A stretch of DNA of 64,000 nt from Paenibacillus sp. UNC499MF (GTDB taxonomy: Bacteria > Bacillota > Bacilli > Paenibacillales > NBRC-103111). The stretch is taken from the NCBI RefSeq assembly GCF_900107975.1, contig NZ_FNVF01000002.1:263178-327177 (forward strand). The letters run 5' to 3'. Under the pieces are notes generated by a model. That model did not search any database and was not told the origin of the DNA. It saw only the letters and a program-made list of their open reading frames with translations. A program made the translations under genes and the position numbers. Positions 1 to 64,000 of the stretch are shown here, piece after piece. Within the stretch, counting starts at the first letter, position 1, and each line of letters starts with the position of its first letter.

Positions 1-818
1 ACACCAGAGTGACGAAGATTTTACTGGAGAACGGACGAGCCGCAGGCATCGAATGCCGGAGGAAGGACGGGCGGCTTCAGCGTTTCGCCGGAAAGGCCGT
101 AATCGGTGCGGACGGGCGGTATTCGGCGGTAGCCAAGGGGGTTCGTGCCCCATTGGAGGCAGAAACGGAGCGGCCGCTGCACGGGGTTGCTTACGCGTAT
201 TTGTCCGGCGTGCACGGGCTGCCCGTTCCGGCGGTCGAGTGGTACTGGAAGGGTTCGTCCGTCGTCCTGTGCAATCCGATCGACGGGTTGATGCACTGCG
301 CAGCCATCATGTATCCCCCGGAGGAACAGGAGTTCATGACCCGCCCGGGACAAGAAGAATTTATGGGAAGGCTGCGTGAAATCCGTACTCTGGCGCCGAG
401 GCTGGCCGATAGCGGAATGGAAGGAAGCGTCAGAGGAATTCCCCCGGGCAAAAGCTTTATCCGTAAAGCTTACGGCAGCGGATGGGCACTGGCGGGGGAC
501 GCGGGAGCTTTTCTGCACCCGGTAGCCGGCGTCGGGATCGACAACGCCGTATGCACGGCCGAAATCCTGGCGGAAGAGCTGCATGCTTTTTTCACGGGCG
601 CGAAAGATTGGGAAGAAGCGATGCGAAGCTACGAAGAGCAGCGCAACAACAGGATTTATCCGCAGTACCGGCATTCGCTGGCCACGCTGGAAATGGCGGG
701 CGAGCCCTTTACGGAAACGTCGGCCGGTGCACTGAAGATGCTGGCGACTTTCCCGAGTCTGGTCAAGAAAACCGGCATGCAGGCGGAAGCCGTCATTTCA
801 TTTTTATCTGGAGGCTAA
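1..818 (+). CDS. FAD-dependent monooxygenase/reductase, 5' end cut off by window edge
   Basis: This is the C-terminal part of a group A flavoprotein monooxygenase or geranylgeranyl-reductase-like enzyme. The reading frame is open to the left edge, so the N-terminal Rossmann GxGxxG motif lies outside the window. The flavoprotein DG motif is visible as VIGADGRYSAV, and the second FAD motif as GDAGAFLHPVAGVGIDNAV. The latter contacts the flavin ribityl-pyrophosphate in PF01494-type enzymes. An in-frame GTG at base 9 has no ribosome binding site and is not taken as the start. The gene ends 4 bases before the next start, so it is probably the same transcript. In the cluster it likely hydroxylates, epoxidises or reduces the acyl or polyketide intermediate. 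The exact substrate cannot be read from the sequence. Confidence 0.82.
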   Translation, partial: TRVTKILLENGRAAGIECRRKDGRLQRFAGKAVIGADGRYSAVAKGVRAPLEAETERPLHGVAYAYLSGVHGLPVPAVEWYWKGSSVVLCNPIDGLMHCAAIMYPPEEQEFMTRPGQEEFMGRLREIRTLAPRLADSGMEGSVRGIPPGKSFIRKAYGSGWALAGDAGAFLHPVAGVGIDNAVCTAEILAEELHAFFTGAKDWEEAMRSYEEQRNNRIYPQYRHSLATLEMAGEPFTETSAGALKMLATFPSLVKKTGMQAEAVISFLSGG

Positions 819-822
819 AGTC

Positions 823-1830
823 ATGATTGAATATCCAACGGACCGTACGCGAAATATCACTTATCTGGAAGCCGCCCCGGAGCAAGTATGGTGGTCGGTC
901 GCGACGACGGAAGGGACGAATACGTATCTGACCTACTCTTCGTCCACGACAGGCGATCCCTCTCTGCCGAAGGCGGGGGATGTCTACACGCTCAATTACG
1001 GCGACATCGAGAACCAGTCTGTCGTCGTGGAGAGCATACCCGGCCGGCGTTTCGTCCTGTCGGACGCTTATCAATCCCTGGCACCCGACGGAAAAGCGGA
1101 GACGTTTTACGTGAACACGTCTTTTGACCTCGAGCCGTCGGGAGGGTTTGTGAAATTGAGTCTGCAGGTGCAGGGATTCGCCGATGACACGTACGGGCAG
1201 TGGCTTCGTGAGTGTCTGGAAATGGGCTGGCGGCGGTCTTTGATGAATTTGAAGTCGGTACTCGAATTGGGCCTGGATCTGCGGACGGAATTATTCAGTT
1301 ATCCCCGGCTCGGCGTAACGAACTGCACGGTGAACAAGGAGCAGAGCAGGGAATCCGGAGTTTCCCCAGGGGGCGGGAATTATTTGCTGGAAGTGTTTCC
1401 GAACAGTCCCGCACAGAAAGCGGGGCTCCGTGCAAACGACGTCATCCTCGGCATCGGGGGACGGGCAACGGCGACTTACGGCGATTTTGTCCGTGTCATT
1501 TCGTCTTATTCCGGTAAAAAGGGGCCCGTATCGGTCAGATTCAGCCGCAATGGCAGACAGCATGAAACGACAGTCCGGCTGTCTGTCGAAGAGCAGTTTA
1601 CCGGCTTGAATAAGGAGAGCCTCTCCCTGGAGGAAATTAAAAAGAGGCGCGAGCTTATCGCGAAAAGCCGGTCGGCATCCGGAGCGATCTGGTCGGGAGC
1701 GGAAAATTGTGAAACAGGGGAGTCTGGAGCCAGAGAAACAAAGGAAACCAGAGACACCAGAGACACCAGAGACACCAGAGACACCGGAGAAACTGGAGAG
1801 TCGGGAGAGTCGGGAGAATCCGGAGCTTAA
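823..1830 (+). CDS. SRPBCC/AHSA1-type domain fused to a PDZ domain, with a repetitive charged tail
   Basis: The first about 150 residues look like a START/SRPBCC (AHSA1 or polyketide-cyclase-like) hydrophobic-pocket domain, with a start resembling that family (NITYLEAAPEQVWWSVA). Residues about 180-255 form a PDZ-like domain with the peptide-groove signature SPAQKAGLRANDVILGIGG. The last about 45 residues are low-complexity, with ETRDTRDT-type repeats followed by GESGES repeats. They are encoded by a 9-base tandem DNA repeat at about 1740-1825. The start ATG at 823 follows GGAGG in the end of the upstream gene. SRPBCC proteins in polyketide clusters act as cyclases or lipid binders. The PDZ part might dock a partner C-terminus. 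I do not know a named family with this exact architecture, so the function is inferred only. Confidence 0.72.
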   Translation: MIEYPTDRTRNITYLEAAPEQVWWSVATTEGTNTYLTYSSSTTGDPSLPKAGDVYTLNYGDIENQSVVVESIPGRRFVLSDAYQSLAPDGKAETFYVNTSFDLEPSGGFVKLSLQVQGFADDTYGQWLRECLEMGWRRSLMNLKSVLELGLDLRTELFSYPRLGVTNCTVNKEQSRESGVSPGGGNYLLEVFPNSPAQKAGLRANDVILGIGGRATATYGDFVRVISSYSGKKGPVSVRFSRNGRQHETTVRLSVEEQFTGLNKESLSLEEIKKRRELIAKSRSASGAIWSGAENCETGESGARETKETRDTRDTRDTRDTGETGESGESGESGA

Positions 1831-1854
1831 CGAACGAAAGGAGCGTGGATCGAC

Positions 1855-2706
1855 ATGACCGGGGAAGACTGGAGCACGCCTGCCGGGCTGAACAGCGAGT
1901 ACATCCTTACGGACGAGCAGATTAGCCGCTACCGCAGGGACGGGCATGCCTACCTGGAAAAAGTCTGCTCGGCGGAGGAAGTAAAAGCTTACCGCCGGGC
2001 GGTTACGGAAATTTACTCTTCCTTCACGGCCGATTCCTATCCGCCGGACGAACGGGAGTTTTACGGAGTGGAACGGGCCTTTCCGACCGTGATGAATATG
2101 TGGGAGAGAAGCGCCAAGGTGAGAGCATTCACCTTCGCCCGCCGTTTTGCCCGGATCGCCGCCGACTTGATGGGCGTGGACAAGCTGCGCCTGTACCACG
2201 ATTCGGCTATTTTTCTGGAACCGGGAGGAGGAGCGATCCCCTGGCACCAGGATAGTCCTTATATGCTGCAGATGGACCCGGACATGACGATGACCATGTG
2301 GATGCCGCTTGTCGATCTTCCGGCGGAGCTCGGTTCGATGCGCTTTATGTCGGGCTCGCACGAGCTGTCTTCGGACAAGGGGACGAATCTGCTTCTGCAG
2401 GCTTACCGGAAGGGGCTGGCCGAGGTCCATTACGGGGCGATGCCCGCCGGAGACGCGACCTTCCATTCGGGCTTGACCCTGCATTATGCGGCGGCCAACC
2501 GGACCTCCATCGTAAGGGAGGTCGCCACGATTATTTACGTAGCGGATAACCTGCAAATCGTTGAGCCGGATACCGAAGCGAGGGCTTATCACCTGAGACG
2601 GATTTTTCCGGGAATGAAGGCCGGGGATACAGCTGTCAGCCCTTGGACGCCGCTCGTGTTCGACCGGTTTGCAGAGTCCGGCAGCGATACGGAAAGGAAG
2701 GGATAA
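1855..2706 (+). CDS. PhyH-family Fe(II)/2-oxoglutarate dioxygenase 1 (HQD)
   Basis: A phytanoyl-CoA-dioxygenase-like enzyme of 283 residues, the normal family length. The facial-triad start is intact as PWHQDSPYML (HxD). The distal region MPAGDATFHSGLTLHYAAAN supplies the second histidine, and a following arginine in NRTSIVREV is well placed for the 2-oxoglutarate carboxylate. It is the first of four tandem paralogues that share the MWMPLxDxP and GSH motifs. Family members hydroxylate, desaturate, cyclise or halogenate small molecules, often carrier-bound or CoA-bound. A strong AAAGGAG site precedes the ATG. The substrate is unknown but is probably the cluster's acyl chain. Confidence 0.88.
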   Translation: MTGEDWSTPAGLNSEYILTDEQISRYRRDGHAYLEKVCSAEEVKAYRRAVTEIYSSFTADSYPPDEREFYGVERAFPTVMNMWERSAKVRAFTFARRFARIAADLMGVDKLRLYHDSAIFLEPGGGAIPWHQDSPYMLQMDPDMTMTMWMPLVDLPAELGSMRFMSGSHELSSDKGTNLLLQAYRKGLAEVHYGAMPAGDATFHSGLTLHYAAANRTSIVREVATIIYVADNLQIVEPDTEARAYHLRRIFPGMKAGDTAVSPWTPLVFDRFAESGSDTERKG

Positions 2707-2707
2707 G

Positions 2708-3532
2708 ATGGAGAACACGCACGGTTTTGATGCGCTGGATCAGGAATTCAGCGTGACGCGGGAGGACATCGACGGATTCCGCAGAGACGGGCACCTGCTC
2801 CTGAGACAGCTTGCTTCGGAGGAGGATATCGGCCGGATCCGGGAGGCATGCCGGCGCGAAATCGCCCGGCTGGACGACGGGCTCAGACTGCAAGTGATGA
2901 ACGTGTGGGAGAAGGATGCCGCCGTGAAGGCGTTTGTCTTCGCCAGGAGATTTTCCCGGATTGCGGCGGATCTTCTCGGTGTGGACGGAGTAAGGCTGTA
3001 TTTCGATCAGGTTTTCTTCAAAAAACCGGGGGCGGGCGCAATGCCTCTGCACCAGGCCAATCGGTTCATGCTTGAGCTGGACCCCGATTCCGTCCTCTCC
3101 ATGTGGATGCCGCTGACCGATGTTCCGGGAGAAAAGGGGCCGCTCTCCTATGTTGCGGGTTCGCATCTTCACGAGAAGCTCAGAAGCGTCCCGAATCCTC
3201 TCCTTGCGGCCATGAGACTGGGACTCTCCGAGAAGCCGTGCGGCCCGATGCAAGCGGGGGATGCTTCCTTCCATACCGGATGGACGCTTCACGGCGCTTA
3301 CGGCAACGATACGGAAACAACGAGGGAGATGCTCATTATTACCTGGTTTGCCGAAGACGCAAGGATTAAGGACCCCGAGGACAGCGCCGGCAGGAACCCG
3401 CAGCTTCAAAGCCTTTTCCGGGGGCTGGAGCCGGGCGGCAAGGCCCAGGGACGACGGCTTCCGCTGCTGTTTTACCGGCCTTACCGCGATGTGGTCAAGC
3501 TGGTTCATGGAGCGGAGGAGGATGCGGAATGA
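2708..3532 (+). CDS. PhyH-family protein 2 with HQA in place of the HxD metal triad
   Basis: Paralogue of the gene just upstream, about 274 residues from the ATG at 2708. That start is preferred because AAGGAAGGG lies before it and it begins one base after the previous stop. The metal motif reads PLHQANRFML, so the aspartate is alanine. The distal histidine (FHTGWTLHGAYGN) and the arginine (TREMLI) remain. In PhyH-like halogenases such as SyrB2 and CytC3 the same Asp-to-Ala change opens an iron site for chloride, so this could be a halogenase. It could equally be a non-catalytic partner of a neighbouring HQD paralogue. The change is seen directly in the codons CAC CAG GCC; the function is inference. 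Confidence 0.85.
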   Translation: MENTHGFDALDQEFSVTREDIDGFRRDGHLLLRQLASEEDIGRIREACRREIARLDDGLRLQVMNVWEKDAAVKAFVFARRFSRIAADLLGVDGVRLYFDQVFFKKPGAGAMPLHQANRFMLELDPDSVLSMWMPLTDVPGEKGPLSYVAGSHLHEKLRSVPNPLLAAMRLGLSEKPCGPMQAGDASFHTGWTLHGAYGNDTETTREMLIITWFAEDARIKDPEDSAGRNPQLQSLFRGLEPGGKAQGRRLPLLFYRPYRDVVKLVHGAEEDAE

Positions 3533-4326
3533 ACGGGCCCGTTCACGATAATTTGCCGCCTCTGAGCGACAGCTACGCACTGCCGGAGGGCCTGATCGCA
3601 CAGTTCCGGGAGAAAGGGCACGTCTGCATCAGGCAGGCGGCCTTTATCCATGAAATCAGCGCCTACCGTCCCCATATTATCTCGGCAGTGGAGGGGTACA
3701 CGGGAGACCGGAGCGTCCGGCCGCATAAGCAGCTCTATATGAACCTCTGGGAGGAGGACACGCGTGTCCGGCAGTTCGTATTTGCCCGCCGGTTCGCCAA
3801 GCTGGCGGCGGATCTGCTGGGCGTTACGGGAGTCCGGCTGTACCTGGATCAGGCGAACTTCATCGAGCCGGGGGCGAGCATAACGCCCTGGCACCAGACC
3901 GAGGCTTACATGCTTGAGCTCGATCCCGCTCAGATTATCACCATGTGGATGCCCCTGGTGGATCTGCCGGAGCCCGGCGGGCCCGTGACCTACATGTCCG
4001 GCTCGCATCTCCTTCCGGGAGGAGCATCCAAAAATCCGCTGCTGGAAGCGAAAAGAGCGGGACTCCCGGAAGAGAACTACGGTCCGCTGAGGACCGGAGA
4101 CGCCACGTTTCATGCGGGGCGTCTGCTGCACAGCGCCCCGGGAAACGAAGGGGCCTTCACTCGCGAGGTGATGACGGTGACGTATTTTGCGGACGGCGCG
4201 AGAATCCTGGACCCCGAGGACAAGTCCGGCAGAGCCCCGCATCTCAGACGCCTTTTCGCCGGAACCGGGGCGGGGCGGCAGGCCGAAGGGCCGCTGACGC
4301 CTCTGCTTTACCGGAGCCCTTTTTAA
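3529..4326 (+). CDS. PhyH-family protein 3 with HQT in place of HxD
   Basis: Third tandem paralogue, 265 residues, starting with an ATGA overlap on the previous stop, which implies translational coupling. The metal motif is PWHQTEAYML, with threonine where the iron-binding aspartate should be. The distal part is kept as GDATFHAGRLLHSAPGNEG followed by FTREVMT. Threonine at this position is not typical of dioxygenases or of the characterised HxA/HxG halogenases. The protein may therefore be a structural or regulatory pseudoenzyme, or may have unusual iron chemistry. The fold, MTMWMPLVDLPEPGG-type core and length are otherwise well preserved, which argues against simple decay. Confidence 0.84.
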   Translation: MNGPVHDNLPPLSDSYALPEGLIAQFREKGHVCIRQAAFIHEISAYRPHIISAVEGYTGDRSVRPHKQLYMNLWEEDTRVRQFVFARRFAKLAADLLGVTGVRLYLDQANFIEPGASITPWHQTEAYMLELDPAQIITMWMPLVDLPEPGGPVTYMSGSHLLPGGASKNPLLEAKRAGLPEENYGPLRTGDATFHAGRLLHSAPGNEGAFTREVMTVTYFADGARILDPEDKSGRAPHLRRLFAGTGAGRQAEGPLTPLLYRSPF

Positions 4327-4339
4327 AGGAGGAAAACAG

Positions 4340-5188
4340 GTGGAACATTCTCTCTACACGGCAGATTTGCATGAGGAAACGGCGCTGTCTCCCGGACAAC
4401 TGGAAGAATACCGCAGCATGGGGCATGTTTATGCCGGACGGGTCGCTGCGGACGAAGACGTGGCGGTTCTGCGCTCCCTGGTGAGGGAGCTGGTACGGAC
4501 CTGCGTGAAGGAGGAGCGGCCGCTGGAGGAGCGTGACGATTTCGGCAGAGCTTTTCTCCAGCTGATTAACTTATGGCAGAGAGACGAGGCGGTGAAAAAA
4601 TTCGTCTTTGCCCGCAAATTCGCCCGGATGGCCGCCGACCTGATGGAAACGGACGGAGTGCGGCTGTACCTGGATCAGATTTTCTACAAGGAGCCGGGAG
4701 GCGGACCTACCCCTTGGCATCAGGATGGCGCGTATATGCTCCGCTTTAAGCCCGACAAGCTCATAACCCTCTGGATGCCGCTGACCGATATCCCGGACGA
4801 GATGGGCTCGCTTCGGTTCATTTCGGGTGCGCATGAGATCGAACGGATGAAAAATTCGGGCAACATTCTGCTGGATGCGGTCCGCAGAGGGCTGCCGGAG
4901 ACGGGATACAAGGGAATGAAAGCGGGGCATGCGACATTTCATTCGGGATGGACGCCTCACAGCGCGCTGGCGAATCCGACGGATTCCATGCGGGAGGTCC
5001 TGACGATCACGTATATAGCGGAGGACGCGGTTATAGCCGACCCGGAGGATAACGAGGCGCGCCGGAAACATCTGGAGACGTACTTTCCGGGGCGAAAGCC
5101 GGGAGAGCGTGCGGACAGTCCGCTTAACCCCGTTTTGTACAGGAGGGGTGAGGATGCCCGCCCGCGGTCCGGATTCCCCGCTCAATAA
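4340..5188 (+). CDS. PhyH-family Fe(II)/2-oxoglutarate dioxygenase 4 (HQD)
   Basis: Fourth tandem paralogue, 282 residues from a GTG start at 4340 that follows a perfect AAAGGAGG site. The iron site is canonical: PWHQDGAYML for HxD, then GHATFHSGWTPHSALAN for the distal histidine and SMREVLT for the arginine. Together with the first paralogue it is one of two apparently active members flanking the HQA and HQT variants. It may hydroxylate or desaturate the same carrier-bound intermediate. The exact reaction cannot be assigned. Confidence 0.87.
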   Translation: MEHSLYTADLHEETALSPGQLEEYRSMGHVYAGRVAADEDVAVLRSLVRELVRTCVKEERPLEERDDFGRAFLQLINLWQRDEAVKKFVFARKFARMAADLMETDGVRLYLDQIFYKEPGGGPTPWHQDGAYMLRFKPDKLITLWMPLTDIPDEMGSLRFISGAHEIERMKNSGNILLDAVRRGLPETGYKGMKAGHATFHSGWTPHSALANPTDSMREVLTITYIAEDAVIADPEDNEARRKHLETYFPGRKPGERADSPLNPVLYRRGEDARPRSGFPAQ

Positions 5189-5274
5189 AGCCAGAATTGT
5201 GTGCAACCGAAGCTGAGAGAAGCGGGGAGAGGACCTTTACAATGAAAACAACGGAATGTTTGGAGGGGGAAGCG

Positions 5275-5514
5275 ATGTCTGCGAAAGAACAAATTCGTCT
5301 GTTTTTAAGCGATCAGGGCTGCGGGATGCTGCCGGTCGAAGAGATTAGCGAAGAAAAGCGGCTTTTTGAAATGGGATTCGATTCGCTGAGGTTTATGGAG
5401 CTTGTCGTGCTTATCGAGGAGCATTTCGGAGTCCAGTGGCCCGACGAAGCGCTGGAAATCAGCGGGAGCACGCGGGTCAGGGACATCGTCCGGGCGCTTG
5501 AAGGCTGTTTATGA
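5275..5514 (+). CDS. Acyl carrier protein 1
   Basis: A 79-residue carrier protein with the phosphopantetheine attachment site MGFDSLRFMELV around residues 30-40. The serine in DSL carries the arm. The start ATG at 5275 is chosen because GGAGGGGGA lies 5-13 bases upstream and the product has the usual length. An in-frame ATG at 5242 would add 11 residues. The stop overlaps the next start by four bases (ATGA). It follows the oxygenase array and precedes the two dehydratase-like genes, so it is probably the carrier on which chain modification takes place. Holo-conversion would need a phosphopantetheinyl transferase from elsewhere. Confidence 0.88.
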   Translation: MSAKEQIRLFLSDQGCGMLPVEEISEEKRLFEMGFDSLRFMELVVLIEEHFGVQWPDEALEISGSTRVRDIVRALEGCL

Positions 5515-5951
5515 GCCGCGCCCCGGACTACCGCCATTTGCTGGCGATGCTGCCTCATCAGTTTCCCCTCCGGGTTCTGGACGAGGTAAAAGACTATTCG
5601 CCCGGTAAATTTCTGATAGCCGGATGCAGCCCGGAGCCGCTGAAGATCTACTTCGGCAGCACGGATACCATCCCGCCTACCCTGCTGATTGAGGGGCTTG
5701 CCCAAGCGTGCGTCGTGCTGACCCAACTGGAGACGGCCCCGCTCGCGGAAGATGAAGTTCCCCTGCTGGGAGCGATCAAGGCCAAGCTGCTGAGTCCCGT
5801 GTCCTGGCAGGAATCCATTCTTTATAAGGTAGAACCCGTCCGCATTTTAAGCAAAAAGGCGATCTTTACCGGCACTTTGTACCGGTCGGACGGGATAACG
5901 GCGGTATCGGCCGAACTAAGCGTAGCTGTTGCCGCGACATCAAATTCATAA
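5511..5951 (+). CDS. FabZ/FabA-like hotdog protein lacking the catalytic histidine
   Basis: A 146-residue single-hotdog protein related to 3-hydroxyacyl-ACP dehydratases. The N-terminal LPHQFPLRVLDEV matches the FabZ opening. The active-site helix is present as PPTLLIEGLAQACVV, with the acidic residue kept. The usual HFPGxP motif is replaced by YFGSTDTIP, so the catalytic histidine is tyrosine. It is translationally coupled to the upstream carrier protein and lies just before a second hotdog gene that keeps both residues. By analogy with heteromeric dehydratases of aryl polyene pathways (ApeI/ApeP), it may be the non-catalytic half of a dimer. Confidence 0.8.
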   Translation: MSRAPDYRHLLAMLPHQFPLRVLDEVKDYSPGKFLIAGCSPEPLKIYFGSTDTIPPTLLIEGLAQACVVLTQLETAPLAEDEVPLLGAIKAKLLSPVSWQESILYKVEPVRILSKKAIFTGTLYRSDGITAVSAELSVAVAATSNS

Positions 5952-5968
5952 TAGGCGGGGACCATCGT

Positions 5969-6379
5969 ATGCCGGCAGAGGCTTATTTGCAGTATGCAAA
6001 ACCTTGGATCATGGTGGACCGGATTATCGGTGAAAGCGATAGGGCCATCTCAACTTTGAAGAATATTTCCAGTAGTGACTTCTATTTAATTGGTCATTTC
6101 CCTTCATACAGTGTATATCCCGGTATGCTGATGGTGGAATGCATCCTTCAATCGGCGGAGCTTCTCCTGCGGCGGCAATCTTTCGGAAGGCCGGAGTCCT
6201 GCCTGTTCGGCGAGGTCGCCTCGCGTTTTCTCAGTCCGGTCGTTCCGGGCGATTCCGTGAGGTTTGACGTCGGCTTTACGGCCGAAGGAAGCGAGCTGGC
6301 GGCTGTCGGCAAGGTCGGCGACCGAACTGTGATTCACTGCAAAATGAAGCTGCTGCCGGAGGAAGGGGGGCGAGAATGA
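5969..6379 (+). CDS. 3-hydroxyacyl-ACP dehydratase (FabZ-like), catalytic residues kept
   Basis: A 136-residue hotdog dehydratase. The active-site histidine lies in LIGHFPSYSVYPG and the glutamate follows 14 residues later in MLMVECILQ, as in FabZ. It would remove water from 3-hydroxyacyl intermediates made by the ketosynthases and ketoreductase encoded further right, giving double bonds. It probably pairs with the preceding histidine-less protein. Its stop overlaps the next gene by four bases, so the whole block from the carrier protein on is one operon. Confidence 0.83.
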   Translation: MPAEAYLQYAKPWIMVDRIIGESDRAISTLKNISSSDFYLIGHFPSYSVYPGMLMVECILQSAELLLRRQSFGRPESCLFGEVASRFLSPVVPGDSVRFDVGFTAEGSELAAVGKVGDRTVIHCKMKLLPEEGGRE

Positions 6380-7236
6380 ACGGAGATGAAAGGCTGGTAG
6401 AGCTTTATGACCAGGGCAAGCTGGCGGGCGTGCTGCACCTGCCTCCCGAACACCTCAGACCTTGTCCGGTGATCGTCTACTGTCCGGGCAAAAACGGCGA
6501 AAGGTATGAGGTACACCGGCTCGCCGTGAAGCTTGCCCGGAGATTGGCGCAGCAGGGGATCGCCTTTCTGCGCTTCGATTATTACGGCATCGGTCTGAGC
6601 GACGGGCATTATTTCGACATGACGACCTCCGGCAAAATCTCTAATGTGCTGAAAGCCTATGAGTTTGTCTGCGGCCATCCGGATCTGCGGGAGCGGGAGA
6701 CCGTCTTCCTGGGATTCAGCGACGGAGCCAGGATCGCCTTGATGGCCGCGCTGGGCAGCGGGATAGAAAGGCTGGTCCTGTGGAGTCCGCTGTTTTTCGA
6801 ATTCGGCGGGAACTATCCGAGCGGTAAGCATCCCCGGTTTATCCGGCATCCGGAAGCGGGCAAGCTGGTTATGCCTTGGGCCGGCTTATGGGTGGGGATG
6901 GATTTTTACCGGGATTTGCAGAGTATGGACACTGAAGGCGCCCTTAATTCTTATTCGGGTTCTTCCGTCCTCATCTACGGAGATAACGATCCTCTTATCC
7001 TGGAGGAAATGGAACTGTCGGAATCCCGCCGGTCGGCGATTTACAGACCATCCCCGCAGAACCGGGTGGTCCGGGTTCCGGAAGCGGGTCATCTGTTTAC
7101 ATCAAGGCCGCTGGAGGAAACGCTGATGGAGCATACGATTTCCTGGCTCCGTTCGGAATGTCTGATCAGGGAGGAGGGTACCTCATGTGGGAGCAGAGAC
7201 GATTCGGACGCGACAGCGGCATCTACGGACTCGTAA
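6376..7236 (+). CDS. Alpha/beta hydrolase 1, complete triad
   Basis: A 286-residue alpha/beta hydrolase. The nucleophile elbow is FLGFSDGARIAL (GxSxG). The acid is the aspartate in IYGDNDPLI and the base the histidine in EAGHLF. The fold resembles lysophospholipase or acyl-CoA thioesterase relatives. With no separate thioesterase seen in the cluster, it is a reasonable candidate for product release or editing. Its 3' end overlaps the next gene by about 50 bases in another frame, a tight coupling. Confidence 0.83.
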   Translation: MNGDERLVELYDQGKLAGVLHLPPEHLRPCPVIVYCPGKNGERYEVHRLAVKLARRLAQQGIAFLRFDYYGIGLSDGHYFDMTTSGKISNVLKAYEFVCGHPDLRERETVFLGFSDGARIALMAALGSGIERLVLWSPLFFEFGGNYPSGKHPRFIRHPEAGKLVMPWAGLWVGMDFYRDLQSMDTEGALNSYSGSSVLIYGDNDPLILEEMELSESRRSAIYRPSPQNRVVRVPEAGHLFTSRPLEETLMEHTISWLRSECLIREEGTSCGSRDDSDATAASTDS

Positions 7237-8051
7237 ACGAACCTGACGGCGCCGGGGGCGATCTTGTGCTGATGTTCGCGGGACTGGGCCAAGCGATGAG
7301 CGAAAAAAATTACTTCTTCTCCAACCTGCGCAAGTATTTGGCCCGAAGCGGCGTAAGAATCGTTCAATTCGACTACCGCGGCCACGGGGACAGCTTCGGA
7401 GAACTCGGGGACACGATGGTGTCCGGCATGAAACGGGATGCGCTTGAAGTGCTTGCCGAGGTGCTGGAAGAGCGTCCCGCGGAGAGAATTTTCCTGATTG
7501 GAAACGCTTTGGGCGGGATCATAGCCCTCCAGACGGCAGCCGCGCTGCTGAATAAGGGGGAGGCCGCTCCCGTCTGCATCCCTGTACTGCTGGCGCCTCC
7601 CTTCCGGAAATTTCCCGGGAAGGAAGTTTTGTTCGGCCGGGAGGCGCTTCAGGCTCTCCGCCGTGAAGGAAAGCTCGACGCCCAGCTTCTTGTGCCGGGC
7701 TTCGATTATTACACGCTGAGCGACTTTAACCGGGAGCCGTATGATTTTTTTATGGCCTGGGGAGCTCACATGCTTTATTTGCACGGGCAGTGTATTTCCT
7801 CCGGCATGCTGGATGAGCTTCTTGAACTGGATGCGGCCCATCTTGTCAAAGAATACGGGGGGCCTCTGCACATCATGTGCGGCAGTGAAGATGACGGCGC
7901 CAGGGCGATAGCGGAGGAAACGGACCGCGTCGTTCTGCATGCGATGCGGGGGTACCGGTATTTTTACCAGCATCCTGCGGCAATGGACCAATGGATAGTC
8001 CGTGCGGCCTCCATTGTACGGGGCGATAACGGGGAGAGGGAGAATTTTTAA
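7185..8051 (+). CDS. Alpha/beta hydrolase-fold protein 2, nucleophile serine replaced by alanine
   Basis: Second alpha/beta hydrolase-fold protein, about 288 residues from the ATG at 7185, which follows GGAGGAGGG. The elbow reads LIGNALGGIIAL (codons AAC GCT TTG GGC), so the nucleophilic serine is alanine. The oxyanion strand (MFAGLGQAMSEKNY), acid region (CGSEDDG) and a histidine (YQHPA) remain. It is unlikely to be a serine hydrolase as it stands. It may be a scaffold, a lyase-like or cyclase-like variant, or a partner of hydrolase 1, whose reading frame it overlaps. Confidence 0.8.
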   Translation: MWEQRRFGRDSGIYGLVNEPDGAGGDLVLMFAGLGQAMSEKNYFFSNLRKYLARSGVRIVQFDYRGHGDSFGELGDTMVSGMKRDALEVLAEVLEERPAERIFLIGNALGGIIALQTAAALLNKGEAAPVCIPVLLAPPFRKFPGKEVLFGREALQALRREGKLDAQLLVPGFDYYTLSDFNREPYDFFMAWGAHMLYLHGQCISSGMLDELLELDAAHLVKEYGGPLHIMCGSEDDGARAIAEETDRVVLHAMRGYRYFYQHPAAMDQWIVRAASIVRGDNGERENF

Positions 8052-9019
8052 TGGAAGAAATCCGGAAAACAATAGCGCAGACCATTCTGTCCCAAAAAAA
8101 CGACTGGCGGTTCCCCGACGGAGAAGGATTATCCCAGCGCACGCTTGACTGCAGACAGCTCTGCATGATGGAGGTGCTTAAATGGAAAGGCGAGCGGCAG
8201 CTGACGCCCGTTTTCCTGAACGCCTTCGACTGCGAGTCGAACGGACTCCTGCTGAGGCGCAGCGAACCCGAGCCGGGGAGAGGCTGGAGGCTGACGAAGT
8301 ATTCCCCTTTGAATACGGAGGGGCTGTATCCTCTGATTGATTCCGTCTTCGATCACGAAGGCTATTGTCTGCTGTTTTACAACGCGAAGGAGGCCGTTTT
8401 TTCTTCGTATTACGGGAAGCACGATATCGTTCATTGGTCGCTGCTGGTTGATTATGACGAGGCGGGGGTGACCCTGGTCGACGACGAAGGAGCCCCGGCT
8501 TTTTTTAACGGTTATATCGGCAAAATTCCCTGGGAAACGCTGATGAGCGCCCATGCGGGCTCGGAGAAGGGCGGTGTCGCGATACTTGGGCGCCGGGCGG
8601 GGTATGCGAAGACTTGGGAGGAAGAATTCCTCTCCCTGGTTCAGGCTTCGGTACACAATATGGTCGATCGGCAGGGACTTAAGAATCTGGAGAACTTCGT
8701 GAAGGCGGTCGGGGAAAGTCAGCCGGAAGCGCTGATTCCCATGCTGGAAACGCTGGAATTCGACATTCACTATTTCCGCCGGCTGAGAGAGTTGTGGAAA
8801 ACGGCCGTGGAGAACGGGACCGTACCGGACCGGTACAAAGCCTCCGGCTGGGTGGAGGAGCTCGTTTACGTCTGTAAATCATGGTCGCTCGTTATGGGAG
8901 TTTTGGCCAAGTGGAAAAGGCAGCCGGATAAAGACTATTCGGCCAAGCTAACCGATTACCTCGGGCAAGCCCTTGAGAGCGAAAAAGGGTTTTACCGGGA
9001 GCTACGACATCTGGTATGA
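8051..9019 (+). CDS. BtrH-like/papain-fold putative acyltransferase or peptidase
   Basis: A 322-residue protein starting with TAATG overlap on the previous stop. The N-terminal half has an early cysteine region (TLDCRQLCMMEVLKWKG) and later a histidine-aspartate pair (GKHDIVHWSLLVDYDEAGVTLVDDEG). This is the layout seen in C39-like or butirosin BtrH N-terminal domains. BtrH moves an acyl group from a carrier protein to an aminoglycoside. The C-terminal half is helical and I do not recognise it. If the similarity holds, the protein could hand the finished acyl chain from a carrier protein to an amine or sugar. The family assignment is tentative. Confidence 0.55.
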   Translation: MEEIRKTIAQTILSQKNDWRFPDGEGLSQRTLDCRQLCMMEVLKWKGERQLTPVFLNAFDCESNGLLLRRSEPEPGRGWRLTKYSPLNTEGLYPLIDSVFDHEGYCLLFYNAKEAVFSSYYGKHDIVHWSLLVDYDEAGVTLVDDEGAPAFFNGYIGKIPWETLMSAHAGSEKGGVAILGRRAGYAKTWEEEFLSLVQASVHNMVDRQGLKNLENFVKAVGESQPEALIPMLETLEFDIHYFRRLRELWKTAVENGTVPDRYKASGWVEELVYVCKSWSLVMGVLAKWKRQPDKDYSAKLTDYLGQALESEKGFYRELRHLV

Positions 9020-9027
9020 GGTGAATC

Positions 9028-10125
9028 ATGAAAGAGGAGTTCAAACGGATTGCGGACACGGTCGTCAGCCATTCTCTGAGACTTCTACCGGGAGAAAAAG
9101 TGGTAGTCAAAGTCCGCGGAGACGCGGCGGATTTGACCGAAAGCCTGATCGCGCGCATTTATGAAGCCGGAGCGGTGCCGTTTTTGCAGACAACGGGTGT
9201 CGAGGAGCTTAAATGGCTTTTAGCGGGAGCTTCCGAGGAGCAGATCCGCCTGTGGGCGAAGCATGACCTGGGCCTTATCGAAGGTATGGACGCGTATATC
9301 GGGATTCACTCGGAGGAAAACAGCTTCGAAATGGAAGATACGGATGAGACGCGCTACGGTCATTACGTCAAGCATTACCTCCAGCCCCTGACAATGACCA
9401 TGGCAGCCAGGCCCAAATGGGTGCTGCTGCGCTATCCTACCCGGGGAATGGCCCAGCAGGCGGGCATCGGCACATCGAAGCTCCGGCAAATTTACGCCTC
9501 GTCCTGCCTGATGGATTACAGGGGGCTCCAAGAAAAGGCGGAGCCGCTCCGGAAGCTGCTCGAACGGACCGGCCGTATCCGTATCGTCTCGCCCGGGACG
9601 GACTTGTCTTTCTCCGTGAAAGGCATGCCCTCTTTCCTGTGCGACGGCCGCTACAACCTTCCCGACGGGGAGCTGTTTACGGCACCGGTGACCGGCTCGG
9701 CGGAAGGCCGGATCACGTTCAATGTGCCGACAAGCTGCATGGGCAAAACGTTCGATTCCGTCGCGCTGACGTTCAGGCAGGGCAGAGTGACCGAATGGTC
9801 GGCGGACGATACCGAAGCGCTGAGCGCTGTTTTAAAGACGGATGAGGGAGCTTCGCGTCCGGGCGAATTCGGCATCGGGCTGAATCCCCATATCCGCCGG
9901 CCTATGCGCAGCCTGCTGTTCGACGAGAAGATGGCGGGCAGCATCCATCTTGCCTTGGGACAAGCGTATGAGATGGCCGACAACGGGAACACATCGGTTC
10001 TGCACTGGGACCTTGTTTTATGTCAGCTGGAAGCCTATGGAGGCGGGGAGCTTTATTTTGACGATGTACTGATCCGTAAGAACGGTTATTTCGTTGTGCA
10101 AGAACTGGAACCTTTAAATCCATGA
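9028..10125 (+). CDS. M29-family aminopeptidase-like metallopeptidase
   Basis: A 365-residue relative of thermophilic aminopeptidases (AmpS/PepS, family M29). Expected metal-binding regions are visible: the glutamate in PDGELFTAP, the second in PGEFGIGLNP, the histidine in AGSIHLALGQAY, and the histidine-aspartate in SVLHWDLV. These enzymes remove N-terminal residues from peptides. In a biosynthetic cluster this one may trim an aminoacyl protecting group or cleave an amide, which would fit next to a BtrH-like acyltransferase. The start follows GAGGTGA. It lies 16 bases before the glycosyltransferase. Confidence 0.83.
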   Translation: MKEEFKRIADTVVSHSLRLLPGEKVVVKVRGDAADLTESLIARIYEAGAVPFLQTTGVEELKWLLAGASEEQIRLWAKHDLGLIEGMDAYIGIHSEENSFEMEDTDETRYGHYVKHYLQPLTMTMAARPKWVLLRYPTRGMAQQAGIGTSKLRQIYASSCLMDYRGLQEKAEPLRKLLERTGRIRIVSPGTDLSFSVKGMPSFLCDGRYNLPDGELFTAPVTGSAEGRITFNVPTSCMGKTFDSVALTFRQGRVTEWSADDTEALSAVLKTDEGASRPGEFGIGLNPHIRRPMRSLLFDEKMAGSIHLALGQAYEMADNGNTSVLHWDLVLCQLEAYGGGELYFDDVLIRKNGYFVVQELEPLNP

Positions 10126-10141
10126 GCGGGGAGGGAAGCGG

Positions 10142-11302
10142 ATGGCTCACCTGTTTATCGCGGTTCAGAGGGTTCTGGGCCATGTCATCCCGGCCTTGGC
10201 CATCGGACAGCAGCTTAAGAAGAAGGGGCACGAGGTCACGCTGGTTACACACCCGGCCAATGAGGAGCTGGCTGTGCGCGCGGGACTCGCCTTCCTGCCG
10301 GCGGAATGGGGGAAATTCCCGGAGAAGTTTATCTATGAGCAGGCTATGGAGATAGACGCGCTGCTCTCCGGCAGGGAAATCGACTGGATGATTTGCGATT
10401 CTTCCCAGGCGGCCCCCGCTTATGCGGCGGAGAGAAGAGGAATTCCCTGGATCAGCCTGCAAACGACGGTTCCTTATCCCGAAGAATCGCTTCCGGGCAG
10501 CCAAACCGTCTTTAGCCGGCTGAGGAAAAGCTACGCGCGGGAACTGAACGGCGTCAGGCTCAGACTGGGACTTCCGCCGCTTGCCGATGACAGGAGAACG
10601 CGGGGAGACCTCGCGGGGCTGTCTCCCCGGCTTCATCTGGTCAACGTCCATGACTTGCTGTATCCGGAGGAGGGCGGCATTCCCGGGCAGTCCGTGTTTA
10701 CAGGGAACTGCACGCTGGAGCCGGAGAACCGCGGAACCGCGGCTTTGCGGTTAGAGCCGGAGCTGCCTCCCGGACGGCCCACTGTTCTCGTCTGCGCTTC
10801 CTCGACCGGGCGGCATGATTCCAGGGAAGTCATGAACCGTTACATCCGGGCGGCCGTCAGTTTGTCGGAGGAGAATTCTTTTAACCTGCTCGTTGCGGAA
10901 CATAAGCCGTACGAAGGGAAGAGGCCACTGCCTCCCCATGTCCGCTGGATAACGGCTTATCCCAATCACGATCTTCTGCTGCCCCTTGCGGACGCCGTCA
11001 TTACGCACGGAGGCTGCGGCACCGTACAGTCCGTCATGAGTTACGGCGTCCCTATGATAGTGATTCCCCTCGCGTCCGATCAGCATCTTCTGGCCCGGAC
11101 CTGCGAGCGCCTCGGAATCGCCCTGACAGTCGGTCCCGAGGAAGCGGGACGCGGGCGGATCGGTCCAGCCCTGCGGAGTCTGCTGGCGGACGGAAACCCG
11201 TACAGGCCGCGGGCCAAGGAACTTGCGGCGATTATGAGACGGGACAGCCCCAACGAAACGGCCGTCCGCGCCATCGAACAAGTTCTGCAAAATAATTCGT
11301 AA
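10142..11302 (+). CDS. GT1 (UGT/MGT-type) glycosyltransferase
   Basis: A 386-residue GT-B glycosyltransferase of the MGT/UGT type. The C-terminal donor-binding signature is clear: ITHGGCGTVQSVMSYGVP followed by PLASDQHLLA. The N-terminal acceptor domain begins AVQRVLGHVIPALAIGQQL. It is expected to attach a nucleotide-activated sugar to the cluster product. No dTDP-sugar genes are in the window, so the donor may come from general metabolism or from genes left of it. A GGAGGG site precedes the start. Confidence 0.88.
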   Translation: MAHLFIAVQRVLGHVIPALAIGQQLKKKGHEVTLVTHPANEELAVRAGLAFLPAEWGKFPEKFIYEQAMEIDALLSGREIDWMICDSSQAAPAYAAERRGIPWISLQTTVPYPEESLPGSQTVFSRLRKSYARELNGVRLRLGLPPLADDRRTRGDLAGLSPRLHLVNVHDLLYPEEGGIPGQSVFTGNCTLEPENRGTAALRLEPELPPGRPTVLVCASSTGRHDSREVMNRYIRAAVSLSEENSFNLLVAEHKPYEGKRPLPPHVRWITAYPNHDLLLPLADAVITHGGCGTVQSVMSYGVPMIVIPLASDQHLLARTCERLGIALTVGPEEAGRGRIGPALRSLLADGNPYRPRAKELAAIMRRDSPNETAVRAIEQVLQNNS

Positions 11303-11314
11303 AGGATGAAGCGC

Positions 11315-11548
11315 ATGTTGACCGGAGAAGCGGCACTGGAAGTCATTCAGAAAATCGGCGGGCTCGACAACGTGGAAATGGATACCAATTTTCTGGAAAA
11401 AGGGATAGATTCCGTTAAGGTCGTTGAAATTCTGATTGAGTTCGAAATGATGTTTAATATCGACGTTCTGGACGATCAGCTGAACCTGGACGAACTGTCG
11501 ACTCCCAAACGCATTCAGGACTACGTAAACGGAATTATCGCCAAGTAG
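11315..11548 (+). CDS. Acyl carrier protein 2
   Basis: A 77-residue carrier protein with the attachment site EKGIDSVKVVEI. The ATG at 11315 is preferred because AAAGGA lies 8 bases upstream. An in-frame ATG at 11306 lacks a suitable site. Its sequence differs clearly from the other two carrier proteins in the cluster, so the three probably have separate roles. It sits between the glycosyltransferase and an oxygenase-ligase-aminotransferase block. It may therefore receive a starter or side-chain unit activated by the ligase. Confidence 0.86.
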   Translation: MLTGEAALEVIQKIGGLDNVEMDTNFLEKGIDSVKVVEILIEFEMMFNIDVLDDQLNLDELSTPKRIQDYVNGIIAK

Positions 11549-11644
11549 CGCAGAGCGGCCAATAAAGCCGAGTAACTTCCCTTAGGGCCCTCTATGCTAA
11601 AGAAGAGAAGGGGAACGTACCCGATTATCGGGAGGAGGGACACA

Positions 11645-12436
11645 TTGAGGAAGGAAATCATGACGGGCGAAATGATGGAGCATTACAGGGAGAACGGTTT
11701 CGCGGTCATTCCCGGCGTATTTTCACCGGCGGAGGCGGAAGAAATCAAAGAGGCCCTGAAAGAAGTATGGACGCGGAGCATCCGCAGCCGCATGATTCTG
11801 CAAAGCCTCGTATTTCCGCTGGAAAGCTTATTCCCGCCTCTAAGGAATGTGCACCAGAGCCATGAGGTGCTGAGACGGTGCTCGCTCGATCCGAGAGCCT
11901 TCGGCGCGGCGGCCCGGCTGCTTGGGGAGAATGCGCTGCTTGTCGGAACGACGGGATTTTATAAATGTCCGGGAGCCAAGCAGCTGCCTCTGCACCAGGA
12001 CAATTACGACATCGGGGCCGAACCGGCTCCGGGCTGCGCGTTCTGGGTGTCCCTCGACGAGGCGTCACCCGAGAACGGCGGGCTTCGGATGGTTCCGGGC
12101 AGCCATCGCCTGGGACTGCTTAGACCGCGGCTTCCGGGCAGCCGTTCCACGTACGGGCAGTCGGTTCCGGTTCCCGAGCGTCACGCGGAGGTCGATCTTA
12201 CGACGAAGCCCGGAGACGTGGTGGTATTTAACGGCCACACCGTCCACGGCTCCCATGCGAACCGGACCCGGTACGGATTCCGAAATTCTCTCGTTATGCA
12301 TTTCGTCGGCGAAAGCGTCCGAAGTCTTTTCGTGCAGAACAGAGAGCTTCTCAATTCGGCCGGCGATAAAATATTCAAGCCCGTCAACAAGTCCCACAGC
12401 GTGAAAAGGTTGTTTCTAAACAAGGATTCCAACTAA
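11645..12436 (+). CDS. PhyH-family Fe(II)/2-oxoglutarate dioxygenase 5 (HQD)
   Basis: A fifth PhyH-type oxygenase, more distant from the four tandem copies. The iron ligands are intact: LPLHQDNYDIG for HxD and VVFNGHTVHGSHANRT for the distal histidine with arginine nearby. The TTG at 11645 follows GGAGGAGGGA. An ATG at 11660 (MTGEMMEHY) with GAGGAAGGA upstream is an equally good start, and an ATG at 11594 would add an unlikely basic leader. The family opening VIPGVFSPAEAEEI matches classical members. Its partners on both sides are a carrier protein and an acyl ligase. Confidence 0.86.
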   Translation: MRKEIMTGEMMEHYRENGFAVIPGVFSPAEAEEIKEALKEVWTRSIRSRMILQSLVFPLESLFPPLRNVHQSHEVLRRCSLDPRAFGAAARLLGENALLVGTTGFYKCPGAKQLPLHQDNYDIGAEPAPGCAFWVSLDEASPENGGLRMVPGSHRLGLLRPRLPGSRSTYGQSVPVPERHAEVDLTTKPGDVVVFNGHTVHGSHANRTRYGFRNSLVMHFVGESVRSLFVQNRELLNSAGDKIFKPVNKSHSVKRLFLNKDSN

Positions 12437-12451
12437 ACGGGAGGAGCGGGG

Positions 12452-13885
12452 ATGGATGCAAAGTTATTTTTCCGTCAGCTATCTGACCATTCTGGCCTAT
12501 GCGCAGTGGATGGAACACATGAAATCTCCTACAGCCGGATAACGGAGCTTGCGCAAATTCATGCGGGGATGCTGGAAACAGCCGGCCTTGGAGCCGACCC
12601 AATCCGCGGACAGCGGGCCGTCGCGGTCGATATTTCGATCGGCTGGAGAGCGATTCCGCTGTTCCTGGCGGCGCTGCGGCAGAAGGTAACCCTCGTTCCG
12701 GTCGATCCCGCCAGAAACCCCGGCTTGACCGACAAGGTGCTGGGCTGGATCGCCCCGGACTCCTACATCACACCGGCGCTTGTAAACGAAGACGGCGTGA
12801 TTCGCTCGGGGCTTCAGCGGGCAGCGGCCGCACCCAGGGAAGAGCTGCGGGACGTGGCGGCCGTCCTGTACACGTCGGGAACGACCGGCCGGCCCAAAGG
12901 CGTCATGCTGACCTACGACAACATTTGGTCGAACGTCGGCAGTATCCTGGGCTACTTTAAGCCGGACCGGGAGGACAGGCTCTATTTGTTCCGGCCGCTT
13001 ACGTACGCTTCGGCCCTTACGGGCGAGCTGCTGCCGTCTTTATTCCGGGGAGCGGCCGTCTATTTCCGGCCCCCGGATACGAACCCGCTGAGCACCATGA
13101 AGAGCATCCGGCAGGACGGCATTACTATTCTCGGCACAACGCCGACGGTTGCCGCCACGTTCGCCCGTTTCCGCAAACGGTACGATTTCGGAAGTCTGCG
13201 CGTCCTCATGCTGAGCGGGGAATGCCTGACCGTCAGGCAGGCGGAGCTCATTGCCGAGGCGTTCCCGGACGCGGCCGTCTGGAACGCTTACGGGCTTACC
13301 GAGGCTTCGCCCCGGATCAGCTGCCTGACCGAAACGGGAGCCTTCCTGGAGCGGAAGGGCTGTGTCGGCAAACCTCTCGCAGGCGTCGAGGTGGAGGTGC
13401 GGGTGGAAGAAGCGGAGGGAAGGACGGCCGCGGACGGCGAGGAGGGTGTTTTGTACGTGCGGGGGCCTAATGTCATGAAGGGCTATTACGGCGACCCGGC
13501 AGCGACCTCTTCTAAAATCAGGGGCGGCTGGCTGAGGACGGGCGACCGCGCCGCGATCCGGAAAGGCGAGATTTACATTCTCGGCAGAGCCGATTCCCTG
13601 ATCATCCGCGGGGGAGTCAATATGGACCCGAGCGAGATCGAAAGCGAGCTGATGAAGCTCGGGGGAATCAAGGAAGCGCTCGTTTTTGCGGACAGTTCCG
13701 AAGGCCGGACGAGAGTTCATGCCTGGATTACCTGTGAGCAAGGGATCCCGATGAAACAAATCCGTTCGAGAATTATTCACGAGATCAAAGATTCCCGCCT
13801 CTGGCCGGATGTGATCGAACTGAAGGAGGAGCTTCCGAAGACGGCCAGCGGTAAACTGATCCGTCCAATTCAATCTTTGAGGTGA
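12452..13885 (+). CDS. AMP-forming acyl ligase (ANL superfamily)
   Basis: A 477-residue stand-alone adenylate-forming enzyme. Core motifs are all present: LYTSGTTGRPKGVM (A3), NAYGLTEASPR (A5), GGWLRTGD (A7), LIIRGGVNMDPSEIE (A8) and the C-terminal lysine in LPKTASGKLIR (A10). It activates a carboxylic acid as the adenylate and passes it to CoA or to a carrier protein. Within this cluster it is the likely loader of a starter or side-chain acid onto one of the carrier proteins. The substrate cannot be predicted confidently by eye. Confidence 0.88.
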   Translation: MDAKLFFRQLSDHSGLCAVDGTHEISYSRITELAQIHAGMLETAGLGADPIRGQRAVAVDISIGWRAIPLFLAALRQKVTLVPVDPARNPGLTDKVLGWIAPDSYITPALVNEDGVIRSGLQRAAAAPREELRDVAAVLYTSGTTGRPKGVMLTYDNIWSNVGSILGYFKPDREDRLYLFRPLTYASALTGELLPSLFRGAAVYFRPPDTNPLSTMKSIRQDGITILGTTPTVAATFARFRKRYDFGSLRVLMLSGECLTVRQAELIAEAFPDAAVWNAYGLTEASPRISCLTETGAFLERKGCVGKPLAGVEVEVRVEEAEGRTAADGEEGVLYVRGPNVMKGYYGDPAATSSKIRGGWLRTGDRAAIRKGEIYILGRADSLIIRGGVNMDPSEIESELMKLGGIKEALVFADSSEGRTRVHAWITCEQGIPMKQIRSRIIHEIKDSRLWPDVIELKEELPKTASGKLIRPIQSLR

Positions 13886-13889
13886 GTTC

Positions 13890-15215
13890 ATGGAAAAAAG
13901 CTATCCGGTCGTCCATCCGTTTACTTGGATGCCTCCCAGCGGCACGCTTACGACGGACACCTGGCTTGGGCAGGTAACTTGTCTGGAGCGGGGGGACGGT
14001 TCCTGGGTGTACGACACGCAGGGCAAAGCCTATCTGTACACGACTACGGCGGTTCCCACGGTGGGGCTTTCCAACTGGCGGGTTATCCAGGCGATGAAGG
14101 AACAGATGGAGCGCTTAAGCTTCGCGTCGACCTGCGCCCAGACGCACGATCTCGTCGAGCCTCTGGCGGACAAACTGCTCCGCCTCTGCGGCAGCCGGTA
14201 CGCCAAGGTGTTTTTTACGAACGACGGGTCGGGGGCCGTGGAAACGGCCATGCGCCTCATCCGGCAGCATTTCATCTCCCGCGGGGAGGCGAAGCGGGAC
14301 AAGTTTATTTCGTTTGACGGAAATTTTCACGGAACCACCTACGGCTCCGGTTCGGTTACCCATCTGGGCATCCGCGAGATGTTCGGCAGGGGCCTGGAGG
14401 ATTGCTTGTGCGCCCCGGCGCCTAATTTGTACCGGCCTCCGGCGGCGGCTTTTACTCCCGAAAGTGCGGCGGACTTCTGTCTGAAGGAGCTGGAGCGCCT
14501 GATCGGGGAAGCGGGACCCGAGACGATTGCCGCCGTTCTTGTGGAGCCGATTCAGGCGGTGAACGGAGTCGTTCTTATGCCGGAGACGTTTTTTTCACAG
14601 GTCAGGACTTTGACGCGGCAATACGGTATCGCTGTGATATCGGATGAGGTTACAACGGGGCTGGGCAGAACCGGACACTGGTCCTTGAGTGAGAAATACG
14701 GGCTGGAGCCGGATATTCTCGCCGTATCCAAAGGATTGACCGGTGGTTATTTTCCGATGGGGGCCGTGCTGATGTCGGACGAACTCGATGAGAGTTTATT
14801 CGGAAACGGAGGCATCCTTCTCCACGGCTCGACGCAGTGCGGTCATCCGGTCGGCTGCGCGGCGGCGCTGCAGGTGCTGGAAATCATCGAGCAGGAAGGT
14901 TTGCTGGACCACGCGGCCGTACGCGGCCAGGGGATTCTGGATGACTTTGCGGCCGCGCTGGCCGGCCATCCGAATGTGGGCGATATCCGGGGAATGGGCT
15001 TGATGCTTGCGATTGAATTTGTGAAGGACAAAGCGACCAAAGAACCGGTCGATTTCGAATGGGGACGCCGGTTATCCGGGCATCTCCATGACGAAGGCAT
15101 AATGGGCAATTATTTCAACGGCATTCTTCTTATGTACCCTCCCCTGAATATCAGCGGGGAAGAATGCGACTTTCTCGTTCATGGGGTGACGAGAGCATTA
15201 CGGCGAATGAGGTGA
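13890..15215 (+). CDS. Class III PLP-dependent aminotransferase
   Basis: A 441-residue fold-type I aminotransferase. The PLP lysine is in LAVSKGLTGGYFPMG. The phosphate-binding and aromatic regions (FTNDGSGAVETAMRL, FDGNFHGTTYG) and the aspartate of VISDEVTTGLGRTG are present. Relatives act on omega-amino acids, aminoaldehydes or acyl-carrier-bound ketones. The gene follows the acyl ligase within 5 bases, so the pair may prepare an amino-acyl unit. A ketone or aldehyde made by the oxygenases is another possible substrate. Confidence 0.87.
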   Translation: MEKSYPVVHPFTWMPPSGTLTTDTWLGQVTCLERGDGSWVYDTQGKAYLYTTTAVPTVGLSNWRVIQAMKEQMERLSFASTCAQTHDLVEPLADKLLRLCGSRYAKVFFTNDGSGAVETAMRLIRQHFISRGEAKRDKFISFDGNFHGTTYGSGSVTHLGIREMFGRGLEDCLCAPAPNLYRPPAAAFTPESAADFCLKELERLIGEAGPETIAAVLVEPIQAVNGVVLMPETFFSQVRTLTRQYGIAVISDEVTTGLGRTGHWSLSEKYGLEPDILAVSKGLTGGYFPMGAVLMSDELDESLFGNGGILLHGSTQCGHPVGCAAALQVLEIIEQEGLLDHAAVRGQGILDDFAAALAGHPNVGDIRGMGLMLAIEFVKDKATKEPVDFEWGRRLSGHLHDEGIMGNYFNGILLMYPPLNISGEECDFLVHGVTRALRRMR

Positions 15216-15220
15216 GGATA

Positions 15221-15973
15221 GTGGCGGCAAAAGAGCACTGGCACGACTTTTTCGGGAAAGATTATCTGCTTTTCTCGGAAGTGATTCTGAATGAAGAGCG
15301 TACCCGCTTCGAAACCGGACAGCTTCTGTCCCTGCTGAATCTGCCGGAAGGCGCGTCTATTCTCGACTTGGGCTGCGGGCAGGGCAGGATCAGCGTTCCT
15401 CTCGCACTGCGGGGGTACAAAGTGACCGGTATCGACGCGTCGGATACGCTGCTGGATGAGGCGCGGCGGCGGGCCCGGGCATCCGGAGCGGAAGCGGTAT
15501 TCAAGTCTCTGGATATGAGAGAGCTTCATTTCGCGGAGACATTCGATGCGGTTCTTAATCTCGGCACGGCGTTCGGCTATCTGGAAAACGAAGAAGAGAA
15601 TCAGGATATTCTGCATCGTGTCTACCGCGCTCTGAAACCGGGCGGGCAAGTGATTCAGGAAACGGAAAACCGGGATTTCAAGCTTCTATACAGCGCGAAA
15701 AAGACGTGGGATATGATGAACGGCTGTCCCGTATGGTCGCAGCGTGAATTCGACAGCGTAACCGGCAGATGGAACGAAGAGATGAGCTGGTTTGACGACG
15801 GCAAACTCAAGTCGTCCCGGCTGAACCTTCGTCTGTACACGGCCGCCGAGCTGCTGCTGCTGCACAGAAACGCGGGACTCGGCGTCAAAGGCGTTTACGG
15901 AGGCTTCGATCTGTCTCCGCTTACGGCCTCAAGTCCCCGGATGCTGCTCCATCTGGAGAAAAAAACGGATTAA
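15221..15973 (+). CDS. SAM-dependent methyltransferase 1 (class I)
   Basis: About 250 residues with the motif I SAM loop ILDLGCGQGRISVPLAL, an acidic ribose-binding residue in VTGIDASD and the downstream FDAVLNLGTAFGY. The GTG at 15221 is chosen because GAGGTGAGG precedes it and it lies just after the aminotransferase stop. An earlier in-frame ATG at 15164 would overlap that gene by about 50 bases. It probably methylates an oxygen or nitrogen on the product. The acceptor is unknown. Confidence 0.84.
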   Translation: MAAKEHWHDFFGKDYLLFSEVILNEERTRFETGQLLSLLNLPEGASILDLGCGQGRISVPLALRGYKVTGIDASDTLLDEARRRARASGAEAVFKSLDMRELHFAETFDAVLNLGTAFGYLENEEENQDILHRVYRALKPGGQVIQETENRDFKLLYSAKKTWDMMNGCPVWSQREFDSVTGRWNEEMSWFDDGKLKSSRLNLRLYTAAELLLLHRNAGLGVKGVYGGFDLSPLTASSPRMLLHLEKKTD

Positions 15974-15990
15974 TTCAGGGAGGGTTCCAG

Positions 15991-16353
15991 ATGGAAACCG
16001 AAAATAAACACAAGCTCATTAAATGGGAAGAAATGAACTGGGAGCCGGGCATCTACGAAAATACCGAAATGAGCTACCTGTATGAAGACGAACAGGGCCG
16101 GTTGTGCTTTCTCGTTAAACTTCATCCAGGAAGCTTCATCCCCATGCACGACCACCCGAGAAGAGAATTCGCCTATCTCATCAAAGGCGATCTTATTTTA
16201 AACGAGAGTGAAGTAATGAAGGAAGGCGATTTTCTTACGGCGGGTCTGGCGGAGTCCCATGACGTCCGCACCGAGAACGGGGCCTTGTTGTACGTCTTTA
16301 TCGATTATCATGTGATCCGACAGCGGATCGTTGAGATCGAGACCACATCGTAA
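15991..16353 (+). CDS. Small cupin-domain protein
   Basis: A 120-residue single cupin. Motif 1 is visible as PMHDHPRREFAYLIKGDL, with two histidines and a glutamate as metal ligands. Motif 2 is weaker, around FLTAGLAESHDV, with one histidine. Small cupins in biosynthetic clusters can be cyclases, isomerases, dioxygenases or sugar epimerase-like enzymes. This one sits between two methyltransferases in the same operon. No specific reaction can be assigned. Confidence 0.78.
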   Translation: METENKHKLIKWEEMNWEPGIYENTEMSYLYEDEQGRLCFLVKLHPGSFIPMHDHPRREFAYLIKGDLILNESEVMKEGDFLTAGLAESHDVRTENGALLYVFIDYHVIRQRIVEIETTS

Positions 16354-16370
16354 GGCTGGGAGGAACAAGG

Positions 16371-17462
16371 GTGAGTGGTGTTACGACCGTTAAGACGGCT
16401 TTGTTTAACGAAACTTATCATGCGGCCTATGAATATGTATCGGATTTTACGGCTTTTACCCTGTTGGGGGCCCTAAGGGCGGGGGGCATCAGTCTTAACG
16501 AACCGGTGCGAGAGAGCGGACTGCATGCTCTGATCGCTTGTGAGGAGCAGAACAGGCCGCTGTTGAACTGGGCCATTCATTTTTTGGAGCAGCAGGAGTT
16601 CGTCCGGAGGACAACCGGGCCGGAGGGTGCGGCGGTGCTGGAGCTGACTCCCAAAGGCCGGGACTGGACTAATCGGGGAAACCCGTTCCCGGCCGTACAC
16701 GTGGCTCCCTCTCTGAAGCTTATCGAATACGCGGGGACATTCTGGCTGGAGTCCGTCCGGGGAGAAATTGAGCCCCGGCACAGGCTGTTTAACCGCGAAG
16801 GCATCGCCCTGTGGGAAGTGTATTTCCACAATGCGCATGACTTGTACGCGGTCCACAACCAGTGGGCGGCCGAAGAGCTGGCGGACCTGCTTCCCGCGGA
16901 ACCGTGCACAATTCTGGAGCTAGGTACCGGTTTCGGTTCGGCAACACGCGCTCTGCTGACGGAAATCCGCCTCCGGTCGAAGTCCGTTGAGGAGTACACC
17001 GTGTCGGACGTCAGCAGACTCCTCACGACGAAAGCCGGGAGGATGCTCGAGGGAGAGCTTCCTCCGCATAAGCTCCGCCAGGTGACGCTGGATATCAACG
17101 AGGTGAAGAGCGGCGGGGAGACGTACGATTTTATTTACGCCGTCAATGTGATGCACTGTGCGGAGGATCTGGCTCTTTCACTGGACGCGCTGCGCCGGCT
17201 GCTGAAACCGGGGGGAACGATCGTGCTGTCCGAATGTGTGAGGGAGCATTACCGGTCCAGGCTGCATCAGGAATTTATTTTCTCGCTGCTGCCCGATTTT
17301 AAGCCGGTCGGGGGAGCGGACGGAGACGTGTCCTGTTTCGGGTTTCTCCGGCCGGAGGACTGGCGGGATGTCATGCAAGCCGCGGGCTACCGGGACATCT
17401 GCGTCAAAGTGAACGAGGGGCCTGTCCGCGGCGCGATTATAACCGGAAGCCGGGAGGATTAG
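16371..17462 (+). CDS. SAM-dependent methyltransferase 2 with N-terminal helical domain
   Basis: A 363-residue methyltransferase with a GTG start behind GGAGGAAC. The N-terminal about 160 residues are helical and resemble the winged-helix dimerisation region of O-methyltransferases. The catalytic domain has ILELGTGFGSATRALL (motif I) and the LKPGGTIVLSEC strand. It would be the second tailoring methyltransferase of the cluster. Similar two-domain proteins occur in polyketide and peptide pathways. The acceptor is unknown. It ends 3 bases before the AraC-type regulator. Confidence 0.8.
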   Translation: MSGVTTVKTALFNETYHAAYEYVSDFTAFTLLGALRAGGISLNEPVRESGLHALIACEEQNRPLLNWAIHFLEQQEFVRRTTGPEGAAVLELTPKGRDWTNRGNPFPAVHVAPSLKLIEYAGTFWLESVRGEIEPRHRLFNREGIALWEVYFHNAHDLYAVHNQWAAEELADLLPAEPCTILELGTGFGSATRALLTEIRLRSKSVEEYTVSDVSRLLTTKAGRMLEGELPPHKLRQVTLDINEVKSGGETYDFIYAVNVMHCAEDLALSLDALRRLLKPGGTIVLSECVREHYRSRLHQEFIFSLLPDFKPVGGADGDVSCFGFLRPEDWRDVMQAAGYRDICVKVNEGPVRGAIITGSRED

Positions 17463-17465
17463 CCT

Positions 17466-18155
17466 ATGATCGTATTCTGGGACCACGGAGCCGGCATGGA
17501 TTCGGCGGATATCGGCCGGTCTGACCCCCGCGATACAACCGCTGCCGCCTATGTGGCCGACGGTCTGATCCTGCACGTCGGTACGGCGGAAGACGCCCGC
17601 AGGCAGGCTGTGAGCGGAAACTGCGAGGCACTTGTCGTCCTTACGGAGAACGAGCGGTTGAACGAAGACGAATTACCCGCGGACGCTGCCGTTCCCGTGT
17701 ATGTTTTTACGAAGGCGGACAAGCAGTCGCGGTTTGTGATCCAGCTCCTTTTTCACTATATGGCATCTATTCAGAGTCATGTCTTCCCAGGGAAGACAGC
17801 GGCGGGTACCGGTCCGGATAACGATATGGATTGGGAGCGTGTGCTTAAGCATATCCGGGACAACCTGGGGACGGGCGAGCTCTCTCTGGAGAGTGCGGCC
17901 AAAGAATGCTACGTATGCAAATGGCAGTTTTCGAAAGTGTTTAAAAAACAATTCGGCGTCACCTTCCGCGACTATCTGATCGAACAGCGGATCGGGGAGG
18001 CCAAGAAGCTTCTCGTAAAAGGACACTCCGTTACGGATGCCTGTTATGCCGTGGGATACGGAGATATGACCCATTTCGGCAGAATCTTCCGCAAGAAGGT
18101 CGGTGTGAGTCCTTCCGATTACCGCAAGCATTATTACAGCCAGTTTATTTTATGA
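17466..18155 (+). CDS. AraC-family transcriptional regulator 1
   Basis: A 229-residue protein with a C-terminal AraC/XylS double helix-turn-helix of about 95 residues (SLESAAKECYVCKWQFSKVF ... HFGRIFRKKVGVSPSDYRKH). The N-terminal half is receiver-like in size, but I see no phosphoacceptor pattern. It closely resembles the AraC protein at 27692-28330 in the DNA-binding part. It is encoded inside the biosynthetic operon and is probably a cluster-specific regulator. A GGAGG site precedes the ATG. Confidence 0.86.
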   Translation: MIVFWDHGAGMDSADIGRSDPRDTTAAAYVADGLILHVGTAEDARRQAVSGNCEALVVLTENERLNEDELPADAAVPVYVFTKADKQSRFVIQLLFHYMASIQSHVFPGKTAAGTGPDNDMDWERVLKHIRDNLGTGELSLESAAKECYVCKWQFSKVFKKQFGVTFRDYLIEQRIGEAKKLLVKGHSVTDACYAVGYGDMTHFGRIFRKKVGVSPSDYRKHYYSQFIL

Positions 18156-18199
18156 AAGTCCAAGGGAGATCCCAAACAAGGTAAAGCGAGGGGTACCGT

Positions 18200-19051
18200 A
18201 TGAGAAAAAGATGGCAGTTCTTGCTTGCCGTTCTGATTACGGCAGGACTGTTAGCGGAATTTTATACTTACTGGAACCGGCCGTACAAGCTTCCCCCGGT
18301 ATCCGACGGCATGCAGCTTGCGGAATACAATCTTGAGTTCGGGAAGGAAAAAGCCGCAGCCGGCGGACAGGTGCAGGGAAGCGCGGACGATTTGCAAAAA
18401 AAGGTTGCCGCCGAGCCGGACAACCTGGCCTACGGCAATGCGCTCCGGATAACGATGGGCAAAGAGGGCCGGATCGACGCCTTCGTCGCGTTTATGAAGT
18501 CGCTGGAGCAGCCCCCGGCAAGAGCCAAGCTTCAGCTGGCGCTGGCTTACGTGGACCAGATGCAGAACGAATCTCTGGGAACCGCCTCTCTCGGACAAAT
18601 ATCCGTTCATTCCATTGAATTGATGAATGAGGTGCTGGAGAAGGACCCTTACGACTGGCTGGCTCATTATGCCCGCGGAATCAATAACCTTTACTGGCCG
18701 GTGGGTCTGCAGCGGATCGACAAGTCCATTCAGGACCTCTCCTTCTGTCTGGCCGTCACGAAGAAATTCGAAGGGGACCATCCTTTCTACATGTGGGCTC
18801 TGGCATACACGGCACTTGGGGATGCACTGGTTAAAAAAGGCGAAGTCGGCGACGGCATGAAGATCTGGAAAGAAGGGCACGAGGCCCATCCCGATGATCC
18901 GGCCTTGAAGGAGCGGGCGGAAGCATCCAAGGAAGAAGCGGTCGAAATCGTCGTGCGTGAGCGGGGCATGGACCAGTTTCAGCGGCCGGACCCGGGAATC
19001 AGCGATCTCAGCCCCATTTGGAATTCCCCGAAAGAAGGGCGGGGCGAATGA
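18200..19051 (+). CDS. Membrane-anchored TPR-like protein
   Basis: A 283-residue protein with an N-terminal signal anchor (WQFLLAVLITAGLLAEFYTY) followed by helical repeats that resemble tetratricopeptide repeats, for example YMWALAYTALGDALVKKGEV. It should be anchored outside the membrane with the repeats available for protein contacts. TPR proteins are often found with CRTAC1/UnbV-type FG-GAP proteins, and such a protein is encoded further along this operon. A scaffold role is therefore plausible. Its stop overlaps the ketosynthase start (ATGA). Confidence 0.7.
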   Translation: MRKRWQFLLAVLITAGLLAEFYTYWNRPYKLPPVSDGMQLAEYNLEFGKEKAAAGGQVQGSADDLQKKVAAEPDNLAYGNALRITMGKEGRIDAFVAFMKSLEQPPARAKLQLALAYVDQMQNESLGTASLGQISVHSIELMNEVLEKDPYDWLAHYARGINNLYWPVGLQRIDKSIQDLSFCLAVTKKFEGDHPFYMWALAYTALGDALVKKGEVGDGMKIWKEGHEAHPDDPALKERAEASKEEAVEIVVRERGMDQFQRPDPGISDLSPIWNSPKEGRGE

Positions 19052-20295
19052 ACCGCGGGGGCTTTGCAACCGGTGAACGAGCCCGCCAAGAGGGGCGAAC
19101 GGCAGTGGTCACGGGCCTGGGTGTCGTAACTTCGATCGGCACGGACGAAGCATCCTTCTGGAGAAATCTGCTGCGGGGAGAGACCGGCGTCAAACCGATT
19201 ACGGTGTTTGACGTGGAGAAGCATACGAACCGGATGGGCTGCCAGATCGACGACATTCCTCTCTCCGCCTGCGCTCCGGACGCTCTCTTGAAATCGGGAA
19301 GAGCGACCCGGATTCTGATGCCCGCCATCGAGCAGGCTCTGCGGAATGCGGGGCTCGGTAAGCCTGAGCTTGCCCGCTATCGGGTCGGGCTTTGCGTGGG
19401 CACCACGATGGGAGACATCGACCCGCTTGAAGGCGCCATCCAGGGAAAGCGCAGCGGGGCCTTCGGAGGGCCGCATGTCATAACCGATGGGATCGGACGG
19501 CTGCTTGAACTGAAGGGGCCCGCATGGACGTTCACCAACGCCTGTGCAGCCGGAAATTTCGCCATCGCCAGAGCCATGGACGAGATTGCGTCGGGCAGAG
19601 CGGATGTGATGATCGCCTGCGGAGCAGATTCGCTGTCCTGGGTCGCTTTTACGGGATTCAGCAGCCTGCGCGCCATGGCGCCCGACCGCTGCATGCCCTT
19701 TGACGTCCGCCGGAAAGGACTCATCCTCGGTGAAGGGGCGGGCGTGCTCGTCATCGAGTCCCAGGCTCATGCGGAGGAGCGCGGGATACGTCCGCGGGCC
19801 GGGCTGCTCGGGTACGGGATGAGCTGCGACGCTCATCACATTACCCAGCCGGACCCGCAGGGGGAAGGCGCCGTGCGGGCCATGCGCGCCGCATTGAAGA
19901 TGGCGGCGGTTCCCGCGGCCGGCGTCGATTATGTGAGCCTGCACGGAACGGGCACCCAGGCGAACGACAAGATGGAGGCGGCCGCCCTGTCGGCCGTCTT
20001 CAAGGAGACGCGGCTTCCGGCCGCAAGCTCGATCAAGGGCCACATCGGCCATACGCTGGGCGCGGCAAGCGCGATCGAAGCGGTGATGAGCGTGAAATGC
20101 CTGGAGGAAGGGCTGGCTCCGCCGACGCTAAATCTGGAGCAGCCCGATCCGGCATGCCCGGTTCCCGTTCTGATGAAGGAGCCCGCGCCCGGCAGGTACC
20201 GCACCGTTTTATCGAATTCTTACGCGTTCGGAGGGGTGAACTCCTCGATCGTACTGTCCGCCGTTCATGGGCGGGGGCGGGAAAACTTGAATTAA
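19048..20295 (+). CDS. Ketosynthase 1 (FabF-like, complete Cys-His-His)
   Basis: A 415-residue condensing enzyme starting at the ATG overlapping the previous stop. The active-site cysteine is in TFTNACAAGNFAIA, the first histidine in SLHGTGTQANDKME, and the second in SIKGHIGHTLGAASA. These are the FabF/KS-alpha signatures. It would elongate an acyl-ACP with malonyl-ACP. It is a stand-alone (type II-like) enzyme rather than part of a modular synthase. It is followed by two further ketosynthase homologues, one degenerate and one complete. Confidence 0.9.
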   Translation: MNRGGFATGERARQEGRTAVVTGLGVVTSIGTDEASFWRNLLRGETGVKPITVFDVEKHTNRMGCQIDDIPLSACAPDALLKSGRATRILMPAIEQALRNAGLGKPELARYRVGLCVGTTMGDIDPLEGAIQGKRSGAFGGPHVITDGIGRLLELKGPAWTFTNACAAGNFAIARAMDEIASGRADVMIACGADSLSWVAFTGFSSLRAMAPDRCMPFDVRRKGLILGEGAGVLVIESQAHAEERGIRPRAGLLGYGMSCDAHHITQPDPQGEGAVRAMRAALKMAAVPAAGVDYVSLHGTGTQANDKMEAAALSAVFKETRLPAASSIKGHIGHTLGAASAIEAVMSVKCLEEGLAPPTLNLEQPDPACPVPVLMKEPAPGRYRTVLSNSYAFGGVNSSIVLSAVHGRGRENLN

Positions 20296-20308
20296 AGGGG
20301 GTGGCACA

Positions 20309-21136
20309 GTGCCGCAGTTCATTTATTTAACCGGGTGCGGTTATTATATGGCTCCCAGCTTTGCCGCGATTGTAGAACGCCCGGAAAGCCCGGCGCCGGC
20401 TGAGGATTGCGGGAGCGAGGCTTTGTCTTCACGGATTGAAGACGAACCGGAGGAGGCGTCACAGGGACTTAAGGGGCTGAAAAGACACTCCAGAGCCGTC
20501 CGGCTGGCCTGTCTGGCCATCCGCGAGGCGCTGCGGATGGCCTCGATTCCCGTGGACCCCGCCGACGGGAAAAGAAACGACATCGGCGTGGTTGTCGGGA
20601 CCAACGACGCGAATCTGGAGGCCATCGACCGGCTGCAGCAGGAGGCGGAAACGTACGGGGTGAACAACACGAATCCGGGTCTGTTTCCGGAAACCGTACT
20701 GAATGTAACCGCCGGCCAGGCATCCATTTATTTCGGGCTCGGCGGCCCCAATGTGACGATATCGGGCGGGGACTTCTCATCGGTGAAGTCGCTTCAGTAC
20801 GCGGCCGACATGCTGGAGTCGGGCAGCGCTTCCCATGTGGCGGTCTGCATCGTAAGGCTGCTGCCGCCCGCCGTCTTCGAGGGAAGTATCCGGTACGTGA
20901 CCGCCCGGGAGTCCGTCGTCGCTTTGGTGCTCTCCCGGCAGCCTTCCGGGGAGAACAGCTTCAAGCTGCGCATGGCAAGCGCAGCGGATCTGCCGGATGC
21001 GGCAGGTATCCGCATGACGGACGAAGGGCTTCCCGCCGCGCTGGCTTTCAAACTCGAAAGCGGCGGTCTCCCGTCCGGAGCATCCGTGATGTATGCGGAT
21101 GCCGGTCCGGAGGGCCTGCTTGCCATCGAGTGTTAA
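20309..21136 (+). CDS. Half-length ketosynthase-like protein without active-site cysteine
   Basis: A 275-residue protein matching only the N-terminal half of a ketosynthase, as in the Ketoacyl-synt_2-type proteins of aryl polyene clusters. The region aligned to the nucleophile elbow reads NVTISGGDFSSVKSL, with no cysteine, and the C-terminal domain with both histidines is absent. The GTG start follows AAAGGGGGTGG. It is probably a chain-length-factor-like or structural partner of a neighbouring ketosynthase. The even coding quality argues for a functional short protein rather than a recent truncation. Confidence 0.75.
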   Translation: MPQFIYLTGCGYYMAPSFAAIVERPESPAPAEDCGSEALSSRIEDEPEEASQGLKGLKRHSRAVRLACLAIREALRMASIPVDPADGKRNDIGVVVGTNDANLEAIDRLQQEAETYGVNNTNPGLFPETVLNVTAGQASIYFGLGGPNVTISGGDFSSVKSLQYAADMLESGSASHVAVCIVRLLPPAVFEGSIRYVTARESVVALVLSRQPSGENSFKLRMASAADLPDAAGIRMTDEGLPAALAFKLESGGLPSGASVMYADAGPEGLLAIEC

Positions 21137-21172
21137 AACCGTGCAAATCCGCGTCGTTAAGAGGAGATAACT

Positions 21173-22441
21173 GTGAAGAATACTAGCGTTCTGGTTACGG
21201 GAACGAACATGTTGTGTTCCCTGGGCATAAGCAATCACGAAGTATGGGAAGCCGCGCTGTCCGGTAAAGTCCCGGAGCCGTCCCTGCGCTCCTATCCTTT
21301 TCCGGACGGCACCCGTTTGGAATATCCGGTCTTCTCTCTTCCGGATTTCGAACTGTCCGATTGCCTGGAAGAGAAGAGCATACGGTGGCTTGCGGAAAAT
21401 CATCTGCTGGACGACCGGGACTTCTGCATGCTGCTCCTGTCCATCCGGCAGGCGCTCGACGACGCCTCTTTCCGGATAACCGGAGACAGCAGAATCGGGC
21501 TCGTTATCGGCCACGAGAATCTGGGTGCCGTGAAGCTGACCGATAAATTTATCCGTTATCAGAATGCGGCCCCTCAAAAAAATCAAGGAGATCAAACGCC
21601 GCTTTTCAACGAGTTCCGCCGCGAGTTTTTTAATATCCAGACGTTTCCCTACCTGTTCTATCTGGCGCAGCTGCTGGGGGTAAACGGGCCGGGCTATGTC
21701 GTAAACAATGCCTGCGCCTCGGGTTTGTACGCCCTGGAGCTGGGGAGGATGCTCATAGCGGGCGGCAGTGCGGATCTCGTTATCGTCGCCTGTTCCGACT
21801 ACGCGCACGCATCGGAGTATTTGTGGCTGCAGGAGAAAGGCTTTGTTTCCAGGCAGATGAAAATCAGGCCGTTCGATCTGCACAGGGACGGTTCCATTCT
21901 GGGGGACGGTGCGGGCACGCTCATTCTCGAATCGGCCGCACATGCCGCGAGAAGGTCGGCGGAACCCCTTGCGGTTTACCGCGGAGGAGCATTCATCCAG
22001 GAACACTGGCATATGACGCTTCCGGATGTTTCGAGGCACTCCTACGCGTCGGTCATCACGGAAGCCGCCGGGCACGGAACGGCTCCGGAAATTGACGTTA
22101 TCGTTCCGCACGGTTCGGGCAGCACCCTGTGGGACCGGTACGAGGCGAACGAAATCCATCGTGCCTTCGGCGGGCTGGACCGGCCGGTTCCGGCCGTAAC
22201 CTCCTTCAAGGGGTATTTCGGGCATTTGCTGGGTGCGAGTGCCATGATCGAAACCGTGCTTCTTCTGCACTGCATGAAGAGAGAGACTCTGCTTCGTACG
22301 CTGAATTACGAACAAGCCGATCCGAGAGTGCAGCTTCCCGTTCAGACGCAAACCGTGCACAAAAAAACGGCGTCCGCCTTAAAATCGGTACCCGCTTACG
22401 GCGGATTCCACGCGGCTGTCCTGTTCAACAAGCCGGATTAG
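21173..22441 (+). CDS. Ketosynthase 2 (complete Cys-His-His)
   Basis: A 422-residue condensing enzyme, only moderately similar to ketosynthase 1. The nucleophile is in VVNNACASGLYALELG, with histidines in VPHGSGSTLWDRYEAN and SFKGYFGHLLGASAM. Because the cysteine is kept, it is not a classical chain-length factor. It may extend a different chain or act on a different carrier protein. The start is a GTG after GAGGAGA. It lies 8 bases before the ketoreductase. Confidence 0.87.
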   Translation: MKNTSVLVTGTNMLCSLGISNHEVWEAALSGKVPEPSLRSYPFPDGTRLEYPVFSLPDFELSDCLEEKSIRWLAENHLLDDRDFCMLLLSIRQALDDASFRITGDSRIGLVIGHENLGAVKLTDKFIRYQNAAPQKNQGDQTPLFNEFRREFFNIQTFPYLFYLAQLLGVNGPGYVVNNACASGLYALELGRMLIAGGSADLVIVACSDYAHASEYLWLQEKGFVSRQMKIRPFDLHRDGSILGDGAGTLILESAAHAARRSAEPLAVYRGGAFIQEHWHMTLPDVSRHSYASVITEAAGHGTAPEIDVIVPHGSGSTLWDRYEANEIHRAFGGLDRPVPAVTSFKGYFGHLLGASAMIETVLLLHCMKRETLLRTLNYEQADPRVQLPVQTQTVHKKTASALKSVPAYGGFHAAVLFNKPD

Positions 22442-22449
22442 GAGGAACT

Positions 22450-23199
22450 ATGGCAACGACGACTTACAGTTTTGCAGGAAAAACGATTTTGGTGACCGGA
22501 GGGTCGCGGGGGATCGGCAGAGCCGTCGTTAAACAGCTGGCTTCGGCAGGTGCCCGCGTCGTCTTCACCTACTCGAAGGACCGGCAGGCGGCCGAATCTC
22601 TTCTGGATGAGACGGGGAGGGATTTATCGCGTGTCTCCTGCGTGCAGGCGGATTTTACGGACAGGCTTGCCGTCGCCGGTATGGTCGGAAAGCTGCTTGA
22701 AGAGGGCCCCGTAGATGGTGTCGTCAACAACGCCGGCATTTTACAGGATACGCCCATGTACCGGATGACCGACGAGCAGTGGGACACGGTCCTTCAGGTG
22801 AACCTTACCTCGCTGTACGTCATTCTGAAAGCCCTCATCCGTCCCCTTGCCGCTTCCGGCGGGAGCGTGGTGAACCTCTCCTCCGTGACCGGACTTGCCG
22901 GAGCCGCGGGACAAACCAATTATGCCGCCTCCAAGGCGGGCGTTATCGGTCTGACCAAGGCGCTTGCCAAGGAGGCGGGGCCGCTGGGCATACGGGTAAA
23001 CGCCGTTGCCCCCGGGTTTATCGGCACCGACATGCTGGAATCCGTTCCCGTCCGCCGCAAGCGGAACCTGGAAAAGGATATCCCGCTGAGAAGATTGGGA
23101 ACGCCCGAAGAGGCGGCCTCCGCCGTCCTTTTCCTTCTCTCGGATGCGGCTTCTTATGTGAACGGTGCCGTGCTGGTTGTGGACGGAGGATTACTTTGA
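22450..23199 (+). CDS. 3-oxoacyl-ACP reductase (FabG-like short-chain dehydrogenase)
   Basis: A 249-residue classical SDR. It shows the NADP-binding TGGSRGIGRAV loop, the NNAG motif, the catalytic serine in VVNLSSVTG and the YAASK tyrosine-lysine pair, and ends VNGAVLVVDGG. The start ATG at 22450 follows AGGAGGAAC directly after the ketosynthase stop. It would reduce 3-oxoacyl groups made by the two ketosynthases, feeding the dehydratase pair encoded at 5.5-6.4 kb. This is the expected core of a fatty-acid-like reducing cycle. Confidence 0.92.
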   Translation: MATTTYSFAGKTILVTGGSRGIGRAVVKQLASAGARVVFTYSKDRQAAESLLDETGRDLSRVSCVQADFTDRLAVAGMVGKLLEEGPVDGVVNNAGILQDTPMYRMTDEQWDTVLQVNLTSLYVILKALIRPLAASGGSVVNLSSVTGLAGAAGQTNYAASKAGVIGLTKALAKEAGPLGIRVNAVAPGFIGTDMLESVPVRRKRNLEKDIPLRRLGTPEEAASAVLFLLSDAASYVNGAVLVVDGGLL

Positions 23200-23213
23200 A
23201 AAGGAGAACTGTC

Positions 23214-23477
23214 ATGAATGTTAAAACTGTGAAATCCCGCATTATCGAAGTAACGGTGAGTCTTCTCGATTCGACGGAGCCGGTGGAAGAACTCGACGCC
23301 GACGCTTTCCTGCGGAAACCCCTGCCTGAAATCGGGATCGATTCTCTGGCTGTCCTGGAACTCGTGGTGACCCTGGAAAGAGAATTCGGCGTGAGAATGA
23401 CGGAGGACGATCTCGGCGGCATCGCGACACTGGAGGATATTCTGACCTTTATTACAGGTAGGGCGGGACAAAGCTGA
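23214..23477 (+). CDS. Acyl carrier protein 3
   Basis: An 87-residue carrier protein with the attachment site PEIGIDSLAVLELV near residue 45. The start ATG at 23214 has AAAAGGAGA upstream. It lies directly behind the ketoreductase, so it is the most likely carrier for the elongation cycle of the two ketosynthases. It is 41 bases ahead of the UnbV-like gene, with no terminator seen in between, so they probably share a transcript. Confidence 0.89.
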   Translation: MNVKTVKSRIIEVTVSLLDSTEPVEELDADAFLRKPLPEIGIDSLAVLELVVTLEREFGVRMTEDDLGGIATLEDILTFITGRAGQS

Positions 23478-23517
23478 GCCGGATCTCATTATGAATGGAT
23501 GAGGAGATGGAGAGTAT

Positions 23518-25248
23518 ATGCAGGTTAAACCTTTGAGCAAAATGCTGCTTGCCGTGTCGGCGCTGCTTATAACGGCCACCGGCTGCGGCGCCGGGCAGAG
23601 CCGGACGGATTTCGGCTTTTCGTTGAAGGAGACCACACAGGCTTCCGGTGTCAAATTCACCCACAGCAAGCCGACGTTCGACCCCAAAGTGGCGAACATT
23701 ATGCCCTGGATGGCTTCGACGGGAGCGGGCGTGTTTACGGCGGATTATGACGGAGACGGGTTTATGGACCTTTATTTCGTAAATTCCGCCAAAGGCTCCA
23801 AGAACGCCCTCTTCCGCAACAACGGGGACGGCACCTTTACCGAAACGGCGGAGTCCGCCGGAATTGCGGATGTTAACAAGGACGGGATCTCGGAGGCGGC
23901 CGTCTGGTTCGATTACGATAACAGCGGATATCCGAGCCTGTTCGTCGGTTCTTGGGGCAAAAGCCGCCTGTTTCACAATAACGGGAACGGAACTTTTACG
24001 GAAGTCACGGATCAGGCGGGCGTCGGATACAAGGGCTACGTCAACAAGGCGATCGTCCTCGATTACAACAAAGACGGCAATCTGGATCTGTACTTGTCTT
24101 GTTATTTTCATGAAAAGAACGACCTGTGGAATTTGACGACGACGAAGATTATGCATAACGATTTCGAGCGGGCGCGCAACGGCGGACGGAACGTGCTGTA
24201 CCGGAATAACGGGGATGGCACCTTCACGGACGTTACCGCAGAGCTCGGGGTGGGCGATACGGGCTGGACCCTCGCTTCCGGGACATGGGACGTGAACAAC
24301 GACGGCTGGCCGGACATCTACAACGCCAACGATTTCGGACCGGATACCCTGTATCTGAACGAGAAGGGGAAGAAGTTTACGGCCGTCGTTCAGCCGAGGG
24401 GAATCGGAGATGATACGTTTAAAGGAATGAACGTCGATTTTGCGGATATTTTCCATGACGGCAGGCCGGCCATGTACGTCAGCAACGTCAGCAAATCCCA
24501 ATATATTCTGGAAGGCAACCAGTTGTGGCACGAGAAAGACGGCCAATTTATCGACCGCGGGAAGGAAATGGGCGTCAATTTGGCCGGCTTCTCCTGGGGA
24601 GCCCGTTTTATGGACCTGGACAACAGCGGCAATTCGAGTCTGGTCGTCCAAACGGGGTTTGTATCCGCCAGCAAGAAGAAAGATTACTGGTTCGATCTGG
24701 GGACGCTCGCAACGACACCGGGCAATATCGTCGAGGATACGAAAAACTGGCCGGCTTTCGCCGACAAAAGTCTTTCCGGCTATGAGAACAAATTTCTTTT
24801 CTACCCGCAGGGAAATAAATTTACGGATATTGCCGCACAGGTCGGTCTCGACTTCGTGGAAGACGGGCGCGGAATTTCGGCGGTCGACATCCGCAACCAA
24901 GGCAAGCTTGACCTGGTGTTTGCCAATCAGGGCGGACCGGCCCGGGTTTACGAGAATACCGTCACCGATCAGCACAACTGGATCAAGCTGGATCTGACGG
25001 GTACGGCGCCGAGCAGCCGGGACGCGGTAGGAGCCCGGGTGACTTTTGAAGTGAACGGAGTGGAAACGGTCATGGAAAAAGACGGCGCCAACAGCTTCGG
25101 CGGCCAGAGCGATCCGCGTCTGCACTTCGGTCTCGGCAAAGCGGACAAAGTGGACAAGATCACGGTGCGCTGGCCCAGCGGAAGAGTGGAACAGTTCCAG
25201 GACGTTCCCAAAAACCAGATTTTGCGGCTGACCGAAAAGAAGGACTAG
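23518..25248 (+). CDS. unbV: UnbV-like FG-GAP/VCBS-repeat lipoprotein with C-terminal ASPIC/UnbV domain
   Basis: A 576-residue exported protein. The N-terminus is a lipoprotein signal with the lipobox ending ITATGC. The body holds FG-GAP/VCBS calcium-binding repeats, seen as DYDGDGFMDLYF, NNGDGTFTE, DYNKDGNLDLYLS and DVNNDGWPDIYNAND, which should form a beta-propeller. The last about 100 residues match the ASPIC/UnbV module (VGARVTFEVNG ... RLHFGLGKADKVDKITVRWP). Proteins of this kind (E4/UnbV) are conserved next to enediyne polyketide synthases, where their role is not settled. Here the gene is directly followed by an UnbU homologue, starting one base after its stop. Confidence 0.88.
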   Translation: MQVKPLSKMLLAVSALLITATGCGAGQSRTDFGFSLKETTQASGVKFTHSKPTFDPKVANIMPWMASTGAGVFTADYDGDGFMDLYFVNSAKGSKNALFRNNGDGTFTETAESAGIADVNKDGISEAAVWFDYDNSGYPSLFVGSWGKSRLFHNNGNGTFTEVTDQAGVGYKGYVNKAIVLDYNKDGNLDLYLSCYFHEKNDLWNLTTTKIMHNDFERARNGGRNVLYRNNGDGTFTDVTAELGVGDTGWTLASGTWDVNNDGWPDIYNANDFGPDTLYLNEKGKKFTAVVQPRGIGDDTFKGMNVDFADIFHDGRPAMYVSNVSKSQYILEGNQLWHEKDGQFIDRGKEMGVNLAGFSWGARFMDLDNSGNSSLVVQTGFVSASKKKDYWFDLGTLATTPGNIVEDTKNWPAFADKSLSGYENKFLFYPQGNKFTDIAAQVGLDFVEDGRGISAVDIRNQGKLDLVFANQGGPARVYENTVTDQHNWIKLDLTGTAPSSRDAVGARVTFEVNGVETVMEKDGANSFGGQSDPRLHFGLGKADKVDKITVRWPSGRVEQFQDVPKNQILRLTEKKD

Positions 25249-26034
25249 ATGAGCAAAGATCCGAGACTGTACATTTTGGCGTTTTTATTGTCCTTTGTTG
25301 CCGCAGGCCAGTTGTTTCTCGGTTTTTTTCAGAGATGGGACTCATTCTTCGCGTCTGTTCTTACGGCGGTCATTCTTGAGTTTATTCTGGCCGGCTGGCT
25401 GAAGAAGAAATGGGCGTTCCCCTTGAGCGCCCTGATTACGGGCATCGGCATCAGTTTGCTGCTAAGCTCCTATGCCATATGGCCCTATATCCTGACGGCC
25501 GTTCTTGCCGTCACGATCAAGCAGTTCGTCAGGCTGCGGGGAGCCCACATTTTCAACCCGAACAATGTTGCGATGGTGATCATGCTGATCGCACTGCCCG
25601 CCTACGCCGTGAGTACGCCCAAGCAGTGGACCAACGGGATCGAGGTCATGAGCCTTATTATGATTCTCGGTCTCTTCGCGGCCTATAAAGCCAAACGGCT
25701 GGATTCCGTCCTGGCTTTTATCGGGGGTTTTTCCTTCTTTGCTTCCATAAGAGTGGGAGTGTTCGGGGAGCCGGCCCTCTACGCCTTCGGACCGATGATG
25801 GGGGCATCCTTTCAGCTTTTTTCCTTCTTTATGATTACGGATCCCAAAACGACGCCGCCCACCCGGAAAGCGAGGATCCTGTTCGCCTTTCTTATCGCAT
25901 TTACGGATGCCTGGCTGCGTGTGAATCAAATAACGAATTCGCAGTTTTACGCTTCATTTCTGGTCACGCTCCTGCTCGGAGTGCCCTACAGGCTGCTGGC
26001 CAAAAAAACGGGAGAACCGGGAATTCCCGTTTAA
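25249..26034 (+). CDS. unbU: UnbU-like RnfD/NqrB-type membrane protein, copy 1
   Basis: A 261-residue integral membrane protein with about eight hydrophobic segments. It resembles subunit D of Rnf complexes and subunit B of Nqr, including HIFNPNNVAMVIML, STPKQWTNG and the FFMITDPKTTP motif near the C-terminus. In enediyne clusters this protein is E5/UnbU. The start lies immediately after the UnbV stop, so the two are translationally coupled. A redox or electron-delivery role at the membrane is the family-level expectation. The second copy at 30381-31229 is clearly paralogous. Confidence 0.83.
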   Translation: MSKDPRLYILAFLLSFVAAGQLFLGFFQRWDSFFASVLTAVILEFILAGWLKKKWAFPLSALITGIGISLLLSSYAIWPYILTAVLAVTIKQFVRLRGAHIFNPNNVAMVIMLIALPAYAVSTPKQWTNGIEVMSLIMILGLFAAYKAKRLDSVLAFIGGFSFFASIRVGVFGEPALYAFGPMMGASFQLFSFFMITDPKTTPPTRKARILFAFLIAFTDAWLRVNQITNSQFYASFLVTLLLGVPYRLLAKKTGEPGIPV

Positions 26035-26104
26035 AGCCTGACGGCAGGGCGGAGGACTTCCTCCGAAGAGGAGAAGCCGCTGTGCTGCCGGCTGTTTAGA
26101 CGCC

Positions 26105-26155
26105 AAAAAGTCCGGGGAGGCGGCTCCGTTTGGAGCTTCCGTTCCCGGACTTTTT
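26105..26155. terminator. Bidirectional intrinsic terminator
   Basis: AAAAAGTCCGGG and CCCGGACTTTTT form a long stem with A and T tracts on both sides. It lies between the convergent unbU copy 1 (plus strand) and the small Cys-rich protein gene (minus strand), so it can end both transcripts. The 120 bases around it hold no other feature. Confidence 0.8.
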
Positions 26156-26164
26156 CTTGGGCGG

Positions 26165-26383
26165 CTATTCGACATAGCGTTTCTCGGCGCCCAAGTGCCT
26201 GGCGATGCAGGCTGCGCTGCAGAACCAGTCCCGGTCGAAGTCCCAATTCTTCTCCCCGGCATAAATCGGGTTCCTGCATCTGTCGAATGCGCACTCCGTA
26301 ACTTGACTCGGTTCCTCTGCCTGACGGTCCGGCAGCCCGACAACAAATCGATCCAGCGACGGCAAGACAAGCCCTCCATTCAT
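26165..26383 (-). CDS. Small Cys-rich (zinc-binding-like) protein
   Basis: A protein of up to 72 residues. It has four cysteines arranged as TECAFDRC ... WFCSAAC, a spacing that suggests a small zinc ribbon or treble-clef-like site. The ATG at 26383 has no clear ribosome binding site. A TTG at 26365 sits 6 bases behind GGAGGG and may be the real start. It lies downstream of the S24-type repressor on the same strand and probably shares its transcript. I do not recognise the family. Phage-type small proteins of this kind are common near such repressors. Confidence 0.5.
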   Translation of the reverse strand: MNGGLVLPSLDRFVVGLPDRQAEEPSQVTECAFDRCRNPIYAGEKNWDFDRDWFCSAACIARHLGAEKRYVE

Positions 26384-26472
26384 CCGTTATGAAACTAGGA
26401 TACGATGGCGGAGGCCGGCGGGACTCCTCGTTTGTTGCCGGCTGTACGGCGTTTGTTGACTTCCGTACCGGT

Positions 26473-27306
26473 TTATTCGGCGTCCCGCAGCACGCTTACG
26501 ACTTTGCCCAATATGCTGACGTTAACCGGATAGAGCGGCTGAAAGCGATCGTTCGCAGGCTGAAGCCTAACCCGGTTGGACTCTTTGAAGAAGGTTTTTA
26601 CTGTCGCTTCTTCGCCGTCGATCAAAGCGACGATCACTTCTCCGTTGTCCGCCGACGACTGTTGACGGACGAGCACCAGATCGCCGTTCTCGATTCCTTT
26701 ATTGATCATGCTTTCCCCTTGAATCCGCAGGATGAAATGTTTTCCCTGGCCCACCAGATTTTTGGGGACGCTGAAATACTCTTCGATATTCTCCGCAGCC
26801 AGAATGGGACTGCCCGCCGTAACTTTACCGATCAGGGGAAGCCGGACGTAATATTCCGCGGAGAGCGAAGCTTCACGGAGTTCGCCGCCCGGCTGGATGG
26901 AAGCGGTCTTCACCTTACCGGACCGGTATAGATCACCCGGCGTCTGAGCCCGGTTCTTGCTTGCAAGATGAGCGGCCATCGTCTGGAGAAGCACCAGGTC
27001 TTCCTCCTCAAGCTGTTCGGCGACGTCATACAAGGCATCTATATGGGGATGGCTTTTCACGGAAGGTGGAAAGGGTATGAAGTTCGCAGGAAAATCGGGA
27101 ATCGTGCCTGTCATCAGCCAGTCAAGGGAAACGTTGAATTGTTTGGAAATGGAGATCAATGCTCTAGCAGTAGGGGTCGATTTTTTTTTGCCATTTTCCC
27201 AATCACTGATGTTTCCCGGAGAAACTCCGATCATAGCGGCCATCTTGGCCATGGTCAAGTTGTGCTTTAACCGCAGCTCCTTGATGCGATGATTAATTTC
27301 ATTCAT
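26473..27306 (-). CDS. XRE-S24 LexA/CI-type repressor
   Basis: A 277-residue repressor. Residues 1-65 form an XRE helix-turn-helix (MAKMAAMIGVSPGNISDWEN). The C-terminal half is an S24 peptidase with the serine in RIQGESMINKGIENGD and the lysine in EEATVKTFF. An Ala-Gly pair in GKVTAGSPILA fits the LexA-type self-cleavage site. The ATG at 27306 is preferred because GGGGGC lies upstream and the XRE domain begins there; longer versions add an unlike leader. Such proteins are inactivated by RecA after DNA damage. Twin operators overlap its own promoter. Confidence 0.87.
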   Translation of the reverse strand: MNEINHRIKELRLKHNLTMAKMAAMIGVSPGNISDWENGKKKSTPTARALISISKQFNVSLDWLMTGTIPDFPANFIPFPPSVKSHPHIDALYDVAEQLEEEDLVLLQTMAAHLASKNRAQTPGDLYRSGKVKTASIQPGGELREASLSAEYYVRLPLIGKVTAGSPILAAENIEEYFSVPKNLVGQGKHFILRIQGESMINKGIENGDLVLVRQQSSADNGEVIVALIDGEEATVKTFFKESNRVRLQPANDRFQPLYPVNVSILGKVVSVLRDAE

Positions 27307-27344
27307 TCTCAAGCCCCCAATTCGGCATAATCCAGAACAATCAA

Positions 27345-27358
27345 CAAACATATGTTCT
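27345..27358. promoter_or_regulatory. Operator 1 for the S24 repressor (SOS-box-like)
   Basis: CAAACATATGTTCT contains the perfect palindrome AACATATGTT at 27347-27356. It matches the Bacillus DinR/LexA box CGAACRNRYGTTYC except at two positions. A near-identical copy starts 24 bases further on. It lies between the repressor promoter and the repressor start, as expected for autoregulation. Confidence 0.6.
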
Positions 27359-27361
27359 AAT

Positions 27362-27370
27362 AGTATATCA
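27362..27370 (-). promoter_or_regulatory. Extended -10 element of the repressor promoter
   Basis: On the minus strand the sequence TGATATACT is an extended -10 element (TGn plus TATACT). It sits 56 bases upstream of the repressor start and between the two operators. No good -35 hexamer is present, which is normal for extended -10 promoters. Confidence 0.5.
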
Positions 27371-27382
27371 AACATTAGTTCT
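27369..27382. promoter_or_regulatory. Operator 2 for the S24 repressor
   Basis: CAAACATTAGTTCT differs from operator 1 at two central bases. It overlaps the likely minus-strand promoter, so occupancy would block transcription of the repressor gene. Confidence 0.55.
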
Positions 27383-27446
27383 AGAAAATAGCTATTTATT
27401 CCTTTCTTACAAATAGTTAAAAAAATACGCATATACGAATTTAACC

Positions 27447-27475
27447 TTGTTTTCGTACGCATAAGCGTTTATAAT
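27447..27475 (+). promoter_or_regulatory. Sigma-A promoter for the AraC2-unbL segment
   Basis: TTGTTT and TATAAT are separated by exactly 17 bases. It lies in an AT-rich intergenic region and points towards the AraC gene at 27692 and the genes behind it. The transcript would have a leader of roughly 200 bases in which no further structure was identified. Confidence 0.65.
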
Positions 27476-27691
27476 TTGTTTTACCAGATTCCACCAATGA
27501 ATTTGAATATATCTGCCTTTTCTAAGGATGTGAAACTTCATGACAAAAAAAGACGGATAGGTGACAATCCAAGCAGATCATCGACAAATTTTTATTGGTA
27601 AAATTTATTTTAGAAAGGTGTAATCAGCCATTTTATAGATTTTATGTCATTTATAAAAAATTCACCGACTATCAAGAGGGGGATGAACGAA

Positions 27692-28330
27692 GTGGATTTG
27701 CTGGTCTTTGTACATAAAGCCGAGAAATGTAAAGATTACCTTGCGGATTTGCTGCTTCTTTCCAAAAAAGTGAAGTTGACCGAGTTTGTCGATTTTAACT
27801 CCGCTCTCCAGCTGGTCAAGAAGGCGCGCTATAAACTTATCGTATTTCTTACCTTCGAGCCGGTTTTTCCGAAAGCCTGGAACGTAAACGAGCTGCGAAT
27901 CAACAGCCCTATGCTCGCATTGGCCGGGGCCGATAAAATCAGCTTGTCTTCCTTAATATCTCTGATTGATATGGTGGCCCAGAATGAAGAAGTTTCCCAT
28001 GATAACCGGCTTTTCGCGGAATCACTGGCCTACATCGACGAGAACATATGCGAAAACGATCTGAATCTCGAAAAGGTCGCTTCGCAAATCTATGTCAGCC
28101 GGTGCCACTATTCCCGGATGTTCCAGAAGTATGTGGGAACGGGCTTCAAAGAATATGTGATGAATAAACGGATCCAGAAGGCGAAGCTATTGCTGCAAAG
28201 GGGAGAGCCCGTCACCGATGTTTGTTTCTCGGTAGGCTATAACGATTTGACTCACTTCGGCAGAATTTTCAAGAGAAAGGTGGGGGTGAACCCGTCCGTC
28301 TACAGATTGAGCAAAGCCGCTTCACAATAG
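27692..28330 (+). CDS. AraC-family transcriptional regulator 2
   Basis: About 212 residues with a C-terminal AraC-type DNA-binding domain (LEKVASQIYVSRCHYSRMF ... HFGRIFKRKVGVNPSVYR). This part is close to that of AraC1 at 17466-18155. The N-terminal part has a receiver-like length without a clear phosphoacceptor. The GTG at 27692 follows AGGGGG at good spacing. An ATG at 27683 has that site only one base away, and one at 27644 lacks a site. It is divergent from the S24 repressor and probably controls the unbL-unbU2 segment or the whole cluster. Confidence 0.83.
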   Translation: MDLLVFVHKAEKCKDYLADLLLLSKKVKLTEFVDFNSALQLVKKARYKLIVFLTFEPVFPKAWNVNELRINSPMLALAGADKISLSSLISLIDMVAQNEEVSHDNRLFAESLAYIDENICENDLNLEKVASQIYVSRCHYSRMFQKYVGTGFKEYVMNKRIQKAKLLLQRGEPVTDVCFSVGYNDLTHFGRIFKRKVGVNPSVYRLSKAASQ

Positions 28331-28423
28331 AAGAAAAGGGAGTGAAATAACGAAAGCAGGCAAGTCGTATTTTAAAAACGCGCCAACCGTTTCAGCCACA
28401 CGAAAAGCGGAGGAGATGGGTTC

Positions 28424-29428
28424 ATGCAAGTTGTTGCCGTCATATCCGGATTAGGGGCATTTCTAGCGGTTCTTGCTCCGTTCATTTATCTGAAAGCTTT
28501 TCACCGCAGCATCCCGAAGATGGTCGCCAAATTTCCGATCACGCACCATGTCCATTACGACCGCAAATTCCCGCAGATTCTAAGGGCGTTCTTGTCTGGC
28601 AGCAACTGGGCTTTAAAACCGGTACCGGGAACGTCGGGGCTGCGCTCCAGATTGGAAACAAGTTTTGAGCCGTTCTATAAAGGATTCGCTTACGAAGGGA
28701 CCGGCATGGGACTTGGCGTAAAATCTTCTTTATTCCCGTCAAGCGGAAAACGTTTCGAAGCCTACATTCACCGGCTGTCGCCGGGATATTTGTACCAATA
28801 TTACGTGGGGCTCGGATGGTATCTCACGATCCGTCACGGCTTCCGGTACCGGGCATACAAGCGCTGGATGGGGCAGCTCCATCCAAGATACGCGCCCATT
28901 GTGTTCGACGGAGTCGGATTTCAAACGGCCTTGTTTCACTACAAGAAAAATAAACAGATTATTCAGAAATTTAACAAGTTTCCGGTTCCTTACCGGCGCG
29001 TCTGTTATCAGGGGTTAGGCAGGTGTTTATGGTTTTTGACGGAATTCGATTTACAAAAAACGGCTGCCGAACTGGAAAATTTGCCTGCTGAATTCAGAAA
29101 CGATGCATATAGTGGAGTAGGGCTGGCTGCCGCCTACAGCTTTTTCGACCAGATTGCGTTCGCCGCCCAAACGGATAAACAGATTCCCGTACAATACCGG
29201 CCTGCTTTCCGGCAGGGGCTTGCCTTCGGCTGGGAAGCGCGCCGCCTGCAGGACCCCGTCTACTGGGATGAACAATTGGAGAAATATACCTTCCCCGTCA
29301 TTCTTACAGTCACCGGATTTGTGGACCGCGTTCACGAGGCCGTGCAGCTGATGGGGCATAACGATACGGAAGCGGATTATTACTTGAGATGGATGGATAC
29401 CGTACGAAACCTGCTTAAGGAAGAATAG
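28424..29428 (+). CDS. unbL: UnbL-like DUF1702 protein
   Basis: A 334-residue protein of the DUF1702 family. Typical blocks are YKGFAYEGTGMGLGV, YYVGLGWYLTIR, VFDGVGFQTALFHY, CYQGLGRCLWFL and YSGVGLAAAYSF. This family is known from the unbL (E3) genes of enediyne clusters and has no established activity. An N-terminal hydrophobic segment (VVAVISGLGAFLAVLAPFIYL) suggests membrane association. The start follows GGAGGAGATGGG. With UnbV and UnbU it completes the E3-E4-E5 trio within this window. Confidence 0.85.
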   Translation: MQVVAVISGLGAFLAVLAPFIYLKAFHRSIPKMVAKFPITHHVHYDRKFPQILRAFLSGSNWALKPVPGTSGLRSRLETSFEPFYKGFAYEGTGMGLGVKSSLFPSSGKRFEAYIHRLSPGYLYQYYVGLGWYLTIRHGFRYRAYKRWMGQLHPRYAPIVFDGVGFQTALFHYKKNKQIIQKFNKFPVPYRRVCYQGLGRCLWFLTEFDLQKTAAELENLPAEFRNDAYSGVGLAAAYSFFDQIAFAAQTDKQIPVQYRPAFRQGLAFGWEARRLQDPVYWDEQLEKYTFPVILTVTGFVDRVHEAVQLMGHNDTEADYYLRWMDTVRNLLKEE

Positions 29429-29471
29429 CCCGTAACCGCAGCGTGAGCTGCCGGTGCAAAGGAGAGATGGC

Positions 29472-30368
29472 ATGCGTGCGAAAAAGCTTGTGAATACCCG
29501 GGAGCTTTCTTACGGGGAATGGCTGGCCTGGCGGAGACAAGGAATCGGCGGCAGCGATGCGGCAGCCGTGTGCGGAGCGGACAAATGGAAATCCGCTCTG
29601 GAAGTTTACCTGGATAAAACCGGAGAACTGCCTCCTGCGGAAGAGAAGGAAGCGATGAGGCTCGGCAGTAAGCTCAAAGATTTTATCGCCCGGGAATTTA
29701 CGGACCGGACCGGACACAGGGTGATGAGAAGAAACTCGATCTTTCAGCACCCGGAGCACTCTTTTATGCTGGCCGGCCTGGATCGCTGGGTGATTGGCTC
29801 TCAAGCGGGTCTGTTATGCAAAACAGCCGGCGAATTCAGCAAAGAAGAATGGGAGGAGGGCCGGGTTCCCGCGAGAATCGATTTTCAGTGCCAGCACTAT
29901 ATGGCCGTTACGGGCGCAGGCCACTGGTGGGTAGCCGTTCTGATCGGCGGCAACAAATTCCGTACGGTGCGTCTGGAGCGCAGCGAGGAAAGGATAGAGG
30001 AGCTTATCGAAAGGGAAACCGTATTTTGGAACGGGCATGTCCTGGAAAAAAGACCGCCGGCCTTCGACGGAACGGACGCATCGTCCGATTTGCTGAACCG
30101 TCTGTATCCGCCGGTCACGAGCCGGACCTCTTCCGTGCCCCTGACGGAAGAAGCGGAACGCTGGATCGGGCAGTACCGGCAGGGAGCGGAAGAGGAAAGG
30201 GCGGCTGCGCTGCGCAAAACGGAGGCGGAAAATAAGCTCAAGGGACTTCTGGGTGAGCATGAGCAGGGCACGGTAGGGAACTACAAAGTGGAATGGAAAA
30301 GCATTAACCGGAAATCGGCCCGGTCCGCTTCTTACAGGCGGTTTCAGATTTCAACCATTTCGAAGTAA
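29472..30368 (+). CDS. YqaJ-like phage recombinase/exonuclease with altered active site
   Basis: A 298-residue protein with the YqaJ viral recombinase fold, recognisable from RRQGIGGSDAAAVCG, AGLDRWVIG and QCQHYMAVTGAGHWWVAVLIGG. The lambda-exonuclease-like site usually contains E-x-K. Here the region is AGLLCKTAG, so the glutamate is missing and nuclease activity is doubtful. The ATG at 29472 follows AAGGAGAG. Its position between unbL and the second unbU, with short gaps on both sides, is unexpected. It suggests capture from a mobile element or a new role. Confidence 0.8.
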   Translation: MRAKKLVNTRELSYGEWLAWRRQGIGGSDAAAVCGADKWKSALEVYLDKTGELPPAEEKEAMRLGSKLKDFIAREFTDRTGHRVMRRNSIFQHPEHSFMLAGLDRWVIGSQAGLLCKTAGEFSKEEWEEGRVPARIDFQCQHYMAVTGAGHWWVAVLIGGNKFRTVRLERSEERIEELIERETVFWNGHVLEKRPPAFDGTDASSDLLNRLYPPVTSRTSSVPLTEEAERWIGQYRQGAEEERAAALRKTEAENKLKGLLGEHEQGTVGNYKVEWKSINRKSARSASYRRFQISTISK

Positions 30369-30380
30369 CGGAGGAATTTT

Positions 30381-31229
30381 ATGCGCAACGAATTAAACAC
30401 GCATCTGCGTTCGGTCGTATCCTGGCGGGATTACCGGATCGATCCGAGATACTTCATTCTGGCGTTTCTGAGCAGCTTTGCGATAGCCGGGCAGGTGTAT
30501 CTGGGCTTTTTTCAGAAGTGGGATGCGGTTCTTGTGTCCGTTTTTTGTACCATGGGAACGGAAGTGATTTTGAACCGGCTGAGAAATAAAACGTGGATAT
30601 TTCCGCTTAGCGCCCTGATCACGGGAATCGGCGTCTCTCTGCTGCTCAGCTCTAACCTGCTGTGGCCTTACGCGCTTACGGCCGTCATCGCGATCGCGCT
30701 GAAATATGCCATCCGGTTCAAGGGCGGGCATATTTTCAACCCCAACAATGTGGCGATGGTCATCATGCTTTACTCCCTGCCCCAATATGCGGTGAGTACC
30801 CCCAAGCAGTGGACGAACGGCATCGGCGTCATGATTGTGATCTTGTCCCTGGGCATCGTGGTGTGCTACATTGCCAACCGGCTCGATGCGGTGCTTGCTT
30901 TTCTGGGGAGCTTTACGCTGTTTGCGTTCGTGCGGCATTTCTTCTTCGGAGCGCCTCTGTTTGCGGCCCTGGGGCCTCTTATGGGCGCCTCCCTTCAGCT
31001 GTTTGCCTTCTTCATGATCACGGATCCCAAGTCCACGCCTGCGACAAGGAGCGCGCGCATTGCGTTTGCTTTCTTGGTCGCTCTGCTGGATGCCGTTTTC
31101 CGCATTAACCGGATTCCGAATCCGCAGTTTTACGCCTTGTTCCTCGTGTGTCTGGTCCTCATCATTCCATATCGGCTGTGGGCTGCCCGCAAAACGGTGC
31201 CGGAACCGGGGCTGACGGCAAACTCTTAA
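30381..31229 (+). CDS. unbU: UnbU-like RnfD/NqrB-type membrane protein, copy 2
   Basis: A 282-residue multi-pass membrane protein, clearly paralogous to the copy at 25249-26034. Shared blocks include FPLSALITGIGVSLLLSS, GHIFNPNNVAMVIML, STPKQWTNG and FFMITDPKSTP. It has an extra hydrophilic N-terminus of about 25 residues. GGAGGAA precedes the start. Two UnbU-type proteins could form a two-subunit membrane complex like RnfD with a partner, or could be alternatives under different control. Confidence 0.83.
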   Translation: MRNELNTHLRSVVSWRDYRIDPRYFILAFLSSFAIAGQVYLGFFQKWDAVLVSVFCTMGTEVILNRLRNKTWIFPLSALITGIGVSLLLSSNLLWPYALTAVIAIALKYAIRFKGGHIFNPNNVAMVIMLYSLPQYAVSTPKQWTNGIGVMIVILSLGIVVCYIANRLDAVLAFLGSFTLFAFVRHFFFGAPLFAALGPLMGASLQLFAFFMITDPKSTPATRSARIAFAFLVALLDAVFRINRIPNPQFYALFLVCLVLIIPYRLWAARKTVPEPGLTANS

Positions 31230-31310
31230 TTTGACGACAAACTTTTATAGAGAAGAAGGAAGACGGAAAAAGATAACCGGGCGGTTAATTCTACAAAAGA
31301 GGTGATCTCC

Positions 31311-31643
31311 ATGTGCCGGAACGGGATATGCGGGAGGGCTTTTGGCGGCGGAGAGGGGACAGGCTGCGGCAGACACTGCGGCAACCTCCAGACGGAAGCC
31401 TTTTCTAATGAAGGAGCGGAAGCTGCAAAAGATCAACGGGTAAACGGGACAACTTATCGCGCGCAAGAGCAGCGAAACCGGGTGACGCCAAGCCGTACGG
31501 AAGCTCAGCCGAAGAACGGGGAACGGAAGGATGAACCAAACCAGGGAGAACGCGACCGTCTGCCGGCCGATCATTTACCGTCGAGATATTTTCTGCGCAC
31601 CAAGTATTTTAAGTATTGGGATTTTTGGGACCATTTCCGTTAA
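31311..31643 (+). CDS. Small protein, Cys/Gly-rich N-terminus and aromatic C-terminus
   Basis: A 110-residue protein with an excellent ribosome binding site (AGAGGTGAT, 7 bases before the ATG). The N-terminus is Cys- and Gly-rich (CRNGICGRAFGGGEGTGCG then RHCG). The middle is polar and charged. The end is aromatic-rich (SRYFLRTKYFKYWDFWDHFR). I do not recognise it. It follows unbU copy 2 by 81 bases and precedes a terminator, so it may be the last gene of this transcript. Confidence 0.5.
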   Translation: MCRNGICGRAFGGGEGTGCGRHCGNLQTEAFSNEGAEAAKDQRVNGTTYRAQEQRNRVTPSRTEAQPKNGERKDEPNQGERDRLPADHLPSRYFLRTKYFKYWDFWDHFR

Positions 31644-31684
31644 AGGGCAGATCAAGCCCGATAGGTAGTCAGACCACTCATAAG

Positions 31685-31729
31685 AAAAAGACAAGAACAG
31701 GACAAGCTCTCCCGTTTTTGTCTTTTTTT
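31685..31729 (+). terminator. Intrinsic terminator at the end of the cluster
   Basis: AAAAAGACAA and TTGTCTTTTTTT can pair across a loop of about 24 bases and are followed by a T tract. It marks the right boundary of the cluster. The AT-rich stretch 31730-31862 leads into rhaEW; no clear promoter hexamers were assigned there. Confidence 0.6.
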
Positions 31730-31862
31730 ACTTATCCAAAGAAAAACAAACATAAAAATAACAATTCAAAAATAAATAAAGGTATGATAACATAAAATAA
31801 AAGAAAACAAATAAATACAAAGTAAACCAATACTCGTTCTATTCCTGAGGAGGAGCACAAAA

Positions 31863-33932
31863 ATGACGGCAAATTTATGGGATGCGGAAATCGCGGTAGG
31901 CGTTAAGAAAGGCTTGGACGAACTGGTATATCGTTCTAACCTGCTCGGGTTTGACCGTTCGGTCGCCAACTGGGGCGGCGGGAACACTTCGGCCAAGACG
32001 ACAGTCACGGATTTTCGCGGGCGGGAAATCGAGGTTATGTGGGTAAAAGGCAGCGGTTCGGACCTTGCATCCATGAAAGCGGAAAATTTCACGGGTCTGC
32101 GCTTGGACGATATTCGTCCGCTGATGGAGCGGAAAGAAATGAGCGACGAAGAAATGGTCGCCTATCTGGGACATTGCATGGTGGACAGCCGGCACCCGCG
32201 GGCTTCGATCGAAACGCTGCTGCATGCGTTTCTTCCTTTTAAACATGTGGATCATACGCATCCCGATGCCATCATCGCCCTCTGCTGCGCGGATAACGGC
32301 AAAGAGCTGGCGCGCGAAATTTACGGCGACCGGTTTGTCTGGGTGCCGTATGTGCGTCCGGGCTTCACCTTGTCGAAAATGATCGCCGAAGCCGTACACG
32401 GCAACCCGGATGCCGAGCTTGTCCTTATGGAAAAGCACGGCCTGGTCACCTGGGGAGAAACGTCGGCGGCCTGCTACAAGAAGACGATCGAGATTATCTC
32501 GGAGGCGGAAAGCTTCATCGAAGCGCGTGCGAACCGCGCTGTGATGTTTGGCGGCGCGAAGTATGAAGCGCTGACGGAAACCGCGCGCCGGGAAGTTCTG
32601 GCGCAGGTACTGCCGGTCATCCGCGGAGCTGTCGGCGGAGAAAAGCAGATGCTGCTGACGGCCGATGCCGCAGAAGACGTGCTGGCTTTCGTGAACAGCC
32701 GTGACGCGCAGGTGCTCTCCCAGGTAGGAGCGGCCTGTCCGGACCATCTCGTTCATACGAAAATGAAGCCGCTCTATGTGAAGTGGAACCCCGCCGATGG
32801 GGATGTTCCGGCCCTTATCGAAGCGCTGAAGACCGGTATCGCCGCTTACAAGGAAGAGTACGGGGCCTACTTCGAACGGAACAAGAACGAGGGGGACGTG
32901 ATGTTCGAGGCGGCGCCGAGAGTGATTCTGATTCCCGGACTCGGGATGGTGAATACGGGCAAAAGCCGGGCGATGGCCCAGGTCAGCGGAGCCCTTTACC
33001 ACCGTGCCATCGCTGTGATGAGGGGGGCTACGGCGCTCGGAAATTTCGTTTCGCTGAGTGAGAACGAGTCCTATAACGTGGAGTACTGGCCGCTGGAGCT
33101 CTATAAACTGACTCTCGCCCCTGCGGAAGCCGAATTTTCCCGGAAAGTGGCGTTCATCACCGGCGGAGCCGGAGGCATTGGGGGCGCGGCCGCCCGCGAG
33201 CTGCTGAAGGGCGGCGCTCACGTCGTGCTGGCCGACCTTAATCTGGAGGGGGCGCAGACGCTGGCGGCGGAGCTTAACGGACAGTACGGGCCGGGACGCG
33301 TGGTAGCCGCCGCAATGGACGTTACGCGGGAAGAACAGGTCGCGGAAGCGTACAAGGAGACCATCCTTGCCTTCGGCGGGGTGGATATCATCGTGAACAA
33401 TGCCGGCCTGGCGACATCCAGTCCTTTTGAAGATACAACCCTTAAAGAATGGAACCTGAACATGAGCGTGCTGGGAACGGGCTATTTTCTCGTGGCGAGG
33501 GAAGCGTTCAAGATCATGAAGGCGCAGGCAACCGGCGGCAGCATGGTATTCGTCGGCTCCAAAAATTCCGTATATGCGGGTAAGAACGCATCCGCCTACA
33601 GCACGGCCAAAGCCGCCGAAATCCACTTGGCCCGCTGCATTGCCGCCGAAGGAGGCGCCTACGGCATCCGCGTCAATTCGGTGCTGCCGGACGCCGTGCT
33701 CCAAGGCTCCGCCATCTGGAATTCCGGTTGGCGCAGCGAACGCGCCGCCGCTTACGGCATCGAGCCGGACCAGCTGGAGGAGTACTACCGGCAGCGGACG
33801 ACGCTGCTCGTGAACGTTTATCCGCACGATATCGCGGAAGCGATCGCCTACTTCGCTTCGTCGAAATCGGAGAAGACGACCGGCTGCATGCTCACCGTAG
33901 ACGGCGGCGTTCCGGCTGCGTTCACGCGATAG
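31863..33932 (+). CDS. rhaEW: Bifunctional rhamnulose-1-phosphate aldolase/lactaldehyde dehydrogenase (YuxG type)
   Basis: A 689-residue fusion. The N-terminal about 400 residues are a class II aldolase/adducin domain, with zinc-binding histidines in VDHTHPDAI and a conserved MEKHGLVTWG. The C-terminal part is a short-chain dehydrogenase with TGGAGGIGGAAA, NNAG and YSTAKAA motifs. In Bacillus the equivalent protein cleaves L-rhamnulose-1-phosphate to DHAP and lactaldehyde and then oxidises the lactaldehyde. A DeoR-type regulator follows, as in known rhamnose operons. GAGGAGG precedes the start. The rhamnose isomerase and kinase genes are not in this window. Confidence 0.9.
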   Translation: MTANLWDAEIAVGVKKGLDELVYRSNLLGFDRSVANWGGGNTSAKTTVTDFRGREIEVMWVKGSGSDLASMKAENFTGLRLDDIRPLMERKEMSDEEMVAYLGHCMVDSRHPRASIETLLHAFLPFKHVDHTHPDAIIALCCADNGKELAREIYGDRFVWVPYVRPGFTLSKMIAEAVHGNPDAELVLMEKHGLVTWGETSAACYKKTIEIISEAESFIEARANRAVMFGGAKYEALTETARREVLAQVLPVIRGAVGGEKQMLLTADAAEDVLAFVNSRDAQVLSQVGAACPDHLVHTKMKPLYVKWNPADGDVPALIEALKTGIAAYKEEYGAYFERNKNEGDVMFEAAPRVILIPGLGMVNTGKSRAMAQVSGALYHRAIAVMRGATALGNFVSLSENESYNVEYWPLELYKLTLAPAEAEFSRKVAFITGGAGGIGGAAARELLKGGAHVVLADLNLEGAQTLAAELNGQYGPGRVVAAAMDVTREEQVAEAYKETILAFGGVDIIVNNAGLATSSPFEDTTLKEWNLNMSVLGTGYFLVAREAFKIMKAQATGGSMVFVGSKNSVYAGKNASAYSTAKAAEIHLARCIAAEGGAYGIRVNSVLPDAVLQGSAIWNSGWRSERAAAYGIEPDQLEEYYRQRTTLLVNVYPHDIAEAIAYFASSKSEKTTGCMLTVDGGVPAAFTR

Positions 33933-34074
33933 CCGGAGGGAGGCGCGTCATCGCGCGATATTGTACAATAAAAGAAACAGAGGCGGGACCTGGACCCGGG
34001 CTGCTTTATTCCTTACCGCAGCGGAACAGCGGGCCCGCCTCCGCAAGAATGGAACGATGAAATGAGGATGCACG

Positions 34075-34836
34075 ATGCTTGTAGCGGAAAGATGGCAGAA
34101 AATTACCGCGCTGGTCAATGAAAGAGGCAGCATACGGGTGACGGAGCTCAGCGAGCTCTGCGGAGTCACCGAGGAGACGATCCGCCGCGATCTCGATAAG
34201 CTGGAGAGCGAAGGCCGGCTGATGCGCAGTCACGGCGGAGCGGTCCGCGTGGGAGAATCCCAGTCCGAGATCCCGTTCAAGGAACGGGAAACGGTGCACG
34301 CGGACCTCAAGCGGAGCATCGCCAAAGAAGCCGTCCGGCATATCCGGGAGAACGACCGGATTATTCTCGATGCGAGCACGACGGCTTGGTACATGGCGCA
34401 AATTTTGCCCGACGAACCGCTGACGGTGCTGACCAACTCTATCCAAGTCGCCTTGGAACTCAGCTCCAAGGAGAAAATTCAGGTCGTTTCCACGGGAGGC
34501 CGTCTTCTTCCGCAGTCGCTCTCTTACGCCGGTCCGCTGGCCGAACGCTCCCTGGATACGTACCACGTCGATAAAGCGTTCCTGTCGTGCAAAGGCGTCC
34601 ACACGGCGCGGGGCATCTCGGAATCGAGCGAGCTTCAGGCGCTGGTCAAAGCCAAGATGATCGCCATCTCCGACGACGTGTTTTTGCTGGCGGACCACAG
34701 CAAGTTCGGCCTGCAGGCGTTTGCCCACGTCGCTTCATGGGAGGGGATCGGTCATGTCATTACCGATTCATCGACGGACGCGGAAAGCTTGGAAGCCCTT
34801 CAAGAGAAAGGCGTAAAGGTTACCCGGCTGTCCTGA
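34075..34836 (+). CDS. rhaR: DeoR-family repressor, likely RhaR
   Basis: A 253-residue DeoR regulator. The N-terminal winged helix is RVTELSELCGVTEETIRRDL. The C-terminal sugar-phosphate-sensing domain includes the family strand IILDASTTAWYMA and the ISSESS-like region. Its place behind the rhamnulose-phosphate aldolase/dehydrogenase gene makes it the probable rhamnose operon repressor. The 140-base gap before it contains a strong inverted repeat (GAGGCGGG with CCCGCCTC, about 33980-34040) that could affect readthrough. Confidence 0.86.
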   Translation: MLVAERWQKITALVNERGSIRVTELSELCGVTEETIRRDLDKLESEGRLMRSHGGAVRVGESQSEIPFKERETVHADLKRSIAKEAVRHIRENDRIILDASTTAWYMAQILPDEPLTVLTNSIQVALELSSKEKIQVVSTGGRLLPQSLSYAGPLAERSLDTYHVDKAFLSCKGVHTARGISESSELQALVKAKMIAISDDVFLLADHSKFGLQAFAHVASWEGIGHVITDSSTDAESLEALQEKGVKVTRLS

Positions 34837-34856
34837 GCTTCCCTGTGAGTCTTTCT

Positions 34857-34900
34857 GCCCGTTCCTCCTACTTGCCGCGGGACCGGAACGGGCTTTTTTT
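34857..34900 (+). terminator. Intrinsic terminator after rhaR
   Basis: GCCCGTTCC pairs with GGAACGGGC and is followed by seven T residues. It separates the rhamnose genes from the lactate operon. Confidence 0.85.
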
Positions 34901-34923
34901 AAACCGCTGAGACGTGTTTCTAC

Positions 34924-34944
34924 TATTATAAGAGAACGCTTTCA
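34924..34944 (+). promoter_or_regulatory. lutABC -10 region with overlapping cre site
   Basis: TATTAT at 34924-34929 is a likely -10 hexamer. Directly downstream, 34931-34944 read on the minus strand is TGAAAGCGTTCTCT. This matches the CcpA cre consensus TGWNANCGNTNWCA at all but the last base. Binding there would block transcription start, so lactate use is probably repressed by preferred sugars. Confidence 0.65.
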
Positions 34945-34965
34945 TTCGAAAAGAGGCGATTCATC

Positions 34966-35709
34966 ATGAAGGTTTCCTTATTCATCACCTGTCTGAGCGA
35001 CCTCGTGTATCCGCGGGTCGGGCAGGCGATGGTGCGTCTGCTCGCCAGGCACGGCATAGAGGTTCATTTCCCGGAAGTGCAGACCTGCTGCGGACAGCCG
35101 GCTTTTAACAGCGGCTACTGGGACGATGCGCGGAAGTCGGCCCGGACTTTGCTGGAAGCGTTTGACGACAGCGACTTTGTCCTGTCGCCTTCCGGGTCGT
35201 GCACGGGGATGGTCCGGCACTATTATCCGAAGCTGTTTCAGGACGATCCGGATCTGCTTGCCAAAGCGGAAGCCCTGGGGGAAAAAACGTACGAGTTTAC
35301 GCAATTTCTCGTCGGAGTGCTGGGCGTTACCGATCTCGGAGCGGTGTTCCCCCGCAAGGTAACGTATCATCCGTCCTGCCACGGTTCGCGGCTGCTTGGA
35401 ATCAAAGATGAACCGGCCTCTCTCCTGGAACATGTGCGGGGCCTTGAGCTTATTCCGCTGCCCCATGCGGAGGACTGCTGCGGATTCGGAGGCACGTTTG
35501 CCGTCAAAATGAGCGACATATCGGGCGCGATGGTCACGGAGAAATCCGATCATGTCCTGGAAACGGAAGCGGAGGTGCTCGTCGGTCTTGATATGGGCTG
35601 CCTCATGAATATATCCGGCAGTCTGCTGCACAGAGGCAAACCGGTTAAGGTCATGCATCTGGCGGAACTTTTGGAGGAGGGAGTGAGACGGGCCGATGAG
35701 TATGTTTAA
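34966..35709 (+). CDS. lutA: L-lactate utilisation protein LutA
   Basis: A 247-residue protein with two CCG domains that bind iron-sulfur clusters or heme-like cofactors. The motifs are VQTCCGQPAFNSG with SPSGSCTGMV, and YHPSCHG with EDCCGFGGTF. It is the first subunit of the LutABC complex, which oxidises L-lactate to pyruvate in the cytoplasm. Three lut genes follow in order with overlapping ends. The upstream promoter carries a cre site. Confidence 0.95.
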   Translation: MKVSLFITCLSDLVYPRVGQAMVRLLARHGIEVHFPEVQTCCGQPAFNSGYWDDARKSARTLLEAFDDSDFVLSPSGSCTGMVRHYYPKLFQDDPDLLAKAEALGEKTYEFTQFLVGVLGVTDLGAVFPRKVTYHPSCHGSRLLGIKDEPASLLEHVRGLELIPLPHAEDCCGFGGTFAVKMSDISGAMVTEKSDHVLETEAEVLVGLDMGCLMNISGSLLHRGKPVKVMHLAELLEEGVRRADEYV

Positions 35710-37219
35710 CGGTGAAGGCAGTGCGGGAGGCAGTGTGAAAGACCGTGCGAAAATCGCGCTCAACAACGATTTCCTGCGGAAAGCCGTCAAGTTCACGACC
35801 GAGCGTCTGAAAACCGGCAAATTGAACGCGGCCGCCGAGCAGGGAAACTGGGAAGAATGGCGGGAACGCGGGCGCCAGATCCGCCTGCATACGATCGCGC
35901 ATCTCGATTATTACCTCGGCGCTTTTGTGGAAAATGCGAGGGCGCAGGGCGTCCACGTGCATTTTGCGGACACGGCGGAGGAGGCGGTGTCGATTACGAT
36001 GGAAATCGCCCGGCACAAAAAAGCGAAGAGCGTCGTAAAGTCCAAATCCATGGTATCCGAAGAGATTCACATCAACCGGGCACTTGAAGAGCTCGGCATT
36101 GAAGCCGTGGAGACGGACCTCGGCGAGTATATTATCCAGCTTGCCGGGGAAGCGCCGTCTCATATCATTATTCCCGCGATTCACAAAAACCGCTACCAGA
36201 TCGCGGAACTGCTGTCGGAAGAGGCGGGCGAAACGCTGCCGCCCGATACGGCCGTGCTCGCGGGCTTCGTGCGCCGGAAGCTGCGGGAGAAGTTCCTGGA
36301 GGCGGACATCGGCATGACCGGCTGCAATTTCGCCGTCGCCGAGACGGGCTCTATCGTTCTCTTCGAGAACGAAGGCAACGGCCGGATGGTCAGCACCGTC
36401 CCCAAGACGCAGATCACCTTCATGGGAATGGAGCGGATCATTCCGACGCTGGACGATCTGGAGGTCATGGCGACGCTGCTGCCGCGCTCGGCCACCGGCC
36501 AGAAGCTGACCGTGTACATGTCGGTTATCACGGGGCCGAGAAGAGAGCCGGACGGGGACGGCCCGGAGGAGATGCACGTCATCATCCTGGACAACGGACG
36601 CTCGCTTCAGCTCGGAGACCCGGATTTCCAGGAACTGCTGAACTGCATCCGCTGCGGCGCCTGTCTGAATGCCTGCCCGGTCTACCGGCACATCGGCGGG
36701 CATGCGTACGGCGGCACTTACAGCGGCCCGATCGGGGCTGTTCTTACCCCGGCGCTTAACCGGAACACGGCCGAGTGGGACGACATTGCCAGCGCATCCA
36801 CCTTGTGCGGCGCCTGCTATGAGGCTTGCCCGGTCAAAATCCCGCTGCACGACATGCTCGTTTATTTGCGCAGCCGCAAGGTGGAGAAGGGCCATGGGGA
36901 TGCGGCGGAGAAGGCGGGCATGTCCGCCTTCGGCTATATCATGGCCGATGCCAGGCGCCTGCGGCGGATTGCGGCGCTGGGCAGATTCGGCCAGCGGTTC
37001 GTCGCCCGCGGCGGCGTGATCAAAGCGAGAATCGGTCCGCTCAAGGGCTGGACCACGCACCGCTACGCCCCGGCGCTTCCGCCGAAGACATTCCGGGAGG
37101 ACTGGAAAAGCCTCGCCGAAGAAGCCGCCGGAAGCCTGCCGGAGATGGACCCGGGCGTGAAGAACCGCATGGAGCGGATTTTGGACGCCCGGCGGAAAGG
37201 AGGCGGCCGTCATGAGTAA
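35696..37219 (+). CDS. lutB: Iron-sulfur protein LutB
   Basis: A 507-residue protein with a LUD domain followed by two 4Fe-4S motifs (CIRCGACLNACPVY and CGACYEACPVKIP) and a C-terminal LutB tail. The start overlaps the end of lutA by 14 bases, indicating coupled translation. It carries electrons from lactate oxidation in the LutABC complex. The length matches known LutB proteins of about 475-510 residues. Confidence 0.95.
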   Translation: MSMFNGEGSAGGSVKDRAKIALNNDFLRKAVKFTTERLKTGKLNAAAEQGNWEEWRERGRQIRLHTIAHLDYYLGAFVENARAQGVHVHFADTAEEAVSITMEIARHKKAKSVVKSKSMVSEEIHINRALEELGIEAVETDLGEYIIQLAGEAPSHIIIPAIHKNRYQIAELLSEEAGETLPPDTAVLAGFVRRKLREKFLEADIGMTGCNFAVAETGSIVLFENEGNGRMVSTVPKTQITFMGMERIIPTLDDLEVMATLLPRSATGQKLTVYMSVITGPRREPDGDGPEEMHVIILDNGRSLQLGDPDFQELLNCIRCGACLNACPVYRHIGGHAYGGTYSGPIGAVLTPALNRNTAEWDDIASASTLCGACYEACPVKIPLHDMLVYLRSRKVEKGHGDAAEKAGMSAFGYIMADARRLRRIAALGRFGQRFVARGGVIKARIGPLKGWTTHRYAPALPPKTFREDWKSLAEEAAGSLPEMDPGVKNRMERILDARRKGGGRHE

Positions 37220-37964
37220 ATCGGACGCCGATTTACTGAACAGGCTGGAAGCCGAGTCCAGGCGGAAGCAGGAGGCGTTCTTCGGCGGAATAGCGGCCCG
37301 GCTCGGGCGTCCCCGGATAACGGAGCGCCCGGCCAGACCGTTCCAGGGGGCGCCCGACTTCTGGAACGCCGTAGATTGCGACGAAGAGGCGCGCATCCGC
37401 CTCTTTATGGACAACTGGCGCAAGGCGGGAGGCCATGCCGAGAAGCTGGCCTCCATGGAGGAGGCGTCCGCTTTCGTGCGGAGGCTGATTCGTGACCTGG
37501 AGGCTAGGCGGATCATTCTCCAAGACCAGCCGGAGCTGGACGTGATAGCGGCGGGACTGGAAACCGCGGAGGGGCTGCACCGCGTGACGGTCTGGAACAC
37601 GGAGCATGCCTCGGACGAGGAGAAGGAGACATGGCTGGCAGACGCGGCCGGGGCCGATATCGGGCTCGTGGCCGCCGACTGCGCCGCGGCTCATACCGGC
37701 ACGCTCGTGCTCATGTCCTCTCCCCGCAAAGGCAGAAGCGTCAGCCTGCTGCCGGCCGTCCTCGTCGCGGTGGTTCCGGCCAGCCGGATGAAGATGCGCC
37801 TCGGCGAGGTGCTTCGTCCGCTTGACGGGCTGGCGGCCGCGGAAAGGCCGGCCGGAATCCACTTCGTGTCGGGTCCGAGCCGCTCCGCGGATATTGAGAA
37901 CGACCTGACCATCGGTGTGCACGGTCCGGGTATCGTCTATGCGCTTGTGGTGGAAGACTGCTAG
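37212..37964 (+). CDS. lutC: LUD-domain protein LutC
   Basis: A 250-residue LUD-domain protein. The characteristic end SGPSRSADIENDLTIGVHGP is present. It is the third LutABC subunit and overlaps the lutB end by 8 bases. The about 195 bases behind it hold only a GC-rich inverted repeat and then the shared terminator. Confidence 0.94.
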   Translation: MSKSDADLLNRLEAESRRKQEAFFGGIAARLGRPRITERPARPFQGAPDFWNAVDCDEEARIRLFMDNWRKAGGHAEKLASMEEASAFVRRLIRDLEARRIILQDQPELDVIAAGLETAEGLHRVTVWNTEHASDEEKETWLADAAGADIGLVAADCAAAHTGTLVLMSSPRKGRSVSLLPAVLVAVVPASRMKMRLGEVLRPLDGLAAAERPAGIHFVSGPSRSADIENDLTIGVHGPGIVYALVVEDC

Positions 37965-38160
37965 TGTCATTCATCCTCCAGGGACGGGACGCGGCCTGCC
38001 TGCCGAACCGGCCGGCAATGCCGTGTAAATCAACTGCCGTTGGCTGCGGCAGTGCCTATACCGTATTTTCTTTTGATGCTGTTACGAGCTAAAGACCGGA
38101 ATCGTTTCAACTTTCCGCAAAAATCCCTGCGTCTTCAGGCTGCAGTGACCGCCTGAGCAC

Positions 38161-38198
38161 AAAAAAAATGCCGCCCCTCAAAAAGGGACGGCTTTTTT
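38161..38198. terminator. Bidirectional intrinsic terminator
   Basis: An A8 tract, a stem of GCCGCCCCT against AGGGACGGC and a T6 tract. It lies just behind the minus-strand carboxypeptidase gene and can also end lutABC transcription from the other side. Confidence 0.85.
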
Positions 38199-38209
38199 CG
38201 AATCCGGCG

Positions 38210-39058
38210 TTATTTCGCTACCGGAACGGCATTCAGATATTCTTCCATCGTCGTGTTCTTCGCCTTGATGTCTTTGGCCATCTGGATGCCTACATAACGC
38301 AGGTGCCACGGCTCGTACTGATAGCCGGTGACGGATTCCTTGCCTTTCGGATAGCGGATGATAAACCCGTATTCGTGGGCATGGTCTTCCAGCCACTTGG
38401 CTTCCGGCGTTCCGCCGAAACAGTCTTCGGCCGCGCATTTGCCCGTACTGCCCGCAACGTCTATGGCCAGTCCCGTTTCATGCTCGCTGTGACCCGGAAC
38501 GGCGCTGTATTTCTTGGCCGCGTCCTCGCCGTCCTTTTGTACGTAACGGTTGAACAGGGTTGTCTGCGTGGAGTGGGAACGGTAAGCGGACACGCCGGCC
38601 AGCGGCGTTCCGGCTTTCTTGGCCGCGTCGAACATATTCTCCAGCGCGCCGGCCGCTTCTTTGCGCATCATGCGCTTCTCGATTTTTTCGGCGAATACAA
38701 AATTCACATCCGGGTATACCAGATCGGAAGGCTTGTATGTGTCCGGAAGCTTGAATTGTTTGTTAACCAGCACGGTCATGCTTTCCGGCTTGGCGGCAAC
38801 CTGCTCCGCGCCATCCGTTCCTTTGCCCGTTCCGGTTCCTTTGGAGGTGGAAGACGGCGTAGGTGAAGTCGTCGGCTTGCTCGTGCTTCCCGGTGCTGCG
38901 GACGGACTTGCGGAAGGCGAAGTTACCGCGGACGTAACCGGAGTCGAAGTGGCGGCCGGGGAAGCCCCGCCCGTTTCCTTGCTGTTTTCGCAGCCTGCGA
39001 AAAGTGCGACGGCGGAAGCCAGGATCAGAAGCCGGGTGATTCTTTTTTTCGGGGTCAT
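38210..39058 (-). CDS. VanY/M15-family D-alanyl-D-alanine carboxypeptidase lipoprotein
   Basis: A 282-residue lipoprotein with signal and lipobox LFAGC, then a Ser/Thr/Pro-rich linker of about 60 residues. The M15B peptidase domain has the zinc motif SEHETGLAIDV and the second histidine in EPWHLRYV. It would trim the terminal D-Ala from peptidoglycan stem peptides at the outer face of the membrane. The ATG at 39058 is chosen because AAGGAGGAACTACC precedes it and it gives a proper signal peptide. The linker suggests it reaches into the cell wall. Confidence 0.91.
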   Translation of the reverse strand: MTPKKRITRLLILASAVALFAGCENSKETGGASPAATSTPVTSAVTSPSASPSAAPGSTSKPTTSPTPSSTSKGTGTGKGTDGAEQVAAKPESMTVLVNKQFKLPDTYKPSDLVYPDVNFVFAEKIEKRMMRKEAAGALENMFDAAKKAGTPLAGVSAYRSHSTQTTLFNRYVQKDGEDAAKKYSAVPGHSEHETGLAIDVAGSTGKCAAEDCFGGTPEAKWLEDHAHEYGFIIRYPKGKESVTGYQYEPWHLRYVGIQMAKDIKAKNTTMEEYLNAVPVAK

Positions 39059-39127
39059 GGTAGTTCCTCCTTGAATTAAAAAAGGGCGCATCCTTATGCG
39101 GGACGGCCCCGGAATACAACACGTTTT

Positions 39128-39133
39128 ATTATA
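39128..39133 (-). promoter_or_regulatory. -10 element upstream of the carboxypeptidase gene
   Basis: TATAAT on the minus strand, 70 bases upstream of the start. The -35 region is weak (TTGGGT at long spacing), so only the -10 is assigned. Confidence 0.45.
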
Positions 39134-39246
39134 CCTTAAGCGGATTGAAAAACCCAACGCGGGCAATTGTGACTAAGCGGTGAAAACACTATCATCTTCT
39201 CATTTCATTCGCTACAATGGGGGTAACAAGAAGGGGGGCAGCAGCT

Positions 39247-39363
39247 ATGATGGTCGCATCTCTGATTATCGGCCTGGCTTTGGCGGGCCTGATTTTATGG
39301 GCAACGATTTGGATCACCAACAAGGCGTACTCCAGGAAATGGGAAAATCCCGACGAGGATTAA
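39247..39363 (+). CDS. 38-residue single-pass membrane protein
   Basis: A small open frame with an AAGGGGGG site 8 bases before the ATG. The product MMVASLIIGLALAGLILWAT begins with one transmembrane helix, followed by a short charged tail ending RKWENPDED. A -10-like TACAAT lies upstream near 39213. It resembles YtzI-like small membrane proteins of Bacilli in size and layout, but identity is not certain. It is easily missed by automatic calling because of its length. Confidence 0.55.
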   Translation: MMVASLIIGLALAGLILWATIWITNKAYSRKWENPDED

Positions 39364-39798
39364 ATCCCGGCGTATCCGGAGTTTCCCGCACGGAGCCCGG
39401 CTCTGCCGTCCGGAGCAAGGGCTTTTCGTTTCATGCGTTACCCGTAAAAAGAGAGAGAAGGCCAGCAGCAGTTGCCGGGGATAAGCCGCATGTGACGGAG
39501 CGGACGCCTTCTTTGCTCTTTCAATCTTTCCGCTTTCCAACCATCGTTTTTACCTCCTCCATAAAGTGTTAGGCTTATATTCGCTCTTTTCGCGCAAAAG
39601 GTTTCGTGTACTTAAAGGCTGAATATGTACATCCGACATGAAAACCATTTGACCGGTGTGTTCATCCGGTTCCAGCCTCCGTATAGGCTGCCATTTTCCA
39701 ATATAAACCGTTTCTGGCGTTTCACATCTCTCCGTTTCGGGTTAACTCCAAATAGGGCAGGATTTCTTCAATTTCCTCCTTTATACAAATATTTGTCT
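39364..39798. other. Intergenic region without a recognisable gene
   Basis: About 435 bases. A weak hairpin with AGCCC and GGGCTTTT ends near 39425 and could terminate the small membrane protein gene. Beyond that I see no supported gene or RNA; short open frames here lack ribosome binding sites. Confidence 0.5.
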
Positions 39799-39826
39799 TT
39801 GCTTCCTTTGAAAGCTGTATTATAAT
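39799..39826 (+). promoter_or_regulatory. Sigma-A promoter of the lipoprotein gene
   Basis: TTGCTT and TATAAT separated by 16 bases, followed by the lipoprotein start at 39874 with a short purine-rich leader. Confidence 0.6.
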
Positions 39827-39873
39827 CGTTCATGTTTGTTATTAACGAGGTGGAGAGAGAGAGGAGAAATCGT

Positions 39874-40947
39874 GTGAAGAACAAATTTTGGATGTCTGTA
39901 CTCGTATTGCTTTTGACTTTTACTGTCGTATTGGCGGGGTGTGGCAAGAAAGAATCACCAAAAACGGCTTTGGAGGAATCCTTTACCGCTGCTTCATCCA
40001 TGAACAGTGCGGATTTCAACATGAATATGTCCTTGAACCTGGATTTCCCGGAATCCGCGCTTAATGCGGATCCGAATCTGGCGATGGGAGCCAATTTCCT
40101 GAAAAACCTGGATCTTACGGCTAAAGGGGTTTACCAGGCCGATCCTATGCAGATGGAAATGACGCTGGAGGCTAACCTCAAAGGCGATATGCCGATGAAG
40201 ATTTCCCTGCCTATGGTTATGACCAAAGACAAGATGTATGTGAAGGTTCCGAACATTCCGATTCTGCCTATTCCGAAAGACGCCGTAGGTAAATATATCG
40301 TGATGGATGTCAACGAGCTGAACCAGACGACGGAAGGCAAAGTGAACGTCAATGCCATCGACGTGAAGAAACAGCAGCAGTTCGGCCAAGACGCGATGAA
40401 AATCTTTACGACCAACTTTGACGAAAAAACGTATTTTGTCGATGTCGACAAGAAAAACGCGGGACTGCCCGAGAACGTAGACGCGAAGCAGGTCGTGAAA
40501 TTCCAGATCACCAACGAGAACCTGGAACCTGCCATCAAGACGATTGTCGAGAAGGTAGCTCCGCAGCTTCTGGATCTGGTATCCAGCGACAAGTATAAAG
40601 ATATGCTTCAAGTCGATCCGGCCGAAATCGAGAAGGCGAAGAAAGAACTTGCCGCCGGTTCGAGCAAGGAAGATACCCAGAAGGCGATCGATGAACTGAA
40701 AAAAGTGCTGAAAATCAACGATTTTAACATTTTGACGGCCATCAATAAAGATAAATTCCCGGCTTATCAGGAAATTAACGCGAACCTGGACATCACCGAT
40801 GAAAAGCAGGGTACGATCAAAGTCGGTACGAAAATCAAAACCGAGTACAGCAACATCAACCAGAAGGCTAACCTGCAGCCTCTTCCTACCGATACATTAA
40901 CGATCGAACAATTCTCGCGAAAAATGCAAGCTTCCGGCATGCAGTAA
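39874..40947 (+). CDS. DUF6612-like lipoprotein
   Basis: A 357-residue lipoprotein. The GTG at 39874 follows GAGAGAGAGGAG and gives a signal peptide with lipobox VVLAGC; an earlier in-frame ATG at 39832 adds a charged leader that would spoil the signal. The mature part is methionine- and lysine-rich. It resembles Firmicute DUF6612/LppX-like lipoproteins that bind hydrophobic ligands, in a beta-rich fold. The function is unknown. It is monocistronic between its own promoter and a strong terminator. Confidence 0.75.
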   Translation: MKNKFWMSVLVLLLTFTVVLAGCGKKESPKTALEESFTAASSMNSADFNMNMSLNLDFPESALNADPNLAMGANFLKNLDLTAKGVYQADPMQMEMTLEANLKGDMPMKISLPMVMTKDKMYVKVPNIPILPIPKDAVGKYIVMDVNELNQTTEGKVNVNAIDVKKQQQFGQDAMKIFTTNFDEKTYFVDVDKKNAGLPENVDAKQVVKFQITNENLEPAIKTIVEKVAPQLLDLVSSDKYKDMLQVDPAEIEKAKKELAAGSSKEDTQKAIDELKKVLKINDFNILTAINKDKFPAYQEINANLDITDEKQGTIKVGTKIKTEYSNINQKANLQPLPTDTLTIEQFSRKMQASGMQ

Positions 40948-40965
40948 TCGCACGGCCATGCAAGA

Positions 40966-41004
40966 AAAATCCCCGGTTTCCTTAGAGGATACCGGGGATT
41001 TTTG
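40966..41004 (+). terminator. Intrinsic terminator after the lipoprotein gene
   Basis: AAAAATCCCCGGT and ACCGGGGATTTTT form a 13-base-pair stem with a T tract. Confidence 0.9.
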
Positions 41005-41077
41005 CGTTCCCGCCGTTCCCGGCTGGGCATGGCAAAAACCGTCTGAACGGGAAAGGGCGCCCGAGTCAGCCGGTTTT

Positions 41078-41326
41078 TTAACGGGAAGCGGAGCCGTCGT
41101 TAAACAGCTTGTACGAATAATCCATAATCAGGACCATGGCGGCCCGCTGCTCGTCCGTTTTGGCCAACAGGCAGTGACGCCTCCAGTCCAGGAAACGGAT
41201 GGCGGCTTCACGGCTGCCTTCCTGGGCTCTCTGCCAGGTATCTTCGATCTCCTCAATCGACGGAATGACCTGATGCCTCCGGTAAAAGCCGACCGTCCGG
41301 GAAATGGAGGACCAGTCAAATATCAT
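41078..41326 (-). CDS. Small hypothetical protein, 82 residues
   Basis: A helical, charged cytoplasmic protein with no family I can name (starts MIFDWSSISRTVGFYRRHQV). The start lies 9 bases after the stop of the upstream small membrane protein gene, with GAGG before it. The two are therefore probably one short operon. No catalytic motifs are visible. Confidence 0.6.
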   Translation of the reverse strand: MIFDWSSISRTVGFYRRHQVIPSIEEIEDTWQRAQEGSREAAIRFLDWRRHCLLAKTDEQRAAMVLIMDYSYKLFNDGSASR

Positions 41327-41335
41327 AAGGGGGCC

Positions 41336-41551
41336 TCAAAACGTCTCTTCTTCAGCCTGCCGTTCGAATCCGGACCAGAACTGGAAGGGGACACCGAAGA
41401 GCAGCATAAGAGTTCCCCACCAGACAAACGGGTTCCACATTCCCGGTGTTTGGCTGAACAGGCCGTAGAGGCACAAGATTAATCCGTGCAGCAAAAAGAT
41501 GAATCCGGCCAGGCGGCGCAGGTCGTGTTCTTTTTTCGGTACGTGCTTCAT
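41336..41551 (-). CDS. Small membrane protein, 71 residues
   Basis: Two hydrophobic segments (LAGFIFLLHGLILCLYGLF and FVWWGTLMLLFGVPFQFW) with a basic N-terminus and an acidic C-terminus. A perfect AAGGAGGT site precedes the ATG. It leads the two-gene minus-strand operon with the 82-residue protein. The function is unknown. Confidence 0.68.
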   Translation of the reverse strand: MKHVPKKEHDLRRLAGFIFLLHGLILCLYGLFSQTPGMWNPFVWWGTLMLLFGVPFQFWSGFERQAEEETF

Positions 41552-41775
41552 CGTGTCTACCTCCTTCGCCTGGCGGCCCGATTCGTATGGAAAGGCCGGA
41601 CGACTTTTTTACCGTACCCTGTATTACCTCCGGTCCTTTTAAAGGAAACAGTGAAATCGGTCACAAAGTCCGGGCGGAAGGACGTTTTTGGGAGCAAGAG
41701 GGATTATACGGAGCTATTTTTACGAAAAAGGGGGTCTGGGCGGCGTTTATGCTCGTATATGAAGAAGGAGAGAGC

Positions 41776-41804
41776 TTGCTTCTTGCGGAGCGGTTTTCTA
41801 TGAT
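41776..41804 (+). promoter_or_regulatory. Sigma-A promoter for the TIM-barrel gene
   Basis: TTGCTT, 17 bases, TATGAT. It ends 45 bases before the TTG start. The remaining 220 bases of the gap hold no supported gene. Confidence 0.6.
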
Positions 41805-41848
41805 ACAGGTGTACTTATAACCCTTACAGAGAAACGAGGCGGGCCATT

Positions 41849-42706
41849 TTGAAAATCGGATTAAGCTCTTACAGTTTGTACCGTGCCATCAAAGCCGGGG
41901 AGTTGGACTATGTCAGTGCGTTGGATTGGATCGCGGCTAACGGCGGCGAACATATGGAAGTCGTTCCGCTTGAAATCGATTTTACGAAAGAACCCCAGCT
42001 TGTCAAAAGCATCAAGGAAAAAGCGCAATCTTTGGGCATCGAGCTTTCCAATTATGCGATCGGGGCCAACTTCCTGACCGAGAATGACGGCGCTTACGAG
42101 GAAGAAATTTCCCGCGTGAAACGGGAAGTGGATGTAGCGGCCGAGCTGGGCGTCAAGCTGATGCGTCACGATGTGGCCCGCCATGAAGACGTTTCCATCC
42201 GCACGTTCAACGCCAATCTGGACCGCATGATCGAAGCGTGCCGGACGATCGCGGACTATGCCGCGCAGTACGGGATTACGACCAGTATCGAAAATCACGG
42301 CTATCTGGTGCAGGCGAGCGACCGGGTGCTTACCGTCGTCCAAGGCGTGGACCGCCCGAATTTCAAAACGACGCTGGACATCGGCAACTTTATGTGCGCG
42401 GATGAAAATCCTGTCGCTTCCGTGCAGAAAAATCTGCCGTTTGCCTCCATTGTACATATCAAAGATTTCTATCTCCGTCCTTCGTACCGGAATCCGGGAG
42501 AAGGCTGGTTCAAGACTACGGCAGGCAACTATCTCCGGGGTGCCATCGCCGGACAGGGCGATATCGACATGTGGGAAGTGCTGCGTCTCGTGAAGCGTTC
42601 CGGTTTCGACGGCTATCTGTCCATCGAATTCGAAGGCATGGAAGAATGCAAGCAAGGCTCCAAAATCGCCATGGATAACGTGAAACGGATTTGGGCCGAA
42701 GTCTAG
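41849..42706 (+). CDS. Sugar phosphate isomerase/epimerase-like TIM-barrel protein
   Basis: A 285-residue AP endonuclease 2-type TIM barrel. Metal-binding residues are suggested by ENHGYLV, TLDIGNFM, VHIKDFY and the final EFEGME. Such proteins isomerise or epimerise sugars, inosose or hydroxypyruvate. The start is TTG behind GAGGCGGG. It stands alone between a promoter and a terminator, so the substrate cannot be deduced from neighbours. Confidence 0.85.
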   Translation: MKIGLSSYSLYRAIKAGELDYVSALDWIAANGGEHMEVVPLEIDFTKEPQLVKSIKEKAQSLGIELSNYAIGANFLTENDGAYEEEISRVKREVDVAAELGVKLMRHDVARHEDVSIRTFNANLDRMIEACRTIADYAAQYGITTSIENHGYLVQASDRVLTVVQGVDRPNFKTTLDIGNFMCADENPVASVQKNLPFASIVHIKDFYLRPSYRNPGEGWFKTTAGNYLRGAIAGQGDIDMWEVLRLVKRSGFDGYLSIEFEGMEECKQGSKIAMDNVKRIWAEV

Positions 42707-42744
42707 GCATTGCTTTCCTACAGAGCCTTGCGGAGACAATAAAA

Positions 42745-42777
42745 GAAGCGCCCTCCTCGTTTGAAGGGGACGCTTCT
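42745..42777 (+). terminator. Intrinsic terminator
   Basis: GAAGCGCCCT pairs with AGGGGACGCTTC; the following T tract is short, so termination may be partial. Confidence 0.55.
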
Positions 42778-42856
42778 ATACGGTTTGCCGGAAGGGAACA
42801 GGGAACTTTTTCTGAATAAGGAGAAGTTCTTTTTCATTTTCCGGGGAGAAGGAAAC

Positions 42857-42865
42857 TGATATACT
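42857..42865 (+). promoter_or_regulatory. Extended -10 promoter of thyA
   Basis: TGATATACT is an extended -10 element 57 bases upstream of the thyA start. No clear -35 hexamer is seen. Confidence 0.5.
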
Positions 42866-42922
42866 AAGGACAGACTTTGTACGGATAAAAAGGAAAACCG
42901 ATGATTTGAGGTGCGCTTGGAA

Positions 42923-43717
42923 ATGAATAAGTATTTGGAACTGCTTAAAGATATTAAGGAAAACGGAACCCGCAAAGAGGATCGCACGGGGACCGGCACG
43001 ATTTCCGTGTTCGGGCGTCAGATGCGGATGAATCTGGCGGAAGGCTTTCCGCTTTTAACGACTAAAAAACTTCATATGCGCTCGATTATCCACGAGCTGT
43101 TGTGGTTTCTGAAAGGTGAAACGAACATTCAGTATTTACACGAGAATGGCGTCACCATTTGGGACGAATGGGCCGACGAGGAAGGCAATTTGGGCCGTGT
43201 ATACGGCGCCCAGTGGCGCACTTGGCAGGCGCCGGACGGCCGGACTATCGACCAGATTACCCAAGTGATCGACCAGATCAAGACCAACCCGGATTCCCGC
43301 AGGCATCTCGTCAGCGCTTGGAACGTCGCGGAGGTAAATCAGATGGCCCTTCCGCCCTGCCACTACGCGTTCCAGTTCTATGTGGCGGACGGCAGGCTGT
43401 CGTGCATGTTCCAGATGCGTTCGGTGGATACGTTCCTCGGTTTGCCGTTCAATCTGGCCTCCTATGCCCTGCTTACGCATATGGTCGCGCAGCAGTGCGA
43501 TCTCGAAGTAGGGGATCTTGTATGGACCGGCGGGGATGTGCATATTTATTTGAACCACCTGGAGCAGGTGGAGAAGCAGCTTGCGAGAGAGCCGTTTCCG
43601 CTGCCCAAGCTTGAAATCAAGCGCAAGCCGGATTCTATTTTCGATTACGCGTATGAAGATTTCGAATTTGTCGGCTACCAGTCGCACCCCGGCATTAAGG
43701 CTCCGATCGCGATTTGA
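42923..43717 (+). CDS. thyA: Thymidylate synthase ThyA
   Basis: A 264-residue enzyme that methylates dUMP to dTMP with methylene-tetrahydrofolate. The catalytic cysteine is in [13 protein letters not shown], and the RRHLVSAWN and [11 protein letters not shown] motifs are present. Length and motifs match ThyA (type A, E. coli-like). The ATG at 42923 gives the standard [11 protein letters not shown] start. A GTG at 42911 is less likely. Dihydrofolate reductase follows, as usual, to recycle the folate. Confidence 0.97.
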
Positions 43718-43827
43718 TTGGGAGGAATGTCCGCGGAGCAAGATTCGGGCCGGTTACGAACGGAAAATAGGGTGATTTCGGAACGGCCGCAAGGTCTTCC
43801 GGGATTGCCGGAAGAGGTGTTGAGCAA

Positions 43828-44319
43828 GTGAGTATTTCCTTTATTTTTGCGATGGACCGCAACAACGCGATCGGGATCGACAACAGACTGCCGTGGCATC
43901 TGCCCGCGGATTTGAAATATTTTAAAAAAATGACGACCGGTCATCCGATTCTGATGGGACGGAAGACATACGATTCAATCGGACGTCCGCTGCCGAATCG
44001 TGAAAATATTGTTCTGACCCGGCAAAGCGGCTTTGAAGCCGAGGGCTGCACGGTCGTGCATACCGTGGAAGAAGTGCTGGAACGTTACACGGAAGGGGAG
44101 GTTTTCGTAATCGGCGGAACGGAAGTGTTCCTGCTGTTCTGGCCACACGTCGACAAGCTGTACGTGACGTTTATCGACGATACCTTCGAAGCCGATACGT
44201 TTTTTCCGGAGATCGATCCCGGCGAATGGACGCTTGTTTCCGACGAGCCCGGCATCCGGGACGAGAAAAACCCGTATGACTATACGTTCCGGGTGTATGA
44301 TCGGGCGAAGACGCAGTAA
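43828..44319 (+). CDS. dfrA: Dihydrofolate reductase
   Basis: A 163-residue enzyme that reduces dihydrofolate to tetrahydrofolate with NADPH. It has the signatures AIGIDNRLPWHLPADL, MGRKTYDSIG and EVFVIGGTEVF. The GTG start follows AAGAGGTG. It works with ThyA in one operon. No sign of an unusual trimethoprim-resistant variant is evident by eye. Confidence 0.96.
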   Translation: MSISFIFAMDRNNAIGIDNRLPWHLPADLKYFKKMTTGHPILMGRKTYDSIGRPLPNRENIVLTRQSGFEAEGCTVVHTVEEVLERYTEGEVFVIGGTEVFLLFWPHVDKLYVTFIDDTFEADTFFPEIDPGEWTLVSDEPGIRDEKNPYDYTFRVYDRAKTQ

Positions 44320-44585
44320 CAGCGGAAACCGCACGTGCCGGAACCTGATTGAAGCCGGGTGCGGATACCTATGCCGATATGCCAAAATAGCAGCGGGACT
44401 CCGGCACGGTAGCGGCGGAATCCGACTACCAGAGCATTAGGCAGGCCGGTAAGCATGGAAGCCGCTGGCCGGTAATTCATGCGTCTAAGGCTGCAGGGCT
44501 TCTTGCCGGAATTCCTACTAAAAACCGCTACACAAACGGCCCGGCGGCTCAAATAAGCCGGGAGAGCTGAACGGGGGCGTTAAGA

Positions 44586-45494
44586 GTGCGGCAACCAAAT
44601 TTACGGATCGGCATGATCGGACTGGATACTTCCCATGCCGTCGAATTTACGAAACTGCTCAACGATCCGGGGCATCCCTGGCATGTGCCGGGGGGCCGGG
44701 TCGTTCTCGCCTATCCGGGCGGCTCCGAAGATTTCGAGCTGAGCCGTTCCCGCGTGGAGGGGTTCACCGCGAAGCTCCGGGACGAGTACGGCGTGGAAAT
44801 CGCCGATTCTCCTGCGGCTGTTGCGGCGGCTTGCGACGCCATTCTGCTCGAATCGGCGGACGGCCGGGTGCACGCCGAGCAGTTCCGGCAGATCGCTCCT
44901 TACGGCAAGCCGGTGTTCGTCGACAAGCCGCTGGCCGTCAGCTTGCGGGATGCCCGCGAAATCGCTGACCTGGCCGAGCGGCACGGCGCCGCGCTCCTGA
45001 GCAGTTCGTCCCTCCGCTTCGCCGAAGGCTTGACGGAAGCGATGCGCGCTCAGGAGACGGGAGCGGTCACCGGAGCCGACTGCTTCGGCCCGCTGGCGCT
45101 GGAACCGACGCAGCCCGGCCTGTTCTGGTACGGCATCCACATGGTGGAGATGCTGTACGCCGTGCTTGGCCCGGGCTGCGTGCACGTTACGGCGGCAGCC
45201 GGAGAATCGCACGAGGTGGTCGTCGGCGTCTGGTCCGACGGCCGCATCGGGACCGTGCGCGGCAGCCGCCGGGGCAGTCCCGCGTTCGGCGCGGTGGTGC
45301 ACCGCGAGCGGGGGAGCCGCGCGGTCGATATTTCCGCGGACGCGAAGCCTTTCTACGCGAGCCTGCTTGAGCGCGTTATGGAGCTGTTCCGCGGCGGCGA
45401 GCCGGCAGTCGGCAGGCGGGAGACGCTCGAAGTGATCCGCTTCATCGAAGCGGCGAACGAGAGCCGCGAGACGGGGCAGCGGGTCCGGCTGTAG
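44586..45494 (+). CDS. Gfo/Idh/MocA-family oxidoreductase
   Basis: A 302-residue NAD(P)-dependent dehydrogenase. The N-terminal Rossmann strand is IGMIGLDTSHAVEFT, a variant of GxGxxG. The family lysine is in PVFVDKPLA (EKP-type). The C-terminal domain is the usual beta-sheet. Relatives oxidise sugars or inositols. The start is GTG. The 266-base gap before it holds only a GC-rich hairpin near 44550-44575. GC content here is above that of the neighbourhood. Confidence 0.83.
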   Translation: MRQPNLRIGMIGLDTSHAVEFTKLLNDPGHPWHVPGGRVVLAYPGGSEDFELSRSRVEGFTAKLRDEYGVEIADSPAAVAAACDAILLESADGRVHAEQFRQIAPYGKPVFVDKPLAVSLRDAREIADLAERHGAALLSSSSLRFAEGLTEAMRAQETGAVTGADCFGPLALEPTQPGLFWYGIHMVEMLYAVLGPGCVHVTAAAGESHEVVVGVWSDGRIGTVRGSRRGSPAFGAVVHRERGSRAVDISADAKPFYASLLERVMELFRGGEPAVGRRETLEVIRFIEAANESRETGQRVRL

Positions 45495-45523
45495 GCGGAG
45501 ACTCGCCTCTAAGGCATCTCGCT

Positions 45524-45890
45524 TTGCCTCAGGCAGCTCTGACCGTCTCCAGCGACTCGGAGCATCCCGCTCCGCCCAGGCAGCTCTGGCCCGTCTCCAA
45601 CGTCTTGGAGCGTCTCACTCTGCCTCAGGCAGCTCTGGCCCTCTCCATCGTCTTGGAGCGTCTCGCTTTGCCTCAGGCAGCTCTGGCCCGTCTTCAGCGA
45701 CTCGGAGCATCCCGCTCCGCCTCAGGCAGCTCTGGCCCGTCTCCAACGTCTCGGAGCGTCCCGCTTCGCCCCAGGCAGCTCTGGCCGTCTCCATCGTCTT
45801 GGAGCGTCTCGCTTTGCCCCAGGCAGCTTTGGCCGTCTCCATTGTCTCGGAGCGTCTCGCTTTGCCTCAAGCAACTTCGCGCTGCGTCGC
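45524..45890. repeat. Minisatellite of 48-49 bp units, about seven copies
   Basis: The unit contains GGAGCGTCTCGC and CAGGCAGCTCTGGCC. Unit starts, marked by GGAGC, are at 45559, 45607, 45655, 45704, 45753, 45801 and 45849, so lengths are 48 or 49. The one-base variation breaks any reading frame, so it is most likely non-coding. It lies just after the oxidoreductase stop. Copies differ by several substitutions, which suggests an old but still length-variable array. Confidence 0.85.
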
Positions 45891-45939
45891 CAGCGTTTTA
45901 GGCCGCCCTTAGCCATCGCCGCTCCGCGCGCCGCTTCGC

Positions 45940-45983
45940 AAAAAAGACCGGAACCGCCAATACAGCGGATCCGGTCTTTTTTT
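45940..45983 (+). terminator. Intrinsic terminator
   Basis: AAAAAAGACCGG pairs with CCGGTCTTTTTTT. It follows the repeat array on the plus strand. Confidence 0.8.
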
Positions 45984-45992
45984 AGTTCAATT

Positions 45993-46026
45993 AAAAAAGC
46001 TGCGGTTCTTCAATCCCGCAGCTTTT
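45993..46026 (-). terminator. Intrinsic terminator after ycnI
   Basis: AAAAAAGCTGCGG pairs with CCGCAGCTTTT. Read on the minus strand it ends in a T tract just behind ycnI. Confidence 0.75.
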
Positions 46027-46072
46027 CCCGTTTCCTTCCGGCTGTTTCTGCCGGAAGGATAACGGAGGACTA

Positions 46073-46717
46073 TTACGCGCGCTTTCTGAACAGGCTGAGC
46101 AGCAGGGAAGCCGCGCTCAGTACCACAGCGGCAATCGACAGATACAGCGGCGTATTGCTCGCCGAAGCGTTCGCCTGCTGGGCCGGAGCCGCCGTGGCGC
46201 TGCCCGGTGCCGTGCTTGTGTTGCCGTGGCTGTCCGTGCTTCCGCCGGCCGGTTTAGCGGCTACCTTCGTTACGGAAGCGGGTTTGTCCGAGCCTTCGGC
46301 GCCGGTCCACTCCACTACGCTGCCGTCCTGGTAAGTCTGATAAGCCTTCCAGACGATGGAAGTGGCGTTGTCGGCCACCTTGCCCTGCATGTTGAATTCG
46401 CCGAATTCGGTTTTGGTCAGACCGCCGTTCTCCGCCGTCCAGGTTACGCCCGTGATTTTATCGGCTCCGTCTTTGGCAATTTCATATTTCCAGCCCGGTT
46501 TAGGCTCGAAACGCGAGACGGAGACAGCATCGACCGGAAATTTCACTTCGATTTTGGTAGTCGGCACGTCTTTTTCCGTCGGTACGCGAACCGTAAATTT
46601 CTGATAGGAACCTGCCGTCGCTTCGGCAGGATTAACGGTAACGTGGGCGCTGGCCACGCCGGCAAAGAGCATCAAGCCGGCTACGACGGCGGCCGCTTGT
46701 ATTTTAAGCTTGTTCAT
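46073..46717 (-). CDS. ycnI: YcnI-like DUF1775 copper-associated protein
   Basis: A 214-residue exported protein. The signal peptide ends at ASA, and the mature protein starts HVTVNPAEATAGSYQKF, with the N-terminal histidine used for copper binding in YcnI. The DUF1775 domain is followed by a linker and a C-terminal membrane anchor (LYLSIAAVVLSAASLLLSLF). In Bacillus it is encoded beside ycnJ; here the CopC-CopD fusion lies 13 kb away. GGGAG precedes the start. Confidence 0.9.
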   Translation of the reverse strand: MNKLKIQAAAVVAGLMLFAGVASAHVTVNPAEATAGSYQKFTVRVPTEKDVPTTKIEVKFPVDAVSVSRFEPKPGWKYEIAKDGADKITGVTWTAENGGLTKTEFGEFNMQGKVADNATSIVWKAYQTYQDGSVVEWTGAEGSDKPASVTKVAAKPAGGSTDSHGNTSTAPGSATAAPAQQANASASNTPLYLSIAAVVLSAASLLLSLFRKRA

Positions 46718-46812
46718 AAATCAGACTCCCTTTCTCTCGCAATCTTGTAGTACTTCTACTGTACCCAAAGCGGGCGGGAGAAAGTATGACTCAACTGGGC
46801 TATTTTTGCCCG

Positions 46813-47481
46813 TCAGATATGATCTTTTCGTGACATGCCGTGTTTGACGGCGTAGGCGGTAAGCTGGACGCGGTTATCCATGCCGAGCTTTTCAAAAATA
46901 TTTTTCATATGATTCTTCACGGTGTTCTCCGAAATAAGCAGCTTTTCCGCGATTTGCCGGTTGTTATAGCCTTCGGCGACATAGAGGACGATTTCGTGCT
47001 CGCGGGCGGTAAGCTGCGGCAGAGGCTGGCCCGAGGCTGCGGGTGTCCCCGAAGGGCGGAAGCGCCGCATGAGACGGTCCGCCATCTGGCGGGCCACCTG
47101 GGAATTGTCGTCGAGCAGGGCGTGCAGGTAGCTGAGCCACTCGTCGGGGTCCATATTTTTAAGCAGATAGCCTTGTGCCCCGAACTGGACGGCCGTGAAC
47201 AGATCGGCCACGTCGTCCGACACCGTCAGGATAACGATGCGGATGTGGGGATAGCGCTGTTTGATCTGGCGGGTCGCCTCCAGGCCGTTCACGGGGCTCA
47301 TATGGATATCCATGAGCACCACGTCCGGCTGCAGGTTGCCGCAGAGGGCGATCGCTTCCTCGCCGTTATAGGCTTCTCCGACAACGGTGAATGAAGAATC
47401 GTCTTCCAGCAAGCTCTGGATAGCTTGGCGGGCAAGCGGGTGATCATCCGCGATGAGAACGCGATAGCAGGTCTCTGACAT
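46813..47481 (-). CDS. NarL/LuxR-type response regulator
   Basis: A 222-residue regulator with a receiver domain (phosphoacceptor in DVVLMDIHMSP, lysine in YLLKN) and a C-terminal LuxR-type helix-turn-helix (LTAREHEIVLYVAEGYNNRQ). The gene overlaps the kinase gene by 38 bases, so the pair is co-translated. Targets cannot be identified here. Confidence 0.93.
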   Translation of the reverse strand: MSETCYRVLIADDHPLARQAIQSLLEDDSSFTVVGEAYNGEEAIALCGNLQPDVVLMDIHMSPVNGLEATRQIKQRYPHIRIVILTVSDDVADLFTAVQFGAQGYLLKNMDPDEWLSYLHALLDDNSQVARQMADRLMRRFRPSGTPAASGQPLPQLTAREHEIVLYVAEGYNNRQIAEKLLISENTVKNHMKNIFEKLGMDNRVQLTAYAVKHGMSRKDHI

Positions 47482-48280
47482 GAGGTTTCCTCCTTGCTGA
47501 AGTGACGGACAGCTCCGTACCGTTTTCGGGCGAAGACTGAAGTTCCCATGAGGCTCCGAGCTCGGCGGCCCGCTTGCGCATCATGGTCAGGCCGTAGCGG
47601 TGCCGCTGGGATTCGTCCTCTGCGAATCCGACTCCGTTGTCGGCGATTTTGAGCGACCAGTCCGGGCCGCTCGTTTCCAGGTCGATGGAAGCCTGGGTCG
47701 CCCGCGAATGCTTGCGGATATTGGTGAAAGCTTCCTGGATGATGGCGAAAATCTGCACTTCTTCGGCAGCCGTGAGAACTTTGTCGGTCGCCCGCAAATT
47801 TTGTACGGTTTCAATGCCGGTCAGCACTTCCCAGTCCTGGAGCCACTTGCCTATACGCAGGGAGAAGGAGGTCCCTTCCTCGGGCAGGGTCCGGAGATTG
47901 AAAATCGCCTGCCGGAGATGATGGTCGATTTCGGAGACGGCGGCCTTGGCTTCCTCGGTCTTTCCCTGCTTCAGCTTTACATTGATAAAAAACAGCGTCT
48001 GGGCGAGATTGTCGTGCAGCTCCCTGGCGAGCCGTTCGCGTTCTTCATAGACGGCGCGTTTGGACGTTTCGCGGGCCAGCCGGTTATTGGTACGCTCAAT
48101 GCTGCGGAACATCCAGGTGGCGAACACGTAGGAGACGAGGAGAGTAAGGAAAGTAATGTACCAGTTTCCGGTTTCCATGGACATATAGCTCAGCATGAAT
48201 TCATGCCGGATAAACTCGAATCCTCCGATAAACAGGGCAGGGGTCAAAGCGGCCAGCCATTTGAGGGTTTTAAGCGACAT
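47444..48280 (-). CDS. HisKA_3-type sensor histidine kinase
   Basis: A 278-residue kinase of the NarX/LiaS/DesK type. Two N-terminal membrane segments are joined by a very short loop, so sensing is probably within the membrane. The phosphorylated histidine is in RELHDNLAQTLFF, and the ATPase motifs are NIRKHSRAT and IADNGVGFAED. It pairs with the overlapping response regulator. Such kinases often sense envelope stress. Confidence 0.92.
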   Translation of the reverse strand: MSLKTLKWLAALTPALFIGGFEFIRHEFMLSYMSMETGNWYITFLTLLVSYVFATWMFRSIERTNNRLARETSKRAVYEERERLARELHDNLAQTLFFINVKLKQGKTEEAKAAVSEIDHHLRQAIFNLRTLPEEGTSFSLRIGKWLQDWEVLTGIETVQNLRATDKVLTAAEEVQIFAIIQEAFTNIRKHSRATQASIDLETSGPDWSLKIADNGVGFAEDESQRHRYGLTMMRKRAAELGASWELQSSPENGTELSVTSARRKPHVRDLLSRSHRG

Positions 48281-48464
48281 AACAGCCCGTCCTTTGCATA
48301 AATAATGGTTCTTGTCCTAACGGATGTACCCAATATACCGTAACGTGTCCGGAGCAACAAGGCGAGAGAAATTTTCCTCTTCGCAGACCGCGACTTTTTG
48401 GAGAAACTTTCGTCTAATAAGTTTAGTGCCCTTTTCCGGACGAAAAACCTGCCTGCGGGCAAAG

Positions 48465-48495
48465 CAAAACCGGCCCCTCGGGTCAAAGGGCCGGC
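48465..48495 (-). terminator. Intrinsic terminator for the 81-residue protein gene
   Basis: On the minus strand GCCGGCCC pairs with GGGGCCGG and is followed by TTTTGCTTT. Confidence 0.7.
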
Positions 48496-48505
48496 TGCGG
48501 GTCAG

Positions 48506-48751
48506 TCAATAGAGCATTTCCCGTAAGGAAGCTCCTTTATTAATCGCTTGAGAGGGCAGGGCCGCATAACAGAACGGATCGCTCTCTTCCTCCACAACTT
48601 CAATCATGAGAATGTGTTCGATCGGAAGAAGTACGTTATTCATCTTAATGAGACCGAACTGTTCGTAATGATTGGAAATGACACCGGTAATGGTATCATT
48701 GCCGCAGCTGACTTTAACTTTCTGCTTCTGGTATATGAGTATATCAAACAT
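48506..48751 (-). CDS. Small hypothetical protein with beta-barrel-like pattern
   Basis: An 81-residue protein. The pattern KVKVSCGNDTITGVISNHYE followed by short strands suggests a small SH3- or Sm-like beta barrel. The ATG at 48751 follows AGAGGTGAG. A longer version starting at 48805 lacks a site. Upstream lies a perfect CRP/FNR-type palindrome, so expression may depend on oxygen or another CRP-family signal. I do not recognise the family. Confidence 0.62.
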   Translation of the reverse strand: MFDILIYQKQKVKVSCGNDTITGVISNHYEQFGLIKMNNVLLPIEHILMIEVVEEESDPFCYAALPSQAINKGASLREMLY

Positions 48752-48790
48752 AAATAAACTCACCTCTCTATTAAGATATGACAAGTCTTC

Positions 48791-48806
48791 TGTGATATTC
48801 GTCACA
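48791..48806. promoter_or_regulatory. CRP/FNR-type operator
   Basis: TGTGATATTCGTCACA is a perfect TGTGA-N6-TCACA palindrome, the binding site type of Fnr and CRP proteins. It is 40 bases upstream of the small-protein start on the minus strand. Confidence 0.6.
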
Positions 48807-48834
48807 CCATTTTTAAAAAAGTAAGCACATTAAA

Positions 48835-48873
48835 TTTAATTAAAGACAATTTAAAGATTTGTCTTTAATTAAA
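48835..48873. repeat. Perfect 15-base inverted repeat in the divergent promoter region
   Basis: TTTAATTAAAGACAA and TTGTCTTTAATTAAA are separated by 9 bases. The arms are perfect. It lies about 110 bases upstream of the GGDEF-HTH gene and could be an operator for it, or a terminator-like hairpin. Confidence 0.7.
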
Positions 48874-48980
48874 GTCTTTCGTTAAAATAGAAAAAGAATG
48901 TAAACGCCTACAATAAACAATTGCCGAAGTACGTGCTTATCGCAGCGGAAATCCGGCCAGGGACAAGGAGGATGTGCAGC

Positions 48981-50321
48981 ATGGAAATAAAACGACCCCC
49001 CAGCCGGGACGAAATCGTGATCGGACTCATCGGTCCGGAAGAGCTTCTGGAGAAAGCGGAGGAGACGATCAAGGCGTTTCCTTCTTTTCATCCTTTGTCT
49101 TTAAAATGGGAAGGGGAGCCGAACCGCCTTCCGGACGTCCAGCGTCTCGGCGAGCAGGCCGAGGTGCTGCTTTTTACGGACCCGGACACATTCCGCGCGG
49201 CCAAGCAGAGCGTGACGTTCCGGATTCCGGCGCATTATGTGCCCCTGACGGGCACGGGCTTGTACCGGGCGCTCTACCTGGCCGGGCGCAGCGGATCTCC
49301 CGGAAAATTGACCGTGGACGGGCTGACGGAGCCGGTCGTAGCCAAGGCACTGAGGGAACTCGGGGAGAACGGCATGGACGTGATCTGCTACGGGGGCCAG
49401 GGCGAAGGCACCCTGCAGGAACTGCTTCATTTTCACCGGGAGGGAGCTTCGGAAGACACCGTCGCCCTGACGGGAATGAAGGCGGTTGCGGAGGCCCTGA
49501 CGAAGGAGGGCCTGCGCAGCGAATGGATCGCGCCGACCGGGCACGACATGACGATTTCGCTTCAGCGAGCGCTGCTCTCCACGGAAACCCGCCGGAGCAA
49601 GGAAGGCCAGATCGTCATCGGGTTCATCAACATCGACGGATTCGAACGGCTGGCCGCCAGGTCGGGCTCCGAGCATGAAGTGCAGCGGATGAAGCTGGAC
49701 CTTCACCGGATCGTGCTGGACTATGTCGAACATCTCGACGGATATCTGAACACGCTCGGCGGGGACGAATTTCTGTTCATGACGACGAGAGGGATATTCG
49801 AGCGGGAGACGGGCGGCTACAAATCGATTCCGCTGGCCAAAGATTTGTCGCTCATGCACGACCTCACGCTGAGCATCGGCATCGGCTTTGGCCGTTCCGC
49901 CAACGAAGCGGGCACGCATGCGCGCCTCGCCCTGCGGCGCTCCAAAGATGCGGGGGGCAACATCACGTTCATCGTGCGCGAAGACCGCAGCGTCATCGGT
50001 CCGCTGGAGATGACGGAGCCCAACCGCTTCGATCTGTCTCTGCTCGACGCCGAGCTGATCAAGGAAGCGGGCAGAGCGGGCATGACGCCCGCTTATCTGA
50101 GCCGGCTGGTCGCGTACGTGACCCGCTTCGGCAAGCTGGATTATACGGCGCAGGAGCTTTCGGCCATATTGGACGTGACGGTGCGCAGCACCCACCGGTT
50201 CCTGCTGGCCTGGCAGGATGCCGGGCTTGTCGACGTCATCGGCGAAGAACGCGGCGTTTCCAAAGGACGCCCGAAGCAGATTTTCCGCCTGGGCTTCCTC
50301 CAGGAGCGGATCCGTTCGTGA
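48981..50321 (+). CDS. GGDEF-like domain protein with C-terminal helix-turn-helix
   Basis: A 446-residue probable transcription regulator. Residues about 205-330 contain a nucleotidyl-cyclase-like domain with an intact GGDEF motif (LNTLGGDEFLFMT). The last about 90 residues are helix-turn-helix-like (YTAQELSAILDVTVRSTHRF). The N-terminal 190 residues have two alpha-beta units of unknown type. The ATG at 48981 has AAGGAGGAT upstream. The domain may bind or make a nucleotide signal that controls DNA binding. Whether it is a diguanylate cyclase is uncertain. Confidence 0.72.
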   Translation: MEIKRPPSRDEIVIGLIGPEELLEKAEETIKAFPSFHPLSLKWEGEPNRLPDVQRLGEQAEVLLFTDPDTFRAAKQSVTFRIPAHYVPLTGTGLYRALYLAGRSGSPGKLTVDGLTEPVVAKALRELGENGMDVICYGGQGEGTLQELLHFHREGASEDTVALTGMKAVAEALTKEGLRSEWIAPTGHDMTISLQRALLSTETRRSKEGQIVIGFINIDGFERLAARSGSEHEVQRMKLDLHRIVLDYVEHLDGYLNTLGGDEFLFMTTRGIFERETGGYKSIPLAKDLSLMHDLTLSIGIGFGRSANEAGTHARLALRRSKDAGGNITFIVREDRSVIGPLEMTEPNRFDLSLLDAELIKEAGRAGMTPAYLSRLVAYVTRFGKLDYTAQELSAILDVTVRSTHRFLLAWQDAGLVDVIGEERGVSKGRPKQIFRLGFLQERIRS

Positions 50322-50504
50322 CGGCAGACGGGACCGGTGGTCCCGGCCCGGATACGCAAGGACTGCGGAGAAGGAAACGTTCCTCTGCGGCATCGGCGAA
50401 TAAAGAGCGGACGGGCGGAGCAAACTGTCAATGATTTACTCCATGCCCGTGCGTTTCCATCCGCCTTATGCTTTTTTGGCAGCGTACCCTGTAAAATATG
50501 CAAA

Positions 50505-50532
50505 TAAAAAAGCCCCTCGGTAAGGAGCTTTC
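50505..50532 (-). terminator. Intrinsic terminator for the TVP38 gene
   Basis: On the minus strand AAGCTCCT pairs with a GGGGCTT arm and ends in a T tract. It lies about 60 bases behind the stop. Confidence 0.6.
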
Positions 50533-50592
50533 GTAGACAAGCGGCTACGGTACGGTACTTCTTCTCTATCAGGGGAAAATCGGCGGACAATT

Positions 50593-51186
50593 TCAGGCCC
50601 GGTGCATACGGGTTTCGAATTTTTTGCCGAGCAGCCAAAGCAGGCCGATCACGACGAGGACGATCAGGAACTTCCAGGGCTGACGGATAAAAGACATGAT
50701 GTCGAATCCGACGAACGCCATCGTAAACACCATAACCGCTTTCCCCGCCACGATAGCGGGCAGAAAAACCATTTTCTCGACCCGGGACAGCGCCGCGGCC
50801 ACCACGACCAGCGAAGAAGGCGTGAACGGGAAGCAGCTCAGCAGGAAGATTGTGCCGAACCCGTGGTTATGTATCCAATTCATCCCGTTGCGCAGTTTGG
50901 GCGAGCGTGTCAGCTTTTGCATAAAAGCCGTATTGGACAGTCTGCGGAACAGCAGGAACAGACAGATCGCGCCCAGACTCGTGCCGAGCCAGGAGTACAG
51001 AAACCCGAATCCGAGCCCGTAGGATGCGGCGTTTCCCATGACAATCACGAACAGCGGAAGAACAGGAATGAACGCTTCGATAAAGGTCAGCAAAATACCG
51101 GGCAAAGGACCGAGAGAGTTATAATGAGACAAAAACCGGGCAATATTTTCTTCGGTCAGCAGACTTTTTATAGATTCCCATGTCAC
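50593..51186 (-). CDS. TVP38/TMEM64 (VTT-domain) membrane protein
   Basis: A 197-residue membrane protein with five or six hydrophobic segments. The VTT/SNARE-associated signature is seen in IEAFIPVLPLFVIVMGNAAS and LLSCFPFTPSSLVVVAAALS. The family includes DedA-like proteins linked to lipid movement. The start is GTG at 51186 with AAAGGAG about 14 bases upstream. It is monocistronic. Confidence 0.86.
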   Translation of the reverse strand: MTWESIKSLLTEENIARFLSHYNSLGPLPGILLTFIEAFIPVLPLFVIVMGNAASYGLGFGFLYSWLGTSLGAICLFLLFRRLSNTAFMQKLTRSPKLRNGMNWIHNHGFGTIFLLSCFPFTPSSLVVVAAALSRVEKMVFLPAIVAGKAVMVFTMAFVGFDIMSFIRQPWKFLIVLVVIGLLWLLGKKFETRMHRA

Positions 51187-51398
51187 GGCGGTTTCAAGAG
51201 CTCCTTTTTCGGGTAGTGAAAGATCAACTGGACTGTTTTAATGTTTCGTAAAAGAAGGGTTCATACATTAGTATAACGAATGAAATTCGGAATGGTTTCT
51301 CGGGCAGAGAAGACATCCATACCCGGCACATTCATCCGTTACCCAGTTTACCTTAAAACAGAATATTTCTTACACAGCACGAAAGGGGAATTTTGTTC

Positions 51399-52013
51399 AT
51401 GGCAAACCGCAATCACAACGGAGGTGGCCCTTTGAAAACGGATCTTACCCGCATTCAGGATTACTTGGAGTGGCTTAAAACGAAAATCTATCTGGACTCC
51501 CTGTCCGATAAAGCGAAAACGCGTGCCCTGCGCCGCGGCGAAGTCTACAAATGCAATTTGGGAAAAGGAATCGGAAGCGAAGAAGAAAAAGAGCGTCCTT
51601 GCATCGTCTTACAAAACGACGTCGGCAACAAACATTCCGGGAACACGATTATCGCCCCTATTACGCATACGGCCGGCATTCCCAGCGTATCCGTAGAACT
51701 CAAGGGCAACTATACGTATTTGGAAGCGGGCAAAGAAAAGCAGCTTACCGGTTACGTACTGCTGGCCAATATTATGACTGTCAGCAAGTCGCGCATTACG
51801 GGGAGCTGCCTGGCGAACATCCGCGGAGAGATGGACGAGATTGAAGAAAAAGTGATGGTATCTCTCGGTATGTTCAAAAAATATAAAGATCTTCTCGACA
51901 AAAAAGAGAGAGACAAAGCGTTTATCAAACGCCTGCTGCAGGAAAATTATGCGCTCAAAGAAAAACTGGATTTGTATGAGCGTCCCGACAGCGCCTCGGA
52001 AATACATGGTTGA
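51399..52013 (+). CDS. PemK/MazF-like protein without adjacent antitoxin
   Basis: A 204-residue protein. The central about 110 residues match PemK/MazF endoribonucleases (RRGEVYKCNLG, ERPCIVLQNDVGN, TIIAPITH). It carries an N-terminal helical extension of about 45 residues and a C-terminal coiled extension (KKERDKAFIKRLLQENYALK). No antitoxin gene is next to it. The long extensions may act as built-in control or bind another partner. AAGGGG precedes the start. Confidence 0.8.
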   Translation: MANRNHNGGGPLKTDLTRIQDYLEWLKTKIYLDSLSDKAKTRALRRGEVYKCNLGKGIGSEEEKERPCIVLQNDVGNKHSGNTIIAPITHTAGIPSVSVELKGNYTYLEAGKEKQLTGYVLLANIMTVSKSRITGSCLANIRGEMDEIEEKVMVSLGMFKKYKDLLDKKERDKAFIKRLLQENYALKEKLDLYERPDSASEIHG

Positions 52014-52038
52014 CAAAGCTTATTTGGTATGGTTTAAT
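52010..52038 (+). promoter_or_regulatory. Strong sigma-A promoter with extended -10
   Basis: TTGACA, 17 bases, TTTAAT, with TG one base before the -10. The -35 overlaps the stop of the PemK-like gene. It should drive a short transcript to the terminator at 52144-52174, or pxpBCA by readthrough. Confidence 0.65.
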
Positions 52039-52044
52039 TGTCTT

Positions 52045-52174
52045 AGCGACTTACAAATATGTTTGATCGGTTGATCGAATCGTATCCCACAAGGTCCATT
52101 ACAATATCAAATATAAGGAGTCCGTTGATTCCTTCGCCTTTCGAAAAAAGATCTCCCGCCAGAGGTCTTTTTTT
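52045..52174 (+). ncRNA. Candidate small RNA or leader between promoter and terminator
   Basis: About 130 bases between a strong promoter and an intrinsic terminator. No convincing protein gene is present; an AAGGAG followed by TTG could start a peptide of about 20 residues that runs into the terminator. It may be a small RNA or an attenuated leader of pxpBCA. Confidence 0.35.
52144..52174 (+). terminator. Intrinsic terminator upstream of pxpB
   Basis: AAAAAAGATCT pairs with AGGTCTTTTTTT around an 8-base loop. Confidence 0.8.
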
Positions 52175-52230
52175 CATGTCTACTAAATAATACACGGCAG
52201 GGGATATTTTGAAACGGGGAGAAGCAAAAA

Positions 52231-53052
52231 GTGGAGCCTAAATACAGTTCTGCAATCGTTTTCGAGCCGCTTGGAGACCAGGCCGTCGTGCTTCGTCTCG
52301 GTGACGGCATATCGGAAGAAGTTCACCGGCGTGTTCTGGAGGCCGCGGAAGCGATCAGCCGCAGCCCGTTTCCGGGACTGGTCGAAATCGTCCCTACCTA
52401 TACAACGGTTACGGTCTGGTATTCCGTCGTAGAAGCGGCCGAGGCCGCCGGCAGGCATTTCTCTCCATCGAAGCTGGAAGAAACCGAGGCCATGCTGGCG
52501 GACGGGGAGCCTGTCGTTTATACATGGATCCGGCGGCATCTTGAGCGCGTTCTGGAAACCGGTGCCGCGGAGCGTCCGGTTCTTCAAGCATCTCCGCCGC
52601 GGGAAATTTTTATTCCGGTATGTTATGGAGGCTCCTTCGGTCCGGATTTGGATGACGCCGCAAAGGCTCTTTCCATGAGTCCGGAAGAGGTGGTCCGGCT
52701 GCACAGCGGCGGCTCGTACCGGGTTTATATGGTCGGCTTCGTTCCGGGATTTCCTTATCTGGGCGGACTTCCTTCCTCACTCGCCCTTGCCCGCCGGTCT
52801 AATCCCAGACTTTCCATTCCGGCCGGTTCAGTCGGAATCGGGGGCAGCCAGACGGGAATTTATCCGCTTCCTTCGCCGGGAGGCTGGCATATTATCGGCC
52901 GTACCCCGCTTAATCTGCTGCGGCCGCGGGAATATCCTCCCGTGCTGCTGCAGGCGGGGGACACCGTCCGCTTTGTACCTATAGGAGCAGTGGAATACGC
53001 GCGGCTAAGCCGTGAAGAGACGGAAATGTCCGAGGAGGGGAACCGGGGATGA
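52231..53052 (+). CDS. pxpB: 5-oxoprolinase subunit PxpB (KipI-like)
   Basis: A 273-residue cyclophilin-like protein of the KipI/PxpB family, with IFIPVCYGGSFGPDLDD, MVGFVPGFPYLGGL and IGGSQTGIYPLPSPGGW motifs. With PxpC and PxpA it forms the ATP-dependent 5-oxoprolinase that opens pyroglutamate to glutamate. The start is GTG. The stop overlaps pxpC by four bases. Confidence 0.93.
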   Translation: MEPKYSSAIVFEPLGDQAVVLRLGDGISEEVHRRVLEAAEAISRSPFPGLVEIVPTYTTVTVWYSVVEAAEAAGRHFSPSKLEETEAMLADGEPVVYTWIRRHLERVLETGAAERPVLQASPPREIFIPVCYGGSFGPDLDDAAKALSMSPEEVVRLHSGGSYRVYMVGFVPGFPYLGGLPSSLALARRSNPRLSIPAGSVGIGGSQTGIYPLPSPGGWHIIGRTPLNLLRPREYPPVLLQAGDTVRFVPIGAVEYARLSREETEMSEEGNRG

Positions 53053-54068
53053 GCCTGTTTGTCGAAAAACCGGGGCTGTACACGACCGTGCAGGATAGGG
53101 GACGCTATGGTCTCCGCCGCTTCGGATATGTCGCCGGCGGGGCGATGGACGCCTTATCGATGCAGGCGGCCAACATCCTTGCGGGCAATGCCCGTCATGC
53201 GGCGGTGCTCGAATGGACGCTGCAGGGTCCCAGGCTGCTGCTGCGTCAAGATACGCTTGCCGCATGGTGCGGCCCGGAGCTTGCGGCATACGCCGGCGGG
53301 GAAGCCGTTCCCGGCTGGCGTCCCGTCTATATCCGCGCGGGTACGGTGCTCACGCTGGGCGGGAGTATGCGCCGGGGCTGCCGGGGCTATCTTGCCGTGG
53401 CGGGAGGCATCGACGTTCCGCTTGCGCTCGGCAGCCGCAGCACTTACACCCGGGCCGGACTGGGCGGGCTGGAGGGACGGCCGCTTCAAGCCGGCGATGA
53501 ACTTCAACCGGGAAGGCCGTCTCCCGCCGCGGAACGGATGATGGCGGAGCTGCGGCTTCAAGCTGACGCCGGTGGAAGCGCTGTCCTGGCCGCCGCGTGG
53601 GAGGCTTCCTGGGCTGTAAGACCAGGCGGCATGCAGGGAGACTCCGCGGTTCTGCGTGTCGTCCGCGGCAGGGAGACGGCCCGTTTCAAAGGCGGTCTGG
53701 AGGCGTTGACCGGGCACGTTTACCGCGTGCGCCCCCAATCGGACCGGATGGGCTGCCGGCTGCAGGGTCCTGCCCTGGAGTTGTCCGCTCCGGGCGAGCT
53801 AGTATCGGAAAGCACCGCGCCCGGAACGATCCAGGTTCCGCCGGACGGACAGCCGATCGTGCTTGCCGCAGACAGCCAGACGACCGGCGGCTATCCGCGA
53901 ATCGGGCACGTCATCAGCGCGGACCTGCCCATTCTGGGCCAGCTCGCTCCGGGCGCGGCCGTGCGGTTTACGGAAGTGACGCTGCACGAGGCGCAGGCGG
54001 AGCTGATGCGCCAGGAAATGAATCTTAGGCTGCTCCGGACGGGAGTCCGCGCAAGGATGGGGAGATAA
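53049..54068 (+). CDS. pxpC: 5-oxoprolinase subunit PxpC (KipA-like)
   Basis: A 339-residue carboxyltransferase-like/cyclophilin-like protein. The conserved PGLYTTVQDRGRYG start, the FGYVAGGAMD region and the end QTTGGYPRIGHVISADLP match KipA/PxpC. It is the second 5-oxoprolinase subunit. The start overlaps pxpB (ATGA) and the gene ends 3 bases before pxpA. Confidence 0.93.
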   Translation: MSLFVEKPGLYTTVQDRGRYGLRRFGYVAGGAMDALSMQAANILAGNARHAAVLEWTLQGPRLLLRQDTLAAWCGPELAAYAGGEAVPGWRPVYIRAGTVLTLGGSMRRGCRGYLAVAGGIDVPLALGSRSTYTRAGLGGLEGRPLQAGDELQPGRPSPAAERMMAELRLQADAGGSAVLAAAWEASWAVRPGGMQGDSAVLRVVRGRETARFKGGLEALTGHVYRVRPQSDRMGCRLQGPALELSAPGELVSESTAPGTIQVPPDGQPIVLAADSQTTGGYPRIGHVISADLPILGQLAPGAAVRFTEVTLHEAQAELMRQEMNLRLLRTGVRARMGR

Positions 54069-54071
54069 CGT

Positions 54072-54839
54072 ATGCTTACGATCGATTTGAACTGCGACAT
54101 GGGGGAAAGCTACGGCGCTTACCGGTTTGGCCGGGACGAGGAGCTGCTGGAAAGCGTGTCATCGGCGAATATCGCCTGCGGGTTTCATGCGGGCGATCCC
54201 GGTGTTATGCGCCGGACCGTGGCGCTCTGCCTGGATAAAGGCGTTGCCATAGGCGCGCACCCCGGGCTGCCGGACCTGGCCGGCTTCGGGCGCCGGGAGA
54301 TGGCGGTCGGCGCCGAAGAAGTCTACGAGCTGACCTTGTATCAGCTCGGGGCCCTTCATGCCTTCGTGCAGGCCGAAGGCGGCACTCTCCGCCATGTGAA
54401 GCCTCATGGCGCGCTGTACCACATGGCGTCCGCACGCGGCGATCTGGCCGATGCGGTCGCCCGGGCGGCGCTGCGCGTCAGCGGCGGCGCCCTCGTGCTG
54501 CTCGGGCCTCCGGGCAGCGAGCTGCTCCGCGCGGGGCAGGCGCACGGGCTGCGCACGGCGTCCGAGGCTTTCGCCGACCGGACGTACCGGCCGGACGGCA
54601 CCTTGACGCCCCGCACGGAGCCCGGAGCGCTGCTGAGCGATCCGGCGCAGGCAGCCGCGCAGGTGCTGCGCCTCGTGCGCGAAGGCGCCGTGACCGGCGC
54701 GCACGGGGAGATCGTGCCCCTGACCGCGGAGACGGTCTGCGTCCACGGGGACGGCCCGCACGCGTCAGCCGTTGCCCGCTCGGTCCGGGCTGCGCTGGAC
54801 GAGGCCGGCGTAGCGGTCCGCCCGCCGTGGGGAGCGTGA
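54072..54839 (+). CDS. pxpA: 5-oxoprolinase subunit PxpA (LamB/YcsF family)
   Basis: A 255-residue LamB/YcsF-family protein beginning IDLNCDMGESYG, with ANIACGFHAGDP and VKPHGALYHMA motifs containing the expected acidic and histidine residues. It is the third subunit of 5-oxoprolinase. No transporter for pyroglutamate is encoded next to it. The DNA here is very GC-rich. Confidence 0.94.
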   Translation: MLTIDLNCDMGESYGAYRFGRDEELLESVSSANIACGFHAGDPGVMRRTVALCLDKGVAIGAHPGLPDLAGFGRREMAVGAEEVYELTLYQLGALHAFVQAEGGTLRHVKPHGALYHMASARGDLADAVARAALRVSGGALVLLGPPGSELLRAGQAHGLRTASEAFADRTYRPDGTLTPRTEPGALLSDPAQAAAQVLRLVREGAVTGAHGEIVPLTAETVCVHGDGPHASAVARSVRAALDEAGVAVRPPWGA

Positions 54840-55198
54840 GAGAAGCCTCCGCGAGTTCGCGGCTCGCGAAGGGGTTGCGAAACCGCCTGAGCCCGGTCCC
54901 GAGGGCCGGTTCTGTTAACGATTGAACGGCGAACTCGATCCGGTGTCCCGGCGGTTTAGAATCAGCGCCGAAGTCCGTTTTTCGGCAATCTGCTGAAGAG
55001 GAAAAGTCCGGTATCTTTCGGGAGCCGGAGCCGCTCTGCGCATCCGATGCCGTCTCTGCCGTAGCCGAACATCGCCAAGGAATTTTTGGAAAGAACGACT
55101 ATAACGAATCTCCCCCTTGAGAACGGTCCCGCAGGTATGCATTAATAGAGATGCAGCCGGCCGGCTCCACTCTATCAGGAAAGGAGTGATTCGGAACA

Positions 55199-55231
55199 AT
55201 GAACACGACAATGGAGGTGGCTTCTGCGTAA
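55199..55231 (+). CDS. Possible 10-residue leader peptide
   Basis: The frame encodes MNTTMEVASA behind a very strong AAAGGAGTGA site. It ends inside a hairpin (GGCTTC with GAAGCC) and lies 16 bases before a strong terminator. This layout fits a translated leader that controls termination. No adjacent target is obvious. Confidence 0.35.
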   Translation: MNTTMEVASA

Positions 55232-55247
55232 GCGGAAGCCCGTGTCG

Positions 55248-55280
55248 AACCGGGGGCGCCAGCGCCCCCGGTTTTTATTT
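55248..55280 (+). terminator. Strong intrinsic terminator
   Basis: ACCGGGGGCGC pairs perfectly with GCGCCCCCGGT with almost no loop, followed by TTTTATTTT. Confidence 0.85.
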
Positions 55281-55304
55281 TCCTGAGAGATAGATGAATT
55301 ATGC

Positions 55305-55333
55305 GTGACAAAAACGGGCCGACTCCATATAAT
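55305..55333 (+). promoter_or_regulatory. Sigma-A promoter upstream of the peptide-RNA element
   Basis: GTGACA, 17 bases, TATAAT. It should start a transcript near 55340 that carries the 18-residue peptide frame and the multi-stem RNA. Confidence 0.65.
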
Positions 55334-55379
55334 TGGAAATAGTACACCCAAAAAAACTAGGTGAAAGGAGATGTTTTCC

Positions 55380-55436
55380 ATGAAATTTGTTCAAACAGTA
55401 AGAGTGAAAGTCACCGTAGAGGTGCTCATTTTCTAA
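55380..55436 (+). CDS. Short peptide of 18 residues
   Basis: The frame encodes MKFVQTVRVKVTVEVLIF. The ribosome binding site GGTGAAAGGAGATG is close to ideal. The peptide is hydrophobic and beta-prone with lysine and arginine, so it could be a membrane peptide or a regulatory leader. Its stop codon abuts the first stem of the structured RNA at 55437. It is too short for standard gene callers. Confidence 0.5.
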   Translation: MKFVQTVRVKVTVEVLIF

Positions 55437-55534
55437 CTGCTATCATCATGGAAGTACCGTTCACCTGTTTGTATATACATACAAGCTGCGGCACGATACC
55501 TATCGTGTATATCTTTCCTTATGAATGATAGCAG
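55437..55534 (+). ncRNA. Candidate structured RNA, closed by a 10-bp stem with two inner hairpins
   Basis: CTGCTATCAT at 55437-55446 pairs perfectly with ATGATAGCAG at 55525-55534. Inside are TTGTAT-ATAC-ATACAA at 55469-55484 and CACGAT-ACCT-ATCGTG at 55492-55507, both perfect with 4-base loops. No T tract follows, so these are not terminators. The element sits between the 18-residue peptide and the CD3324-like gene. I do not recognise it as a known riboswitch. Confidence 0.5.
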
Positions 55535-55613
55535 GTGCGGAAGATGAAGACCCTCTACGGTTTGACGATGCGGTACGGATCATACACGACCAATTCGAGG
55601 AGGTTTTCATCCG

Positions 55614-55910
55614 ATGAGTTACAAGAACGGCAAGGATATTCTTCCGGCCAGCTTGCTTAAAGAGCTGCAGAATTACATCCAGGGAGAGATCATTTACGTT
55701 CCGAAGAAAGAGAAGAAACGCGCAGGCTGGGGAGAAAATAACGGAACCCGCCTCATCATTGAACGGCGCAACCGCGAAATATTCCGGTTATACCAAAACG
55801 GTTCAACCGTACTGGAGCTGATTCAGGCGTTTCATCTATCGGAAGACAGCATACGCAAAATCATTGGAAAAACACGCGAGCGGCTGAAAGAAGCTGCCGC
55901 GACACCATAA
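55614..55910 (+). CDS. CD3324-like (Mor-type) DNA-binding protein
   Basis: A 98-residue protein resembling the CD3324/Mor-like family (start YKNGKDILPASLLKELQNYI, middle KKRAGWGENNGTRLIIERRN). The C-terminal half is a helix-turn-helix (GSTVLELIQAFHLSEDSIRK). GAGGAGG precedes the start. It is probably a small transcription factor. The long leader with peptide and structured RNA upstream may control its expression. Confidence 0.8.
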   Translation: MSYKNGKDILPASLLKELQNYIQGEIIYVPKKEKKRAGWGENNGTRLIIERRNREIFRLYQNGSTVLELIQAFHLSEDSIRKIIGKTRERLKEAAATP

Positions 55911-55939
55911 AACGGCGACCTCTAAGGCCGCCGTTTTTC
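55909..55939 (+). terminator. Intrinsic terminator
   Basis: ACGGCGACC pairs with GGCCGCCGT and is followed by T5; it begins at the stop codon of the CD3324-like gene. Confidence 0.85.
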
Positions 55940-56103
55940 TATGTCTTCCGGCTTTCTCCCCAGAGGCTGGGAATTTTTTTACCCGGGTCGGGCCCATGTG
56001 CTATCATAGATAAAAAGTTGCGGTGGATGGTTTATGGAAGGATTTCGGAAATTTTAATCGAACCCTATCGGTGTAGAGAAAGGACCGCAGACGAACAGGA
56101 GGA

Positions 56104-56487
56104 ATGGGCTTGAATCCTTACCGTATTTTGCTTGCAGACGACGAAGCCGCACTCCGTTTTCTATTGACAGAGACGCTTTCGGACGAAGGATACGCCATCA
56201 CGGAGGTTATGGACGGCAAAGAAGCCATTGCCGAGCTCGTGAAGGAGCGCTACGATCTGGTCATTCTCGATTACATGATGCCGGAGAAAACCGGGGTCGA
56301 GGTGTGCGAATGGCTGCGCTCGGAAGGCGGAATCAACCGCGAAGTTCCCGTTATTCTGCTGACAGCGAAAGCCCTGGAGAAGGACCGCGAGAAAGCGACG
56401 GCGGCCGGTGTCAGCACTTATATTGTCAAACCGTTTAGTCCCCTTCAACTGGTCGATACCGTGGAGGCTCTTATAGGCGGCGCATGA
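56104..56487 (+). CDS. Stand-alone receiver (CheY-like) response regulator
   Basis: A 127-residue receiver domain only. The acidic pocket is LLADDE, the phosphoacceptor aspartate is in LVILDYMMPEKTG, and the lysine in YIVKPFSP. With no output domain it probably passes phosphate onward. The Hpt-REC-GGDEF-REC protein encoded 38 bases downstream is the natural partner. AGGAGG precedes the ATG. Confidence 0.92.
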   Translation: MGLNPYRILLADDEAALRFLLTETLSDEGYAITEVMDGKEAIAELVKERYDLVILDYMMPEKTGVEVCEWLRSEGGINREVPVILLTAKALEKDREKATAAGVSTYIVKPFSPLQLVDTVEALIGGA

Positions 56488-56525
56488 CAGCGATTACGCG
56501 AATACGAACGGAGTGAATCTCAACC

Positions 56526-58259
56526 ATGAATCAACCGAACTCCCGGGGGCATGGCGCAGATGCCAAGGGAAGAGACGAACGGCTGCTGAAGCAGGGGCGC
56601 AGGCTGTTCATGAAGGAATTGGCCCATCAGATCGCACAGATGGATAACCTGCTGGTCATCATAGCTTCCTCTCCCGAGGTGAAGGATCTTCAGGACATGT
56701 ACCGGATCGTTCACATGTTGAAAGGAAGCGCCCCCATGTTCCAATTCGGGAGGATCGGCAAAATCGCCGAGGAACTCGTCCGCGTATGGGAATGGACGCA
56801 GTCCCTTCATCCTTCTGCGGCGCTGACGGCGGATTTCACCCCTCTGGTCAATGAAAGCGTCACGCATACGAGCGAATATATCCGTCATCTGCTGATGGAA
56901 CACGATGTTTCGGTGATCGAGCTCGAGGTGGACGAACAGAAGGAAAACGGGATCGTACACAATTTGGGCGGCAAAAGGCGCCTGTTAATCATAGACGATG
57001 ACGATGTGCTGCGCATGTATCTGGTGCGGCGGCTCGAGCTGGACGGCTATATCGTGGACGAAGCGAGCGACGTTCCGTCCGCCAAGCTGCTGCTGCGGCA
57101 GCAGTCCTACGATTTGATTACGCTGGATCTTATGATGTACCCGGAGTCGGGCTATGAGCTTTTCGATTTTCTCAAGGAAGATCCGACTTTGAAATGGGTC
57201 CCTCTGATCGTGCTGTCCGGGCGTGACGATTTAACCGATAAAGTGCGCTGTTTTCATCTGGGTGCGGATGATTACGTAACGAAGCCTTTTCAATATGAGG
57301 AGCTGGCCGCACGCATTTACGGAATTGTGAAAAGAACCAAAAATTTCGAAGAGCTGGCCTTCCGCGATCCGTTAACGGCGGTGTTCAACCGGAGGTACTT
57401 CGATCACCAGATTAAGCTGGAGCTGGATAGGGTGCAGCGTTACCCGTCCGCCATCTCGCTCGCCTTTATCGATATCGATAATTTCAAAGGGATCAACGAC
57501 AGGCACGGTCACCACACGGGGGACTTGGTCCTTCAAGGTCTGGCGCACCTGCTTCAGACCCGGATGCGCTCGACGGACCTTGTTTTCCGCTTCGGAGGAG
57601 AAGAGTTCGTCGTGGTCATGCCGGGAACGGGAGCGGAAGCGGCGGCGGATTCGCTGCGCGCGCTGCTCCGGATGGCGCACCTTCAGCCGATCGTGTCCGA
57701 CGAGGGACAGGACTACTGGATTACGTTCTCCGCGGGCGTGTCGTCCTGGAGCGCGGATCTGTCCATCGACGAATGGATTCTGAGAGCCGACCGGGCGATG
57801 TACCGGGCGAAGCAGGACGGCAAAGACCGGATTTACGTCGAGGAAGAGGCGGTAACCGCTCCGGCGGGTTCCGAAGGGAATATCCGGCGGCGTCCGAAGC
57901 TGCTTGTCGTCGATGACGATAAAATTTTGCGCGCCATAGTCGTTTCGGGCCTCCAGCACCTGCCTCTTGACATCGAAGAAGCGGCCGACGGGGAAGCCGC
58001 CTACGAGCGTCTCCGCGAAGGCGGCATAGATTTGTGCATTTTGGACGGTATCATGCCCAAAATGAGCGGGATCGAGCTGCTGGAGCGTCTTAAAGCCGAG
58101 CCTCCCGTGACGGGCTCCATGTGCAAGGTTCTTATGCTTTCCGGCCGTAAAAAGGAAGAAAGCATGGACATGCTGCACAAGCTCGGCGTTTACGAGTACA
58201 TGACAAAGCCCTTCTCGATGGTTGAACTGGAGATGAATGTGAAACGGCTGCTGGATTGA
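56526..58259 (+). CDS. Hpt-REC-GGDEF-REC diguanylate cyclase
   Basis: A 577-residue signalling protein. It has an Hpt domain (residues about 15-125, histidine in IVHMLKGSAPMFQFG), a receiver (LLIIDDDDV, LITLDLMMYPESG, YVTKPF), a GGDEF domain and a second receiver (LLVVDDDKI, CILDGIMPKMSG, YMTKPF). The cyclase signature is FRFGGEEFVVVMPG. An inhibitory-site RSTD lies five residues upstream of it, so product feedback is likely. It should make cyclic di-GMP under phosphorelay control, receiving phosphate from the upstream stand-alone receiver. Confidence 0.92.
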   Translation: MNQPNSRGHGADAKGRDERLLKQGRRLFMKELAHQIAQMDNLLVIIASSPEVKDLQDMYRIVHMLKGSAPMFQFGRIGKIAEELVRVWEWTQSLHPSAALTADFTPLVNESVTHTSEYIRHLLMEHDVSVIELEVDEQKENGIVHNLGGKRRLLIIDDDDVLRMYLVRRLELDGYIVDEASDVPSAKLLLRQQSYDLITLDLMMYPESGYELFDFLKEDPTLKWVPLIVLSGRDDLTDKVRCFHLGADDYVTKPFQYEELAARIYGIVKRTKNFEELAFRDPLTAVFNRRYFDHQIKLELDRVQRYPSAISLAFIDIDNFKGINDRHGHHTGDLVLQGLAHLLQTRMRSTDLVFRFGGEEFVVVMPGTGAEAAADSLRALLRMAHLQPIVSDEGQDYWITFSAGVSSWSADLSIDEWILRADRAMYRAKQDGKDRIYVEEEAVTAPAGSEGNIRRRPKLLVVDDDKILRAIVVSGLQHLPLDIEEAADGEAAYERLREGGIDLCILDGIMPKMSGIELLERLKAEPPVTGSMCKVLMLSGRKKEESMDMLHKLGVYEYMTKPFSMVELEMNVKRLLD

Positions 58260-58280
58260 GCGGCTTTGCTTTAGTTAACA

Positions 58281-58321
58281 AAAAAACATTTCAGCCTGCG
58301 GCAGGCCGAAATGTTTTTTTA
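58281..58321. terminator. Bidirectional intrinsic terminator
   Basis: AAAAAACATTTCAGCCTG pairs with CAGGCCGAAATGTTTTTTT. It separates the convergent cyclase and PhzF-like genes. Confidence 0.9.
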
Positions 58322-58378
58322 TTTTGAAAGGTAAACCTGGCCAAGTTGACTGAGCGGGTACAAGGCGGCAAGACCGGT

Positions 58379-59254
58379 TTACACGAGCTGTCCCTGCGCC
58401 GTAAAAAACACGCGTCCGCCGACATGGATGGCAAACCGGCCGTCATTTTCGCTCCCCCGCAGATAGAGCAGGGACGGCCGGCCGATTTCATAGCCCTGCT
58501 CGACAGACGTCTCGCAGGTAGGGCCGCCGAAATAGCGGTAGCGTGCCAAATATGAGGCCAGACAGCCCCCTGCGCTGCCGGTAGCGGGATCTTCCGGCAC
58601 TCCGAGGTCATCGACGAACACGCGGGCGTTGATTCCGTTTGCGTTGTCGTAAGTCTCCGGACAGAACGGCATGACGGGGACGGCGGCTTCTGAGGGAAGC
58701 GCGGCCGCTTCTCCGGCCCGGTAAACGGCGCTGCGCACCGAAGCGAGGGTTTTGACGGGAATAAGGAGGAAGGGGATGCCGGTCGATACCACCTGGGAAG
58801 GGTAGCGTTCGTCAATTTCCTCCGTTTCCAGCCCGATTACTGCTGCGGCGGCGGAAGCGGAAACACGGCTTCCGAAGGAAGGCTGGAGCTGCTCCATCCA
58901 GAGCACGCCGTCGCTCCCGAAGGTAACGGGAATGTTTCCGGCGGGAACTTTCAGGGTAATTTCTTGTGCATCGTGCCTGTACACATGCCGGACGACCCAG
59001 GCGGTGCCCAGACAAGGGTGACCGGCGAACGGCAGCTCGCTGTTCGGCGTAAAGATACGGACCTCGTAATTACCGTCCGCGTCCGGCTCCGGCCGGAGGA
59101 ACGTGGTCTCCGAATAATTCATTTCGCGGGCGATACTTTGCATATCCGGGACAGGAAGCGGCTCGGGGCAAATGACGACGGCGAGAGGATTTCCCGCATA
59201 TTTACTCTCGGCGAATACATCGACTATGTAAAACGGGTGCTTGGATAAGCTCAT
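58379..59254 (-). CDS. PhzF-family isomerase-like protein
   Basis: A 291-residue PhzF/YddE-type protein with a diaminopimelate-epimerase fold. The catalytic glutamate is in EMNYSETTFL, and motifs FTPNSELPFAGHP and EDPATGSAGGCLASYL are typical. Most members have unknown substrates, so a phenazine role should not be assumed. It has no biosynthetic neighbours here. Confidence 0.9.
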   Translation of the reverse strand: MSLSKHPFYIVDVFAESKYAGNPLAVVICPEPLPVPDMQSIAREMNYSETTFLRPEPDADGNYEVRIFTPNSELPFAGHPCLGTAWVVRHVYRHDAQEITLKVPAGNIPVTFGSDGVLWMEQLQPSFGSRVSASAAAAVIGLETEEIDERYPSQVVSTGIPFLLIPVKTLASVRSAVYRAGEAAALPSEAAVPVMPFCPETYDNANGINARVFVDDLGVPEDPATGSAGGCLASYLARYRYFGGPTCETSVEQGYEIGRPSLLYLRGSENDGRFAIHVGGRVFFTAQGQLV

Positions 59255-59483
59255 GAGGACACCGCCTTTTTTCGGGAAATAGGATTAGCCATGAGTTTAA
59301 TTAAATTTGTAAAGAAAGTACAGCCCGGAAACCGAAGCAGGACTTTTCCCTTCTTTCATGGAATTGTCATGTGAGCTTTCTTTTTCCGCCTTTTGCATCA
59401 CGTATACTGGAGGGGGCCGACAGCATGGGACATTCGATTCTGGGAACCTGTTTCTGGTACACTCATCTGAGGGGGTGGAGTAC

Positions 59484-59894
59484 ATGGCCAAACGGTATTT
59501 TACGATAGAGGAAGCCAACGCCCTGCTTCCTGCGGTACGGGACCAGATCTCCGGTCTGAAGGAAATCAAGAAGAAGTTTGAGGACAAGTATGCGGAGCTG
59601 CGTGAAAAAAGACAAGCCGTCCGCAAGCTCGGCGGGAAAGAAATTTACGATCCGCTGTTCGAGCTGGAATGCGATCTGGAATTTCTCCAGATCGAAGCCC
59701 GCGGAATCATTCAGCACTTTTATCATCAGGGAATCGAGCTTAAGGACATTGATTCCGGCCTTGTGGATTTTCCGTCCATTCTGGAGGGCGAGGAAGTTCT
59801 TCTCTGCTGGCGCAGCGGAGAGGAGCGCATCGGTTATTATCACAGCCGGCAAGACGGGTACACGGGCCGCAAACCGCTTCCCGGGGACAGTTAG
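59484..59894 (+). CDS. DUF2203 protein
   Basis: A 136-residue protein of the DUF2203 family. It starts AKRYFTIEEANALLPAVRDQ, and ends with the conserved strand EGEEVLLCWRSGEERIGYYH. It is helical and cytoplasmic. The function is unknown. The ATG at 59484 follows GGGGGTGGAG. It may be in one transcript with the CopC-CopD fusion gene 48 bases on. Confidence 0.85.
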   Translation: MAKRYFTIEEANALLPAVRDQISGLKEIKKKFEDKYAELREKRQAVRKLGGKEIYDPLFELECDLEFLQIEARGIIQHFYHQGIELKDIDSGLVDFPSILEGEEVLLCWRSGEERIGYYHSRQDGYTGRKPLPGDS

Positions 59895-59942
59895 GTCCGG
59901 GAAGCTTGTCTTACAAAATTGCGGGAGGCGAATGGACTGAAC

Positions 59943-61604
59943 ATGAAGGAAAAGATAGTTGGGCCGGCTAGGCGGGCCTTTATGGCGGCCGGCCTGCTGT
60001 GCCTGCTCGTCATCCTGGGAGGACTGTTTCCCCGGGAGGCGTTTGCGCACGCGATTCTGACCGGGACGGATCCCGCTCCGAACAGCACGCTCGCGCAGGC
60101 GCCGGAACAGATCAAGCTGACCTTTAACGAACCGCTCGAAGAAGGCGTCTACTATATACGCGTTCTTGATCAGTCCGGGGCGAAGGTTACGGATAATGCG
60201 GCCGAGATGACGAAAGACCGGACGGGGATCTTTCTGAGGCTGCCGAAGCTGGAAGACGGGCTTTACGTGGTGTCTTACCACGTCATCTCCGGCGACGGCC
60301 ACCCGGTGGGCGGCAGTTATCCGCTCACGGTCGGCAAAGCGGCGCCCGCTGCCGGAAGCGGGGAGACGGGTGGCACGGGCGGCACGTCCACAGGGCACAA
60401 TCATAGTCTCGGCAGCTCCGGCGTAGACGGGATGATCCAATATTTGGCGCGCGGTCTATGGTATGCGGCGATGCTCGGGCTGACCGGCTGGCTGCTCTGG
60501 AGGCGTTCCGCATCCGGCCGCAGGCTCCCGGGAGACGTTTCCGCGAAATGGACGCTGAATCTGCAGCGGTTTTACCTGGTCGCTCTGCTTTTTGTTATTC
60601 TTACACACGTGGAAGCTCTCCTCGGCGACGGAGGACTTTCCCAGCTCGGCAGTCTGCTGACGGGCACGGGTATCGGCATTTCCTGGCTCGTTTCGCTGGG
60701 CTTGTCTTTGGCGGGTTTCTTGCTGCTGGGACGGGCCGCCTGGCTGGACTATGCCTGGGCGGCATCGCTGCTGGCAGTCAAAGCGCTGTCCGGCCATGCG
60801 GTAACGTTCCCGCCCGTCTGGGCGAGCGTAGCCGCCGATTTTATCCATCTGGCGGCGGCGGCCGTCTGGGTAGGCGGTTTGGCGGCGGCGGCCGCGGTGT
60901 ACCGGAACCGGCGTGAGGAGTTTACCTCCTTCCTGGGACGGTTTTCCAGAGCGGCGCTCTGGTCGATTATCGCGCTTACCGTGAGCGGTGTCGCGCTGAC
61001 GCTGCTGTTCCTGCCGAGCTTGGATATGATCATATATACCCAGTGGGGTATACTGTTACTCATTAAGATCGGCGTCGTCGTGCTTGTCGTAGGGACGGCC
61101 GCCTTCCTGCGCTATACGCTCAAGAACAAGCGGGAGAGGGCGACGGCAAAGCTTTACAAGGTCGATTTCAGCTTTATGCTGGTCATACTGGCCGTGGTCG
61201 GCGTTCTGACGTACTTGTCCCCGGCTCCTCCCAATGAGCCGCTGAGCTGGCACGAGATGGGCAAAAGCGTGCATATGACGGCCGAAGTGTCGCCGAAAGC
61301 GCCAGGCACCAACACGTTCAAAGTGACGGTCTGGGTGCTGGATACGCTGGGGCCGCCCAAGCATGTGCAAATGAACGCCCAGTACGAGCCGAAAGAAGGA
61401 GAGGAGGCCACGCTGGCTCCCATCCAGATTCCGCTGGAGCTTCAAGAGAATCAGGAAAAGAACTGGCTGGAGGGGTACAACATGTACACCTATTACACCC
61501 AGGGCCCTTACCTGCCGCTTCCCGGCAAATGCATGCTGGAAGTCCGGATTATGGACTCCAACGACGACGAGGCGGTTTACAAGAAAGAATTCAGGCTTTA
61601 TTAA
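59943..61604 (+). CDS. ycnJ: CopC-CopD fusion copper protein (YcnJ-like)
   Basis: A protein of about 553 residues. The signal peptide ends at FAHAIL, so the mature protein starts with the copper-binding histidine of CopC, with a second one in VISGDGHPVGGSY. A linker leads to the CopD part with eight or so membrane helices. The last about 120 residues are an extracellular beta domain. It probably imports copper. The YcnI partner is encoded 13 kb to the left, unlike the Bacillus ycnKJI layout. The ATG at 59943 is the likely start; a TTG at 59919 is possible. Confidence 0.9.
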   Translation: MKEKIVGPARRAFMAAGLLCLLVILGGLFPREAFAHAILTGTDPAPNSTLAQAPEQIKLTFNEPLEEGVYYIRVLDQSGAKVTDNAAEMTKDRTGIFLRLPKLEDGLYVVSYHVISGDGHPVGGSYPLTVGKAAPAAGSGETGGTGGTSTGHNHSLGSSGVDGMIQYLARGLWYAAMLGLTGWLLWRRSASGRRLPGDVSAKWTLNLQRFYLVALLFVILTHVEALLGDGGLSQLGSLLTGTGIGISWLVSLGLSLAGFLLLGRAAWLDYAWAASLLAVKALSGHAVTFPPVWASVAADFIHLAAAAVWVGGLAAAAAVYRNRREEFTSFLGRFSRAALWSIIALTVSGVALTLLFLPSLDMIIYTQWGILLLIKIGVVVLVVGTAAFLRYTLKNKRERATAKLYKVDFSFMLVILAVVGVLTYLSPAPPNEPLSWHEMGKSVHMTAEVSPKAPGTNTFKVTVWVLDTLGPPKHVQMNAQYEPKEGEEATLAPIQIPLELQENQEKNWLEGYNMYTYYTQGPYLPLPGKCMLEVRIMDSNDDEAVYKKEFRLY

Positions 61605-61609
61605 ACGGC

Positions 61610-61650
61610 AAAAACAGCCCCTTATGCAGCGAAGCATAAGGGGCTGTTTT
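61610..61650. terminator. Bidirectional intrinsic terminator
   Basis: AAAACAGCCCCTTATGC pairs with GCATAAGGGGCTGTTTT, closing the convergent ycnJ and DUF418 genes. Confidence 0.9.
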
Positions 61651-61703
61651 ATTTGCATTCTGCATTCTATGTCCCGCGCCAGGAGCGAGCCGGAACATTT
61701 CAG

Positions 61704-62897
61704 TCACCGGCTTGCCTTGCGTTCCGGCGACAGGCGGCCGTAGGTCCATTTTCTCCAGACCCACTCGGCGGGCCCGTAACGGAAACGTTTCAGCCAGAAT
61801 GCCGAGAAGGCGATCTGCAGCGGATAAATGACGAGGCAGAGCAAGGTGCCCTGCCACAGGCCGACTTGACCGTATAAGCGGAAGCCGAGGAACAGAACGA
61901 CGCAGAGGACCGTCTGCGTCAAATAATTGGTCAGCGCCATCCGGCCGTAGGGCTGGAGAAACCTGAGCCGCCGCTGCCAGACCGGATCTACGAGCAGCAG
62001 AGCGAGGGAGGCGATGTAGACAAACGCCAGCGTGAACCCGCTCATGTAGACGAGGAAGAATGTCACGAGGCTGAGCCCGGTTTCCGCCCCGGCGGCGTAA
62101 ATGGCGGCGATGGCAGCCAGAAGCGGGATGCTGGCCGCCAGACAGCGGCTGCGGATCGTGCGCCACCGCTCCCGGTGGGCGCTTACGTCATGGAGCAGGC
62201 CGCTCTTGCCGGCGGCAAGCCCCAGCAGGAACATGCCAAGGACGACGGGCAGCAGGGAAAGCTGGCTCGACAGCGAGTCCCATACTTCGCTGCGCCAGTG
62301 CCAGGCCAGCCAGTCGGGCCAGGAGAGCGTCCGGAAAGCATGGAGGCTTGCGGCGGCTTCGGCTTGCGTGTACAAGGGACCGCCCAGCGAGGGATCGATT
62401 CCGCCTCTCACATAGGCGATCACCGCCACGATAAGGGCGGGCAAGCCGAGAATCAGCAGCAGGTAGCCGAGCACGAGAAGGAGTCCCCACGTGCGGACCG
62501 TTTCCGTCCTCATCCGGTAAAAGAAGGGGAGCAGGAAACCTGTAATCGCGTAGAGAGTCAGAATGTCTCCTCTCCACAGAAGCGCCAGATGCAGGAAGCC
62601 GATCAGCAGCAGCGCGAGCAGACGTCTCCGGAACAGGCCGGGGCCGTATCCTTTCTGCTCCGCGCGTGACATGAAGATATAGAAGCCGAGCCCGAACAGG
62701 AAGGAAAAAATCAGATAAAATTTTCCCTGGACGAACAGATCGAACAGCAGCCGGAGCCATCTGTCCGCGCCGTGGTAGACCGCAAATTCACTTCCGCTGA
62801 AGGTCGGCATATTGACCAGGAAAATTCCGAGCAGAGCGAAACCGCGGATAATATCGAGTGCGATGATGCGTTCAGTCCCTGCGGAGGGGCCGATCAT
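61704..62897 (-). CDS. DUF418-family membrane protein
   Basis: About 397 residues with around ten hydrophobic segments. The start IIALDIIRGFALLGIFLVNM and the C-terminal DUF418 region (LQPYGRMALTNYLTQTVLC, FRYGPAEWVWRKWTYG) are typical. Family members are related to membrane acyltransferases but have no proven role. The ATG at 62897 begins near the conserved domain. An ATG at 62948, with GGAGG inside a hairpin upstream, is an alternative. Confidence 0.87.
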   Translation of the reverse strand: MIGPSAGTERIIALDIIRGFALLGIFLVNMPTFSGSEFAVYHGADRWLRLLFDLFVQGKFYLIFSFLFGLGFYIFMSRAEQKGYGPGLFRRRLLALLLIGFLHLALLWRGDILTLYAITGFLLPFFYRMRTETVRTWGLLLVLGYLLLILGLPALIVAVIAYVRGGIDPSLGGPLYTQAEAAASLHAFRTLSWPDWLAWHWRSEVWDSLSSQLSLLPVVLGMFLLGLAAGKSGLLHDVSAHRERWRTIRSRCLAASIPLLAAIAAIYAAGAETGLSLVTFFLVYMSGFTLAFVYIASLALLLVDPVWQRRLRFLQPYGRMALTNYLTQTVLCVVLFLGFRLYGQVGLWQGTLLCLVIYPLQIAFSAFWLKRFRYGPAEWVWRKWTYGRLSPERKASR

Positions 62898-63095
62898 AGA
62901 AGGTACACCGTCCCGTCGTAGCCTGATAGGCGATTTTTTCCTCATCATACGTGAAAGAGCCTCCGGTAGCAAATCGGAGGCTTGGACGGGGGATGGCGTG
63001 CAGGCAAGCAGTATGGGGGAGCCTGGAAGCAGGCCGTATTCCGGCGGCCCGGTTCAATTGAGGTCAGCAGTCCGTTTGAGGCCGTCCCGCCAAGT

Positions 63096-63890
63096 TTAGA
63101 ACAGCGTGAGTGCCCAGAGAATGAACGATGTGGCGGGGACGAGGAGCACCTGGGCCAGAATGGTTCCGGCCAGACGGGACAGCATGAGGAGCCCGAACAT
63201 TTTGTTCACGGCCTCCCGGCTGGCTTTGCCGTGCATCGCCCGGTCCGTCAGCAGTCCGACCTTCGGGTCGATCATCAGCGTCATGATGATGGTGGCGATG
63301 CCGTTGATAAGGGCGGAAGACATGGTGGCCTGCGACTTGTTATCGGGGCTGAACGCCGACGCGTACAAGGCCGACAGGACGCCGACCGTATAGATGGCCG
63401 TAACGACGATATTGAGCACGACGAGGCGTTTGGGCACCCCGCCGATCCGCAGGCGGGAGAGCATCTGCAGGCGCGGCGGGCGCAGATGCTTGCGGGCCTG
63501 CTTGATGCCGTGCACGTTGGCCGTGGCCTTCAGCAGAAGCGGAATGGAGCCGGTTACCTCGAAATGGGCGATCATCCGCGCGGACAAAGAGACGAGCGTC
63601 GGAAACAGCACGATCGCTATGGCCGTTCCGACCGATGCGGACATCAGGACGAAGCGGAACGGGGCCAGCGCCAGATGGGGATCGGTCTGCCCCGCCTGAT
63701 CCGCAATGCCGGAAATCATCAGGCCCTGCACCATGTTCGAGGTCCGCGAGATCAGTACGATCATTCCCGCCAGGGACAGGGCGACAGCCAGTTTGGCGGT
63801 CCGGATTCCCGCCAGCCTGAAGGCGTAGGCGGACGTCTCGGCCGCGTGAATGATCAGGGTGAACAGACAGGCGAGGAGAAGCATGGTCAA
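63096..63890 (-). CDS. amj: Amj-like lipid II flippase (DUF2837)
   Basis: A 264-residue membrane protein resembling Amj (YdaH) of Bacillus. The start LIIHAAETSAYAFRLAGIRT and the regions ISRTSNMVQGLMISG and IDPKVGLLTDRAMHGK match the family. Amj moves the cell wall precursor lipid II across the membrane and backs up MurJ. The TTG at 63890 is preferred because AAAGGAGAG lies 9 bases upstream. An ATG at 63884 is possible. The 80 bases to its right hold no gene before the window ends. Confidence 0.87.
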   Translation of the reverse strand: MTMLLLACLFTLIIHAAETSAYAFRLAGIRTAKLAVALSLAGMIVLISRTSNMVQGLMISGIADQAGQTDPHLALAPFRFVLMSASVGTAIAIVLFPTLVSLSARMIAHFEVTGSIPLLLKATANVHGIKQARKHLRPPRLQMLSRLRIGGVPKRLVVLNIVVTAIYTVGVLSALYASAFSPDNKSQATMSSALINGIATIIMTLMIDPKVGLLTDRAMHGKASREAVNKMFGLLMLSRLAGTILAQVLLVPATSFILWALTLF

Positions 63891-64000
63891 GAGTATCGAC
63901 TCTCCTTTTGAAGAAATGGAATCGCCCCGTCGGTCCGGGTTTGTATGAAGCTCGTACCTGGGCAAGGGTTAAAGGGAAGTCAGTATGATATTCCGCGTTT

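Follow-up and report, generated by a model that had tools for sequence, protein, structure and literature searches.

The helper proteins DUF1702, UnbV and UnbU, familiar from the enediyne antitumour antibiotics, are poorly understood. We take E3, E4 and E5 to be the DUF1702, UnbV and UnbU families, respectively. Ketosynthase (KS) pairs that form polyenes offer a second comparison. PDB 6kxd is presumably the ishigamide KS, and ApeO/ApeC/ApeR are taken here to be the aryl polyene system; the DUF1702/UnbV/UnbU trio is not known from either. For the enediyne PKS cassette, five common genes are listed (PMC5181780).

The window (the whole stretch of 64,000 nucleotides analysed, from Paenibacillus sp. 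UNC499MF, contig positions 263178-327177) contains members of the E3, E4 and E5 families (PF08012, PF07593 and PF03116). As in the enediyne cassettes of the C-1027 producer (plasmid SGLP1) and S. clavuligerus (pSCL4), DUF1702, UnbV and UnbU are grouped together next to an iterative synthase. Unlike the E3/E4/E5/E/E10 cassettes, however, the window cluster has no detected enediyne synthase (PKSE) or E10. The source is near P. chitinolyticus. Its UnbV is closest to that of Paenibacillus sp. HGH0039, with 97% identity, and to that of P. chitinolyticus NBRC 15660.

Gene content of the cluster

The first-pass annotation had recognised an UnbV lipoprotein, two UnbU proteins and one DUF1702 protein, all of which are borne out by Pfam matches that exceed the curated cut-offs (Table 1). 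In UnbV, FG-GAP repeats are followed by an ASPIC/UnbV domain at the C-terminus (Pfam); a lipobox pattern is present in 18 of 20 orthologs, and the solved relative is human CRTAC1 (9etn, 8.7e-14). The genome has one DUF1702 and one UnbV_ASPIC match. In the window, genes for an AraC regulator and a LexA/CI-like S24 repressor interrupt the trio, and DUF1702 is separated from UnbU copy 2 by a YqaJ-family protein. On the right, the cluster ends at about 31.3 kb: of the regions fetched, only those of the two closest relatives were found to contain the gene that follows (31863-33932).

Table 1. Features of the cluster (E-values from profile searches)
Feature	Position	Strand	Evidence
FAD-binding protein (cut by window edge), AHSA1/PDZ protein, four PhyH dioxygenases	3..5188	+	Pfam profiles
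Second acyl carrier protein (ACP), left of core	5197..5514	+	PP-binding 4.3e-11
FabZ-like hotdog protein, probable dehydratase	5511..5951	+	FabZ 5bux 4.3e-12 (profile match); no Pfam match
FabA/FabZ-like dehydratase	5969..6379	+	FabA 3.5e-12; 8ayb 4.8e-22
Two alpha/beta hydrolases, M29 peptidase-like protein, GT28-type glycosyltransferase, fifth PhyH, one protein without family	6376..18155	+	
AMP-binding ligase, class III aminotransferase, two methyltransferases, cupin, AraC regulator	also within 6376..18155	+	
TPR-like protein, hydrophobic N-terminus	18200..19051	+	weak TPR_14, below cut-off
KS1 ketosynthase	19048..20295 (ORF opens at TTG 19018; start 19048 estimated)	+	ketoacyl-synt 1.5e-35
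Half-KS, N-terminal ketosynthase half, CLF-like	20309..21136	+	PF00109 partial 6.6e-12
KS2, second ketosynthase	21173..22441	+	Pfam, alignment, profile search
SDR, FabG-type ketoreductase (KR)	22447..23199 (start estimated, within ORF 22129-23199)	+	adh_short_C2 5.7e-65
ACP	23214..23477 (start estimated, within 23205-23477)	+	PP-binding 5.9e-10
UnbV/CRTAC1 lipoprotein	23518..25248	+	FG-GAP_3 3e-37; UnbV_ASPIC PF07593 4e-21
UnbU copy 1, NQR2/RnfD family membrane protein	25249..26034	+	NQR2_RnfD_RnfE PF03116 4e-14
LexA/CI-like repressor	26473..27306 (ORF opens at 27462; start 27306 estimated)	-	Peptidase_S24 1.6e-32; HTH_3 4.7e-16
Two AGAACnnATGTTTG sites, LexA-box-like, upstream of repressor	27345..27382	-	
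Two palindromes, form ACGCATAnGCGT	27427-27438 (imperfect), 27457-27468		alignment of 5 genomes
AraC-family regulator	27644..28330	+	HTH_18 1.8e-20
DUF1702 protein, hydrophobic N-terminal helix	28424..29428	+	PF08012 3.5e-35
YqaJ/lambda-exonuclease-family protein	29454..30368	+	PF09588 9.8e-34; TIGR03033 1.6e-32
UnbU copy 2	30381..31229	+	PF03116 2e-15

The chain builder is dissociated, as had been proposed: KS1, half-KS, KS2, KR and ACP form a set, and two hotdog proteins and a second ACP lie further left. The conserved cassette opens with the TPR-like protein; regions were fetched from 20 relatives, and 19 of them have an ortholog (39-92%) ahead of KS1. In an alignment of six KS1 and 12 KS2 rows, KS1 has an intact Cys-His-His and KS2 retains the Cys and both His; the half-KS, with 17 rows in a second alignment, lacks the active Cys. 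A Cys-His-His KS with a Cys-less partner, as found in polyene-type type II synthases (APE or HR type II PKS), is thus present. The best solved relative of KS1 is 9s5h_B (2.5e-90), followed by FabF-type enzymes and 6kxd, and the best profile match of the half-KS is 9s5h_C (7.2e-28). Within the 9s5h/9s5i KS/KS-like pair, chain B is best for both KS1 and KS2 and chain C for the half-KS, although chain C (412 aa) is not a half, unlike the window protein. Both PDB entries carry only the name '3-oxoacyl-(Acyl-carrier-protein) synthase'.

The cluster resembles polyene-forming type II systems in combining a FabF-like KS and a Cys-less KS partner with a KR, hotdog dehydratases and ACPs. Unlike in aryl polyene systems, the half-KS is matched by PF00109 alone among families reported at E 0.01 and does not match PF13723, which we take to be the APE-type CLF model. 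The KR reaches 9.4e-79 against 3oxo_ACP_reduc, which is below the cut-off of that model. No enoyl reductase (ER) was recognised among the genes scanned (part of the ORFs), and one could act in trans. A dissociated iterative synthase of this kind (KS1, Cys-less half-KS, KS2, KR, two hotdog dehydratases and two ACPs) would build an unsaturated acyl chain, probably a highly unsaturated polyene.

Distribution of the trio and the search for an enediyne synthase

An enediyne synthase, noted earlier as missing from the window, was not found in the whole genome either. With SgcE residues 501-1939 as query, PKSE was not found in this genome or in 20 trio-bearing relatives; the matches listed in the 21 genomes were partial (AT or KR part), the best reaching 99.5 bits. 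An E10-like hotdog thioesterase was found neither among 35 window proteins nor in 20 Bacillales loci (tblastn, 1e-5). A survey covered 80 DUF1702 loci in named genomes, out of 378 loci. Twenty of the 80 are from Bacillales (Paenibacillaceae-type) and have no PKSE, with no coverage outside the KS; KS1, half-KS and TPR are present in 19 of these and a separate KS2 in 18. Among the other 60, PKSE exceeds 600 bits in 56 (686-2523 bits), whereas half-KS or TPR is found in none. This split suggests two iterative synthases as alternative partners of the trio.

The pairing of the trio with a dissociated KS set recurs within the order: of 392 genomes, 21 (9 of 49 genera) have DUF1702, and exactly these 21 also have strong UnbU and strong UnbV matches. 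UnbU scores at least 369 bits in the 21 genomes (next best 97), UnbV at least 868 (next best 132) and half-KS at least 197 in 20 of 373 genomes, all trio-bearing (next best 95), these cut-offs having been chosen after the gaps were visible. The 21st trio genome lies outside the 373-genome half-KS sample and has a half-KS too. At a looser E of 1e-5 the counts are 70/392 for UnbU, 71/392 for UnbV and 372/373 for half-KS, the last amounting to any ketosynthase. Nineteen of the 20 relatives have KS1 inside the trio region; the contig of the remaining one stops before KS1 would be reached. Since DUF1702, UnbU, UnbV and half-KS fall in the same genomes, the pairing is not accidental, and its recurrence without PKSE argues for a role of the trio wider than PKSE service.

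UnbU is present in all 21 trio genomes, with two strong copies in 12. Of the 20 named loci, only 12 have UnbU within 10 kb of DUF1702 and eight do not; in four genomes (G400, G490, G533 and G605) it is outside the cassette, about 44-60 kb off on the same contig. PhyH genes adjoin the UnbU outside the cassette in G400, G408, G490 and G533 (regions fetched), and a class III aminotransferase is near it in G490 and G533.

The best explanation, to which as a whole we would give about an even chance, takes the segment as the central part of a large natural-product cluster. A dissociated, probably polyene-forming synthase would supply a chain, and the trio would act on or around this chain at the membrane. 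The trio would be the same kind of module as that beside PKSE, and what is common to both contexts would be a chain builder that works iteratively, with ketoreduction and dehydration, rather than PKSE itself. As a membrane-surface module, the trio may receive the nascent polyene and rearrange or otherwise modify it, in or outside the membrane. Tailoring would be carried out by PhyH oxygenases, methyltransferases, an aminotransferase and a glycosyltransferase. Points against this explanation are the loci in which UnbU is not within 10 kb of DUF1702, a possible ER in trans, the separate UnbV clade, the low identity to the PKSE-linked trio and the dependence of the UnbU grouping on its outgroup (see below), as well as the chance that the trio serves export or protection.

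Relationships and possible functions of the trio proteins

The Bacillales trio is only about 20-30% identical to the PKSE-linked trio. UnbV shows 34% identity to a generic Acidobacterial CRTAC1 protein versus 28-29% to Streptomyces enediyne UnbV. In the UnbV tree, 50 PKSE-group rows (some without PKSE in view) are on one side of a branch and 21 Bacillales rows stand apart, placing the window protein outside the PKSE-linked clade in a clade of its own group. UnbV may therefore have been recruited separately. The resemblance could even be one of name only, generic CRTAC1 and RnfD-like proteins having each been recruited and DUF1702 being the sole real enediyne link; the weaker RnfD-like matches in 49 other genomes of the order would fit. 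We regard this as improbable, given that one set of 21 genomes has all three families. In addition, Bacillales and PKSE-linked UnbU group apart from five solo RnfD-like proteins (98/94), a result that involves long branches and is seen only with RsxD as outgroup, the RsxD row itself having a branch of 10 changes per column.

The window UnbU proteins are 261 and 282 aa long, compared with 346 and 374 aa in two Streptomyces. They match RnfD profiles over the membrane core (7zc6_D, 4.6e-11) but, compared with RnfD/NqrB, lack the covalent-FMN loop. The stretch with DGISQAT in E. coli RsxD, the last Thr of which is presumably the flavinylated residue, is a gap in the alignment of both window UnbU and the two Streptomyces UnbU. 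This gap makes RnfD-style covalent FMN chemistry appear unlikely, and other redox chemistry is possible. No other Rnf subunits were found among the window proteins scanned. The first-pass annotation had suggested that the trio may serve a more general chemistry, such as membrane-linked redox steps; the recurrence without PKSE favours the wider use, whereas the loop gap weakens the redox part.

DUF1702 is predicted to be all-helical (model pLDDT 95.2, pTM 0.92), and no clear relative was found among solved structures by sequence or by fold (PDB comparison of the model). Across 45 diverse sequences it has 24 invariant columns, among them a GF-AYEG block that was itself the search pattern selecting most of those loci. 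These features bear on a second alternative, which we consider a lesser though real possibility, namely that the trio performs no chain chemistry and is a membrane device for export, capture or self-protection against a reactive lipophilic product. UnbU would then be channel-like, UnbV an extracytoplasmic product-binding beta-propeller and DUF1702 a carrier. Such a device would be consistent with UnbU lacking the flavin loop, the lipobox pattern on UnbV, the eight loci without UnbU within 10 kb, the UnbU genes 44-60 kb from the cassette and the lack of a clear solved relative for DUF1702. However, the trio closely tracks the synthase genes, and the invariant DUF1702 columns also speak against such a device, though with the search pattern among them.

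Regulators and the nature of the product

In all eight genomes that contain it, the repressor retains TAG, G[ED]SM and T[VL]KTF, which we take to be the catalytic motifs of LexA/CI-like repressors, and the AGAACnnATGTTTG motif is present in the loci of the same eight genomes. The site at 27345-27358 has one mismatch to CGAACRNRYGTTYG, presumably the LexA-box consensus, against a chance mean of 1.46; neither LexA boxes nor ACGCATAnGCGT palindromes exceed chance in the window. The YqaJ-family protein retains the Asp, and the Glu of ExK, presumably the motif of the YqaJ/lambda-exonuclease family, is replaced by Leu in 10 of 10 genomes with the protein. Repressor and YqaJ-family protein each occur in only 7 of the 20 named loci.

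Their presence in some clusters means that an enediyne-like product has to be considered. If the cluster encoded an enediyne pathway of the dissociated (type II) kind, PKSE would give way to the KS/half-KS/KS2/KR/DH/ACP set, and the product would be truly enediyne-like and DNA-damaging. The trio is common to both contexts, the KR-DH of PKSE has a counterpart in the KR and dehydratases, with no ER recognised, and the repressor, its LexA-box-like sites and the YqaJ-family protein recur in related clusters. We nevertheless think this pathway unlikely, as E10 was not found, the ExK Glu is lost, both proteins are restricted to a minority of loci and the site counts are within chance. Paenibacillaceae might, as a rather speculative prospect, have a route of their own to enediyne-like warheads, a second one built independently, in which the trio that forms the enediyne core in actinomycetes receives its chain from a type II polyene synthase, with a LexA-like damage-sensing guard in some clusters.

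The trio without PKSE separates two things that have so far been described together, and several of the host bacteria are in culture collections. The helper function could thus be studied apart from the usual enediyne synthase, in a recurring cluster family that 21 of the 392 genomes examined from the order share. If the trio modifies a polyene here, as the preferred reading of a polyene synthase with a chain-modifying trio would have it, tests of its chemistry would no longer need enediyne producers. A trio confined to export or protection would give enediyne research a new direction.

The trio and the search for an enediyne synthase

Pfam searches recovered every family named by the first-pass annotation, that is, the UnbV lipoprotein, both UnbU membrane proteins and the DUF1702 protein (the E3/E4/E5 families of enediyne cassettes, here called the trio). 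Upstream of the trio and in the same direction lie genes for a TPR-like protein whose N-terminus is hydrophobic, the ketosynthase KS1, a half-ketosynthase (half-KS), the ketosynthase KS2, a FabG-type SDR and an ACP. The left part of the window encodes a second ACP, two hotdog proteins matching FabZ/FabA structures, five PhyH dioxygenases, two alpha/beta hydrolases, an M29 peptidase-like protein, a GT28-type glycosyltransferase, an AMP-binding ligase, a class III aminotransferase, two methyltransferases and a cupin. Beyond the left edge are an epimerase, more PhyH genes and four carbamoyltransferase genes near one another (3282-14656 of locus L022), whose grouping suggests that the product is multiply carbamoylated. 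The source organism, a Paenibacillus, has strain HGH0039 and P. chitinolyticus as close relatives. In its assembly the window spans G000:C24:263178-327177.

Coordinates of the trio and neighboring features in the window
Feature	Position	Basis
KS1	19048-20295 (start estimated)	
Half-KS	20309-21136	
KS2	21173-22441	
UnbV_ASPIC with FG-GAP repeats (UnbV)	23518-25248	Pfam
NQR2/RnfD (UnbU)	25249-26034	Pfam
Repressor region	26473-27468	
DUF1702	28424-29428	Pfam
YqaJ-family protein	29454-30368	
NQR2/RnfD (UnbU)	30381-31229	Pfam

The annotation had also seen no enediyne synthase (PKSE) in the window and had named a PKSE just outside it as a refutation; a search of the whole genome did not bring that refutation. 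With the portion of the PKSE SgcE past its ketosynthase (residue 501 to the end) as query, no PKSE was found among the matches listed for the source genome and 20 trio-bearing relatives. These were partial acyltransferase or ketoreductase matches only, the best at 99.5 bits against 686-2523 bits for the PKSE-bearing loci classified below.

Distribution of the trio and its two synthase contexts

DUF1702 occurs in 21 of 392 genomes of the order, and strong matches to UnbU (at least 369 bits; next best 97) and UnbV (at least 868 bits; next best 132) occur in the same 21. Strong half-KS matches (at least 197 bits; next best 95) are present in 20 of 373 sampled genomes, every one a trio genome, and the half-KS is also carried by G765, a trio genome outside that sample; these cutoffs were chosen after the score gaps were seen. 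At an E value of 1e-5 the counts rise to 70/392 for UnbU, 71/392 for UnbV and 372/373 for half-KS, since at that level the matches include generic RnfD-like proteins, FG-GAP proteins and ordinary ketosynthases. KS1 lies within the trio region in 19 of 20 relatives, the exception being G553, whose contig ends inside the SDR gene. Across the phylum, DUF1702 was found in the source genome alone in a sample of 398.

A further 49 genomes of the order encode RnfD-like proteins but not the trio, and five regions examined around such solo proteins held neither a trio partner nor any gene of the KS cassette. At 5896-6283 of L158 (G482) and at G677:C51:46567-46966, UnbV is present as two short fragments in separate frames (in L158, 61-62% identical to the window UnbV), the remnants of a cluster lost from a different genus.

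Named genomes scanned with a DUF1702 alignment yielded 378 confirmed stretches, and all of the best 80 were classified. Twenty belong to Paenibacillus, Brevibacillus, Longirhabdus or an uncultured Paenibacillaceae. Outside the KS region, none of the 20 shows any PKSE sequence, and none matches the thioesterase E10. KS1, half-KS and the TPR protein are present in 19 of them and a separate KS2 in 18 (L071 gave only a cross-match in the stretch examined, and a contig end truncates L086), with UnbU within 10 kb of DUF1702 in 12. Among the remaining 60, 56 carry a PKSE scoring above 600 bits and none of the 60 matches half-KS or the TPR protein; the four exceptions to the PKSE count are L095, L117, L109 and L128, the last two short or clipped. 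The cassettes of the C-1027 producer and Streptomyces clavuligerus were read directly as references. The trio observation is confirmed as real, and a resemblance to enediyne proteins in name only is very unlikely.

Loci with PKSE or trio genes were also seen outside the actinomycetes. Plasmid psymA of Sinorhizobium meliloti T073 (L064 17809-27913) holds a complete enediyne-type cassette (DUF1702, UnbV, UnbU, thioesterase and a PKSE frame of 1911 amino acids), its proteins about 31-50% identical to those of Streptomyces. PKSE, DUF1702 and UnbV also occur together under Bacillus sp. MAG, Acidobacteriota and Verrucomicrobiota labels (L102, L107, L121, L138), where MAG contamination is possible. 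On L109, a 5.8-kb contig of a Saprospiraceae MAG, the trio is present and no PKSE is visible, and on a plasmid of the gammaproteobacterium Serratia proteamaculans (NZ_MT039191.1 39429-42719) DUF1702 adjoins a UnbV-like gene.

Trio proteins and their kinship

A lipobox pattern is present in 18 of 20 UnbV orthologs. UnbU matches RnfD structures, but covalent flavin chemistry like that of RnfD is unlikely in either context, because neither the two window UnbU proteins nor the C-1027-producer and S. clavuligerus ones have the loop that holds DGISQAT in Escherichia coli RsxD. The predicted structure of DUF1702 is all-helical and of high confidence (mean pLDDT 95.2, pTM 0.92), and a strongly hydrophobic N-terminal stretch is found in the window protein and 12 of 20 Bacillales orthologs and not in the other 8. 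Forty-five DUF1702 sequences from both contexts share 24 invariant columns, one block of which (GF-AYEG) had served as the pattern for picking those loci; 27 columns are invariant in a previous set of 18 sequences, some of them gathered by other routes. That these proteins serve export or protection is a possible reading, though a doubtful one.

In a UnbU tree with RsxD as outgroup, Bacillales and PKSE-linked proteins group apart from five solo RnfD-like proteins (98/94); the grouping is weak because of the very long RsxD branch (10 changes per column). An unrooted UnbV tree, in which branching order is not readable, resolves three clades, one of Bacillales proteins, one of PKSE-linked proteins and one of five generic CRTAC1 proteins, and the window UnbV is 34% identical to a Granulicella CRTAC1 protein versus 28-29% to Streptomyces enediyne UnbV. 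One ancestral trio module common to both contexts and piecemeal recruitment of its genes are both possible.

The chain builder and the expected product

The catalytic Cys and two His positions are kept in KS1 (6 aligned rows) and KS2 (12 rows). The half-KS ends after the N-terminal half of a ketosynthase and has no Cys at the catalytic position in 17 rows. The closest solved proteins are chains B and C of 9s5h, a KS/KS-like pair, followed by FabF enzymes and the ishigamide KS 6kxd. An unsaturated chain is the expected product since a KR and two hotdog proteins are present and no enoyl reductase was recognized among the genes scanned.

Between the trio genes sits a LexA/CI-like repressor that carries an S24 peptidase domain. 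It was found in eight genomes among the loci searched (source genome included), and the TAG, G[ED]SM and T[VL]KTF motifs are conserved in all eight proteins. The LexA-box-like motif that lies 5' of the repressor in the window recurs in the loci of the same eight genomes, although one such site is expected by chance in window-sized DNA, and two other palindromes lie further upstream in the repressor region. A damage-responsive switch inside the biosynthetic cluster is possible. The YqaJ-family gene lies between DUF1702 and UnbU in the window and adjoins a UnbU in other clusters, including those of G490 and G533, where UnbU is far from the cassette. The Glu of its ExK motif is Leu in all 10 genomes having the protein, which is perhaps a conserved non-nuclease. 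The repressor and YqaJ, each in only 7 of the 20 named loci, are compatible with a DNA-damaging product. A true enediyne-like product is improbable, and this reading overlaps with that of a polyene-handling membrane module.

The literature searched yielded no paper on pairing of the trio with a dissociated polyene-type synthase. In one order of Bacillota the trio repeatedly accompanies a dissociated and probably polyene-type synthase, as it accompanies PKSE elsewhere, and the chances are about even that it acts as a membrane module for handling polyenes.
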